Source: Terebella lapidaria
Taxonomy: Eukaryota > Annelida > Polychaeta > Terebellida > Terebellidae
Assembly (NCBI GenBank): GCA_949152475.1
Contig: OX424559.1
Coordinates: 32,283,119 to 32,347,118, forward strand
Length of the DNA: 64,000 bases
Direction of reading: 5' to 3'
The position numbers were made by a program, and so were the translations under genes. Position 1 is the first letter of the stretch. The number at the start of each line of letters is the position of its first letter. The notes beneath the pieces are model-generated. The model was not told the DNA's origin. It saw nothing but the letters and a program-made list of their open reading frames with translations, and made no database searches. Positions 1 to 64,000 of this stretch are shown here, piece after piece.

Positions 1-730
1 ATGTTCGACGTGAAGAATGCACACATAATGCTTGTAAATGTTGCTTACTACGTATGTGTGTATCACTAGCATATAGGCAATCACATCAGGTGGTTCTTTC
101 GGTGACCTTGAATGTGAACTTAAGTGAATTTGATGTCTAAGCAGGAATTTTACTGAAAAACAAGTTGATGTCTAACACTGTACATATCTCTTGTAATGTT
201 TCTCTCCCCTTGGGTTATTTTTTTCTGATGAAATAATGTTATGGATCATTGATTGGGTTATTTGTCTTTTGAGAAAAATATATCATTATTAATCGATGAA
301 AAAGAACTAAAACAGCTGACGTTGTGTCAAATATGCATCTTTAATCTGGGCAGAAAATTTTTTTCTAGCGAAGCATCAAGTAACTGCTCTGAAAATGGTC
401 CCCTGTTGTGCACGAATGATCATATCATGATGATACTCATGCAAAAATTATTCTGAATTGACATCTTTCGTGAGCTGAAGATTTAACACATATTGAATGA
501 CCGTATATTCTGCTCCAGATACCAGGAAATTTAAGCTTCTCTTTGGTATGTGTAGGCCTACGGATGTTATGGTTGACACATTACCTAGGGACTTTGCTTT
601 AATTCTACACATCATACATACAAAATTTCATCATCGTGTGATTATCATGAAGGTGTTGGTAAACATCTGTATTTTCATTACTCTATTACATCCACGTTTC
701 TCACCCACGTTATGTTTCGGACATCTGTAG

Positions 731-894
731 GTGCGAGCGTGAACTCCCGGGACAATAAGGGTCACACAGCTCTGTGGCACGTGCTGGCAGGCCTGGAGAG
801 GATCAAGAATAGTGACGGGTCTCGGGAAGGAAACTGGCGTCAGAAGCTCCAAGCAACAAATGAACTCCTGTTGGAGTGGGGCGCGACGGTGTAA
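731..894 (+). CDS. C-terminal exon of an ankyrin-repeat protein (partial)
   Basis: This is the last coding exon of a gene whose earlier exons lie outside the window. A splice acceptor (ATCTGTAG) ends at 730. The frame then reads a typical ankyrin-repeat stretch, GASVNSRDNKGHTALWHVL, in which the N-x-R-D-x-x-G-x-T-A-L-x-x-A/V register of helix 1 is recognisable. After a charged loop comes a second helix and hairpin, LLLEWGATV, and a TAA stop at 892-894. The exon begins in phase 1. Ankyrin repeats are protein-interaction scaffolds, and one repeat does not identify the protein. Upstream of the acceptor the sequence is AT-rich and I found no convincing preceding exon in the first 700 bases. Chance ORF cannot be fully excluded, but acceptor and repeat register agree. 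Confidence 0.6.
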
Positions 895-2459
895 ATGTGT
901 TGAATGTAAATTCCTGGAAGGGTTTATTCATGTATCAGAGTATCTTGTTACAAACATGCAAGTGAATCAGACCCGCGATATTGCTGGGAAGCCTGATATT
1001 CATGCATTGCAGTCGGGCAATCCATGCAGAAAATTTAATACATGTTTACATATGGTGAGTCTAAAATGAAAGAAGAAAAAATGTCGGCCCCTTCTTGTAA
1101 ATAATGTACATAGATTAACCCAGAACTTTTATTCCAGATATGAACTTTAAAAAGACGGTTTCCGTTCCATTAGAGAACGTAGAAGAGAATTTTACATTCC
1201 GTATTCATGTTTCATTGTTTCACCTCTCACTGTTATGCATGTATTTGTATGTGTATCATCGTAGTGACTGTTGACGGACTGACTGATGACGTTTATTTTG
1301 ACGGTTAGGAATTTTTACTGTATCCATTGCTTTCTCATTGTCGCGAGGCGAGTGTGTGTGAGTGTTGGGATTCCACCCATTAGGACTTCTTTAGCTTCAT
1401 CACGGTTAGATTTTTGATGACGAATAGGGTCCGGGTAGGGTAAAACTCCAGGGGTAGTTTTCACATTTAAGGGGTGTTATGTAGAATATTTCAGCGACAG
1501 TTACGGCCCGTCCCCTCCCGCACACTTACATCACCATGACAACACACCGCACCCTACACGATCAATACATGCATAACCACACACACGTCAGCATTACTCA
1601 CCGTGTACACATGCACTCACCACATAGACTCATGCATCTACACGAGTAAAGGGAAACTTGCAGACACGCACCCATCACGTGCACAGACATGTTATGACAT
1701 GCACAGCCAAACATCACGCCATTCTACATGACATCAGCACATACAGCAAATCACACGGCCCCGGGAACCACAAGGCGGGAAAGTCACACCACGTGTACCT
1801 CGGCCCCGCGCAGTTGAGTAGAAGTCGTCGAGCTGTCCAGACGTATGTGCTAAAACAGTGGGACATTTAGGAAATACTATAGAAGATAGAAAATTTGTGA
1901 ATAGAACACAGAGAAGATAGACATTTTGTGATATTAGAAGTTGCCGACCCTGTAAACTAGCCGACTGGGAATTCGTACGACCTTAGGAGTGTGAGCGGCC
2001 TGAACGCGTGCGTCATTGGCCAGTTATCGCCCAAATAAACTGTTGAATCGGACCTGCCGGCTTTTGAATCACATGACGACCCAGTTTCTATAGAACATAG
2101 TAAGGCCTGATAACGGCCTGAGAACGTTATTCACCACACGTGTATGACCAAAATTGACTAAATGAATAATATAGCCAATATGTGACCAATATGGCCAAAT
2201 GACGGGTCCTGTACAATATTCTCACCTGTCGTTGTCCCAAGAGTACACTTGTATACTCCTTTAACAGTCGCTATACACACTCCGCAGAGATTTTTCCTCA
2301 ATATATTGGCTCACCTTCTGGTCTGTTATACCAATAATAATTCCTTTTATCTGTGAATTTTGATTAATATGAACGGACACAATAATAAATAGGGAAGAGG
2401 GCAGGGGACAACCATGTCTCATTACTCGACTGAGGGCGAAAAACTTGGAACACCAACTA
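895..2459. other. 3' flank, no gene; CA-rich tract
   Basis: No coding potential is recognised here. About 1500-1760 is a degenerate CACA/CATGCA-rich stretch, which produces open frames without stop codons but no recognisable protein. The remainder is AT-rich. Confidence 0.5.
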
Positions 2460-3960
2460 TTATTTGATATCCAACTGGAAATATTTTCAGATATATTTTT
2501 TTATCCAGTTTTTTATCCATAATTATATTCGTCCAAACTTAAAAGTTTTCAGGCATTTTAGTGAGAAATTCCACTCCAGATGTCAAATACTTTCTCGAAA
2601 TCTACAGATACAAATAAGCCTGGAACCTCATTTTCATCGCAATATTTCATCAAGTCAATTATACTAAGAATGTTTTCTCCTATGTTTCGACCTTTAACAT
2701 GTTTAATAAAGTCCGTTTGAATTGTATTCATTATTTTGTTTTAAAACTACGTATACATAGGAGCCATGGTTGATGTAATAAGTTTATAATCAGTGTTAAG
2801 ATGTGAAATTGGGCGCCAGTCTTTGAGAAACATTGCATCTTTCCCTTTCTTTGGTGACAGAGTAAAAACTCCCTGGCGTTGTGTTATGGACAACTGTCCA
2901 GTTGGCACAGAATAATGCATGGCCTTTAATAAATATCGTTCAATATTATGAACTCGACACGAATCATCTTCTCTGATTGGTTTATTTGCACCACGTGTCA
3001 CTCCCAAATTATGTATGTTGGATCCTGAAATGGTATATTGCATTTGTGTATCGGACAGCGCGGTCACCTCAACCAATCAGCTTGTCTGTTCCTTGAAAAA
3101 AGAGTATATTGGATCCGAGTCATGTATATGGGATTGCGTATATTGGATGGTGACGCGATAACAGCCAATCAGCGTGGTTGTTACAAACAACGTGTTGTTA
3201 ATAATATAGCAAAGATTGGATGCTGGTCGTCCAATACAGAGTTTACGGGATTCAGAAAAGCTATATGCGCCTCGTCCAATATAACTTTTCTGAATCCCGT
3301 AAACTCTGTATTGGACTCCCCATCATCCAATATTTGTATAATATCGTGCCAGAAGCTGACATAATAATTATTTTGGGATTCCATCAATTCCCGGTGTCTT
3401 TTCATTTTTCACCAGTTTCAAAACTTCGAGTTCATTTTCAGTTATCAAGTCACTGTCGATATCTGTGTTTACATTTTCATTCAATTCATTGAACAGATCT
3501 TACTTCGGAAGGAAACTATCACTAGTGACTTGCATGGAGGGGACAGAGAATTCGACAACGATTGTTGTATACAGGTTTTCATAATGTTTTACCTGTTCTT
3601 CTAGTATTTTATCGTGTTTGACAATTAAATGTCCTGACTCATTTCTAAAGTTTTGTTTCATTTTCATGTTATTCTGTCTTTTCTCTACATTTAAAAAGTA
3701 TTTAGAGGACTCCTCCCACTCCTCATGCCAGTTTTGTTTACATCGTAATATTGAAACCCGAGTCTGTTCCGCTATTATATCATATCATTTTTGACCTGCT
3801 GAATATAAATCGATAGATCTGCATCTTGTTTGATAATTTTCACACTGTAGATTGTGAAGTTTCCTTTCAAGTACAGCTAGTATTTTGTTCTTAAAACGTT
3901 TTTTTATATTTGCACTATACCTGATACTCCTTCCTCTGATATTCATTGTAATGGTGTCCT
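2460..3960 (-). pseudogene. L1/Tx1-like non-LTR retrotransposon reverse transcriptase, decayed
   Basis: Read on the minus strand, from high to low coordinates, this shows successive landmarks of an L1/Tx1-type ORF2. Around 3730-3520 is the pre-RT linker (EEWEESSKYFLNVEKR, then KILEEQVKHYENLY). Around 3440-3365 is the start of the RT domain (LITENELEVLKLVKN, EKTPGIDG). Around 2900-2760 is RQGVFTLSPKKGKD followed by KDWRPISHLNTDYKLI. Around 2700-2560 are GRNIGENI and a motif-A-like VDFEKVFD. Stops and frameshifts break it into several frames, and the YxDD block is not recovered, so it is a dead, 5'- and 3'-truncated copy. Between roughly 3345 and 2960 the reading is interrupted by unrelated sequence containing a perfect hairpin, probably a later insertion. 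The motif order is seen directly; the clade assignment is by recognition. Confidence 0.7.
3230..3315. repeat. Perfect 31-bp inverted repeat (hairpin)
   Basis: The arms at 3230-3260 and 3285-3315 are exact reverse complements (beginning TCCAATACAGAGTTTACGGG), separated by 24 bases. The hairpin lies inside the block that interrupts the minus-strand RT pseudogene. Related GTATATTGGAT and CCAATA words occur on both sides (about 3100-3340), suggesting a small palindromic element. Confidence 0.85.
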
Positions 3961-4122
3961 GACCTGTGGGTCATCACTTTAATTTACCAGCACCGTTGAT
4001 TAAATGGTTTCTCTAATCTAGGTGATACATTCTGGGTCGTTAAGATAGAAATAGTTCATTTTCCAGAAACCTTCCTCTCGATTATTACCTATTATTTTCT
4101 GTACAGTGAGAAAAACAAAACG

Positions 4123-5566
4123 AAAATTAGGCCAAGGGCCGAAGATAGGTTACCGGACAATGTTTAATATCTTAGATGTTAGCCAGGTCACTGGTTGAAT
4201 TCAAGGCCAAGAGAATATTCAGCATATACATTAACATTAAGCATATATCATGTCCACAGTTGATTGCTAAGCTGTGAATTCAATAATCAGAGAGATATTA
4301 GCAATTTTGTGCTGTGGCCTTGAAAATGAAGGGGCAAAGGTCAAATTCAAGGTCATCAAAATATTCAATGTATATCATTTTCTATATCATGTCCACAATT
4401 GATTCCCAAGCCATACAGTCAATAGAGGAGCAAGATATGAGCCAGTTTGTCCTGTGACCTTGAAAAAAAGGTCAGAGGTCAAATTCAAGGTCCCGAGAAT
4501 ATTCAGCATATATCATTTCCTATATGTCCACAATTGATTCCTAAGCTGTAAAATCGATAATAAGTGAGATATTAGCCATTTTGTCCTGTCACCTTGAAAA
4601 TGAGTTCAAAGGTCAAATTCAAGGTCATGACAATAATCTGCATATATCATTTCCTATATGTTCATAATTGATTGCTAAGCTGTAAAGTTGATAACAAGCG
4701 AGATATTAGCCATTTTGTCCTGTGACCTTGAAAATGAGGTCGAAGGTCAAACTCAAGGACATCAGAATATTCAGCATATATCATTTCCTATATGTCCACA
4801 ATTGATTCCTAAGCTGTAGAGTCGATAATAAGCGAGATATAAGTCATTTTGTGCTCTGACCTTGAAACTGAGGTCAGAGGTCAAATTCAAGGTCACGAGA
4901 ATATTCAGCATATATCATTTCCTATATGTCCACAATTGCTTCCTAAGCTGTAGAGTCGATAATAAGCGAGATATAAGCCATTTTGTGCTCTGACCTTGAA
5001 ACTGAGGTCAAGGTCAAATTCAAGGTCACAAGAGTATTCAGCATATATCATTTCCTATATGTCCACAATTGATCCCTAGTCTCTAATCTCAATATCAATT
5101 GAGATATTAGGCATAATGACTTGTGTCCCATTATAAAGCATAGGAGAATTTAACATGGGAAAGTCCCATTTGGGCCGAGTTTGGGCCAAAATGGCCCACT
5201 TCGAGCGATTCAAGCGCAACAAAATTTATAGACATCATAGGAGTACATATGAGGAGTGTTATGTATCAAAAAGAAAAAAAGTTACTGAACAGATTTTGAG
5301 AAAATGGCCGCCAAAGTCCAAAATCAGGCATTTTTCGTCGAAAACAGCCGCCATTTTTAAAAAAATGTGAAAATCAAAAAACTAAAAAATATCTCCTTCT
5401 TGGATTATTTTTAAGTATTTTTGTGCAAAATTTCAGAAAAATTCGCCTGTAAACAAAAAAGATAAAAATGTGGACGACGACGACGACAGACGACGACGGA
5501 CGACGACGACGGACGACGGACGCAACGCCATGCCAATAGGTTATCGGACCATAGGTCCGGTAACCT
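4123..5566 (+). mobile_element. Array transposon, copy A (internal ~134-bp tandem repeats)
   Basis: This is a non-autonomous element in the same orientation as the copies at 15.1 and 60.4 kb. The left end reads AATTAGGCCAAGGGCC, then AGGTTACCGGAC; the right end is GGTCCGGTAACCT, the reverse complement of that left motif. Between them lie about seven diverged ~134-bp units, each with TGACCTTGAA, AGGTCA-type direct half-sites and TTCAAGGTCA. A unique ~480-bp right module follows (about 5085-5566), rich in ATGGCC/GGCCAT and GACGACGGAC runs, and ends in a hairpin (GGTTATCGGACC / GGTCCGGTAACC). The small open frame at 5155-5370 lies in this right module; similar frames occur in other copies as repeat sequence, so I do not call it a gene. 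No transposase is present. Class is uncertain: TIR DNA transposon, or a Helitron-like element because of the terminal hairpin. Confidence 0.75.
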
Positions 5567-5584
5567 AAAAATGATCACTTTGGT

Positions 5585-6190
5585 AACCTTTTTTTTCGGA
5601 AGGTCAAACCAAATAAAGCAAAAGTCCCCGATGGCCTGTCCGGACGGGTGTTGAAGGACTGCAGGGACGAACTTGCTCCCGTCATTTGTGAGATGTTTCA
5701 GTCATCAATCGTTGCACATGCCACACCTGTCATTTGTAAGACGTCAAACATCACACTAGTCGCGCTGACATCGGTGCCGATGAAGTGCTTCGAGAGGATC
5801 CTGCGCGCGCACCTTTTACCAACAGTAACACCGATATTTGACTCCTTGCACTTCGCATATCGGGCAGAGCGAGGTGTTGATGATGATGGAATGACATTGA
5901 CTCACTATTTGCACAAACACCATGAACTCGATCGGAACATCTGCACGTGTACTGATGATTGGTCTCAGTATTGTTTTTAACACGATCCATCCGCACATTC
6001 TGATGCGCAAACTCGTGTCCATAGGTGTAAATGAACCTTTGATTCTATGGATAGATTAATTTCTCACAAATCGACCTCAACGTGTGTGTCTTGGATCTTC
6101 AACATCGCATCATCTAGTGACCAACACCGGAGCGCCTCAGGGCTGTGTCCTGTCACCTGTTCTGTTTACGTTGTATACAAACTGTAAATC
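5585..6190 (+). pseudogene. Non-LTR retrotransposon RT fragment (Jockey/CR1-like)
   Basis: The frame opens with a finger-domain motif (KVPDGLSGRVLKDC, then ELAPVICEMFQSS). It continues through the conserved FAYRAERGVDD region to about 5950. After a frameshift near 5976 it resumes as FNTIHPHILMRKLVSIGV, then FLTNRPQRVCLGSS and the motif-B-like block NTGAPQGCVLSPVLFTLYTN. There is an internal stop near 6056, and the catalytic D residues of motif A and the YxDD box are missing. The fragment begins about 20 bases after the end of array transposon copy A. It is a dead copy with no capacity to encode RT. Confidence 0.85.
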
Positions 6191-8338
6191 CAGTTACTCA
6201 AATTGTAATATCTATCTAACCTGGAATTATATCGAAATATTTGCATGAACTCACCAGTCAATTAGAAATTAAAATGAAACCAAGCCCAGTAAAGATAACA
6301 TTTGGGGGTTTTGTATGGTATGTCAATAGTTTAACTGCAGGCTGCAGTTTTTTTCATAATATGTCGATTACAGCACATTGTTCCATATAATTCTTTGTCA
6401 CCACGCTTTTATATTTGAACTGTCAGATCGCCCACATATACGCAGTTTTTACGGAAACATTGTACATCCGCACCGCAGGAAATCATAATATATTTTGCCT
6501 GATGCCAAGAATCAACATTCAAATTAGGATTATACCATGTTTGGAAAACCCTATTTATGATTGCTAATGTTCAGGGTTCTTCGATTAGGATGAGGATTGG
6601 GATCAGAGAGTCATAACTTGTTTGACGATAAATCATTTTTTATACATTTTATAATGTGTTCAGCACAAACCCATAAGTCATAATTGAACAAACAAACTCT
6701 ACGAAACGGATCTGTGCTGAACGAGCACATGAGAACCGTGAATATTTACACGGATAGACAACACTATTATCATGGAACAGAAGTTTCATATTGTTACCGG
6801 ATATAAACATAGAGAACACGATTTAAAATGTTGGGTTATTGACATCCTACTATCACACAATGAATACCCTATTTGCATATGATTTATCATCAAAGTGTGT
6901 AGTCACCCATCCCAATCATAAATACAATTACTGCTTAATTGTAGTTATTCCGAAGTTAGTGTATTTTGATCGGATTCAACTTGCCTGTCATGTAAGTAAT
7001 TTGGTTGCGGCTTTCTGTTTGGAAAAGATCTACAGTTACATATATTTCCAATTATCAACAAGACTGAGAACAAGATTCTGATAGAACCAAAAAATAAAAT
7101 CAATATAGAACTAGTTTGGAAAAGAAACTGATTTGATGTCTGAATCCAATTAGACATAGCCCTTATATATAACAATTTTGGACTTCGAAAGCAACAAGCG
7201 TGAGATAAATGTATCGTGTGCAATATATCTGCCGACTGTTGATTGTAAATCTAATGACAAAGGCTCACTGTTGAAAAAATAGACAAGCAAGTTTATTGGC
7301 AATATCTGTTAGTGAATGAATACTTCGACAAGACAACGACGATAGTATTTCATGCTGCATGATCACATCAACACAAAGCGATATGAAAAATATGCATTCG
7401 AATGGGTGAAATGACTAATTTAGTAAAACCAAAATTACACGTGTCAGCATAACTCTTTCAAAAGTCGCGTGGTGTATTCCTAAAGATTTCGACATCAAGA
7501 TCAAGCATTTGTCATAAAATGACAATGACCAAGAAGATCATCACCGTGTGGTCAAGATTCCTCGAGTCAACTCATCCAGGAATGCCTCTTGTCGACTAGA
7601 TCCACACCAGTCTAGCGACAAATGGTTGTGTTACATGAGCGGAGTGCCAGTCACAAGTTTACAACGTGATCTGCTATAACTAACAACTTACAGAGACAAG
7701 AAAATTATACCCGTAGACAAAACGTTCGAAGTCATCCTTCATATATTATCCATGTGAATACTTCCATTTTCCATGGTGTTCATAGCACTTCTTTTAAAAT
7801 CGAATAATCGGTTCTGGTTTTCTGATTGAATGTGATCAGAAGCTGTTCCCAGAGCAGCTGTACAGTGCAAATGTTCCAACGTGCACAAGGACGTCGGATT
7901 TCAAAAATAGTTTCGCACGAAACGGTTTCCATGCAGTGATGCCAAATTTTAAAAAAATAGCTGAAAACGTAGAAAAATACACTGCCCTTATTTTTTGAAA
8001 CTCTTATATTATATGCTTGGTGTATTATAGTGATGGAACCCCCAATATTCAGTTTGATTCTTTTGTGTTGCAAATAACGACAATATAGGGAAATTCGTGT
8101 CTTTGTTTATGTTAGGGCAAACTCCACTGCAGGATCATGCGGACGTATTTTGGGGATTGTGACGATGCTATATCACACAATTTAGGGGCTGGCCGAATAA
8201 CTGATAACGAATACCAGAGATCAATTATTCCACTTTAAGGGTGTATGTGCTGGTTTTGGTTGCAGGAGTCCAATAATACGTTTTTTTTTTGCTGACGTAT
8301 AAGGCTGATACGATGTCGGCAGTGAATACATTGTAATC
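6191..8338. other. Intergenic, no recognised gene
   Basis: The stretch is AT-rich. Short open frames (e.g. 6839-7081, 7780-8073) show no recognisable domain, codon structure or splice context. It separates the RT fragment from the 3' end of the minus-strand Shisa-like gene. Confidence 0.5.
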
Positions 8339-8514
8339 TCAAACGATACTCTCAACTGGGGCGAGGCCTTCGGTTTGTGGTGGTGATGTTGGTCCCTCGG
8401 CTGTATATAGAAATATTTGACGGTAAATTATGGAACATGTTTTTGTTCCGTCCATGTTTTTTTTAGATAATGATAATAATTTACCAGTACCCAGGCTAAC
8501 CAAATATACTGCCA

Positions 8515-8554
<40 letters not shown>

Positions 8555-11500
8555 CACACACAGTTTCCAACTATGTTCAGCTTACCTATTTTGTTCGTTG
8601 TTGCATCATATTCAAGCGCGTCTTCGAACATCTTCTCGAAATCCCGATCAAACCACTGAACACAGTTGGCAGTTCCTTCAATCCATAAACACTGTCTTTC
8701 CGCCTCTTCCGTTGGAAATTGAAATGTTACCGTCAGTCGTCTGCTTATTTTCAGCGACGTCACGTGACGATGTTTCTGAAGGTCCCACGTGAGCGACACG
8801 TGGGTTTTCTCTAGCCACGTTTTGAGAGTGTTGATATGTTCGGTATTTCTAAAGATCACTTCCACTGAACCAGTGTCAAATCTCATGACAGTGTATGGCA
8901 CTGCAAGTGAAAAGTCCCAAGATGTTTTCATGCACATGTACGTTTCTGCACACAAAATTATTATAACGCCAAAAAATCCGCGAAAAAACAGGAGGGTGAG
9001 GGTACATCATAACGTAACTGAAACTTCCTATTCATTATGTGAAATGTTGATGTAATCATAACGCTCAGTTCAGAGAGTTTGGTTTATGATAAAATACTAA
9101 CACGTTGCCATCGTGTGCTGTTTCATGCTCCGCCTTTTTGGTTTTGTTTGCTTGCTGGTTTTCTGTTGGGCATCAGAGGAAACTCGCACTGAAGGATAAA
9201 CATAAAAATAGAATAGATCAAACACATACGTTGATAAAACGCCTGATAAATAACTAACATAATATGATATTCCATTGCCAACAGAAACATAAATGCCAGC
9301 TTTAAATTTCGTCCATTCAGTATTTGCGTGCTTGAATAACCGAATTTTGAAGCGATTATCGATTATCTATTCGATACAAAGAAAAGAGGCCTACCAGTGA
9401 ATAGGTCGAAATAGGCCTAGAAATAGGCCTATTGATTGTATTGGACACTGAATAAACTTAATATATATGGCAATTAATTTTTGCGGCCTTAGACTTATTT
9501 CAGCATTTTCACATGACAACACTCGATACAGTGAAAACTCGACAAATCGCAAATCGTTTATTCGGTTACCTGGGTAGCGCTTGGACATACCTGGTAGCGT
9601 GGAGCTGAATGCGTAGGAGTATAACTCCTGGAAATGGCCCTCAAACCAGTCTCTCTTGCCGGGCCCAGACATCCAGATCGATGAAACAGCTTCCCATAGA
9701 TTTATCGTAACTGGCTTAGTGTTCTCCAGCTGAATAGAATAGGAAAGTAATTTCACAGATGAGTTCATTCGAATTCATCTCAATATCATGGTGGCTCATA
9801 TCTATATCACACTTATATAATTCTAAACAAAACAATAATTGATTGGTCCAGAGCAAAAAGTCACGCAACACAATTACTCATGATGCAGCACGAGTGATTT
9901 TTATTGTGTACTGTCCAAAAACATGCATAATTAGAATATGGGAACATAATTCTTCACACATACTTATATATGAATTACACTGGTGCATGACTTTTATCCC
10001 ATCGAAGTTGCGAATAACAAAACTGAACACATCATTTTCACATCAAAGCTGTGTACAGTAGCGCACGGTATGCCGCCCTCAGTCGCACGAGTTCTAATTT
10101 ACTGCATTCCATTTGCCGCACTCTGGACACCACATGCCGTGTGCTATACTTAAAGCAGCATTAGTGCATACCACGAAAGAAGTGCAGTCCCGCTTGTTGT
10201 AACGTGTCCATGACAACGAGTCGAACTTATACAGCAGCATCAAGCGGAAGTCGCAGAACATTTCCGCTCTCGTGAAGCGAACCTCGATTTCCGTCTGCGA
10301 TATCTTGACGCTATATTCGTCTGTGGGAATACGTGCTGCCGTGCATGTACATTAACTTTTCCTTTTGGCCTTTACCAGATAGTCATTGAAACCTATGGAA
10401 GCATACATTCATCACTCACATAACATATTGTTTCGTCACGTCTGACTGTTATTTTCTCATCATGGTTAATTTTTACGTCAGGGTTTTTTTTTCGTAATAA
10501 ACTTGTCATTAGGATGATTTGTTTTGACATCTTGTCGAGTTTATCATGTTACATCAATTTGACGTGATATGTTCCCAACAACACGTCTCGTTGTGTAAGT
10601 TAACACGACAAGTCGTGAAGGAAAAACAGCATAATGTGGACGATCAATGTCTGCTTCCATAGAAAAAAATAATTAATCGTAAACTATACTTGGAGGATTC
10701 TGGAAAAAATCTGGAATTTCTTAGAATCTGCACCACACACTGAAAAAACAGTGTAATAAAATACATTCACATTTACGAGAATCATGTTTTACGAACTTTT
10801 ACGTCATATTTTACCTGTATTGTAGAACTGCTCACCCACGGTCGGCAGTCGCGGAGACAGTTTAATTTGTGACTGCATTTCTTGGGCACGATCTAAAGGG
10901 CAATATTATTTTGAAAAACATTCATTTACCGATAACACGTAAATTGTACCATACAGAAGATAATACATATCGCTTGAAGAGAGTTTTTTTTCAAAACAAT
11001 TCATCAGTCGAGAGTTGTAATTGTACTAAAACAGCGTCACCTGAAAACCTAATGCTTTTGCAGACATTTTGGAATTCGTTTTTCAGCCATGATGCATTTC
11101 CGTCTCCCACGACAATCAGTGCGCATGCGTTGGCGTCTTCCTGTATCCGCAATGTGACGTCATCGGTGTTCCTCGATTTCACAGTGTAGCCTCGTTCCCA
11201 TTCCTCTTTCGTCGGTTGCGGATACTTGTTGCCAAGAGATTCTTTGAACTTCGTTCGAAATTCAAAATTGTTGAAACGTATCAAAATCTCTGCCCATAGT
11301 TGTTCAACCGTGTAATTGGCTGTGCGTAAAAACGGAAATCTTTTGTTAATAGCATCGAAAAAAAAAATTATGCTCTGATTTTCCTAACTCGTTTATACCG
11401 GTTTTGGACGATAATTTTACGATGCTGAATGGTATCGTTCTGTAACTTGTCATACTTCACCTGGGAGTCAAACGACAATTTTCTACCATACTGCAGACTC

Positions 11501-13021
11501 CTATCGCAAAAATTGAAGAAGTTGGCAAATCTATCCCATGTTGAATTTCAACCAAAACATTTATCGTGATTCTGAGTAGGCCTATTATTGTAATGTTGGA
11601 CCAGAAAACGAACTGGTTGTGCATTCCACACAAACATGTTGATTTCGAAAGATTACACCGCTACAAAACCGAGCAAATGCACAAAATTGTGACGGATCCA
11701 GAAATTAAATGACATGAATTTCAACCCTGGGGTAGATTGCAAACTTTTTCAATTTTAACGACAGAAGTCTGAAATTCGGTGGAAAATTTCCGTTCGACTC
11801 CCAGGTGCAGTATGCCATGTTATGGAACGATACTATTTAACATTACAAAAATTATCAACAAAAACAGTGTAAACGATTAAGAAAAATAAGAAAATCGAAA
11901 ATCATTATTTTCGAGAATGGGCAACCATATAGCAGGTAATCAAGAATCCAAGTTCGGGTAAAACAAACAGAGCCAATTGGAAGACACTCATAAAATAATG
12001 AGTTTCCCTGAGAACCATACCCTTGAGAAAGTGATGGTTTTTTTTTTCTTTTGTCCGAACCTGTTTTCAGTAGTGTACGCTTTATGGCCGGTCCAACATT
12101 TGTTCGCGCACCGGCTGGTTTGATCTTCGCTCGAGCTGTTTCAAGACAGTACACATATATGGAATGGCACAGGTATATGCATTGGTATTCATAAAAAAAA
12201 AATTAGATTTAGATGTTCATTTAGACGATGTATATTTGTCTACTTCGACTGATGATTAATAGCCAAAATTAAATAGAAATCAAAGAATGCCTTTAAAAAT
12301 TTAGTACCCCTCCCCACACCCAAAGTTATGCCTAAGGACGTGTTTCCATAGCAACTCACGTGGGTCGGTGGGTCGGCGCTTGGTACACCGAGCCGAGCAC
12401 TTGTTGTACAGGCACACAACAGCAACTAAGACGAGTGAGGCACCCAGGACCACTCCGAAACCGACTCCCCACCGGTACAGCCCCGAACTGGTCGTGTATG
12501 ATCAATATATACTATACAGACACTTTTGGTTGTATTCGGCTTTATATATTTAATGACTAAATATCGACAATTATAGTCAAGCGAAACCAAACATTCAGAA
12601 TGCCGGGTAAAATCAGTACATTTTCGAGGAAATTTGTAATGAATTTTCCGTGAAATCCTGTATCCGTATTCGCGGGGGTATTTTTTTTATGGCGGAGCCT
12701 ATCTGTTTCCGCTTTCAACTTCCGACCGGATACCAAGCTTACCACACTGCATGGACAATCATTACGCATCAGAAAATACCAACGATATATACCATGGCAA
12801 ATTCATTCATCTGACTTACTCTCCTGAAGGTCTCTCACAGCACCGCCTCATGTATATGGACCCACAGCAGTCGGAGTACGAGTCAGGCTCAAAAGGCATA
12901 GGGCAGTAGACAGTGGAAGTGTTGGTGGCGGCGTGATCGGGGGAGAATTTGTGAACGGCGCAGGGGGTACCTGCATCACGATAAAAGTAAAATATTTTCA
13001 TTATTGATAATTATAGAGGTA

Positions 13022-13056
<35 letters not shown>

Positions 13057-16000
13057 ATCAAACGATGATAAGCCATGTATGATAATTTATTGTGTCGTGA
13101 ATCATCAAGTTTGAAAACAAAACCTACAAGCAGAGTAATAAATATCACATATCACAATAACCTAAATTTCAATACGTTCATGTCCAAAAATGTCGAAGCT
13201 AATTGCTTTCCCACATGGTAGCGGTTCAGGCTTATGTTTTACATGTGCATCTAGGATATTTAAAATACTACGTTGAACACGCATGTATCATTAAATATTG
13301 TGTATTGAATCATGTACGTGAAGGGAAACTATAAATAGATAACTCACCGCTCTTCCACGTCATAAGCTCATCTTGGGTTAATTCCCGCTCGTCAAATGTC
13401 AGGTATAAAATGTCCCTACGTTGGGAGGATGACAACCGTACAGGTATTAATTGAATCGATAAGATTACAATAACTCCCGCAGACTAGGCAATATAACTCA
13501 ACATAGACCACATCAACCACATCACACCAAGACTACAACAAATTGTTATGTATGGAATGAACGTCTTTAACGATCACAACACAGCGTTTATTGTTAAATG
13601 GTTATCACCTTTTGCAAGCAACACGTGAAGTGCTGAAGAGTTCCGGCAAAATTATGTATTCAGAAGGTTTCTTTGTGCAGATAAAAGCTCACCTTGAATC
13701 AGGGTTCAAGTCCAAAGTCCCATTGTCAGAACCGGCCACATCTGTGAGGGAGGTAGTTTCAATAGATGGAAATGCAAAAATACAAACTATGCTCATTCTT
13801 AAAATAGACGTAAATGTCATTTTCCCATGTACAAATATAGGTAAATAAATAATGTTACACGTAATGATGTGTGTATATAGCCCGCGCACTGAATAAATAT
13901 TAATTTCTGAATATATTTATGGTCACATATGGAAGCATACTTTGATCATCCACATAACCTGTTGTCACTGGGTGGGAGCTTGCCCATGATTCTTGACGAG
14001 TCAACTCGGTAAAAATCTTTCCTCGCAGGGGCTTTGCTCGGCAAAAATCTTTTGTCGCATGGGCTTTCAGATGCCCCTGCGATTAAAGATTTTTGCCGAT
14101 GCGACCAAAGCCCCTGCGAGGAAAGATTTTTACCGAGTGGACTCGTCAAGAATCATGGGCAAGCTCCCACCCAGTGGTTGTTTCACCATAACTTGTTTTG
14201 ATTTTCACAACAAAACGTGTTGTGATGAATTGTACATTAACATGATCTGTGTGATATATATGAAATTGTAAGACATCTTGCTAAGTTAATCATGTCGAGT
14301 CAACTTGGCGTGATATTTTCACGTTAACACGCCTTGTTGTGTAAGTTACACGAAATGTCGTGATGAAACAACAGGTTATATGCATGATCAAATTATGCTT
14401 CCATATTGTTGCTTTCGGTGTTTATTTCAAGCCATTTGGGTAGGCGTTTCATGATGAAGGCTTCATGAAATCCATGCCGATTTTTGTCATTGACGTTACC
14501 GAATGAATTCAATCAAGCAAATTAGTGGGAACCGTTTCACTCGACTGCTACATTAATTGGCCGTACGTGTCTAGATGAAAAGAAAGGTATTAAATCATAC
14601 TGCCCCGCAACCAATGCCTGTTCAATAACTTGATGAGAATTACGTGTTATACACGCAAGAGAGCGTTATTGATATTGCTGAGTAGTGATAATTGGCGCAT
14701 GGTTGTTGCAGAAGGAAGCTGGCTAATAAAATTGATTAATGTCCAACGAAAGTCAAAGAACGGAAATGTCACATCGCTCATCTCACATCAAAGATGAGAA
14801 ATACTGCAAGTTCATTGATCGCGATGAGTCGCACAGGTAAAACGTTGGGATCTGTCAGTGATGGGCATATATAAACCGTATTCATATGGATATATATATT
14901 CAACGTGGCCAGGTCTATTGTTGATGGGACTTGCGCCATGTAAATGTATATCTTTGCATTAAGTGGTGATGACAAGGGCGGGGATTAATATGTATAGAGA
15001 TGAGTACGTATACAGTGCGTACATAAATAATAACAGGTTTGCAACAGTTGTCAGTTAACTTAGAATTATCGTCTAGGCTTCCTTGTGCTGAATTAATTCA
15101 TGTAATTTGAACACAGTAGAAATTAGCCCAATGGGCTAGAAAGTTTACCGGAGAAATATACAGAGTTAAGCCGAGAAAGTTGAAGGTCAAATTCAAGGTG
15201 ACCACTGAAATCGCCATATCTCTAACCGTGAAAATGGGATCAAAGGTTAAATTCTAGACCACCAAACTATTCAGCATACATCATTTCCTATATGTTCACT
15301 ATGGACCAATAAGCTGTAAATTTGATAATAAGCGAGATATAAGCCATTTTGTAATCTGACTTTGAAAATAAAATGACTGACCTTGAAATTTAGGTCAAAG
15401 GTCAAATTCAATATCATTAAAATATTCAGAATATATCATTTCCTATATGTTCACAATTGATTCCTAAGCTATAAAGTCGATAATAAGCAAGATATTAGCC
15501 ATTTTGTCCTGTTGACCTTGAAAATGAGGTCAAAAGTCAAATTCAAGGTCACTAGAATATTCAGCATATATCATTTCCTATATCTTCACAATTGATTCCT
15601 AAGCTGTAAAGTCGCTAACAAGCAAGATATTCGCCATTTTATCCTGTGACCTTGAAAATGAGGTCAAAGGTCAAACTCAAGGTCACGAGAATATTCAGCA
15701 TATATCATTTCCTATATGTTCACAATTGATTCCTAAGCTGTAAAGTCGATAATAAGCGAGATATTAGCAATTTTGTCCTGTGACCTTGGAAATGAGGTCA
15801 AAGGTCAAATTCAAGGTCATGAGAATATTCAGCATATATCATTTCCTATATGTTCACAATTGATTCCTAAGCTGTAAAGTCGATAATAAGCAAGATATTA
15901 GCCATTTTGTCATGTGACCTTGAAAATGAGATCAAAGGTCAAATTCAGGGTCATGAGAATTTTCAGCATATATCACTTCCTATATGTTCACAATTGACTC

Positions 16001-17653
16001 CTAAGCTGTAAAGTCGCTAATAAGCAAGATATTGGCCATTTTGTCCTGTGACCTTGAAAATGAGGTCAAAGGTCAAATTCAAAGTCACGAGAATATTCAG
16101 CATATATCATTTCCTATATGTTCACAATTGATTCCTAAGCTGTAAAATCGATAATAAGCGAGATATTAGCAATTTTGTCCTGTGACCTGGGAAATGAGGT
16201 CAAAGGTCAAATTCAAGGTCATGAGAATATTCAGCATATATCATTTCCTATATGTTCACAATTGTTTCCTAAGCTGTAAAGTCGATAATAAGCAAGATAT
16301 TAGCCATTTTGTCATGTGACCTTGAAAATGAGGTCAAAGGTCAAATTCAGGGTCATGAGAATTTTCAGCATATATCATTTCCTATATGTTCACAATTGAT
16401 TCCTAAGCTGTAAAGTCGCTAATAAGCAAGATATTGGCCATTTTGTCCTGTGACCTTGAAAATGAGGTCAAAGGTCAAATTCAAGGTCACGAGAATATTC
16501 AGCATATATCATTTCCTATATGTTCACAATTGATTCCTAAGCTGTAAAGTCGCTAATAAGCAAGATATTGGCCATTTTGTCATGTGACCTTGAAAATGAG
16601 GTCAAAGGTCAAATTCAAGGTCACGAGAATATTCAGCATATATCATTTCCTATATGTTCACAATTGATTCCTAAGCTGTAAAGTCGCTAATAAGCAAGAT
16701 ATTGGCCATTTTGTCATGTGACCTTGAAAATGAGGTCAAAGGTCAAAGTCAAGGTCACGAGAATATTCAGTATATATCATTTCCTATATGATCACAATTG
16801 ATTCCTAAGCTGTAAAATCGATAATAAGCGAGATATTAGTCATTTTGTCCTGTGACCTTGAAAATGAGGTCAAAGGTCAAATTCAAGGTCACGAGAATAT
16901 TCAGCATATATCATTTCCTATATGTCCACAATTCATTCCTAGTCTCTAATCTCAATATTAAGTGAGATATTAGGCTTTAATGTGTCCCATTATAAAGCAT
17001 AGGAGAATTTAACATGGGAAAGTCCCATTTGGGCCGAGTTTGGGCCCAAAATGGCCCACTTCGAGCAATTCAAGGGCAACGAAATTTATACATGTCACAG
17101 GGGTACATATGAGGATTGTTATGCATCAATATAAAAAAAGTTACTGAACAGATTTTGAGAAAATGGCCGCCAAAATCCAAAATCAGGCATTTTTCGTCGA
17201 AAACGGCCGCCATTTTGAAAAAAATGCGAAAATAAAAAAACTAAAAAATACCTCCCTCTCGAAATATTTTTAGGCATTTTTGTGCAAAATTTCAGAAAAA
17301 TTCGATCTTAAACTTTAAAGATAAAATTGTTGACGGACGACGACGACGACGGACGACGGACGACGACGTTGGACGCAACGCCATGCCAATACGTTATTGG
17401 ACCAAAGGTCCGGTAACCTAAAAAACACCTGCGTAGAAAACCATGGCAGATAAACCCATGTTGCTTATTTCAAAACAAAATATTTTTACCAAAATGCTGA
17501 AAACTCGGGTATATCACTAATAATTCGAAATCAATATAATTAAAATTGGACGCCGAATATTTTGATAATAACTGTATATTAATATTAAAAAAATAATTTG
17601 TACTTACACATGATTTGCGATGCTATGCCATACATCACAAGGGTGAAGAACAT
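8339..17653 (-). CDS. Shisa/STMC6-like membrane protein with duplicated cytosolic domain
   Basis: Eleven phase-consistent exons: 17653-17608, 13741-13693, 13415-13348, 12970-12820, 12487-12360, 12135-12061, 11319-11041, 10320-10172, 9729-9591, 8945-8586, 8400-8339 (stop). They total 1506 nt, 501 aa. Residues 1-19 form a signal peptide (MFFTLVMYGIASQIM...). Residues ~56-103 are cysteine-rich: TPCAVHKF, YCPMPFEPDSYSDCCGS, RRCCERP. This pattern resembles Shisa and related single-membrane-pass six-cysteine (STMC6) adaptors. Residues ~109-131 are the membrane segment (WGVGFGVVLGASLVLVAVV), followed by KCSARCTKRR, which sets a cytosolic C-terminus. Residues ~172-481 contain two diverged copies of a ~150-aa unit that I do not recognise (TVEQLWAEILIRF vs VTINLWEAVSSIW; ISQTEIEVRFTRAE vs ISRRLTVTFQFPTEE). 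The short exon 6 (donor CAG|GTTCGG) is the weakest link; if it is wrong, there are two genes. An alternative start at 13820 (MTFTSILRMSIVCIF...) would replace the first exon. Confidence 0.65.
8518..8551. repeat. (TA)n microsatellite
   Basis: An uninterrupted TA repeat lies in the last intron of the Shisa-like gene. Confidence 0.95.
10394..10661. mobile_element. MITE, family 1, copy 1
   Basis: Terminal inverted repeats TATGGAAGCA / TGCTTCCATA bound the element. The inner sequence (TTGACGTGATAT, TCGTTGTGTAAGTTA, GACAAGTCGTGA) matches the copy at 13928-14405. The element lies in an intron of the Shisa-like gene (between the exons at 11041-11319 and 10172-10320). There is no coding capacity. Confidence 0.7.
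11372..11895. mobile_element. Palindromic MITE, family 2, fullest copy
   Basis: The two halves are long imperfect inverted repeats. CTAACTCGTTTATACCGG and GGTATCGTTCTGTAAC on the left are matched in reverse complement by GGAACGATACTATTTAAC and CAGTGTAAACGATTAAG on the right. GTCTGAAATTC/GAATTTCAAC words surround the centre. The element is in an intron of the Shisa-like gene. Related copies or fragments occur at 19375-19480, 22326-22530, 46470-47040 and 50005-50165. Confidence 0.75.
13024..13058. repeat. (GATT)n microsatellite
   Basis: About eight tandem copies of a GATT/TTGA tetranucleotide lie just upstream of the cysteine-module exon of the Shisa-like gene. Confidence 0.95.
13928..14405. 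mobile_element. MITE, family 1, copy 2, with nested foldback
   Basis: Long TIRs begin TATGGAAGCATACTTTGATC on the left and end GATCAAATTATGCTTCCATA on the right. The inner right half resembles the copy at 10394-10661. A separate 211-bp hairpin (13966-14176) is inserted near the left end. The element lies in the first intron of the Shisa-like gene. Confidence 0.8.
13966..14176. mobile_element. Nested 211-bp foldback element with 5-bp target duplication
   Basis: The arms start CACTGGGTGGGAGCTTGCCC and end with its reverse complement, and run almost to the centre (~14071), so nearly the whole element is one palindrome. GTTGT flanks it on both sides (13961-13965 and 14177-14181), the size and form of a target-site duplication. 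It sits within MITE family 1 copy 2. Confidence 0.85.
15121..17419 (+). mobile_element. Array transposon, copy B (about 12 units)
   Basis: This is the largest and most regular copy. The left end is AATTAGCCCAATGGGCTA (itself a small palindrome) followed by AGTTTACCGGAG; the right end is GGTCCGGTAACCT. About twelve tandem units follow, spaced 134 bp where measured (repeat starts at 16452, 16586 and 16720). A typical unit reads TGACCTTGAAAATGAGGTCA, AGGTCAAATTCAAGGTCA, then a ~95-bp spacer (GAATATTCAGCATATATC, TTCCTATATGTTCACAATTG, CCTAAGCTGTAAAGTCG). About ten units keep an exact AGGTCAAAGGTCA. The ~490-bp right module (16930-17419) matches those of copies A and C. It lies in the first intron of the Shisa-like gene, ending about 190 bp downstream of its signal-peptide exon. 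Confidence 0.85.
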
Positions 17654-20485
17654 GTCCTGTCGAAACTTGTAGTGTTTACCTGGCGTCGAGAAACAACTCA
17701 ACAACTCACCGTTCTATATAAAACAGCAGGGTGAAAGAGGGGAGAAAAACGTAAATTTTGTACGATTTTGTTAGGTAGTTAACACATCTCGAATGCGCGT
17801 ATAGACTGGTCTTTCCAGATTGGAATGAATTCTGTAAAATTTATCCTTTTCTAGATTGGAGTTTAGACTAGATGACAAATTTGTTTATTTACTTAAGTTG
17901 TCTTTGGAAGTAAACCACAATACAATCCACTTCAATACCAATCTAACTTATTTTGACGAAACAAAGAGGAAATGTTTCACAATGCTACAAAAGAAGACAC
18001 CGATATTTGAGTTTCAGCACGTGCCGAATTCAAAGAAAAGTATTTGCAATAGTTTTGCGATGGCGCCCTTTCGTCTGTGTTGAAGGAAAGAAAAAACCAA
18101 AATGATTCCTATAAAACCCCACAATGATTTCAGTACCATCCATAGAGTACATATGATGCAACATGTCTTGAAATAGGGGGGAAAAGGCTGAAAACTTGTC
18201 GCAGACACTGCAAAACGGCGTTCCAATTTCAGACTACATGTAATTTAGGAAATCTGGAACAATCTGGAAAAACACTGAAACAGTACGTTCGTAGCAATAT
18301 GAGAACAAGATGACAACGTTGTCTTTATCCCCGATAATAATAAACGTATTCACTTTTGAACTGTCTATGTCAACGTCATTGACATTTATTCATTGTGTGT
18401 TCTCACTGGTAAATACGACACCATATTTTCTCTATTAATAACAATTAATGAAATCTAAATATCTAATTATTAGTAGAACCGAAATTTCCCAGGGCCGAAA
18501 ATCCCAGACACAATGCACTTGAGTGGAATGTTTTTTTTTTTTCTCTCACTCGAATATTTCACGGTTTTTTTTACGTATTTCAAGTTGCCATAATTATGAT
18601 CAACAGGTTATTACGTTCTGGTTTCATGCACTTGGCTCGTGTTGTTTTCAAATATCCTCAAATATATTTTCAAATATCCTGGTGTCGGGGTATTGAAAAA
18701 ACTTCGATCGCGGCATAAACGACAATTATTGTTCAATGACCTGACATTATTACATGTATTACTATCATATGCTGTACAGATACAGAAAAAAAATACATAC
18801 CCGTGTTCCTAAGCACTCCAGTCATATGGCTAAAGTGAATACGCGTAAATTGTTGTTGATGACATCACGTACGGCACAGGTACAAGGAATTTTTCTTTCA
18901 CCTAGACATCATGTTTATCCACGAGCGTTATGTATAATGATATGATATTCCAAACGGATCAAATCCTGATTTTTTCCGTATAAATCCCTCAGCGAATATT
19001 GAGTAGAACGAACAATCATACTCGCAGGGGTAGATACTATGTTATCATCGCTGACTCGTCGCCGCAGTTAATAAAGCAAACACGCCGACAGCAACGGCGA
19101 CCACCTAAACCGCAGGCGCTGATCTTGTTGTCATGACAACTGGATGGGGGCACGCCCTGCCTCGCTAAAGAGCTTCTTTTATTGCCCTCAGGTAATGATG
19201 TGCTTAGCGGTGTTGTGATGCGGGGAAGGGCTTAGAGGAAAGGCGGCTCAACATGTGCTTGACACAATGGGTGTCCGTGTAGCAGTATGAATGAAGGAGC
19301 AGCCTTTGAGATCTGTAGGTGTGAGCTCTGTGATAAATCAATAAAGTGTACTTTCGATCTGTAAATGGCTCGGGTTAGCACGAGATAATTAATTAGTTTA
19401 CACAGTTTTTTCGCTGATATCTTTGCGATGCCCAGCGGTATTGTATTATAACTTGGCATACTTCATCGGTTAGTCAAACGGCAAGTTCAAGGCACATTCC
19501 AAACTTCCATCCCCAAAACTGTAAAAAAAAAAAAGCCAATCTACCCTCGTTGGTAAATTTCAGCTCGAAAAGGCAAATCAGCAGTCTGGGCATGCTCCAT
19601 TAATTGGTCGTGTTTACATCATTACGGGATGAAAATGAATATTGTGTTAGGCATGTCTCAAACTTCCAGAACCAACCAGAGAAAATCTGCGAGCCTTCAG
19701 TTTCTGGGGCCCTTGTCCCCCTAGACGGGCCCCAGACCCCACGCCTATCATCTAGGACTCCCTACCACATGTTTCTTCCTTTCCCGACTTCCTCCCGCCC
19801 CGGGGCCGATTTTGGTGTCTTTGTTCAAGATATATATATATGAAAGCTTGACATCAGGGGAGTCACAGAAGAGACATGTTCAAATTTGCATTCTAAAAAA
19901 ACTGATTCTAAAATCTAAAATCCATCAGGAGGGTATGACATTTTTGCGCATAGAATCACGAAAATACATACATTACAAGTGAATATAATATAATGAATAT
20001 ACAATTGCTTTCATTCTGCATAAGGCAATTGTATATACCAAATTTAATTATGTTTTTCAGAGTAAAATATTTCTAGATAACGCAAATAAAAACTACGAAC
20101 AACAAGCGGAGGGCTCGTAGAATGCACTGAAGGCAAAAAGAAATATTGGAGACTGGACCCCGGTGTGCCTGGCTGATCACGCCAATCCGATGTGAGCTAT
20201 TTCCTTCTACCGTATCTCTTCGATCTAATCGCAAAGCCTGGATCCGCTCTTATTTGGGAGAAAGGGGGATTTGTATGGGGCCAAGAGGGTGGGGGGGGGG
20301 GTGTCACTGGCTGTCGTGAAAAATGTGAACAAAAGCAACTAATATATGCATGGCTTTTGGTTATAGGAGAAATTGTATATCATGGATATACAAAATTAAT
20401 TTTATTAAAAACGTATTTGATGGGTGAAGCAGATATTCCAAGTTCTGTTTGGGAAACGTATCATTGGGGGAATCCTGAGCTATGT
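17654..20485. other. Upstream region of the Shisa-like gene; no gene recognised
   Basis: This would contain the 5' UTR and promoter of the minus-strand Shisa-like gene, though no TATA or initiator can be singled out. A one-armed fragment of MITE family 2 lies at about 19375-19480 (TTGCGATGCC, TAACTTGGCATACTTCATC). About 19690-19810 is a pyrimidine-rich tract. No ORF shows recognisable protein features. Confidence 0.5.
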
Positions 20486-20591
20486 CGTATAGGGCCCACA
20501 GCTTCGGATCTATTGCAGAAAGGACACTCCGGCTTCGCCGTCGAGTTCCTATCTGTAATAGATACCACAGCCTGGGGCCCTATCCTATACG
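20486..20591. repeat. Imperfect hairpin, ~50-bp arms
   Basis: CGTATAGGGCCCACAGCTTC on the left pairs with CAGCCTGGGGCCCTATCC and the following TATACG on the right. The loop is GC-rich. The hairpin accounts for part of an open frame at 20192-20737, which I therefore do not treat as a gene. Confidence 0.75.
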
Positions 20592-21624
20592 TAATGCTGT
20601 CAATGCGCCCTAATTTATTACTGAGTCACAGGATTTGTTTGTGTGGCGATTTTGCCAAGAGATCGCGGCAGGTGATTCTTTTTGAACACGCTTGTTTCTC
20701 GGCTTTGTTTGGACGCTTCTGTTCGAAGCGCGTCTAATCCTCTTATCCACTGTACTGAACAAGGGCTGTTTACGTCATCTCTCGTGCTCTTGCCTCTAGT
20801 ATAAATAATGTGGCCGCATTTGTGTGGCCGGAGTTGTCCAGAGACTGAGCAAGACAGGTGAGCTCACGCCATGAGCTCCTTGTCTCTGATCGGGTAAAGG
20901 CCAGTCAGGCCTCAGGGACGACTTCCATAGGGGGCCCAGGTGGGGAAGACCTTGATGACTCGGGGGTGTACGCCCTCTGGATCACCGGTCTCCCACCTGG
21001 GATGGTGCGACACAGGCTCTGGCAGACCGTCGGGCTGTCCAGGGTTCTATCCCTGCGGCAGTGCCGTCAGTGAGGCAGGCCAGCAACATGCCCACGTGCG
21101 CGAGTTCTGTGGTCCCGCTCCCATGGCATCTCAGGCTCCGCATACGGCTACGTTACCATAACTATGTACTATGTATGTTGTATATGATGTTGTATATGAT
21201 GTTGGTGATGGTGATGGTGATGTGTTATGATGTGATGTATGACGGCCGGACTCGTCAGGACGGACTGTTACCTGGTTGTAGTGCTAGTAATTACCGACGC
21301 CTGCCGCGTGCGTCGCGGGCGTCGAACGTTACATTTGTTTGTTGAAAATATCAAATGAGGAAAAATACACTTACATTTTCTTTATTCCATGAAGTAGTGC
21401 ATACCCAAATTGCCTGTAGCTTCCTGCTCTCTCTTTTCACGCGCCCAATAGGGGGGGGGGGTCAAAGTTCACCCCACCCCCCCCCCCCACCCCCCACATC
21501 AGCCAGTGGATACGTTCCGGATTTTCTACTTTGCATTATGTCAACATCTAACATACAAGTTAGATGTTCGGGGGAAAAGTTTACAGATGCATTGTAAATA
21601 ATGCTAATGAATAATGAATACACA
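20592..21624. other. GC-rich stretch with TATA-like box and G/C runs; no gene
   Basis: Base composition is clearly higher in GC than the surroundings from about 20750 to 21330. A TATAAATAA sequence occurs near 20800. A GATGGT/GATGTTG simple repeat lies near 21185-21240. G11-type and C-rich runs face each other at about 21449-21497. This could be the remnant of an LTR or a promoter-like island, but no TG...CA pair or matching partner was found. Confidence 0.35.
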
Positions 21625-21935
21625 CAATATTCCCTCGCATTCCGGATCGCGTTCCCACGCGATCTTATTTCATTTCCTCGCAATCCAGATCGCATTCCCT
21701 GGCGATATCACCTTCCCTCTCGATCTTATTGCGATCCTTCGCACTCTGGGTTGCGTTCCCTCGCATTGTGCTGACGCCAATAACTTCTGAGGTTATTCTC
21801 CAAGATCGCAAGGGAACACGATCCAGAATGCGAGGGAACACAATAAGATCGTGAGGGAACGCAATCCGGAATGCGAGGGAATGCAAGGGAACGTGATAAC
21901 ATTGCGAGGAAACGCAATAACAATGTGCTAAAAAT
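21625..21935. mobile_element. ~300-bp foldback element
   Basis: Repeated TTCCCTCGCATTCCGGATCG-type words on the left recur as reverse complements on the right (CAATCCGGAATGCGAGGGAA). They meet at a near-palindromic centre, AATAACTTCTGAGGTTATT (about 21780-21798). Arms also carry internal short repeats (GATCGCATTCCC, GATCTTATT). No coding capacity. Confidence 0.8.
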
Positions 21936-22325
21936 ATTTCTTCCATGTCAGAGGCTCCGTATAATCCAGTTCACACACTTGCTAAAAAGAATAACGGAGG
22001 GGCAATAATGCAAACATAACACACATAGATAGGCGAGGCTTTATTATTGTACACATATTATCAAACAAATGAAATAGAACATCCAATCACTGAATCGTGT
22101 TGGAACCAGCCAACAGAAAGCACTGCAGATAACCGAACGAATATGTATGAAATAGTCTCAAGACAGCAGATAATACTCAAAGATAATGTCGAACACTTGG
22201 TTGTTAAATTAAGAGAAAAAGATGCTGGATATAATCAACAAGTCATAGGCCGCTGAATGATAACAGATGTACCAGCTCTTTGAGATCAGAAACATAATTT
22301 GCTATGAAAGAGGCGAGGCTCTTTT

Positions 22326-22530
22326 CTCAGATTTTTCTAACTCGTTTACACTATTTTTCGCTAATATGTTTACGATGCTAAATGGTATCGTTCTGTAACT
22401 TGGCATACTTCATCTGGTAGTCAAACGGTAATTTTCTGCCGAATTTCAGACTTCTATCGCGAAAATTGTAAAAGTTATGAAACGATACAATATAGCATCG
22501 CAAAATATTGCCAAAAACTATATTTGAGTA
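22326..22530. mobile_element. MITE family 2, short copy
   Basis: The left arm reads CTAACTCGTTTACACTATTT and GATGCTAAATGGTATCGTTC. The right arm has GAAACGATACAATATAGCATC and GCAAAATATTGCCAAAAAC in reverse-complement relation. Same family as the element at 11372-11895. Confidence 0.7.
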
Positions 22531-23423
22531 TAAACGTTTGAGCATATTGTTTTGTTTTCGTTTCGGAACAAAATGCGTAATACAGTAATACATTGCAATG
22601 TTAATTGCATGTGTTGTTCGCATAATACGAGATGGTATAATGTATGTATAATTTTTCTTACACCAGAAAAGGTACTGTCCCACAAAATGATTGAATGATT
22701 CTGTACAAGTATCTACAATGTGTTCTCATGAAATAATCACAGTAGTCAAAAACGTGTAGATTTATGTAGATAAATTTGATTATCTACATAATCAAATAAA
22801 ATACAGATTGAAAATAAACACGAGCAATGATTAACACAAAGAACAATCTTGAATCACACATGTGAACGGTACGAATTTCAAGTGAAAATAACTTTGAAAA
22901 TACGTACGGGTTGAATAACTAAAAAAAACAGATATCACATAAAACATGCCATAATTCTATTCCTATCATATATGAACTGAGTAGACATGATATTCATACA
23001 TGATGTATCAACATGATAAGCACGTTAGGTGAACGCCATCTATGACCACTCGAAAATCACAATAATTTCCATTGGCTGGTCTACGGCTGGCTGCAGATAA
23101 CATACTCCACTCTTGGTCAATATGGAATCAATATTTGAACCCTTCCATCGCGCTGTGATCGAGCATAATCCACGTACTTCATTGCCGCTCGTTACGGAAT
23201 CAAAATAAATCCTTGAAGTGGATATTCCATACCTGCTCTTAATGGAATCAAAATGAACCCGTGGATTGATACTGCGTTCTTGATCATTATGGAATAAATT
23301 AAATACAGATAAATCCACATATCCTCAATATGATTTTCCAGGAGCGATATATAACATCGCAACTATCATTCCAAGTATGGCACGATAAAGCATGGAAATA
23401 GTGATCCGGTCAATCCTGACCTC
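22531..23423. other. 3' flank of the CTLD-mucin receptor gene; short diverged repeats
   Basis: This is AT-rich sequence downstream of the minus-strand stop codon. At about 23100-23300 four diverged ~50-60-bp units share TGGAATCAAAAT followed by AAYCC. No polyadenylation signal close to the stop could be singled out. Confidence 0.4.
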
Positions 23424-26400
23424 CTATAACTTGGACATATGCTCGTTGTCGAGCAGGGTTAAGTCCGAGTCATCATCATGGGAATCAGCGTGGTTTCTCT
23501 CACTATCAGTAGCTGACATATCGCTAGAATCAAGCGAATCCGCCTTGTCAATCGCTAGTGATTCGTGGCTCAATATTGCCGATGTATCTGCACCATGCGT
23601 GGATGAACCAGTTGGGATTTCTCCATTAGGAACGGCCCGACTCGCGAGTTTCGCTCTCACCTCGTTGATATCTTCATAGTTGGAAGAACTGTCGCTATCG
23701 TCATCTCTTTCAGTGAGTTTCCTCTCGTTCGCACGATTTTCAATTTCGACCTTTATGTCTTCATAGTTGACGGTGGATCGAGGCAGAGTGCTAGTTACGA
23801 CTGTGTCTGGGAACTTGACGATTTCAGTCTGGGCACTGTCTTCTTTACTCGGCATGGCGTATGGGATCTCGACATCTTCAATGGGGGGTGGCAGTGTTGT
23901 TGGTGGTGCTGGGGGAGTTGGTTCTGGAGGCGGGTGAACCTCGACTTCATAGATGCTGCTGCCAGGGGCTGGCGTGGGAGGTGGACTTGGCTGCCTCTTG
24001 CGGTCGCTCTCAGCAGTGCTGGTAGCACCTACAAGACCATCCTCGCTGTCAACATCTTTAGATTTATCATCATCGTCGTCATCCACCCATTGTACGGACT
24101 TTGTTTTGTTTGCCTGTCGCAAGGAACGGAACTGGACAGGAGAACCGCGACGTGATCTGAACCCGGACGACGGTTGAGGAGTGGACGGCGCTGTAAACCG
24201 CCCTTCAGAATCAAATAGCGGTTCCGTGAAACGCTCATCGGAGAACTTGCTGAGTTTCCGTTCAGTTGGATCATCCCGCTCATAAAAACTCGTGCTAGGT
24301 TTCTTCAAGCAAGACACTAAAGTCCCGTCGGGTGACGTCGGCGTAGACAAGCTGAAGTTCTCGAGTGAACTGCCCAACTTGTAACCTCGCTTGTCAATAC
24401 TCACCCTGGAATCCATACTTCTCCCGTCATCGTTCTCTTCGTCGTCGTCCACCGTCAAGGCGATGGAGGCATTGTCATCCCCACAGACTGAACTACTCGG
24501 AGACAGGAACTTTGCCCCGGGGAGTGGCAGGGTAAGATCCTTGATGTCTGGGATGGAGGATACACTCCCACCCGGTATAACCCCGGCAGCCATGTGTGCA
24601 TTGAAGCTCGTTGCAGCATCACGGTGCCTAGTCACTTTCGTGCCCTTCTTTCTCTGTCTATTCCTGAAAGAATTGAATAAGTTCATTAGCTCCGTGAGCG
24701 CTACTTGTGTGGATGAATGTGTATTATATCGTAAACACGATGATATAAGTTTTGAAAAGAGTAATTTGTTCTATATGGGCATATTTTTTTCTATCCGGGA
24801 TATTCACGTGAAGTTAATTTAATGACGTTGAACTGTCATGCCAAATTATTTTTATCAATATTGCAATGATTTGTTGAGTATCAACAATGTAAAATGACAG
24901 GCTTCTAAAAAATAAAGAATGACTGCCGTGTATAAATATCTCATTTAAGCCCGCAACCTTCGTTTTGCGTGATTAAATGACCGCTCTGATTTGGGCATAC
25001 ACATCGGTCGTTCTGGCACATGGAAACTTGGAATTTGACAGTTCGAAGCGAGAATTTGTTTACAGAACACAAGGAATTTGAAGCAGATGCTGCATAATTG
25101 AGGTGAAATTGGTTGTTGGTTACTAGTATTCTCTAATAGTCACTGGAACTTAGATATTGATAAAAAAATAGCATTAATATGATCTTGTTCGGGCCTAATG
25201 ATCATTCAAGCATAATCAGAGCTCATTTATGCTCGAGCGTCGCTGGGGCACAAGTGAACTTTGACCATGCTTCATTGATCATTGCGCCCTCACCAAATCA
25301 CATTGTTGATATATTCGAAGCAATAAAGTCTCATTATATACTGACCTTCTAACGAAGTAGAAGCTGGCTAGGAAGGTGATGACTACACACAACCCCACCA
25401 GCGTCAACAGGATGATGTAGAAATTCCGGGCTGGAAAGTGATCAAGATGGAATGAATAAATAAATATCTATATACAAAGTGACCGAAGTGATTCATTTTA
25501 AACACTCGATTCATATCGTGACATGCACGCTTGTGTGAAGAGTGAAACGCACAAACAATATATACTGTGTACATAATAATATTGTTGGTTTCAATTGAAG
25601 CGATTTGAATCAGACCAATTGGTCTGGCCCAACACATTTCAATTCATTAGAATGGTTACTGAGTCGATATACTTTCGTCAAGTGTAGGACGGTGGCAGCT
25701 TGTTCCCACACTTACAGTTGATTGAGAAGTCCGGCTTGGACCTCGATCCGATTGGTTGGTTGTCCTCTGTCGTGCCGAGTGACGTGCTCTCTGTGGACGG
25801 CTGTCCTGTTGTTCTCCTGGGGGTCGGTGATGGTGTCACCGACGGCGGGAACGTGGTGGTTCTGACCGTGGCGGGTGAGGATGACGTGGTCGTGGTTGTT
25901 GGCGGAGGAGTCAAGTTCATAGTAGTGGTTGGAGGTGAATTGCCCGGGGTATTTGGTGGGGGTGTCTGTGGGGTAATAGGATTGCTGGGTGACGGTGGTG
26001 GAATTGACGAACTTGGCACGGACGAGGGAAGTCCTGACGTTGGTTGCGTTGAAGGGGTGGATCCACCACTTGGTAAGCTTGGGCGCATTGTTGGGGTTGT
26101 AGCGTTTGGTAGAGAACTTGGGTTAACTGTCGGGATTGTTACAGTCGGCAAAGAGGTCGGTCTAGTTGTCCGGATTGTAGCGTTAGTTGGAGGAATGATT
26201 GGGGGAGTAGGGTCTGTGGGGTTCGTGGGATTTGTAGGTAAAGTGGCGTTCGCTGGAGGACTTGTTCTAATCGTGAACATGGTTGATAGCACAGGCAGGG
26301 TGCTCTTGTTGCCACTATCTGTTGGTAACGTCACTGTATCATTGGAAGGGCGCGTAGTAGGAGTGTTGCGCCGTGTGGTCCTGGGTATCGTTGTGTTGGC

Positions 26401-28578
26401 TGGGGGTGGCTGGGTAGGCGCCGTGGGGTCCACTGGCGCGGGCGTCCTTAGTGTTGTCAGTGGTGGCGTGGAGGGTGGTCTCGTGGGGACTGGGGTAGAA
26501 GTCGAGGGGGATATCGTGGACGTGGTGGGTTTGATCGTTGAGGTTGTAGGGGTCGGCAGGGTGGTACCAATAGGGTGCGGGGTCCCATACTCTGTAATGT
26601 AGTAGATTTGAATAAATATATTCCTGGAAACTGACCAATATGACATACGATGACATTACACAAGTTTACGAGTGCTAATGGAAGAGGAAAATTGGTCTGC
26701 GATTGTAAATCAATAGTTCAAATTCACATGCAATATCTATTAATATACTGAAATTTATCATTTATTTTATTCAATAATACATTTATCACTGTAGCTCAAT
26801 CGTTTTCGATTTCCAAATTCGAAATTCGAAAAACATGCTACTGCAATGCGACACAATACCAATTGCACTAAATATAAAATAGGAAGCTGTGTATCGAACG
26901 CACCATTTTCTTTCTCGCAGATGTACCCGCCGCTGTTGTCACCACACGGTTTGTCAGCCCAGGAGTTGATCCTGTGCTGGTTGAGGTCCAAGTGCAGGCA
27001 ATTGTCGTTGATGTTGGAACCTTCATTTTCCTCCCAGTTCGTGAAATGCATGGGAATTTCCATCTGACCTGTAGATATAGGTAAGCATTTGTTAACTTAC
27101 AAGGATTGCACACTCGAAATCCATATGGTTGACGGTATTTAATGTGAAAGTATCATAATTCAAATAAAAACACACACGCACATTGAAACTCATTGGCGCA
27201 ATATGAACTGACCTATTTTACAGAGGGTTTGATGATCTATAATTATCACAAGAAGAACGATGGACGATAACATGAAAAGAGGATATTAACCAGAAAAAGA
27301 AGAGAAAAAACACACACCAATTTTCCATTTCCAGCAATTTCGACAGAAGCCGACCCACACGCGCATCCCCTGGTTTCCGCTCCAAAAATGGCTGCGCCAT
27401 CTGACGTCCATGACGTCAGCATATGCCAAGTCGCCATTGTTGTTAATGCAATACTGACGAGCCTCGTTCCAGGTTTGAAATGATTGTGACGTCATGAGGT
27501 ACTGTTTATCGTTCGAGCGCCATATTTCCCCATCTGGTATGAAAACAAAAAAAATGTATATCTTTTAGATTGGCTCGTTTACTGAGAGTCATTGTAAAAA
27601 CATGGTAGTATAGATAGGCCTACGTGGAAATATTATACCTCTCTGTTGCATGTCGTGGTATTGGCAGATAGCTTTAAACGGCGCCGCTTCCGTCAGACAT
27701 GGCCAGCTGGTTATGGTGATGTGACTCGTAGAACGGACATCGAAATGCACAACGGAACATCTCCAATCTCCAACTGCTGTTACCACTGCGCAAAAAAAAT
27801 AACATGTTCATGTTTATGTTATAAGAAACGCAATACTTAGCAAGCTTGTACAGCATATAATATGGCCTTATGTTTTTAGTGTGGAATTGTATTTTCAGTT
27901 GAAACACAGTAGGAATTTCAAAAGATCGAATAATTATTGATAAATGAACAATGAAAACTAACCGCTTGTTTCTGTCCCGTTGACATCGCGCCAAGTGACG
28001 TCATCACTTCGTCTCCCAGCGACCCACGCGTGACCGTCACTTCCGGAATCCTTCCGCATGCGCTTGAGCGTCATTTGCGCTTCGAGATTCTGTATAATCG
28101 CCATACGTTGACCACTGTCTTGGCAAGCCTGGAAGGCATCTTGCCATGTGACAGCTCCATTGGCTGGGGTGTACAGAGTGTAGCATGACGGAGCCGAACA
28201 GTAGTAATCCACGACGGTTTGACCACGGGCGTAGGATATAAATACGGCTGGAAAAAACATGAAAATGATAAACGATTATCAATCGCCATTGAGGTGTAAT
28301 ATTAGAGGTATTATAATTTAGCCCTATGATGCATCGGCAATTAAGAAAAAAATATTGATGTGTCAGTCACTAAAGCTCAGGTCAAAATAACATAAGACTG
28401 GGAATGTACGGTATACCCTACTATTGGCAGACACTGACATTGTCATAGTGTTTAATGCATATATTCCTATTTTACGGAACTATCAATGTATTGTATATAC
28501 TGTGATTTATTGATGTTCACTGATATGCCGACGTAGTTTCGGGTGCTTACCGTTCAATAACACAACGGATAGCCACAT
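23424..28578 (-). CDS. Two-CTLD, mucin-stalk, single-pass receptor with long cytosolic tail
   Basis: Eight phase-consistent exons: 28578-28551, 28247-27963, 27785-27639, 27533-27318, 27068-26904, 26591-25716, 25430-25346, 24663-23424 (stop). They total 3042 nt, 1013 aa. Residues 1-~18 are a signal peptide (MWLSVVLLNAVFISYARG). CTLD1 is at ~20-153 (YYC, W-x-D-V, CSVVHFD, CLTEAAPFKAIC). CTLD2 is at ~155-280 (WNEARQYC, VWVGFC, NWEENEGSN, DNCLHL, KPCG, GGYICEKE). Neither keeps canonical EPN/QPD plus WND calcium-site residues, so sugar binding is doubtful. Residues ~281-565 form a Thr/Ser/Pro mucin stalk in one exon; ~576-598 is the membrane segment (FYIILLTLVGLCVVITFLA). The tail (~600-1013) has Pro-rich and acidic/Ser-rich blocks and two NYEDI motifs at Tyr ~901 and ~930. 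Extracellular exon borders are all phase 1, typical of shuffled modules. Donors and acceptors are good (e.g. AAC T|GTAAGT). A cell-surface recognition role is inferred. Confidence 0.85.
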
Positions 28579-31221
28579 CGTGTATCCTACGGTATCCGAA
28601 TATTATCGTGCAAAAACAATGAATCTTGACAACTTAGATCCGATGACTTGGTCATGACAGGCACGATGTTCGAACATCCTCAACATATTCAAAATACTCC
28701 GTGTTCAAAGTCGTGTTGTGACGTCAAACGAGAACTATTATCTGTACGAGGCATTTTTGTAGCCTACACATATTTATGTACAGCGTACGTTCATAACCCG
28801 TCGTGTAAAAAAATCGCAGTGTTTCACAATTTAATTCACGTCGTCTTCCTCAACGGTACGAAGCACGGTACATAAAATGTACACGGGTCCATTTTACAAG
28901 AGAAAGAGTCTAATATAATACTACACCAAACCAAAAATATTCGTCCTGGCAAAGGCCGCGCACCGGCCCGAGAAAGAAAGAAGAAAAAAAAGAACCGATT
29001 CACCCGGGTGACTTCAACGCTTCGATTGTCACACTACGGCCACCCCAAATATCTCGAGTATACGGCCGGATTGCTCTATCAGGCTCTCGATATCATGACT
29101 AATATCACACCCCCGGATGGTGGAGTTTGATATTTAATGGCTTGAAAGTTTCTACGCGTGTAAATGACATTAAATGTATTTGTTAAATTTTGTTTTATTC
29201 ATTCGCGTGCTTGCTTGTTATATGATAAGAAATATGATCTGCAAACAATTTTCGATTTTGAAAACGTCAATATATAGACTTTTCACAATACTCAAATGAG
29301 CCAGGACTGATATGAGATGAACATCTCGAATTAAAGTCAAAATACAATATATTAATGATCCAATGTAAATGATATATTAATGATCAAATTCTTTATATGA
29401 ATATTCTGTTGTGTAAATGCTTTTTTGCTATTCGCAAGTTGAACCTGTATATTTGCCCCGAGGCCAGCATCAAACAACGAGTGAAGATGTTTGCGGGGTA
29501 GAATTTCACGCTATGGTATTGCAGCGTGGGGCTTTCAATGTTTGCTTATGGACGATTCGTGACACGCATTCCTTAGGTCACGATACATGTGTAACGCCGA
29601 TATCACCGACAGGGGTACATGCTTTTCTTTGTTCTTGTTGAAAAGTGAACGCATGTATATCTTCTTTTTTATCTAGTTTTGTTGACTTCTCGCCGAAACA
29701 AGACTTTGTATTTTGTCAGTGTGTAGGCGCTCTGCCAATGTCTTCATAGGTAGATTATGTACGTAAAAAAGAGTGCTTGAGTAGTGATATATACTGTGTA
29801 TGTATGTCTGGTACACATATACCATTTTTCGAAAATATACATCATGTAATAATAATGATAGTAATGTTGGTCGCCCGGTTTGTCCGGGAAGTGACTGCAG
29901 ACCCGCTCCGTAACAGGAATCGGTGGTGTCCACAATCTGCTGGTTTCAATTGGAATGTTGTAGCAGCTGGTCTCCAGTCTCAGAAAGACTCTCGACAGTT
30001 TCAACAGTTCCAGGCACTCCTCAGTATTGTGGAGTTGTGGGGACGTGGTTTTGTGAGAGTGAAAGCACGATCGATAGAAACCTTTTCAATATGTTAGCGA
30101 GATTATGCTGAAAGACGACCGCCTCCACTTTATGTATCAGGTAATCGACATACTGGTTCTTGGTGTACCATACGTGTGTCAGTGGGATACTCCGCGGCAT
30201 ATGTGGCGTCACTGGCCATTAAGCTGCCCAGGGAGGTTTTCGCTGGCTTCCGTGAGGCGTTGGTCTTCCAGATTAATGACGGGGTGATAGGGGCGATGGA
30301 GATGCAGCATGGATGATGGGGTTTTGGTGGTCTGACACCCTCAACCAGTATCGTCCGAAACACGTGTACATTATGATGAATGACGATATGGAGATGTCAA
30401 ATTCGTAGTCTGCATCGATCGGTATTATATTATGTACATACACATGTCTTGCATATGTAGTTGTAATCCTAGAGGACTTGGGTTCATTTGATATGCAGGA
30501 ATGCAGGTCCGCCAAAAAAAACCCATATAGTACCGTACGATGGATGACTCTGGCCCAAAAGCAAAATATCTTAATTCCTGATATCATAATATTATGGTTG
30601 TCCGCAGGATGTTTTTTTTATAATAGGCAATACAAGTATACAATACATGCTAGTTCGTAACTTTAGCTGACTAACTCGATGTTGGAGTTTATAAACCCAC
30701 TAGCAGCTATATTGTTGTTTGGTGAATAACCATCGCACTTTGGAACTATATCCAACTCAATAGAGTTAGAATGCTTTCTTGATCTGTGTCTGAGCAGGTG
30801 ATAGCTTCGCGAAAATCATCATTGTTGCACACTAGATATTATATTTTCGAAAATGTAGCAAAAACGCACAGATCACCTGGCAAAAGGCACCACACGGATT
30901 ACAGCAAGGATACAGTGGATATAGCGTTATCATCCATATAACATTTTTGTACGACTAAAATTCGGCCGAGGTTGAAAATGTGAGATTTCATGATATTTAG
31001 GTCTATTAAGGTTTAATAGGAAATAATGGAATAGAATTAATTTTTGTAATTTATGGATCATCAGCTGAAAGTAAAGTTGAAACTATAGCGAGTAAATCTG
31101 GGGAGCGCGGGTTTGCAATCTATGATTGTTTAGTTCAGTTTGTAGTCCAATAATTTTCGACTTTGGGTTTAGACTTTGGGTGCATTATTTATAGCAGTGA
31201 ACAAGTCACCCCGTCTTACTT
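28579..31221. other. Upstream of the CTLD gene; no gene recognised
   Basis: This includes the putative promoter and 5' UTR of the CTLD gene. Open frames near 29777-30300 (for example a stop-to-stop frame ending VFQINDGVIGAMEMQHG near 30315) lack start codons, domain matches or clear splice context. Confidence 0.4.
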
Positions 31222-31720
31222 TTATACAGGGTTGCATGGATGTTTCCATGCATGACTATGATCAGCAACATTATTACCGATTACAAGGACGCTAGGCAGA
31301 CAATCATAAATGTTTATGGCTGTGTGACTGCGTGCTAGCCCAATTTCAAAGGGAAAACTGGGGCAGTACTGCTCATGGATCAGTGTGACCAGCCAGGGAC
31401 TCCAGAATCCAGTCACCAACGATGGCCTCCAGGCGTTTGGAGAGTGTTGGCGTCAGTAAGATGGAGTTAGCGTTTATCCACATGGTATGTAGGAAGCCCT
31501 GGCTGAATGGAGAATTATACATAGCACAAACTGGTCCAGTGATGATAGGGGCCAGATCTCGGAGGATCGGGTTATGTAAGCCATCAGGGCCAGGAGCCTT
31601 GAAGTGTTTGATGCTTGAGAACCTGCGTTCTACCTGTTTATCTGTGATATATTCTACCTGTTTATCTGTGATGTATTGGTGTGATGAAACGGGCTGGAAG
31701 TATCTCTGAAGCATGAAGTA
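31222..31720 (-). pseudogene. Non-LTR retrotransposon RT fragment
   Basis: On the minus strand the frame reads ERRFSSIKHFKAPGPDGLHN, then the start of the RT palm region (RDLAPIITGPVCAMYN). After a deletion it continues as LTPTLSKRLEAIVGDWIL. The K-A-P-G-P-D-G and L-T-P-T-L-S-K motifs are typical of Jockey/CR1-like and related non-LTR RTs. The segment that normally links them (PKV...RPIS) is missing. Homology fades after 31373; a weak continuation (QYCPSFPFEIG) is possible. Just upstream in coding sense, a 24-bp tandem duplication encodes ITDKQVEY twice (about 31630-31680). Dead fragment. Confidence 0.75.
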
Positions 31721-31840
31721 TGTGGATACTGAGTGGAAAACGTGGTTGATATTTGAGTCAGTACAGACATATCGACATATTAATTGATTTGATACAATAT
31801 TCTGGAAAATAGAGCCTGGATTTGTATTATGTGTGTGCAA

Positions 31841-33377
31841 GAATATCGTGGATCTTCTGGGGACCTTCTAGGTATGGTCAGATATCCAAATTCGTAAACA
31901 AATGGCCGTCATCTTCGATCTCATTCTATATACGTTTACATATATCAAATTATTTCATTACATTCATTGAGAATGAATATCTATACTTTGCCCCCATGAT
32001 CATGTTTCTAAGTGTAGATTCGAAATATGCATGGCATTGTGGATGTCCCATTTGCAGTGATAACCTATGGTTTTGCCAGCGAAGATCCCATCAAAATCGG
32101 AATCTGCATACTAGAAAAAAACCTTTATATAAATCTGCCAACTTTCTTCCCAGAGGGAATGTTCTTTTTTGACATACCCGTTGAGCTATTTCTGAAACCC
32201 TGTCACTATATTATTGTCGGATGATTGTATGTACTCGTATTACATCTTCTGGTGCTTATAACTCCTACTGTAAAAGTAAGCAGAATCAAATAATTGGGAA
32301 AATTCCCATTTGGTAGTAATTCTAGGGTATATAACGACATGGTTGAGTGGCCTCACCTACTTTCCTGTGAGAGTTCAGTTTCTTTACTGGAATAATACTG
32401 GAGTGTGAGATTATTATCAGCCGAAATAAATGGGATGCTTTATAGCAATTATAGTAATAAATCAAAGTCTGTCCTGACCTGGTGATTTCAATTTCAATTT
32501 ATTCCAGCATAATGACAAAATATTACAATGAAACTAGTATGTCGCTGCAACATATTTACAAAGACATCACTTGATTAACTACAATAAAATGTTTACTATT
32601 AACTACAATAAAATGTTTCCTACTATGAATGCCAGCCCGCTTTTAGCAACCAGGCAAACCATTAATCCACCTAATTATAATAGCCACCAAATTACGAGTA
32701 ATGGTTGTACATTTTATTCTGTAATTCAAATTGTAATACTGATTTGTTCAGCTATCTGCTCGACTAAGTCCCTAAGTGTTATACAGTCATACCATATTTA
32801 TAAAAATTCACACATTTGGTGAACAATCCCATTTGAATACTAGTTGATGGGCCAGTCACACATTAACGAATTGGTAGAATGGATGGGAAATGGCAGGGGA
32901 AATGATAACGTGATGATTTTTATCACTGTCTCTTCCCTTTCATTGACTCTTCCATGGTTAGGTAACCTTCATTTCTAGGTTCCTGTTATGTGATTTTTTT
33001 GTGATTCGACAACTAAATCCAAATGTAGAAATGAAATGTTAGCTTTTTTGTTGCGCAAAACACTCTTTTCTCCCAGTGTTTTCGATCATCCTGCCGAATC
33101 CGGTTGTGTGTGACGGGCCCATATCCTGTAATTATGGCAGTTTAAAATAATTGTGTCGTTTGGGCACTGTCAATCAAATATGTAATGGTATAACGGAGAC
33201 ACCAATTACCATTTAAATGCATACAGCAAATTATTTGCTTCAAATTGCTATATTATCCACAACGACACTGACGTGAAAGTGGCTATTATTATCCTGGAAA
33301 TTGACCTTTAAACGCACATATATGTCAAAAGCATATTTGAAGCCCTTCATATACAAATCTGGTGTAGTTGCAATAGG
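31841..33377. other. Intergenic, 5' flank of the GPCR gene
   Basis: No gene recognised. A 24-bp duplication (ATTAACTACAATAAAATG) lies at about 32572-32622. The rest is AT-rich. Confidence 0.45.
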
Positions 33378-34415
33378 TTGGCACGAAGAATACATCCTTT
33401 AGTGTTGTTAAATCTAAATGTTGAAATGGAGGTGGATAATTCAACCATGCTCAAAAACACATATGTGAACAATGCCAGTGATGATCATCCATGGAGTGAT
33501 GGGATTTTGTCTGTGAATAAAATTATCAATCTGGTTTTCTCAGTGCCCGCTGTTATAGTCAATTTAAGCACCATCATTGTGATGGTCAAGTTTTGCGGCA
33601 AACTTTCCGAGCACCTGAAACTGGCTCTCAATCAGTGCATCTTGGATATGTTTGTCACTATTGTTGTGATATGCCAAGCTACGCTCTCGCAACACGCCTG
33701 TTCACGAGGAATAATTGAGATATGGTTATTCACTCTTCCTGTACCAGTCTGTTGGAACTTGATTTTGATTGCCCTGGAGATGTTTGTAGCGGTGAAGTGG
33801 CCACTGAACTACCCACTGATTGTGACGCACAGACGTGTGCACCTGGCTGTGCTGGGAATCTACCTGGTGGTCGGACTGGGCAACATTGGTGTCGTGATGA
33901 CTGGAGTTATTTTATGGAGAATGAATTCCATTATCCCAGGAAGGAGTTTACCACAAGTTTCAAGTGCTGAGTCAGCCTGTGAAGCTATATTTGAGCACAT
34001 GTGGTCAATTCATGGTATGATGTTGTTAATCAGCAACTATGTTTCTGTTGGCAGTTGTCTCATAATCCTAATCTGTGTGTATTGTTACATATATCACACC
34101 GTTCGGAAATCACAAGTCGGACTACCTGGGCCAAGTATCAACCTGAGGAAGTCAGCTGTGACATCAGCCTGTGTTATAGTGTCATTCCTTTTCTGCATAG
34201 CATTCTATTCAATATGCCTGGGGATATTTGTCAATGGCATGAATTTCACTCTACCGCTGAACTCATTGTTCGATGCAGTTATTTATGCAATTCGTCTACA
34301 GGAAGTAAAAAAAGGGTATAAGGAATTTGGCAAAGCGATCAGGAAAATTCTGTGTCATAAACTTGATGAAATAGAAACAAGTCAGCTAACAAAACGAGAA
34401 ATGACTTCGATATGA
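33378..34415 (+). CDS. Intronless orphan rhodopsin-like 7TM receptor
   Basis: A single uninterrupted 345-aa frame has seven hydrophobic segments at about 48-72, 79-102, 114-138, 155-180, 208-240, 259-285 and 291-308. Family-like features: LALNQCILDMF in TM2 (the L-x-x-x-D region), extracellular cysteines at 108 and 201 that could form the TM3-ECL2 disulfide, KWPLNYP after TM3, and basic residues around loop 3. Deviations: the DRY box is EMF (ALEMFVAVKWPLNY) and NPxxY is replaced by FDAVIY. N-glycosylation sites NST (21) and NAS (32) precede TM1. Met17 (33426) is an equally good start, placing NST near the N-terminus. The ligand is unknown; it may belong to a lineage-expanded, possibly chemosensory group. 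The frame is intact, but expression is not shown. Confidence 0.8.
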   Translation: MARRIHPLVLLNLNVEMEVDNSTMLKNTYVNNASDDHPWSDGILSVNKIINLVFSVPAVIVNLSTIIVMVKFCGKLSEHLKLALNQCILDMFVTIVVICQATLSQHACSRGIIEIWLFTLPVPVCWNLILIALEMFVAVKWPLNYPLIVTHRRVHLAVLGIYLVVGLGNIGVVMTGVILWRMNSIIPGRSLPQVSSAESACEAIFEHMWSIHGMMLLISNYVSVGSCLIILICVYCYIYHTVRKSQVGLPGPSINLRKSAVTSACVIVSFLFCIAFYSICLGIFVNGMNFTLPLNSLFDAVIYAIRLQEVKKGYKEFGKAIRKILCHKLDEIETSQLTKREMTSI

Positions 34416-34535
34416 GGCATAATTTTCATTGAATCGATGTTAGTTTCAAATTATATCTTGATTCTTATGAAGTGTTTGTCACTCATAGTTGTATACGATT
34501 TTTAGCTGAATGTTTTAGATTTTCTTAGCCGAATA

Positions 34536-34540
<5 letters not shown>

Positions 34541-34629
<89 letters not shown>
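34541..34629. repeat. (AT)n microsatellite
   Basis: About 40 AT dinucleotides directly abut the left end of the TIR element at 34630. Confidence 0.95.
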
Positions 34630-34632
<3 letters not shown>

Positions 34633-36066
34633 TCATTCAGGCTGTTGCGTGAATCAGGCAGTTCCGTGAAATTTGGGGATTGTTCCCGTCACAACGAACT
34701 AAATATGTGTTGCAACAAAAATGTAGTTATATCACGTTCAAGTACTTTAACCGGCATCTATATTGGCGGGGGAAAAATTTTCCCCGCCTGATTTTCTTTT
34801 TACGGGATTTGAAGATAATCAATTAGAAGTCGCGGTCCTTTTTGCCCACGTGAACGCTCGAAACTGGCTCATTAAATAATACTCATTTAAAAACATCACC
34901 ACCCTGGTAAGTTCATGAGCTAGTTTTGTTGTAAGAGTACGGGGTACGTGTCTAGATTAAAATATGAGATTTGGAGACATTTGCAATATATTGTCAGCTA
35001 ACGCCGCATGGTAAATCATTTGCAAACATTCCGGTAGTTGCGTAACATGTCATTTCAGGCTTTGAATATCAATCAAACATCATTATGGGGGCTAGCGTGG
35101 TAATGTAAACACGCTCAAGAACGTTCCGCATTGTCACATAATGAAATATTTTTTCTTGAAATCGAAGTTATCTATTTACGGAATGTATCAATCGTACAAT
35201 GAATCATTGAAGATGATCAGTCACATTTCATTTAATATTGAGGCCAATGATACTCCTCCTGTCATGTGCAGGGAATTAACATACTGTCACTTTATTATGA
35301 ATACCGGTATTATTAGTTCAGAACTTGGCGATAAACATATGTTGATGCCTTTTGGGATGTGATGTAACCAAAGATCTTCGATTTGTACCAAATTTTTCAA
35401 TAATTACTGTTTGCATATCGTGAAACTTTGGGCGAAAATTCGGTCCGAACTTTGGCGGGAAAATCGTATGTATCCAGATCCTTGGAAGACGAAATCACAC
35501 AATTTGACGTTTTAAATATCGATTATCGAAATCGCATTGCATATTTATAAAGCTCAACCCGAACAGTTCTTCACGACGGTCGCAAAGCCAAGCCGATAGA
35601 AAGGCACGAATGGACGCACGGCCTGCGTGTGGCCTGCATGTGTAATAAGTTTAAAACGAAACTTTTTCGAGGTTGACGGCCATACACGGCTATGGGTCAT
35701 CGGTTTGTTCATTGGTGTGGTATGTATGCTAAGAATCATATAAAATTATGATTATATATGATGTGAAGCACTCCGATATTTGCAATAATATCTGTAAATG
35801 GCAATGAGACGGTCTTTTAACACCCAGATTTTATGCAAAATTAGGTTTCACGGAACTACCGAAAGTATCACGAAACTACCCAAATTTTGGTCCTGACATT
35901 ATTCTTTATATCTGTGGAAACACCGTACACATTTTCACGAGACTTTCTGTCAATGAAGGGCACAATATTTGCTGTCCACCAAGACATAAGTAATAGAGAA
36001 TGCGATCAACAACACAGAGATTTCAGCACTTTTCAAAAACGTTACTCGGAACTGCCTGAATGACTG
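34630..36066. mobile_element. TIR element, 1.44 kb, Tc1/mariner-like ends
   Basis: The termini CAGTCATTCAGGCTGTT and AACTGCCTGAATGACTG are inverted and flanked by TA on both sides, matching the CAGT start and TA target duplication of Tc1/mariner-type elements. Inside, the end motif recurs (GGCAGTTCCGTGAAATTTGG near 34655; GAACTACCGAAAGTATC near 35855). No transposase frame is present, so the copy is non-autonomous. Confidence 0.75.
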
Positions 36067-37374
36067 TATACAAATTCAGTTCAATATTATAGCCATGAGC
36101 ATACTACTATAGTAATTTTTATTTGCTGTTGTGTAAGTGACAATAAATTGATGTATGTATGTGTATTCATTTGTCAGCCATGTTTTTATAGTTCTGTACA
36201 TTTTGTTAAGTTTGTACATTTGTGAAATGTTTTATCTCTCAGCAGAATATATTTTTACGGGTTTATAAGAATAATTCTTATACAATATCCTCCTGCAGTC
36301 TATTTTCAACCAGATTATGTAACTTGAAAAAAATACATATCATGTGGCTCTGAAAGGAAATATGGAAACAAATGTCATATACTAAAGGACAATATGATAA
36401 TAAGACACGAAAAAGACAGGAATTTCCCTAAGTAATGAAATTTCCAGTTTTGTGTTGTGAAGAAAGTTGTGCTCTCTTCAGTTATTTTTGTCTAGTAATA
36501 ACTGTCATTATTTTTACATCAATGAAGTTCGATACCATTAAATACATAAATACTAGTCATCAATTGCGATGAAATAACATATACTTGACCATTTCGTTTC
36601 CGTTGCAGCCATTCAAATTCATTGGAATAGGTGTGAAACAGAGAAACTTGTACACTTCCGATACTATATTTAGCTCATAATGACCTCATTACGTGGCCAC
36701 TTCCTTCCCATTTCTCATTGAACAGTGATTGTCCAAAGAGGTAACTTCACTGGCCACCTTACAACCAAACTGCACACACAGAAACAACAATCAGTCAATC
36801 TGGCTGCAATGTGGTGTACATCATAGGCATCAATTCTCAATTCCAGAAACATGTTTGTGTGAGACAGTAAAGCCTTTTTAGATAAGATACGACACCATGA
36901 CACAAATCGAGGTTCTACCCGACTTCCAGGAAGACAAGTAATATTGTTTGTTCCAATGCAATCAGGTTGGAAAGTAGATAAGTGACAGAAAGAAGAGAAC
37001 AACAATGCAATGTGTGTATAATCGTTTTGGTCAGAGTCAATATATCCGATTATTATATGATAGCTATATATTACCACGTTTAAAGTGCGAAAAACACGTC
37101 CTCATATCACCATAACTAACGATTCGGAGACAGGTTATGGCACCGACCCGTATTGACGAGTCATAAAATTACGGTATTGACCGATCGTGACGTCACATTC
37201 ACTTAGCAAATCACGAACGAATGTTTCGTCTGACTCTTGTGCTGATCAGAAATCAGAGAACTATCAGAATGACAAACGGCAAAACGACAGGTACCAAAAC
37301 ATTGTCTTTCTTGCGTTTCATCATTTTCATGAATTTTTTCCATATTTCTATCGGTACTCGGATAAACATTCATC
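36067..37374. other. Intergenic; CRE-like site near the right end
   Basis: No gene recognised; the minus-strand open frame at 36715-37077 has no recognisable domain. A GTGACGTCAC palindrome (CRE-like) lies at about 37189-37198, less than 200 bp upstream of the small open frame at 37375. Confidence 0.4.
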
Positions 37375-37668
37375 ATGGCTGAGGCGAGCGTGAGTAGAAA
37401 GAAAAATAGTATTGTTAAAAAAAAAGATCTGGTAGTATTTCTCATACCACGCAATTTAAAGTCAATTGCTCTGACCCATACACCTGCAGGAGATTATATA
37501 ATCGTAAAAATATGGTTTTGCTGGGCGTTTTGTTTATTTACAGGTACGCTCAACTTATTTCCAGCCGGACATACTCAATTATGTCCAGTGTGTGGGCTGC
37601 AAAACTATGGAAAATCATATTACTGTCATGATTGCCTCGAACACCTATCTATTGAGATGATTATCTGA
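37375..37668 (+). CDS. Small ORF with zinc-ribbon-like C-x2-C pair, uncharacterised
   Basis: The 97-aa frame starts with a basic N-terminus (MAEASVSRKKNSIVKKKD) and ends with LCPVCGLQNYGKSYYCHDCL, two C-x2-C knuckles that could bind one zinc. A hydrophobic middle (YIIVKIWFCWAFCLFTG) is flanked by a possible donor (ATC|GTAAAA) and a good acceptor (TTTATTTACAG at ~37541). It may be a ~45-nt intron, with the real product shorter, or the two parts may be unrelated exons. The frame ends ~30 bp before the TIR element at 37697, so it could be element-associated. I do not recognise a family. Confidence 0.3.
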   Translation: MAEASVSRKKNSIVKKKDLVVFLIPRNLKSIALTHTPAGDYIIVKIWFCWAFCLFTGTLNLFPAGHTQLCPVCGLQNYGKSYYCHDCLEHLSIEMII

Positions 37669-37696
37669 CATACCAGTAGAACTGCTACAATCAAGT

Positions 37697-38591
37697 TTAA
37701 AGCCTAACTAGAGTGAAAAAATAACTTTTTTTAGTTTAGTGTCAATATCAAAGACGGACGTCTGGGGACCATTTCTGTTTTTACAAAAATGAAATATCTT
37801 GAATAGTCACTATTTTACGGAGGTTTGTTTATGACATGTCCTATTGACCTTTCGATGTCATATGCAAATATGCAAATGAGCAATGATGACGTCATATGAG
37901 TCACTGGAAGATAATGAGCTCATTGAAACCAGTACTGCATGATATTAAAGAGCATGAAAATAATTTTTGTTCCACATAATGACTACATACAGAAAATATT
38001 CAAATTTTGAATAAATTTTGTTGGTGTCATGGCAACCAGAGCCGGAATATGGCCCATAGCAACCACGTTGCTATGGAGATTTTGTTGCTAACCACTGATG
38101 ATTCCACATTATTAGGACCTCAACTTTTGTGACATTATGATCCTTTGTGAAAATGTTCAAATAAAGTAGCACTTTCGCATCCCCTAACAGGTCCATTGTC
38201 CATAGCAACCCACCCAACAACTGGTTGCTAAGGGGCGCTAGCTCTGATTGTGTAGCCTTGACAACATGCTGGCATAACAAAAGACTGACTATGCATTACC
38301 ACAAAACATATCAGTCTCTATAGGAACCTTTATCTACATTATAACCCTTGCATAAATGAGGTTTAGATAGCTAATTATAGTACTTGACTCATATGACGTC
38401 ATGAATATCTAATTATAATAATTAATGAGGTCCTGCAAATTGCTGATAGATTGGAAAAAAAGTAATTCACGAAAATAGAAATATCTCAGGTTGTGATTGA
38501 GATTTTCAAGTTCTGTAAAAACCAAAATGATCAGGGAAACCATCTCCACGGTATAGGAACATAAAAATTATACACTCTAGTTAGACTTTAA
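37697..38591. mobile_element. TIR element, ~0.9 kb, with long imperfect arms
   Basis: The ends TTAAAGCCTAACTAGAGTG and CACTCTAGTTAGACTTTAA are inverted with one mismatch. Inner arms also match in reverse complement, including GATGACGTCATATGAGTCA on the left (~37887) and TGACTCATATGACGTCATGA on the right (~38387). No coding capacity. Confidence 0.8.
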
Positions 38592-38799
38592 GATGCACTG
38601 ATTGAGAGTCAGTTTCAGGTGCTTGCAAAGTTTGCCACAAACTTTGGTCATCACAAGGATGGTGCTAAAGTTAATTACAACTTATCTCGCTCAATACAAA
38701 ATATCATCACTCTATGATATATCACTAGCAAAATTGCTCACATCTGTGATATTGGTATGTACTTTCCACTTCCATTAGCCTTGTTTCAACACCTCAAAA

Positions 38800-39420
38800 A
38801 GGTTTGCTTTTCATGTGAACCCATATGAATCATTTTCAAGTTCAAAGCACAACATGGCTATGTTGCTTATTATCGACTTTACAGCTTGGGAATCAATTGT
38901 GCACACATAGGTTGAATATTCTGATGACTTTGAACTTGACCTTTGATCATATTTTCAAGGTCAGGGCACAAAATGGCTAATATCTTGATTATTATCGACT
39001 TTTTAGCTTAGGAATCAACTGTGGAAATATAGGAAATGATGTGTGCTGAATATATCGATGATCCTGATTTCTACCTTTGACCTCAGTTTCAAAAGTTAGA
39101 ACACAAAATGGCTAATATCTGGCTCATTATCAACTTCACAGCTTTGGAATCGATTGTGCACATATAGGAAATGATATATGCTGAATATTCTATATATATG
39201 ACCATATTTATAAGGTCAGTGCACAAAATGGTTGATATCTTGTTGATTATCGACTTAATAGCTTTAAAATCAATCGCTGACATAAAGGAAATGATATGTG
39301 CTGAATATCCTTGTGACCTTGAACTTGACGAGTGACCTTATTTTCAAGGTCACAGGACAGAAGGGCTAGTATCCATGGTATCTGAAATATAAAACATATA
39401 TTGTCCAGTGACCTTCCTTA
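38800..39420 (-). repeat. Degraded array-transposon units, reverse orientation
   Basis: Four to five diverged ~130-bp units are in the opposite orientation to copies A-C (TTATCGACTTTACAGCTT, GGAAATGATATATGCTGAAT, CTTTGACCTCAGTTTC). The unique right module and terminal hairpin are absent, so this is a relic of an old array. Confidence 0.8.
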
Positions 39421-41410
39421 GGATTTAGGAAAATTTTTGTCAGTGGGTACGTGTGGTATTCGCTATAATGCTGATGATGATTTAGGTGATGCTGATGATC
39501 AACTCACAAAATAATTATTTATTTTAAAAATGGCATAATGACTAGGCAGGAGCTGGATTTGTGTCATGACTTAACTGTCTCTTACAAACGTGTTCGTGGA
39601 ATTGTGTTATCACTTCAAGTAATGTGCTAGGTACAGTGTTCTGTGCCTGATACTTTTGACTTGAATCGGACCATGAGCTAAATTTTGATCACTCGAAATA
39701 TTCTCTCAAAACTAAACAGTTTATTTTGGAACTGAAATTCGAGTCATATCGAAAACATACAAGAAACGTACACGGTTCGCACACTGATGTACTTGACTGA
39801 AAACTGAGATGGAATTTATTTGAGTGCAGCTCAATTTGTTTATTGACTCCAGTGTAGTTGAATAAACTATTCGGCCGGACTTTGCTTCTGTTCCAAAACG
39901 CTGTATTTTACATTTGTTATTGGCATCATCAAAATCCAGTGGTATTGTTGATAATAGATTGATACTTACATGCATTTGATGTGATAATCACTTGCTCAAC
40001 AACTCTTCCCTCGGAACATTGTGATCCCGAATAGTAAGGCCAACATACATTTTCCCCATTTGAATAGGAATAATAAACATAGAGAGGCCCAAAAAGACTT
40101 ATTTTGAAGGAAGTTGTGTTGTTTGGTATTCACAGAAATAGTTCCCATAAGTTGTTGGACGGACTGGCGAACGTCGTACTTAAGTACATCATACAGGATC
40201 AAACAAAATCCAGTTACGAGGTTACCGTGGTGCACCTATACAAGTGTAGGTGCAGAGTATATCTTTTCTCCAGAAATTGTGAAAAATTGTTGTCGGTGGT
40301 TGGCAAGTGAGAGAATATCACTGCTTGTCTCTAGAATGTTGATTGCACTAGTATGTGTATAAACAGCGGCATGTTCAGAGCTTTCTCCTCAGATCGTAGA
40401 AAAGTATGTTTTAACAAAGAGTTACAAATATCAGAGAAAAGTATAAATTCAAAGAAACTATACTCAAGAAACCTATCCCCACTCACAGACACGCTCACAT
40501 CAGATTCCCTTCGGCCTCGACCTTGGCCGGGATTACCAGTGTTCCTCGTCCCACGTACATGCAAACATGACACGTTTCCCACGCTTACTCAGGCTATTAC
40601 ATTCTATTCTGTCACATTGCCTTAGTTCACGGTTCTATTGTTCTCTGCAGTAGATTATTTTATCCAATTGTATCCAATACTTGTAATATACTGCAATTCA
40701 CTGCATGTAAAAACAACACTGCCACTGCATCTGCTCAAACAAGACGCGTGTGTTTGCGTACTAGCGAGTCGTTTTCATCATTTCCGAACTATAATTCGTT
40801 TTATGCCACGGAACCTTGGTTGAGGCCAATATAATGTAAATGGGGAGAACAATAGCTGTGGTGTTACTGTTGAGTCCCAATTCTAAATTCACTAAGACAC
40901 TGGAAGGTGGCGGCACAAGCAATGGGAATGGGCGTGAATGTAAAACCCTATTTGTGTTCAAAATTCCTGCATGATCCGGGATTGCTATGGTAACATATTC
41001 ATTATCACGCAACCCTTTCATTAAATGCAGACATCTGTCAGCAAAATTTGGTAAATGCCGTGTTGTATATCGTTGATATTTACGAGAACAGCAAGTGGAC
41101 ATATACTTGTATTATCATGATATAATATTGGTGACAAAATTAGGCATCACAAATTCAGACAGTGTCGCCCTCTGCATCTGAACACTGTTGGAGTGTGACG
41201 ATATAGTTGTAGACGCAGATTACTACTCGCAGGCGCATATGCCGCGGATATTTAGTTGAGTTGAGGAACTGAGAACTAAGCCGGATAATTGCTTCGGTGT
41301 TGTGCCGCTCCACCTCAGCACTTATCCCTTACATAGAACGCGATCAGGCGCCACATTATGCAAAGTTATCCAGACGTATCAGTTAAAGCCCGAGGAGCGC
41401 TCCATTACCT
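39421..41410. other. Intergenic, no recognised gene
   Basis: Short frames on both strands (e.g. 40104-40310, 40353-40625, 40761-41102) overlap one another and show no domain or splice support. No tRNA- or snRNA-like structure was recognised. Confidence 0.45.
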
Positions 41411-41841
41411 GTGTCGTTTTGCTTCCATTGTACGTATCTTTCACAGTGGAAATAGATGTGTAACTATTATTTGGTGATTGCTATAAATCAATAAAAAAGA
41501 ACATTTTAACATTGCATTATGAATTACACAAAAAGGAAATGGCATAAATGGATGACCATTTTGTGATATTTAGGCAATTACCAATTTTGGTAACTTCAGT
41601 GGTGTGATCTCAAAAGATTTGTAGCAATCCGTACACATCATGCAATTCACAGCAGTCATATGAACAACAAAGTTGGACTGAAGTTACCAGAATAAGTAAT
41701 TGTTAAAATTTCACAATACAGTGATTAATTTTTACCATTTCCTTTTTCTGTTATTCATAATACAATGTTAAAATGCTCTTTTTTTTAAATTACACATCTT
41801 TTTTCCACTGTGAAAGATACGTACAATGAAAGCGAAACACA
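41411..41841. mobile_element. ~430-bp foldback element
   Basis: GTGTCGTTTTGCTTCCATTG and GTACGTATCTTTCACAGTGG on the left are matched in reverse complement by CCACTGTGAAAGATACGTAC and AATGAAAGCGAAACACAT on the right. The arms continue inward (ACATTTTAACATTGCATTAT / ATACAATGTTAAAATGCTC) to about 180-200 bp each. No coding capacity. Confidence 0.85.
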
Positions 41842-42394
41842 TCGATAATGTTGTATTGAAGAATTCAAGTCGTGTCACAGAATAAACTATTTATTATATT
41901 CCATTTTATGATGATTATATTCTAATTAATTTTGGAGTAAGACCTATTAAATGACCAAGTATTGCACGTTCCCATTAGTAGGTTGTGACCTACACCAATC
42001 ATCATGGTATCTTTTGCCCATTCGAGCAAGCAAATTACTAGTATACTGTAACGAATCCTCTCTATATACATGTACCCATGTTCGTTTGTAATTTGATAGA
42101 GGATTATAAATAATGTTTGTGGATTCGAATCAACTACAAATATGGCCAATCTATTGTTTAGGCTCTCCAATTGGAAACAAACATAAACCTAGAAATTCAC
42201 TGAATATTTTAGGGTAATTTCCCATCAGTTTAGGGAATCTCCCACTAGCCCAGGTTTCTCATTATCTATTATTATGCCATGGACAGGTATGGCGCCTATT
42301 TTGAATTGTCCGTTAATATTCTATTCAATTTCCAATCTGATCATTCATATATCGAGAGCAATAACTCAAACACAAAATATATAGTTCAATACAG

Positions 42395-43700
42395 TGGTTT
42401 ATAAAGTCAATTAGTTCATATATTTTTCCTATTTTCAAAACTGGTGCTACGGACGAGATGAAAAACTATCGTCCTGTATCTGTTTCACCCGTCATATCTG
42501 AAATATTCGAAAAAATTGTATATAATCGCATGATAATTTTTTTCGAAACGCATATTATCAATGATTTCCAGTTTGGATTTCAGAAAGGGAAGTCTTCTTA
42601 CATGGCCCTCCATTTACTCGTCGATAAACTGCATTCTGCAATGGAAGCAAATAAATATACGGTGGGACTTTTCATTGATTTCTCGAAAGCGTTTGATACG
42701 CTGGATCATCATATCTTACTCACCAAACTTCATCGTTATGAGATAAGGGGAAATGCATATGGATTGATGAAAAATTATCTCTCCGACAGAAAACAGCACG
42801 TATATTTCAATAACACCAAATCAGAGAATTGTGATATCAAATGTGGGGTGCCGCAAGGCAGCATACTCGGACCATTAATGTTTATCGTTTATATTAATGA
42901 TATTGTTAATATTTCTGATCTCTTGTATATGATCTTGTACGCCGATCATACGAATATATTCTCCTCAACTACTACACACGACGATGCCATCAATGTCATG
43001 AATCGCGAGGCCATAACAATTTATGAATGGTTCAAGGTGAATAAGCTTTCATTGAATGTGAGTAAAACTAAATGTATGATATTTTCACCGAGAAGTCGAT
43101 TTTTCGAAACAATAAGGACATGTTTATTAATGGTGCTCGAATAGAAATAACCCATGAAACAAAATTTTCAGGCGTCATGATAGATGACAAATTGAACTGG
43201 GATTACCATTTCAGAAACATCAAAGCTAAAGTTTCCAAAAGCATCGGTATTTTGTAGTCAAGGCACAAACTATTTACAGATACACTTATAACTATATACA
43301 ATGCCTTGGTTTTACCATATTCATCATATTGTATCGTTGTTTGGGGTCGTTCATACAATAGAAATACCAACTCAATTTTATTGCTACAGATGAAAATTGT
43401 TCGACTAATAACTTTTTCCGAATACAGGGCGCATACAAACAACTTATTTCTTAAATGTAGGATTTTAAAGTTTGATTCGTTGTATTCATATTTTACGGGC
43501 ATACTTGTGTTCAAATTTAGTCAGAATAAGCTGCCAATGTTTTATTCTGCATTTTTTTCAAGAAATGATTTCAATCACATGTATGATACAAGCAATGTCT
43601 TTAGTTTGGAAGAAAGCGACGGAATGATGGTACAACTTGAAACACCCCCGTTTCCCCTCGTCCCCCAATCCATAGCAACGGGACTCCCGGGTGCACTTGG
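42395..43700 (+). pseudogene. Non-LTR retrotransposon RT, large but broken copy (Jockey/CR1-like)
   Basis: Homology starts before the first Met (IFPIFKTGATDEMKNYRPVS). It then shows, in order, QFGFQKGKSS, motif A (GLFIDFSKAFDTLDH), motif B (KCGVPQGSILGPLMFIVYIND), motif C and the thumb region (WFKVNKLSLNVSKTKCMIF). In motif C the second Asp is lost (YADH instead of YADD), and the Asp pair binds catalytic metal, so activity would be lost. A frameshift near 43090 moves the reading to FSGVMIDDKLNWDYHF, a TAG follows at 43255-43257, then ALVLPYSSYCIVVWG and LQMKIVRLITFSEYRAHT near the C-terminus. The 5' part of the element, including any endonuclease, is absent. Confidence 0.9.
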
Positions 43701-43759
43701 CATATAGGCTAAATTCATTGTTAATACGTGTCACTACTGTACAATTTTTATATAAAAAA

Positions 43760-46469
43760 ATTTGTAATATTAAAAATAACATAAACCTTTACAATGGTGT
43801 CCTAATTGTTCTATTGCACACTTCAGACCTAATACAAATTACAATTGATGTAGCTGACAGGGAGTCATCCTAAATGAATACCTTTGGTGACCATAGGCGG
43901 GGTGTCCAGACCACCTGACACAATCAACCAATGAGAGCGCTTCTCTTCAATCAGGAAAAACCCGCCACGATGGGCTCACAATCTGTTGCGCTCACGCTAC
44001 AAATTACTTAAATACATTGACTACTGACAAATAATGAAATGCCAGATAAGATATTTAGGTAGCTATATATGCGTATTACACCAAAGTATTAGCAGATTAA
44101 ACATCAAAGTTTGTTCTTTCACCTAACATCGCTCATCGTTGAAAATGAATCTAGTGGAGCTACAGACGTGATCAAAATTATTCAAAACAACTGAACCCCA
44201 TTCTTCACAGTACCAGGGATTTTAAAGTGGAATCTTTGATTTTCCAACCTCGACTTGTTTGACACAACTTAAAGTTTAAATCAGTAGTTTACATCAAGTT
44301 CACTATATTTTGCACTACTCAGTGTATCCTTTATTACATGTACATTATGTTGTTGGATTACATGTATTCTTGTCAGCCTATCTTTCATATTGATGACTTT
44401 TTATAAGAATACACTCTTTCAATATATAAGTGGTTATCTTTGTGTTTTTTATTTTATGTATTCCTAAGATATCTTAATTTCATCAATACTAACGTTACAA
44501 CTGCATGTTAGTTCTGTCAATGAACAATTCACGGCATCTTTTCGGTATCATATTTCACGATTCCCGGGATAGTCGCATTTCCTGACATAGTCACACCGAG
44601 ATTCCCGGGATAGTCTGTGATCCCGGGATAGTCGTATCACAGACGTGTTTTAGGAGAGTTCTCAAACCGGAGTATGGATAACTGCAGTGTCAATGTGAAG
44701 AGTGACTGATTATCGACCGCGTCATTGTTGTGAACAATAAACGGATATTGAGTGATACGCGGTCTCCATCCTGTGTCACCACTTACACAGCGCTTTAGTG
44801 CCTGGGTTACAAGTGATCCCAAGAAAACCTGCTGCACACTGTTCTCATAAATATTGAAAAAATGGACATGATTACTTTCAAAGTGAGCGCTTGATTAGCT
44901 GCATATATATTTCTATTTATATTAATTTCTATATTATTGTTCCTGGCTTTTGTTGGTAAGGATAAACATGACGGTGTGTTAGGCAAGATGTAGGTATAAT
45001 GGGCGATAATGTGTGTTGATTGGATGCTCCAGTTTTGCAGGGTATAGAAACTTCATTCCCACACTGTATCTGTGCGCAGCTGTGATTGACTATCGAATTC
45101 TGGATTTACCAGACTATCTATGAGTGTATATGAAATAGGCGAGTGTAGGTTGTCTTGGTATGTGTATATCTCACCGCACTTTCAAAGGTTTTCTTTCTGA
45201 TGGAGAATATATTAGCTGACATCCTGGATAAAGTGTTGATTTCAGTGAAACTTATTGAGAAGTAAATGAGTAGCACTGATATATTACGAACCCCGAATAT
45301 GTATTTGAAAATATAAATTAAACAATAATATACATTCAGAGGCTACACTCAGTAATGAATTGATCAAAAGTTCAGGATTGGGCTTATAGAATGTTGTAAC
45401 GAAGTTTCAGGGATGGTTCATATCTTGACATCCTTTAGTTTTTAACCTGGAGATATAATGCCACAACCATGAACCTTTGTATTCTTCACATTGTAAACAC
45501 AACCGAGTGCTAGCAACGATACTGAAATTGCTTCATAACCTGGTGTATGCATTTCCCACAATATGGTTTATTTTACACGATTTGTCCTGAGGCGAAACTA
45601 GAGTTAGCAAACTCGATGCCTATTGTGGTCTACTTCAAAATGACCAGACGTGGCATACTCTCCGTAACAGTAACTGTACATGTTGCTACTTCAGTGTACA
45701 CGACTCACACTCTGGACAATTAGTGAACTAGAGGGGATAACGCTCTGTCTGAAATAATGACCAAAAATAAATTACATACAAAATATACACATTGACAAAG
45801 ATGCCATTGGGAATAACTATTCTATCATAACGTTTTTTGTCAAAAAAATTTCATCCTGCTGATATCAAACTGACAAATCAGGAGGGAAACGGGGACAGAT
45901 GTAGTATAAATGTATGTATATTTAGTATATGTAGGATGTAGTATATGTAGGATGCAATATTGTTTTCAAAACTAGATTTTTTGTGCAACACATCTAATGC
46001 AAGATAAGAAAATGTGTCCTCAATGATTTTGACGATTACAATTGTCTGAGTTATCATCGGTTTTGATACACATTTCGTACCGGTTTAGTATATAAACAAT
46101 CAAATTGTATCCATCAAACACGAATGTAAACAAATACCCTAATCGCGCTTAAAAGTCCACATCGAGTACATTGCCAGTTCGTATCTGTATATATAGTGTA
46201 GTTATGAGAATATAATCAGTCATATACCATGATGTACGTGGATTTGTCAGTCCATCTCGCAGTTCCATGCTTTGTTTACATCGGCGTGTGATGGATACAG
46301 TTCCTGTATTTACGCGTGAACCGCCTGTTCAAATGAGCGAAATTTCCCAGAGGATTGGTTATAGTCATTACATTTGATATGAGTATGCCTCATTCAGGTT
46401 ATTTAGCATATTTAATATGAAATGTAGTATTACCAAAATATAGACTGGTTTCGAATGCAGTTGCTTTAT
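43760..46469. other. Intergenic; short CCCGGGATAGTC repeats
   Basis: No gene recognised. At 44560-44635 the word CCCGGGATAGTC occurs three times, with a related ACATAGTCACA between. At 45905-45955 GTAGTATATGTAGGAT is tandemly repeated. The rest is AT-rich. Confidence 0.45.
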
Positions 46470-47040
46470 ACTAAAGTTCATCTGTCAGTGAAACACGCTT
46501 TTTGGCCGTAGTTTTGTTTTGGATAATCGAATCAACTTGATATTTTGTATGTCTTGATTTGGTATCATGCCGTAATTATTCACCGAATTTCAGAGTTATA
46601 TCTCAAAAATTGAAAAAGTTGGTAATCTACCCCAACGTTAAATTTCAGCCCCACAATGGAATTTCAGGGTCTGCACACAAAAACGACTTTTATTTGATGT
46701 TTGAGTTATATACTGATTCAAAATGAACATGTTTACTCAATATACACTGCCACTATGCCTCCCGACTTCAAAACAAAGCAATAAATTCATTCTGTACTGG
46801 CATAAACATCATACAAGCCCTGAATTTGTTGGAATTTGTTTGATTCCATTTTGGACTGAAATTTAACATTGAGGTAGATTGCCAACTTTTTCATTTCTTG
46901 AGATAAATTTCTGAAACTCGGTGAAAAATTACGGCATGATACCCAATCAAGACACACAAAATTTCAAGTTGATTTGATCATCCAAAACAAAATGATCGCC
47001 AAAAAGCGTGTTTCACTGCCAGATGAGTTTGACTTTAAAA
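46470..47040. mobile_element. Palindromic MITE related to family 2
   Basis: The arms begin CATCTGTCAGTGAAACACGC and end in AAGCGTGTTTCACTGCCAGA. Each is ~230 bp and runs inward through GGTATCATGCCGTAATT / AATTACGGCATGATACC and GGTAATCTACCCC / GGTAGATTGCCAAC. The centre carries the AATTTCAG/GAAATTTAAC words seen in the 11372-11895 element. Confidence 0.8.
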
Positions 47041-47334
47041 CATCTCGGAAAATGTGGAGAAAATTGACCAATTTGTCAGGTACCACTCGAATATTGTTTT
47101 TGTCATTTCCAAATCTCTGGAAGTTGCATATTGAGCGGCTATCAGTCATCAGTCACCGCACAAAATGAAATATCTGAAAAAATGAATATATTTGCAGACA
47201 ACATTGATGATTTCTACAAACAAAACAATTGCCAGTGTTACCGGATTTCTCAAGAATTGAAATAGATGCGTTCTAAGTTAACAAATAATGACAGAGTCTA
47301 CACAAAACCAAGGAAAGGATATAAACCTGGAATA

Positions 47335-47465
47335 TACCAGGAAATATACCGTATTGTACATACTGGGAAATATTTTGAATAGCAGTACTCTGTACATACT
47401 GAATATTTTGAATAGCAGTACTCAGTATATACTGAATGTTTGGAAAAGCAGTACTCTGTACACAC
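47335..47465. repeat. Short tandem repeat, ~36-bp unit, 3 copies
   Basis: The unit is AATAGCAGTACTCTGTACA plus TACTGAATATTTTG, repeated three times with a few mismatches. It explains the local open frames on both strands. Confidence 0.8.
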
Positions 47466-47789
47466 GATCTACTGTACTCTGATTTAAATGACTTCGATCT
47501 GACCACTGTTATTCAACAATAAACATACTATCCTCAAAGTTCTAGGACAACCATCGATGAAACTCAACACATCTCGGAAGTAAAAAAAATTATGACACAC
47601 AAAACGTTCCATACCAATAGTCACCTCAGAACCAACCTAACATCACCGCTCAAGGGGTGTTTTTAGTTTGGAAACTGAAAACGGTTGCATTAAACATGTC
47701 ATGATGGCCTGATTCTCATATGTGTGCAAGATTCTGGTGGGCAAACACGGACATCAATTGCATGTATTAAATGCATTATTGTTAAAACT

Positions 47790-48225
47790 GTTCATGAGCA
47801 ATATCCTCAACATTTTTACAGTGATGTTCATAAGCAACATCCTCAACACTATTAAAGTGATGTTCATAGGCAACATCCTCAACATTATTACAGTGATGTT
47901 CATAAGCAACATCCTCAACAATATTAAAGTGATGTTCATAGGCAACATCCTCAACATTATTACAGTGATGTTCATAAGCAACATCCACAACATTATTACA
48001 GTGATGTTCATAAGCAATATCCTCAAAGTTATTACAGTGATGTTCATAAGCAACATCCACAACATTATTACAGTGATGTTCATAAGCAATATCCTCAAAG
48101 TTATTACAGTGATGTTCATAAGCAACATCCTCAACATTTTTACATTGATGTTCATAGGCAACATCTTCAACATTATTACAGTGCTGTCCATAAGCAATAT
48201 CCTCAACATTATTACAGTTATGGAA
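47790..48225. repeat. 36-bp minisatellite, about 12 copies
   Basis: The unit is GTGATGTTCATAAGCAACAT plus CCTCAACATTATTACA. Because 36 is a multiple of three and stops are absent in several frames, it creates long open frames on both strands (e.g. 47722-48291, 47754-48242) that encode only repeats. It lies 3' of the TRIM-type gene's stop codon at 48516. I do not call these frames genes. Confidence 0.9.
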
Positions 48226-48515
48226 TTACGCAATTGTTCCACATTATTTGCATGTCCAGCAGAAATGTTCTGCGTTGAAAGAGTGATTTAGATTAATGAA
48301 TATATTCGTTGAAATATCAGAAAATCACTCCGCAATACTATATTATCGATCCAAAATAGTTATATTTCATTCATTATATTCACAATGATGACAACTGATG
48401 AGCTTGATGAAGTTGGCTCCAGTCATTTTGCAACAATCGTGGTTTATATACACCCGCACAACGCCAAAAACATGAACTGAGGAAAGCAGCACGACTCGCT
48501 GGTCTTTGTCTATTT

Positions 48516-48981
48516 TCACAACATGGAGGCCACGTCATACAGTGCTAGTCCCCTATTCGATCCCACGGCCAGGTATTTGTCTCTGTAAAGTCGTAGACAG
48601 TTCACCCAGCCCGGGGCTTGTATCACCAGTCTGGCCTCTGTGCCGTCAATTGACACAAAGTAGATGTCCCTGCTGCTCTTACCACATACAAACAGGAACT
48701 GTCCCATGCTGTCAATGCACAGAGCATAAGGCTGTGTGATGTCTGGTGTGTTGATGTCCCGGCGGTGTTGGCCCTGGGGTAACAGCTCCCGGACACAGTC
48801 TGCTAACAGGTCAGTGACATAGATGTGCCCGGTGTTGGGGCAGATTGTGACGTCTCCCGGATTTACAATGTGGATTTCTTCAATCCTGCCCCGCCATCTC
48901 ACCTTTCCTGAATCTGACAGCTGCACCATGGACGGTGATCTCTGGTGGGACAGAGAGTATCAATGAGTATTTTCATGTTCC

Positions 48982-49017
<36 letters not shown>

Positions 49018-51622
49018 CGTATTTTCTGATACTAAATACATATCTAACACAGACTGACAAAACAATGCCAAGCTGAAGATATTCAAGGAAATTGTAATCC
49101 AGCCCGCACTACTCACCCATGGAATGACCAGGATATCTCCATCCGGAGTCCAGCTCAGGGACGGCGGCCAGTCGCTCAGACGAAAGGTCCAGAGCTTGCA
49201 TAAATGACCGGGTTGTGATCCGTATACTGTGCATTGGAACGGCCGTAACGATCATCCCCACCAGCCACAACCACACGTGTGCCCTCGGTGTCACTGGCGG
49301 TACACTGAGGCTTCCTCATTCCCGGGCTGTCGATGGGGAAAGACAGCTGCTTCCCCTCCAGCGACATCAAGGATATTTCCCTACCTTCCGGTATATACAA
49401 TATCACTTGGCGCCCATCTAGCTTAACATTACACAGGCCTATGATTGGAGTGTACGGCGCCACATGCCAGAGTCTGTGTGTGACCTGTCAGTGATATATT
49501 AATTATCATTTGAATGAGGTATGAATAAGTGACAAATTATATGTATCATCAATACCATCAGATATCAATCGACCCAGATTGAAAGTAATTTGTTGTATGA
49601 AATAAAGGTTCTACATAATGATATCACATGGAGGAGACATTTTGCGAAGTTTATATAGTTCATAAATCTGAATCTCCACAAGTACTAGTTCTTAAGCCAA
49701 AACTTGTATGGACATGTGACTTTTGTTCCCCCAAAGTATTCAGTATTTATACTCTAACTTCATATAAATACTGAATACTGGTCGGATTGTAGTCGGATTT
49801 ACCAAGACTTATAGCTGCATTTAAGAAATTCTATGGTCGTCATCACGATCTGGTTGATAAATACAGCAAATCCATGTCTGTCATGCAACTAGATCATTTT
49901 TGTTTTCTCTCACTTCGTATGCCTGATATGACTTTCTGTCCCCGGACTATGAGATTGGATAACGGATATTTCTAATCCTGATGAATGTAAACAGGACCAA
50001 ATCCTCGAATATGCTCAGATTTCCAAGATCTCGTTTTGGACTGAACCTTTGAGGTAAATTCAATTTTACCGATAGAAGTCTGAAATTTGGTAGAAAATCG
50101 CCGCTAAAATTTAGCGTCGCAAAAATATCGTCAAAAACGGTGTAAGCAAGTCAGAAAAATCAGAGTATAAGGATAAGGAGTGTGAAGTGGTACGAGAAAT
50201 CACTTGCCCTGAGTGTCAAGCAAGCTATGGCACTGAAATGGGACACATCCTCTCCTGGCAGATGATAGATCGCCTCTCCAACCATGCTCCCTCACAGCCA
50301 TAAGGGAACACATACAAGATCATCACCATACTTTCCTGGCCAACGACGTCGACACCATCCCCAGGGAACCGGAATGTACAATTATTTTTTTTCGGAACCC
50401 AGATATCACGCTCAGCCGTGACACTGGTTACGAGCTGCCAGCCATTTACAACTAGCTTTTGTAACAGGATGTCAAAGAAGGCGATCATGTGATATGGAAA
50501 GTTCGCCATCATTGAGTACTGAAAAAATGGCCGTTATCACTGTCAAACCTATGCCCTATGCTGTCAAGCTTCACTTCAGAACCTGAATGGTATCTATAGC
50601 ACATAATGCATATATCTATGCTGCAAACACCATAGTACCACACCGAACTAGATTGGTACCTGGTTTTATAGGGTCCACACATGTACATGAATAATCCTTC
50701 CTCTCATGCTTATTACTAGTAGTAATATTCGTGTGTTTTCAATTTCAAATCAGAACGTTTGTAACACTAATCCTTACAATCCACATACTACTAGCCCCTG
50801 GTGTTCTTACATGCGAGTGTGTTTCGGCAGAGCTTGGAGACGTCTGGTCCATGTCCACAAGCAATGTCTCATCTATGTCCTTTGAAAAACAACAAAATTG
50901 TGTCAAAGCACTCATAAAATTCATCCTGTAAAATTCATAATATTTCGCAAGAAGTAATACTTCATATGGTTACATATATTCACCTGAGAGTTTGTTTCTA
51001 CAGATCTTGGTGACGTTTGGTGTTTGTCCAGTAGAATGGTGTCGTCTATGATCTGTTGAAATACGCCACAGTCATATCATAATGTTCACAACATAAATAC
51101 TGTACATTCAGTAAGGCACTATTACTTCATGTAGTTACATATTTTGACCTGAGGGAGTTTCATTGCAGGGCGTGGTGACCTCTGATGTCTGTCCAGAAAC
51201 ATTGCCTTGTATATGATTTGGTCAGATATACCACGTTCATACCATAACGTTTATAGCATTCATACCGTACACTTCAAATAGTACCATTACTTCATATGGT
51301 TACCTGAGTGTTTGTTTCTGCAGAGCTTGGTGAGATATGGGTTCTGTCCAGAGACATTGCCGCGTCTATGACCTGTTGAAGTGAATCAGTGTGATGTCAT
51401 AGTGTTCATAGCAGTTATCCGGTACGTTTCATATATATTTCCAATACATCATAAGGTCGCATCTACATATTCCGACCTGGATGCTTGTTTCTGCAGAGCT
51501 TGGTGACGTTTGGTGCCTGTCCGGAAACTTTCCTTCGTCTATGACCTGTTGAAATGCCCCAGTGTGATGTCATAGCGTTCATAATCATAATATATATATA
51601 TTTGGTCAGTGGTATATCTGAC

Positions 51623-51708
<86 letters not shown>

Positions 51709-54700
51709 ACTAAAAGCGATATTAGCTGTACTGTACAGCTAATGTTAACATTAGCTGTACATATATTTTTATGGCTATTACTAGAGAAATATAAGTTTTA
51801 GATATTATCGGTTCACTTTTTTAAAAAGCATTTTCAAAGACATAATCGCAGTGAAAGACTATTCTCTCAACAACTAATATCTGAAGATATCATTTTTTTT
51901 GTGTACAGCTAATATTTTACTTGCCGTTTTATCTCTATATTGTATATTAGCTGCCGGATTTTCTCTAAAGTGTATATTAGCTGTACATCTGAATATATGT
52001 ACAGCTAATATTACCTGAACATATACATCTGAATATATGTACAGCTATTGTTGCATGAACATATGCAAAAGATATACAGATAATATTCTGGACGGGTCCA
52101 GGCTTTAAGAAATACTGAACTAAGGGCTGGGGGATAGAGTGGACTTTTCTCTTTAACTATTCTGAGGATATCGTTCATAAACAATAGACGATGGCACGAT
52201 ATGGTGCTAACATGCTCATTTATCACACGGATTAACATTCATAATGATGAAAAAGCATTCGCGAAATATCGCGAAATAACGCAATAGAAAAATATTTTTG
52301 TTGCGTCTATGCTTCTGTACTTCTGTTCTCGGGCGAGTTCTTATCTCTTCGCATTGTGAAATGCAATCACTATACCTCCTGTAAGAATCATGCTCTGTGA
52401 TAGGTCAATTGCAATGAAATAATTTGTTCTGCTGGAGCCGCCCGCCATGTCGAGACAGTAAACGATAAACGGACCGGATGGTAATTTTGATATACTAACC
52501 GGCAGCCTTCGGATGTTGTATTGTTCACATGTTGCTTATGGAGATTGACAATCGATTTTCCGTCAATGACATTATGTCAGAACAGATATTCGGTATAGTA
52601 AAATAAATACATACCTCTGTGCATATTGGCACAGCGGAATATTCCCCTTGTAAGACATAACCACCCTCGGTTGACGCCTCGGGTATCTCTCTCGAAGAAT
52701 AATCCGCTGTACCAATATACATACAGGGTTGTATTTATATAATATCGTAATGGCTCGGTTAAGCGCTGGGGCGCTCAATTATTTGTCAATGAAGTCCCCC
52801 CCCCCACCTCATCCCTGTACAGAAGTGCGATATAGGCCTACTTGAATTTCCCATAAAATTCCGGCAAATAGGAATGCCAATTAGCCCAACAATTCTAACG
52901 GTGACTTCGAATATTCTGGTCTTATATGTAAGGGTAGCTTTTTACCTTCAAAATGATGTAACCTATTACACATGCCGATAAAAGCTGACGATTGTTAGGT
53001 ATTATTGCATGTACAGAAGTGCGATATACTTGTATTTCTCCCAAAATAGTAAATTCCGGCGAGTAAAAATGACAATTAGCACAACAGTTTTAGCGGTGAT
53101 CATTCTTTTTTATTTTTAGTTTTATATGTAAGGGTAGCTGTTTACGTTCAAAACGGCATATTACAGTATATTTACGGTATATTACACATGCGGATAAAAC
53201 TGACAATCGTCAGGTAATACTGTATAGAATTACCATGTATTTCCTATAAACCGTAGATTACGGCAAGTAAAAAAGGCCAATTAGCGCAAAAATTCCATAG
53301 ACATCTCTGTTCTATGTCTATGAAAATACTAACGGTGACCCTGATTTTTTTGTCTTATATGTAAAGGTAGCTTTTTACCTTCAAAATGACGTATTACACA
53401 TGCCGATAAAACTGACGATTGTTAGGTAATATTGTACAGAAATGCGTATATAGCCTATACGCTTATTTCCTCGAATCCTTACGTGTCAGATTCCGGCCAG
53501 TAGAAATGCCAATTAGCGCAACAATTCTAACGGTAACCCCATATGTTTTTGATTCCATATGTAAAGGAAGCTTCTTTCCGTCAACATGATGCCGATAAAA
53601 CTGACGATTGTTTAATAGTATTATACAGAAATGCGATAGGCCTATATACGTTTATTTCTCCTAAATCGTAATATGTCATATTCCAGCGAGTAAAATGTCA
53701 GAAATTAGTGCAACAATTCTAACGGTGACCCCATATTTTTTTAGTTTCATATGTAAGGGTAGCTTATTCCCTTCAAAATGATGTATTACACATGCCTATA
53801 AAACTGGCGATTGTTAAATAATATTGTACAGAAATGCGATATATACGTTTATTTCCCCTAAATCGTAACATGTCAGGTTCTGGCAAGTAAAATGTCAGAA
53901 TATAGTGCAACAATTCTAACGGTGACCCCACATTTTTTTGGTTTCATATGTAAGGGTAGCTTCTTTCCTTCAACATGATGTATTACATATGCCGATAAAA
54001 CTGACAATTGTAACTTAATATTGTACAGAATCGTGATATATACCATTACATTTCCCCTGAATCATTACGTGTAAGATTCCGGCGAATAAAAATGCCAATT
54101 AACGCAACAATTCTAATGGTGACCCCACATTTTTTTGGTTTCATATGTAAGGGTAGCTCCTTTACTTCAACATGATGTATCACATATGCCGATAAAACTA
54201 ACGATTGTTAATTAATATTGTACAGAAATGCGATATATACGTTATTTCCTCTGAATCGTTACATGTCAGATTCCGCCGAGTAAAAATGCCAATTAGCGCA
54301 ACAATTCTAACAGTGACCCCATATTTTTTTGGTTTCATATGTGAGGGTAGCTTCTTTCCTTCAACATGATGTATCACATATGCCGATAAAACTAACGATT
54401 GTTAATTAATATTGTACAGAAATTCGATATATACGTTATTTCCTCTGAATCGCTACATGTCAGATTCCGCCGAGTGAAAAATGCCAATTAGCGCAACAAT
54501 TCTAACGGTGACCCCATATTTTTTTTGTTTCATATATAAGGGTAGCTTCTTTCCTTCAACATGATGTATCACATATGCCAATAAAACTAACGATTGTTAA
54601 ATAATATTGTACAGAAGTGCGATATATACGTTTATTTCCCCTAAATCGTAACATGTCAGGTTCTGGCGAGTAAAATGTCAGAAGTTAGTGCAACAATTCT

Positions 54701-57568
54701 AACGGAGACCCCACATTTTTTTGTTTTCATATGTAAGGGTAGTTTCTTTCCTTCAACATGATGTATCACATATGCCGATAAAACTGACGATTGTTAATTA
54801 ATATTGTACAGAAATGCGATATATACGTTATTTCCTCTGAATCGTTACATTTCAGATTCCGTGCGAGTAAAAATGCCAATTAGTGCAATATTTCTAAGGG
54901 TGACCCCATATTTTTTGGGTTTCATATGTAAGGGTAGCTTCTTTCCTTCAACATGATGTATTACACATGCAGATAAAACTGACGATTGTTTAGTAGTATT
55001 GTACAAAAATGCGATAGGCCTATATACGTTTATTTCTCCTAAATCGTAATATGTCATATTCCAGCGAGTAAAATGTCAGAAATTAGTGCAACAATTCTAA
55101 CGGTGACCCCATATTTTTTTAGTTTCATAAGTAAGGGTAGCTTCTTCCCTTCAACATGATGTATTACACATGCCGATGAAACTGACGTTTGTTAAATAAT
55201 ATTGTACAGAAATGCGATATATACGTTTATTTCCTCTAAATCGTAACATGTCAGGTTCTGGCGAGTAAAATGTCAGAAATTAGTGCAACAATTCTAAGGG
55301 TGACCCCACATTTTTTTGGTTTCATATGTAAGGGTAGCTTCTTTCCTTCAACATGATGTATTACACATGCCGATAAAACTGACAATTGTTACTTAATATT
55401 GTACATAATTGCGATATATACCAGTATATTTCCCCTGAATCGTTACGTGTATAAGATTCCGGCGAATAAAAGTGCCAATTAGCGCAACAATTCTAACGGT
55501 GACCCCATATTTTTTTGGTTTCATATGTAAGGGTAGCTTCTTTCCTTCAACATGATGTATCACATATGCCGATAAAACTGACGATTGTTAATTAATATTG
55601 GACAGAAATGTGATATATACGTTATTTCCTCTGAATCGTTACATTTCAGATTCCGTGCGAGTAAAAATGCCAATTAGCGCAATAATTCTAACGGTGACCC
55701 CATATTTTTTGGGTTTCATATTTAAGGGAAGCTTCTTTCCTTCAACATGATGTATTACACATGCAGATAAAACTGACGATTGTTTAGTAGTATTGTACAA
55801 AAATGCGATAGGCCTATATACGTTTATTTCTCCTAAATCGTAATATGTCATATTCCAGCGAGTAAAATGTCAGAAATTAGTGCAACAATTCTAACGGTGA
55901 CCCCATATTTTTTTAGTTTCATATGTAAGGGTAGCTTCTTTCCTTCAACATGATGTATTACACATGCCGATGAAACTGACGTTTGTTAAATAATATTGTA
56001 CAGAAATGCGATATATACGTTTATTTCCCCTAAATCGTAACATGTCAGGTTCTGGCGAGTAAAATGTCAGAAATTAGTGCAACAATTCTAAGGGTGACCC
56101 CACATTTTTTTGGTTTCATATGTAAGGGTAGCTTCTTTCCTTCAACATGATGTATTACACATGCCGATAAAACTGACAATTGTTACTTAATATTCTACAT
56201 AATTGCGATATATACCAGTATATTTCCCCTGAATCGTTACGTGTATAAGATTCCGGCGAATAAAAGTGCCAATTAGCGCAACAATTCTAACGGTGACCCC
56301 TTATTTTTTTGGTTTCATATATAAGGGCAGCTTCTTTCCTTCAACATGATGTAGTACACATGCAGATAAAACTGACGATTGTCAGGTAACATTGTACAGA
56401 TATGCGATATATAGGCCTACGTTTATTTCCTCTAAATTGTAACATGTTAGTTTCCGGCAAGTAAAATTTCAGAAATTAGTGCATCAATTCTAACGGTGAC
56501 CCGATATTTTTTTGGCTTCATATGTAAGGGTAGCTTTTTTCCTTTAAAATGATGTATTACACATGCTGGTAAAACTGGCAATTGTTAGGTAATATTGCAT
56601 TACAAATGGGCGATATAGCCTACTTATATTTCCCCTATACTCTCCATTATAAAATGGCATTCAAGATTCGTTGCCTAAATTGTTCCCTAAGGAAAAAATA
56701 AAACGCACGGTCACTATACTTTTCTCGGTATTTTTGTTCTCAAACATACCAAAATGTTGACATTTGATTAATTCTTTTTTGAGCAAATATAGGACTACGC
56801 TTTTACGTTTTAGAAAGTGCGTCTCTGTGGGCGCAGAGGTGCATGGATCCTCCCCTTGTCCGCATGTCAGTGCAGAATAGTCAGTAGGTCTACGTTGCAC
56901 AATGTCGCCCATTATCATACTAGGGAGTGCCCGGAATCCCGCATTTGAGTTGTATATCTATTGCTATAGGGTGATTTTGCCAAAATAATAGGCCCACAAA
57001 ATTGCAGTAGGCCTACGGGTGGATATAACTGCAATGCAACGTAAAACACAACCTACAAAGTCAATGAGGTTATTAGCTGTACATATATGCCGAGTATATT
57101 TTTTAGCAAAAAGTGGTTATTGGCTGTACATTCGGACAAAGTATATGTTTTTTACTAAGTATAGACATTTTTATTACTTTTCACGTTGATTGGTATTTTG
57201 TCTTGCTGTTGCAGTTGAGTCATGTAAAACATGTGGTATGATAATATACTGATGCGAACGTTCAAGTATACTCCATTTATGGCACTACAATTCGTATGAA
57301 ATATTATGTACAGCTAATAGCACGAACGAAGTATACTCCCATGGTTTGAGCCGTTGGTATGTAGTCTTTTCTATTGATGAAAAGTCAATAATATTGCGGA
57401 AACAGGTAAAGGTGGTCACATTGGTCTCAAGTTATGGACGGCAATGCCAAAAAATAAACGAGCCATGCAGGAGAGACACACCAAATATTAGCTGTACACG
57501 AAAATGTACAGCTAACCGAAAAGTACAGCTAATCACAGGGTATATGTACAGCTAATATACACTTTAGA

Positions 57569-57642
<74 letters not shown>

Positions 57643-59664
57643 ATAAAGTATTAGCCCATGGTTACGAATTCTGACCTTAACGTAGTCCGCTACAAACAGG
57701 GAGGTAATGAAAAGTCAAAATTTAAAAGCTATATCTTGAATATTATCTCTTCAAAATAACATATTTTATAGAGTAAATGATCAGCATTCTAATACTGAAA
57801 AGAAAATAGGGGGTCACCGTGCTCGTTTCTTCGACATATTTGACCAAAAATAACAAACATTTACTAAAATGACTTATTTTATGGTATTATTACACATTTT
57901 TTGGGCCATATTCACATCTTGAATCTTGTTTTCCAAGAGAACGGATACGGTGACCCCCTATTTTCTTTTCAGGTTCAGGTTGCTGATCAGTTACTCTGAA
58001 AAATATGTCATTTTGAAGCTCTAGATTTTGTTAATACAGTCATTTATTTTGAAAAACTCTTTGACCCCCTCCCCTCACTGTTTGGAGCGGACTACCTTAA
58101 GGTATTTTAATGTGTCGATTGGTGACACCTGGTATCTGTGTATTAATTTTGTTTCATCTGGGTCTTGCACTTTAGTCATAGGGTTGTCATGTTGCTGTAG
58201 TGTTCTCAGCATTTATCATCAATGTTTCATGCAATACTAACCCATATTCACATACAAAAACATATCCTCTCAAAACATGATTAAGCCATTCCTGTTTAAT
58301 TTTCTGTTTCTCGTCCCCGCGCGCCTAGCTTTTGATGAAATTTTGAGAAAAACCAAACAAGATAAATATGTAATATTATGGAAATGCGAGCGATTTTGAC
58401 ACACAAAATTCCGCCAATCTCTGTAAAGCTTACTCATATTGGTCTCGCAGCAAAACTTGTGTTTTGAACCACAACCACAAATCAGTTTCTAAGATTCAAT
58501 ATGAAACTATGATATATTTTCAGATGCTTAAAGACTTAGGTCCCCCACTCAAGCATCGTTTGCATTCAGAGAATCATTGCACGGTATATCGTTTTTTTTA
58601 TTTGAGGGTCTGTTTGTTTTTCCCGCCCTCGCTCCTAGCTCTTGATTTTCCAAAGGACGAGAAACAAAAAATTAAACAGGAGTGGCCTTATGTGCATACT
58701 ACATTGCATGATAACCAGGGTGTACATGTACTTTGTAGGATGCATCCATTCCAAGTCATTGAATATATCCAAGCTAATTGATCTATAGCACATCTCACAA
58801 ATATGTTGTGCTAGTTCAATATATCACAATAATCTTCAAACTCACCACTAGCTGTCCAACATACGCCAACGCCTCTATGACGCAGACTTCATGTGGCATG
58901 AAGATGAGTTCCTCTGGTGAAGCATTATGCCACATGTTTTTATTGGGTACATCCTCCAACTTTTGGAATAATTCGAAGATCTCGGCTGATGGTGTGCTGT
59001 CTTGTGCTCTGAGTTTTTGTATGTCAGACTGAATTTGTTTGTTCAGTTTGTCAGCTTCATCTATCAGGCTAGTATAGGCTTTGTCTGCTGTTCGAGATTT
59101 GGATCTCACCTCAGCTACCAGTTCTTCCTCTGCAGCTTGCAGTTTCTCCGCCATCTGTCGGACGTGGAGATGAATTTGTTGGATAGTCACTTCCGTGTGA
59201 GTTTCGTGAGCTTTTTGTTCATCTCTGATCTGTGCAACATACTGGCAGTGATCAGATGCAAATTGAGCGAATTGTGATAGGAATTTTTCTTTTGTTTTGT
59301 TGACAATCTCTCGACATGGCTCAAGACAGTCACTACACAACCACTTGTGACAGTGACGACACTCCATTTCACGGTTTTTTTGTCTGCACTTGACACACAT
59401 CTTCTCCAGTATGTCAACGAGGAAGAGGCTCTTTGGTAAACTCTCTACATTGTCCTTCTTCAGCGTGTTTTTATCTTGGCAGGTAGGACAAGTGATAGTG
59501 TTATCACGAACCAGAGGTTTGAGACATGTCAGACAGAAGACATGTTGACATGGAAGGGCCCGGTGATCCCTAACGATATCGAGACAAACAGCACATGTGC
59601 CGCGGTCTTCAATCAGGGACTGAAATCCCGTGTCCGCATATGCACCTCCTTCACCAGCAGCCAT
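48516..59664 (-). CDS. TRIM-type RING/B-box/coiled-coil protein with NHL-like C-terminus
   Basis: Exons: 59664-58846, 51545-51477, 51372-51304, 51052-50984, 50879-50811, 50518-50208, 49484-49117, 48941-48516 (stop). All junctions are phase 0. Allowing two apparent 1-nt losses it would be about 733 aa. The start follows a 5'-UTR acceptor (CCATTTCAG|AACATGG). Residues 24-62 are a C3HC4 RING (CAVC, C-Q-H-V-F-C-L-T-C, CPTC), the E2-binding module of ubiquitin ligases. C90-C117 is a B-box-like zinc region without a clear terminal His pair, and ~120-250 is coiled coil. Four or five 23-aa mini-exons form the linker. The last exons contain NHL/beta-propeller-like strands (NPGDVTICPNTGHIYVTD, QPYALCIDSMGQFLFV, GLALYDVASML). 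The frame breaks near 50285 and near 49240. These could be assembly indels or true inactivation. An E3 ligase role is inferred from the RING. Confidence 0.75.
48983..49017. repeat. (ATT)n microsatellite
   Basis: About eleven ATT units lie in the last intron of the TRIM-type gene. Confidence 0.95.
50005..50165. mobile_element. MITE family 2, fragment
   Basis: Contains GAAGTCTGAAATTTGGTAG, CGTCGCAAAAATATCGTC and ACGGTGTAAGCAAGTCAG, matching the right arm of the element at 11372-11895. It lies in a TRIM intron 40 bp from the GC-type donor at 50208. Confidence 0.65.
50811..51545 (-). repeat. Tandem array of five 69-nt phase-0 mini-exons
   Basis: Copies lie at 51545-51477, 51372-51304, 51217-51149, 51052-50984 and 50879-50811, with unit spacing 155-173 bp and flanking intron sequence also duplicated. 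Four have intact acceptor and donor; each encodes 23 residues with the pattern V-I-D-x-x-x-x-x-D-x-x-x-x-S-P-S-S-A-E-T-x-x-Q (e.g. DRHQTSPSSAETSIQ, DKHQTSPRSVETNSQ). In the third copy the acceptor CAG has become CAA, and the peptide has drifted (KAMFLDRHQRSPRPAM), so it is probably a dead exon. Because every copy is phase 0 and a multiple of three, any combination keeps the TRIM frame open. Confidence 0.85.
51594..51708. repeat. (TA)n tract with a small palindrome
   Basis: An AT repeat of about 45 dinucleotides is preceded by TTGGTCAGTGGTATATCTGACCAA. It lies in the first intron of the TRIM-type gene and borders a cluster of TTAGCTGTACA words. Confidence 0.9.
51709..57570. mobile_element. Possible composite element bounded by TTAGCTGTACA motif clusters
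   Basis: TTAGCTGTACA or its reverse complement TGTACAGCTAA occurs several times at 51720-52040 and again at 57065-57560, with only rare occurrences between. The phrase CTAAAGTGTATATTAGCTGT occurs in direct sense near 51965-51990 and as its reverse complement near 57545-57565, as expected for inverted subterminal repeats. Both sides are bordered by (TA)n tracts. The interior is mostly the ~198-bp tandem array. No transposase was found. Treating the whole as one element is inference. Confidence 0.45.
52830..56640. repeat. ~198-bp tandem satellite, about 19 copies, with higher-order structure
   Basis: Successive units share ATATGTAAGGGTAGCTTCTT, CAACATGATGTATTACACAT, GCCGATAAAACTGACGATTG and GCAACAATTCTAACGGTGAC. 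The GTAAGGGTAGC landmark recurs every 190-200 bp. Copies are most diverged at the left end and more uniform from about 53.7 to 56.3 kb. A ~794-bp block of four units recurs: the same open frame appears at 54845-55057 and 55639-55851. It lies in intron 1 of the TRIM-type gene. Confidence 0.9.
57571..57639. repeat. (AT)n microsatellite
   Basis: About 34 AT dinucleotides lie on the right border of the TTAGCTGTACA-flanked region. Confidence 0.95.
57675..58102. mobile_element. ~430-bp foldback element
   Basis: The left end CCTTAACGTAGTCCGCT pairs with the right end AGCGGACTACCTTAAGG. The arms continue through AATAGGGGGTCACCGT on the left and ACGGTGACCCCCTATT on the right, ~150-170 bp each. No coding capacity. 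TRIM intron 1. Confidence 0.85.
58285..58686. mobile_element. TIR element (TTTCTCGTCC family), copy 1
   Basis: The ends are GCCATTCCTGTTTAATTTTC followed by TGTTTCTCGTCC, and GGACGAGAAACA followed by ATTAAACAGGAGTGGC. CGCCCGC/GCCTAGCTTTTGAT-like words occur inside both arms. A related copy is at 62881-63624. It lies in TRIM intron 1, about 160 bp from the first coding exon. Confidence 0.8.
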
Positions 59665-60398
59665 GTTCTGAAATGGAGAAGGAAAATTATGGAGTACACA
59701 GATGAATGTTATCACCACATACAAAGCGTTGTCTGTAGTGAAGCTGGGTGGCGATGGTAAGCAAGTGTCAGTTTTGTATTTGATATAAATATGTTGGATT
59801 TTTGTAACTGGATACTCTATGCAATCATAGGGCTACAAAACTACAGAATGTTTCAGTGCGCTTCAGGGTATGTGGTGTCAATACAAGTGAAACATGAATT
59901 TGGAAACATGTAAATTATCACGTTTTTGTATGTGTACCTGCACATTCATAATGTAACAAACATATTTGTATATAGTCCAGGAGTATGGCTGTAGTGGTGG
60001 TAATAGATTGATACTTACATACGTGCTCAACAAGGGAAACTAAGTAAGATATATACCGTGAACCTTGAAACAAGCCATACTATATGTAGAATTGTATAGA
60101 TATTACAAAATGTTAGCCTCCAATAGTCAACTCGATTTTTACTGTGCTGGGATGGTCGGGATTGTGATATTATGTATAAATGTATCCCTAGGCCCAGTAT
60201 CGACCTATTACAAGCACACCATGATACCAACACATGTTTCACACATATTTTCAACACTGCAAGGATCAACACTTTTAGGAAGCGTGACCAAACAATACTA
60301 TCCAAAGCCACACCGTCACAGTTCTTTGTACCTGTATACCTGATGGTATTACATTCATGATGATACACAAGTACCCAATCACAATACATTTTTTTTTT
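59665..60398. other. 5' flank of the TRIM-type gene
   Basis: An acceptor ends just before the ATG, so at least one 5' non-coding exon must lie upstream on the minus strand, but it could not be placed. No other gene is recognised; the small frames on both strands here overlap each other. Confidence 0.4.
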
Positions 60399-62348
60399 AA
60401 ATTAGCCCAAGGGTCTTTTGTCCCATGACCTTGCAAATAACGTCATTGGTCAAATCAAGGTCACGAGAATATTCAGCGTTTATCCTTTCTAGTACATTCA
60501 CAATTCATTCCTAAGCTGTAAAGTCAATAATAAATGAGATATTAGCCATTTATGATCTGACCTTGAAAGTGAGGGCAAAGATGAAGTTCAAGGTCATGAG
60601 AATATTCAGCATCTTTCATTTCCTTTGTGTTTGCAATTGATTCCTGAGCTGTAAAGTCGATGATAAGCAAGTCATTAGTCGTTTTGTGCTCTGACCTTGA
60701 AAATAAAGTCAAGGACAAACTCAAGGTCATCAGAATATTCAGTGTATATCATTTTCCAAATGTCCACAATTGGTTCCCATGCTATTAGGTCAAAAGAGAA
60801 GCAAGATATCAGCCAATTCGCCTTTTGACCTTGAAAATGAGGTCAAAGGTCGAATTCAGCGTCATGGCAATATTCAGCATACATCATTTACTATATGTTC
60901 ACATTTGATTCCTAAGCTGTAAAGTCGATATGGGAGATATTAGTCATTTTGTCCTGTGACCTTTGAATTTAGGTCAAAGGTCAAATCCTAGATCATGAGA
61001 ATAAAAAATGAGGTCAAAGGTCAAATTTAAAGTCATCAGAATATTCAGCGTATATCATTTCTTAAATGTCCACAACTGATTCCTGAGTTGTAAAGTCGGT
61101 AATGAGCGAGTATTAGCCATTTTGTGTGCTGACCTTGAAACTGAGGTCAGAAATCAAATTCGAGGTCATGCGAATATTCAGCATATATCATATCCTATAT
61201 GTCCACAATTGATCCCTAAGCTGTAAAATCGATAATAAGTGAGATATTAGCCATTTTGTCCTGTGATCTTGAAAATGAGGTCAAACGTCAAATTCAAGGT
61301 CATGGCAATAATCTGCATATATCATTTCCTATATGTTCATTTTGATTCCTAAGCTGTAAAGTCGATAAGAAGCGAGATATTAGCCACTTTTCCTATGACC
61401 TTGAAAATGAAGTCAAAGGTCAAATTCAAGGTCATCAGAATATTCGGCGCATATCATTTCCTAAAAGTCCACAATTGATTCCTACGCTGTAAAGTCGATA
61501 ATATGCGAGATATTAGCCATTCTGTGCTCTTGACCTTGAAATTGAGGTCAGAGGTCAAATTCAAGGCCAGGAGAGTATTCAGCATATATCATTTCCTAAA
61601 TGTCCACAATTGCTCCCTAAGCTGTAAAATCAATAATAAAAGAGACATTAGCCATTTTGTCCTGTGAACTTGAAAATTAGGTCAAAGGTCAAATTCAAGG
61701 TCATGAGAATATTCGGCATATATCTTCTCCTATATGTCCACAATTGATTCCTAAGCTGTAAAGTCGATAATAAGCAAAATATTAGACATTTTGTGCTCTG
61801 ACTTTGAAACCGAGGTCAGATGTCAAATTCAAGGTCACGAGAATAGTCAGCATATATCATTTCCTATATGTCTACAATTCATTCCTAATCTCTAATATCA
61901 ATATTAAGTGAGATATTAATGTGTCCCATTATAAAGCATAGGAGAATTTAACATGGGAAAGTCCCATTTGGGCTGATTTTGGGCCCAAAATGGCCCACTT
62001 CAAGCACTTCAAGGGCAACGAAATTTATACATGTCACAGAGGTATATATGAGGAGTGTTATGCATCAATAAGAAAAAAAGTTACTGAACAGATTTTGAGA
62101 AAACGACCGTCAAAGTCAAAAACCGGCCAGTTTTCGACGAAAACGGCGGCCATTTTGAAAAAAAAATCGAAAATCAGAAAACTAAAAAAAAAATACTTTC
62201 CTGGAAATAATTTTAGGTATTTTTGTGCACAATTCCAGAAATATTCCATCATAAACTTTAAAGATAAGAATGTGAACGGACGGACGAACGACGGACGCCG
62301 GACGCAACGCCATGGCAATAGGTTATCGGACCAAAGGTCCGGTAACCT
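60399..62348 (+). mobile_element. Array transposon, copy C
   Basis: The left end AATTAGCCCAAGGGTC lacks a clear GTTACCGG motif; the right end is GGTCCGGTAACCT. About eleven units are more diverged than in copy B. The right module (about 61880-62348) contains TGGGAAAGTCCCATTTGGGC and the GACGGACGGAC run. The open frame at 61990-62385 runs through this module and past the element end, and is not a gene. Confidence 0.8.
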
Positions 62349-62880
62349 GACAAAAGCAATAACTCTATTTTGTACGAAAAATTAAACATTCATTGCAAAA
62401 TATAGTATATTATACTCTATAACACAAACACGTGTACATATATGTATTTCTTTTTATCATACCTATAGTATTGTTCCTGATTCTAGGTGGCAGTGATATA
62501 GCAGATTCTACTATCATTGTCAACAAGACTGAACTATATATCATCCATGTTATAACGCGGAAGTGACTTCACAGATATCACTGCCACTGCCAGCAGAACG
62601 ACACTGTCAGGCATGATGCCAGATGGCAGTGATTTCCCAGACAAGGAACATGGGGTCTGGAAATCACTGCAAGCTACATGTACCTGTAAAATATCGGTAG
62701 TTACCGCCGCCTGACATCAGTTCAGTCTTAGTGGGAGTGGCATTGGAATCTAGAAAATCACTGCCAGCTAGCATCAGACACCATCACAAACTATAAAGCT
62801 GATTGCAAGTACTTCATCCGTTTGTGTAAATGATATGCTTGTAGGTGAGCCACATGCTGCAATTTTGAATATTTAACGAT
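62349..62880. other. Intergenic; short CACTGCCA repeats
   Basis: GGCAGTGAT and ATCACTGCCA words recur on both strands between 62488 and 62775 (e.g. GGCAGTGATTTCCCAGAC, TCTGGAAATCACTGC), giving small overlapping palindromes. No gene recognised. Confidence 0.5.
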
Positions 62881-63624
62881 AAGGCCTAAAGAAATTAATT
62901 TTCTGTTTCTCGTCCCCGCCCGCCTGTGTTCAAAAGCAGCGATTCTCAAATAAAAAATAAATTGTTCCCGCCCCTATTTTGATGATAGCGAATGATCGAG
63001 ACACCGAATCACAGCATGCAACTTAGATATATATTTAACTTTCCTCCCTGTCTTCTTTCCCGACAAACGAGACGAAGACGCTACCAGTTTTCAAAAACAG
63101 TTACTCCTTGTGGGGACATGCATGCAATAATACATATAAAATTGTGATCACGAATTGATTTACTATTTTTCCTCATGTATATTCCGATGAACATATTAAC
63201 TGATAGAAAGGTTCTCCACAATAACTCATCATTGGAATATATTATCAACTGACGGTTTTTTGATAATACTACTACTAGTACACATAATCATCCTGTTTGT
63301 GCTGACTGCTAGGATGATGGCACACCAGTAGTGCCAAGGTGCCCGGCCAAGAACTTTCAAGCCCCAAATAAATCGAGCATCCAGAAATGAAATCATGTGT
63401 TACACATGGTTTCAATTCTAAAGCCTTGATTTATTTGGCTCAAAAACATATGTGCGCAAGTGTTGTTTTTTTCAATCAATCAATCAAATTCATTTTGGAA
63501 ATGTCATTTTCTCTTGAGCTGAGGACAATATTTTTTGCAAAATAAAAAATAAAAAGTCCCTCCCTACCCAGTTTTAAGAAAATAGGAGGACGAGAAACAG
63601 AATATTATTTTTTTCAGGCCTAAG
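62881..63624. mobile_element. TIR element (TTTCTCGTCC family), copy 2
   Basis: The left end AGGCCTAAAGAAATTAATTT, TCTGTTTCTCGTCCCCGCC pairs with the right end GGACGAGAAACAGAATATTA, TTTTTTTCAGGCCTAAG. It is longer than copy 1 because of extra internal sequence. No coding capacity. Confidence 0.7.
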
Positions 63625-64000
63625 TATGCTGAAACAGAACACATGGCAAGATGGATGGAATATATATCGCTCACAACCGATTCATGAAGAACTTGAAGCC
63701 TACGATTAAGAACATTGACATATAAATGTCGTAATAAACACAATCCAGTTACTGCTCTCCAACGAGGCTAACAATATCTTGGAAGTTTTATGGGCTGGGT
63801 GCTGATCCGCCACATTAGCTCAAAGTGTGAGATCAACACTCGACCCATATCTGTGTCGCATAATAAAAAATATTTATAAGTTCACAGACTGGTAATGAGA
63901 GGCATAGACATGCTGAAAAAATGCAAACATTATAAAAGTCAACATATAACCGGCTGAGAAAATGATACACGTGAACGGGATATTTAAATGTTTCCTTCAT

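Follow-up and report, generated by a model that had tools for sequence, protein, structure and literature searches.

A HINE-like element with tandem arrays of AGGTCA-rich repeats in Terebella lapidaria

In the annelid Terebella lapidaria, the first intron of a predicted Shisa-like gene contains a transposon-like array of ~134-bp units dense in nuclear-receptor half-sites, which raises the question of whether a mobile element spreads receptor-binding sites that are kept for a function, or carries receptor-like words as part of its own repeat. The analysis covered one stretch of 64,000 nucleotides (contig OX424559.1, positions 32,283,119 to 32,347,118), hereafter the window.

The repeat unit and its copies

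The intronic element (copy 2) and the adjoining exons comprise the following features, numbered from the first base of the window:

about 15121..17421, minus strand: copy 2, HINE-like element in the predicted Shisa-like intron 1, delimited by self-comparison and anatomy
17332..17421, minus strand: 5' end in element orientation, with subTIR GGTTACCGGACC, complementary inverted repeat and GTC/GTCC microsatellite
17407-17418, minus strand: subTIR GGTTACCGGACC
17332-about 17369, minus strand: GTC/GTCC microsatellite
16976..17331, minus strand: conserved left segment, from microsatellite to array, defined by three-copy alignment
15223..16975, motif written on the plus strand: central array of 13 aligned units of ~134 bp, one degenerate
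16853..16891, plus strand: 39-bp block of one unit, a 10-bp inverted repeat TGACCTTGAA/TTCAAGGTCA around the DR1
15123..15155, minus strand: 3' end in element orientation, with subTIR and palindrome TAGCCCATTGGGCTA
17608..17653, minus strand: Shisa-like exon 1, coding part, signal-peptide-like by eye, donor GTAAGTAC
12819..12970, minus strand: Shisa-like exon 2, cysteine-rich, 3' limit approximate

Splice-site reading on the minus strand placed the end of exon 1 at 17608, with the donor at 17600-17607, and the beginning of exon 2 at 12970, after CAG. This agrees with the sequence-only reading, which had put copy 2 in the first intron of a Shisa-like gene, although the gene model is a predicted one with a weak Shisa_N match (18.2 bits, cut-off 22).

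Both the array period of ~134 bp and the exact DR1 AGGTCAAAGGTCA described earlier were present, the latter in 10 of the 13 aligned units of copy 2. The unit consensus contains four AGGTCA/TGACCT half-sites, and the words TGACCTTGA and TCAAGGTCA occur 22 times each on the plus strand of the window. DR1 and extended half-site words are bound by receptors such as RXR, HNF4, FTZ-F1/SF-1 and ERR, and the unit, judged by its letters, matches both kinds of candidate site. The flanking words that had been taken for extended monomer sites are present as the opposing arms of a single inverted repeat. Dinucleotide shuffles of the unit gave four half-sites in 0/20,000 cases, a DR1 in 0/20,000 and any AGGTCA dimer with a spacing of 0-8 in 2/20,000, a result that concerns one ancestral unit judged post hoc and not ten independent events. 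Of the 123 half-sites in the window, the three elements and a relic array, with the bounds given here, account for 98 (18, 43, 30 and 7). With slightly wider bounds, 99 were inside and 24 outside, and an excess outside the elements was rejected, as shuffled outside sequence gave a mean of 23.3 (sd 4.7, 30 shuffles). No AGGTCA dimer with a spacing of 0-8 was found outside the elements in the window.

The presence of three same-oriented copies and one relic array was likewise borne out, with the relic running the opposite way:

4127..5568, minus strand: copy 1, HINE-like element, all parts present
4170..5078, plus strand: copy 1 array, 7 aligned units, exact DR1 in 0/7
60402..62350, minus strand: copy 3, HINE-like element
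60425..61918, plus strand: copy 3 array, 11 aligned units, exact DR1 in 2/11
38826..39380, minus strand: relic array, reverse orientation, exact DR1 in 0/4 usable units

The alignment of 37 rows yielded 35 units after two relic fragments (28 and 19 aligned bases) were dropped. Copy 3 has a further exact DR1 at 60971, within 40 inserted bases that separate two aligned units and represent an unaligned partial unit not counted among its 11. The left segment showed a mean column identity of 88% across the three copies (aligned stretches, some host flank included), with pairwise identities of 399/444, 368/426 and 374/419 in its element part.

Decay of the DR1 and its surrounding block

Decay relative to the spacer is a simple test that separates passenger from selected motifs, and it was applied to the 35 units of this one window, 22 of them outside copy 2, at 134 window offsets. 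Outside copy 2, identity of the DR1 was 0.879 against a mean of 0.884 (59.7% of the 134 offset windows as good or better); the exact 13-mer was kept in 2/22 units (0.091), below the 13-bp window mean of 0.204, and a permissive DR1 (RGGTCANRGGTCA type) in 5/22 (0.227; offset mean 0.253). On a tree of the 35 units, the DR1 underwent 2.77 changes per site compared with 2.47 in positions 40-134, and 86.6% of 13-bp windows changed as little or less. Equal decay of motif and spacer, one of the two outcomes that the sequence-only reading had named as speaking against its inference, was thus observed for the DR1. As the receptor-like words erode at roughly the pace of the remaining sequence of the unit, they look like passengers and not like a selected function.

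The earlier count of about ten exact DR1 units stood for copy 2, but the other arrays keep the motif poorly, as listed above. The exact DR1s of copy 2 are partly due to recent amplification, since a block of three units (15647-16048) matches the next block at 394/402 positions; this ruled out treating the ten as independent survivals. The end units adjoining the left segment cluster together across the three copies, and one of these three carries an exact DR1.

Conservation around the DR1 bears on an unlikely, though not negligible, alternative, namely that the inverted-repeat block of 39 bp acts as a cruciform or hairpin signal aiding tandem amplification or transposition, its likeness to receptor sites being incidental. 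Folding the block gave a hairpin of 10 bp (z -5.23; 0/200 shuffles equally stable), and its arms are slightly better conserved than the spacer, with 1.50 changes per site in the left arm and 2.40 in the right, the spacer having 2.47. Among the units outside copy 2, 0.545 retained the left-arm 10-mer exactly (mean 0.294; top 3.7%) and 0.455 that of the right arm (17.9%). Taken whole, the block ranked first among the 134 windows of copy 3 (0.911, mean 0.878) and shared first place in copy 2 (3/134 windows reach its value); in copy 1 it was equalled by 24.6% of windows, in the relic by 82.8%, over all 35 units by 4.5% and outside copy 2 by 8.2%. When the expectation was matched for bases and CpG, the 12 half-site positions ranked in the top 3.7% (35 units), 12.7% (copies 1 and 3) and 20.1% (outside copy 2). 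These values weigh against the passenger reading. The DR1 itself was not conserved above its surroundings, while the arms were mildly so, and the block may thus still have a role. Yet clear covariation of the arms was rejected: 301/338 cells were paired (0.891, against 0.880 by within-array permutation; 10.4% of 2000 permutations reach this value), and the three double changes, all compensatory, compared with a permutation mean of 1.06 (13.2% reach). The bivalve DTC84 has a conserved palindrome near its repeat junction, whereas satellite junctions do not require palindromes or conserved motifs, both according to the available text of PMC5139131.

That the arrays might be real nuclear-receptor response elements, through which the transposon seeds or titrates binding of RXR, HNF4, FTZ-F1 or ERR and copies near gene starts alter expression, is improbable. 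The exact DR1 consensus, the four half-sites per unit and the concentration of half-sites in the elements and relic would favour it, as would the position of copy 2 ~0.2 kb from exon 1 of the predicted Shisa-like gene and of copy 3 ~0.7 kb upstream of the probable coding start (59664) of a RING-domain protein. The DR1, however, decays like the spacer and is seldom exact in the other arrays. Precedents that would favour the idea exist in the available text of two papers. In Alu repeats, HNF4alpha sites have been demonstrated with protein-binding microarrays and ChIP, and a sink role has already been discussed (PMC3252374); these repeats resemble the present case as transposons spreading receptor sites, but are SINEs with tested binding, whereas here a candidate site, known from sequence, lies in a tandem array. 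Arabidopsis RC/Helitrons distributed binding sites of PHE1 (PMC6914339) and are likewise rolling-circle transposons spreading a transcription-factor motif, but they are plant Helitrons with ChIP-seq binding of a MADS-box factor, while the present sites are predicted and the element is of animal type. The available text of PMC6914339 and PMC4945028 concerns Helitrons and binding sites, not nuclear receptors. Receptor binding without selection may still occur, and if binding were demonstrated, a Helentron-type element with ten DR1s in a single copy would act as a powerful supplier of novel receptor sites close to genes.

Element anatomy and class

On the minus strand, the elements comprise, in order, a 5' subTIR with an inverted repeat, a GTC/GTCC microsatellite, central repeats, a 3' subTIR, a palindrome and T-rich flanks (the last by eye, copies 1-3), an order that fits the published HINE part order in the available text of PMC7492417 and PMC4067079. 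The subTIRs of ~11-13 bp at both ends form a perfect 13-bp pair in copy 1 and match at 10/11 in copy 2, and the 3' one of copy 3 is not recognisable. In local scoring, the pairing reached 26 in copy 1 (random 99% value 23, 99.9% value 44), while copies 2 (17) and 3 (19, with the match off the expected place) fell below the 95% value of 20. With up to two mismatches, GGTTACCGGACC had 7 matches in the window against 1.47 expected, of which 6 fall at the termini of the three copies. An inverted repeat complementary to the 5' subTIR was found as GGTTACCGGACC...GGTCCGATAACC in copies 1 and 3 and as GGTCCAATAACG in copy 2, the hairpin so formed having a z of -4.92 (copy 1) or -1.05 (copy 2). All three copies contain the microsatellite beside it (shortest in copy 3) and a central array of ~134-bp units. 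The 3' palindrome is clear by sequence in copies 1 and 2 and imperfect in copy 3, and its folds are unexceptional, being equalled by 45/200, 11/200 and 40/200 shuffles for copies 1, 2 and 3, respectively. Copy 1 is thus the one copy of three with the full set of HINE parts, having an inverted repeat, a microsatellite, an array and a palindrome besides its perfect subTIR pair.

From these letters, we regard the element as probably a new family member of the HINEs (non-autonomous Helentrons) with passenger receptor-like words. It is improbable that it is instead a TIR-type MITE with hairpin ends: short inverted TTAG/CTAA-like ends are visible by eye and the subTIRs of copies 2 and 3 are weak, but the internal order of subTIR, inverted repeat, microsatellite, array, subTIR and palindrome fits a HINE, the flanks look T-rich, and no convincing target-site duplication was seen by eye at the elements. 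These readings are not mutually exclusive, and their probabilities need not add up to unity.

As a HINE, the element would be moved by rolling-circle transposition through a Helentron Rep/helicase encoded elsewhere, for which the subTIRs and hairpins at the ends may serve as recognition signals, with insertion in T-rich DNA. A Pfam scan of 10 of the 148 ORFs of at least 75 aa in the window showed no autonomous Helentron partner. The 134-bp repeats would grow and shrink by tandem duplication, making the units within one copy alike, and the AGGTCA words, confined to one hairpin-forming block of 39 bp, would be multiplied passively along with the repeat, probably with no receptor-related role. 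The notion of a transposon spreading AGGTCA-rich arrays is accordingly retained from the sequence-only reading, but not that of a motif maintained because it binds or titrates receptors or serves transposition, since the DR1 decays like the spacer. A dual signal, in which the hairpin/DR1 block both drives Helentron amplification or transposition and seeds receptor-site arrays near gene starts, rewiring receptor-controlled host genes, is highly improbable.

Relation to known systems

No report of a receptor-like motif in HINE repeats was found in the literature searched, which left aside Repbase, figures and most subscription papers. Pattern and blastn searches with the unit and element ends gave no match in viral, plasmid, phage and prokaryotic collections, a result that says little about animals. 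Of two protein queries, one with the RING-domain protein gave a single weak hit, in Ciona savignyi (E 5.6e-4), and one with a reverse transcriptase gave 7920 hits. The present arrays illustrate how a motif-rich repeat can arise when a single ancestral unit is amplified within an established class of transposons. In oyster, HINEs are known to disperse satellite-like arrays (PMC7492417). These Cg_HINE elements of Crassostrea gigas share with the present element the part order, a GTCY/GTCC/GTCK-type microsatellite, a short satellite-like array and a single array orientation relative to the flanks (here in 3/3 copies); their T-rich insertion compares with flanks that look T-rich here, and, compared by description, their monomers differ in being mostly 140-180 bp (138 bp in CL12) instead of 134 bp. 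In the available text of PMC4067079, the DINE-1/HINE elements of Drosophila and mite are alike in anatomy, with subTIRs, an inverted repeat near the 5' subTIR, a microsatellite, central repeats and a 3' palindrome, and they show TT insertion. Among bivalve elements, again compared by description and from the available text of the sources, MgE is one of the closest known systems (PMC7492417, PMC5139131), Pearl has a modular build that includes a short array of ~160-bp repeats (PMC7492417, PMC5139131), and DTC84 is alike in its conserved palindrome (PMC5139131).

Half-site arrays and their probable HINE carrier

The array claimed in the sequence-only reading is real, both in the sequence and by Tandem Repeats Finder, which detected 11.9 copies with a period of 134 bp (93% matches) at 15378-16973 in copy 2, the element under study (15121-17421, minus strand). 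Alignment to the unit consensus resolved this array into 13 units, including one degenerate. The exact DR1 (two AGGTCA half-sites with a 1-base spacer, AGGTCAAAGGTCA) was present in 10 of the 13, in agreement with the roughly ten units previously counted, and elsewhere in 0/7 aligned units of copy 1 (4127-5568), 2/11 of copy 3 (60402-62350), and 0/4 of the relic, a degenerate array in the opposite orientation (38826-39380). A third exact match in copy 3, at 60971, fell within a 40-base insertion between aligned units, outside the 11. The unit consensus harbored four AGGTCA/TGACCT half-sites, and among 20,000 dinucleotide shuffles of this single ancestral unit, picked post hoc, none contained four half-sites, none a DR1, and two any AGGTCA dimer at spacing 0-8. 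The proposed dispersal of half-sites by the element was likewise borne out, with 98 of the 123 half-sites in the window lying within the three elements and the relic; outside them, at slightly wider bounds, 24 were found vs 23.3 by shuffling (sd 4.7), the same as expectation.

Read on the minus strand, the elements begin with AGGTTACCGGACC, a complementary inverted repeat, and a GTC/GTCC-type microsatellite. A conserved left segment (roughly 355-395 bp) comes next, then the array, and last a short right end whose palindrome precedes TAATTT. The same order of parts is described in passages on the oyster Cg_HINE (PMC7492417) and on HINE/DINE-1 (PMC4067079), non-autonomous Helentrons. The 3' subTIR, a short terminal motif, was clear in copy 1, carried one mismatch in copy 2, and was unrecognisable in copy 3. 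With up to two mismatches, GGTTACCGGACC had seven matches in the window vs 1.47 expected, and six of the seven fell at the termini of copies 1-3. Local alignment of the subTIR pair scored 26, 17, and 19 in copies 1, 2, and 3, respectively (95%, 99%, and 99.9% values for random pairs: 20, 23, and 44), standing above random pairs in copy 1 only, and thus the HINE label is based on the whole anatomy rather than on that single test. The left ends of the elements (mean column identity 88%, some host flank included) were better aligned than the right ends (4127-4230, 15123-15245, and 60402-60500; 66%, counting host flank and array edge), where the palindrome and a GGGCTAATTT-like end were the exceptions to poor alignment. 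The carrier is probably a new HINE member with a motif-rich central repeat.

Helentrons are known spreaders of satellite-like arrays (PMC7492417), and bivalve genomes are reported to contain abundant rolling-circle elements, 5.91% on average (PMC10294476). The spread of receptor sites by transposons is already known from Alu repeats, whose HNF4alpha sites have demonstrated binding and a discussed sink role (PMC3252374). Transcription-factor-site spread by rolling-circle transposons is also known, from Arabidopsis RC/Helitrons spreading PHE1 sites (PMC6914339) and from Drosophila miranda, where Helitrons bearing GA-rich sequence have been implicated in dosage compensation (PMC4945028, citing Ellison 2013). 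Literature searches found no report of this half-site motif in HINE repeats.

Decay of the DR1 and its flanking arms

The sequence-only reading had proposed a nuclear-receptor role, to be checked by retention of the DR1 over the spacer. The sample comprised 35 units of four arrays in one window, with units within an array non-independent, and the tests are accordingly weak. With copy 2 excluded, the DR1 of the remaining 22 units had an identity of 0.879 vs 0.884 for the mean 13-bp window, and 59.7% of the 134 windows matched or beat it, compared with 38.1% over all 35 units and 20.1% in copy 2 alone. Exact DR1s survived in 2/22 of these units (0.091) vs 0.204 for the mean window, and permissive ones in 5/22 vs a mean of 0.253 over all offsets. 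On the FastTree tree of all 35 units, Fitch changes numbered 36 over 13 DR1 sites (2.77 per site) and 235 over 95 spacer sites (2.47 per site). Pointing the other way, with base and CpG matching the 12 half-site positions ranked in the top 3.7% (all 35 units), 12.7% (copies 1 and 3), and 20.1% (outside copy 2). Retention of the DR1 over the spacer was not observed, and the decay comparison lends no support to a receptor-related role of the putative sites.

The mild conservation signal is mainly in the arms, the 10-bp inverted repeat flanking the DR1, not in the DR1. The 39-bp block of arms and DR1 was the best-conserved window in copy 3 and joint best in copy 2 (3/134), while the share of windows reaching its conservation was 24.6% for copy 1 and 82.8% for the relic. 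The tree of 35 units gave 1.50 changes per site for the left arm vs 2.40 for the right, and exact survival ranked in the top 3.7% and 17.9%, respectively. The two flanking "monomer sites" noted earlier, TGACCTTGAA and TTCAAGGTCA, are present as sequences, but they are reverse complements of each other and therefore count as a single inverted repeat rather than two separate finds. DNA-parameter folding of the block gave a 10-bp hairpin (-9.3 kcal/mol, z -5.23, 0/200 shuffles as good). No clear covariation of arm pairing beyond permutation was detected (301/338 cells paired, reached by 10.4% of permutations), and all three double changes were compensatory (3/3, reached by 13.2%). The DR1 may itself be read as two tandem AGGTCAA heptamers, which would point to local duplication.

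Array turnover

In copy 2, block 15647-16048 matched the next block at 394/402 positions, and units 3/6, 4/7, 5/8, and 9/10 were sister pairs on the tree, indicating that its ten exact DR1s are partly recent copies. The array-end units adjoining the left segment (c1_8, c2_12, and c3_10) formed one cross-copy group, with an exact DR1 in 1/3. These last units (4991-5078, 16853-16975, and 61799-61918) represent a divergent variant common to copies 1-3, suggesting turnover within the array itself.

Gene context and other features

Gene features adjoining copies 2 and 3
Ends at 17608, minus strand: exon 1 of a putative Shisa-like gene, signal-peptide-like start by eye, donor GTAAGTAC
Starts at 12970 after CAG, minus strand: cysteine-rich exon of the same gene, by splice-site reading
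Probable start at 59664, minus strand: RING-domain protein gene (Pfam zf-C3HC4, 1.5e-08)

Copy 2 lies between the exon edges 17608 and 12970, within the first intron of the Shisa-like gene as previously placed, about 0.2 kb from exon 1; the Pfam Shisa_N match was weak (18.2 bits vs a cut-off of 22). Copy 3 is situated upstream of the RING-domain protein, about 0.7 kb from its probable start. Two of the three copies are therefore near gene starts, a number too small for testing.

Elsewhere in the window, Tandem Repeats Finder detected a large array at 53325-56597 with a period of about 197/398 bp (at 398 bp, 8.3 copies with 84% matches), whose period and consensus both differ from those of the 134-bp unit. 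A 36-bp tandem repeat at 47789-48222 (12.1 copies) stayed open in several reading frames. In addition, a reverse-transcriptase ORF at 42365-43144 (Pfam RVT_1, 2.1e-32) is probably a retrotransposon fragment, and a single ORF at 33312-34415 matched the Pfam 7tm_1 receptor family (1.5e-07).
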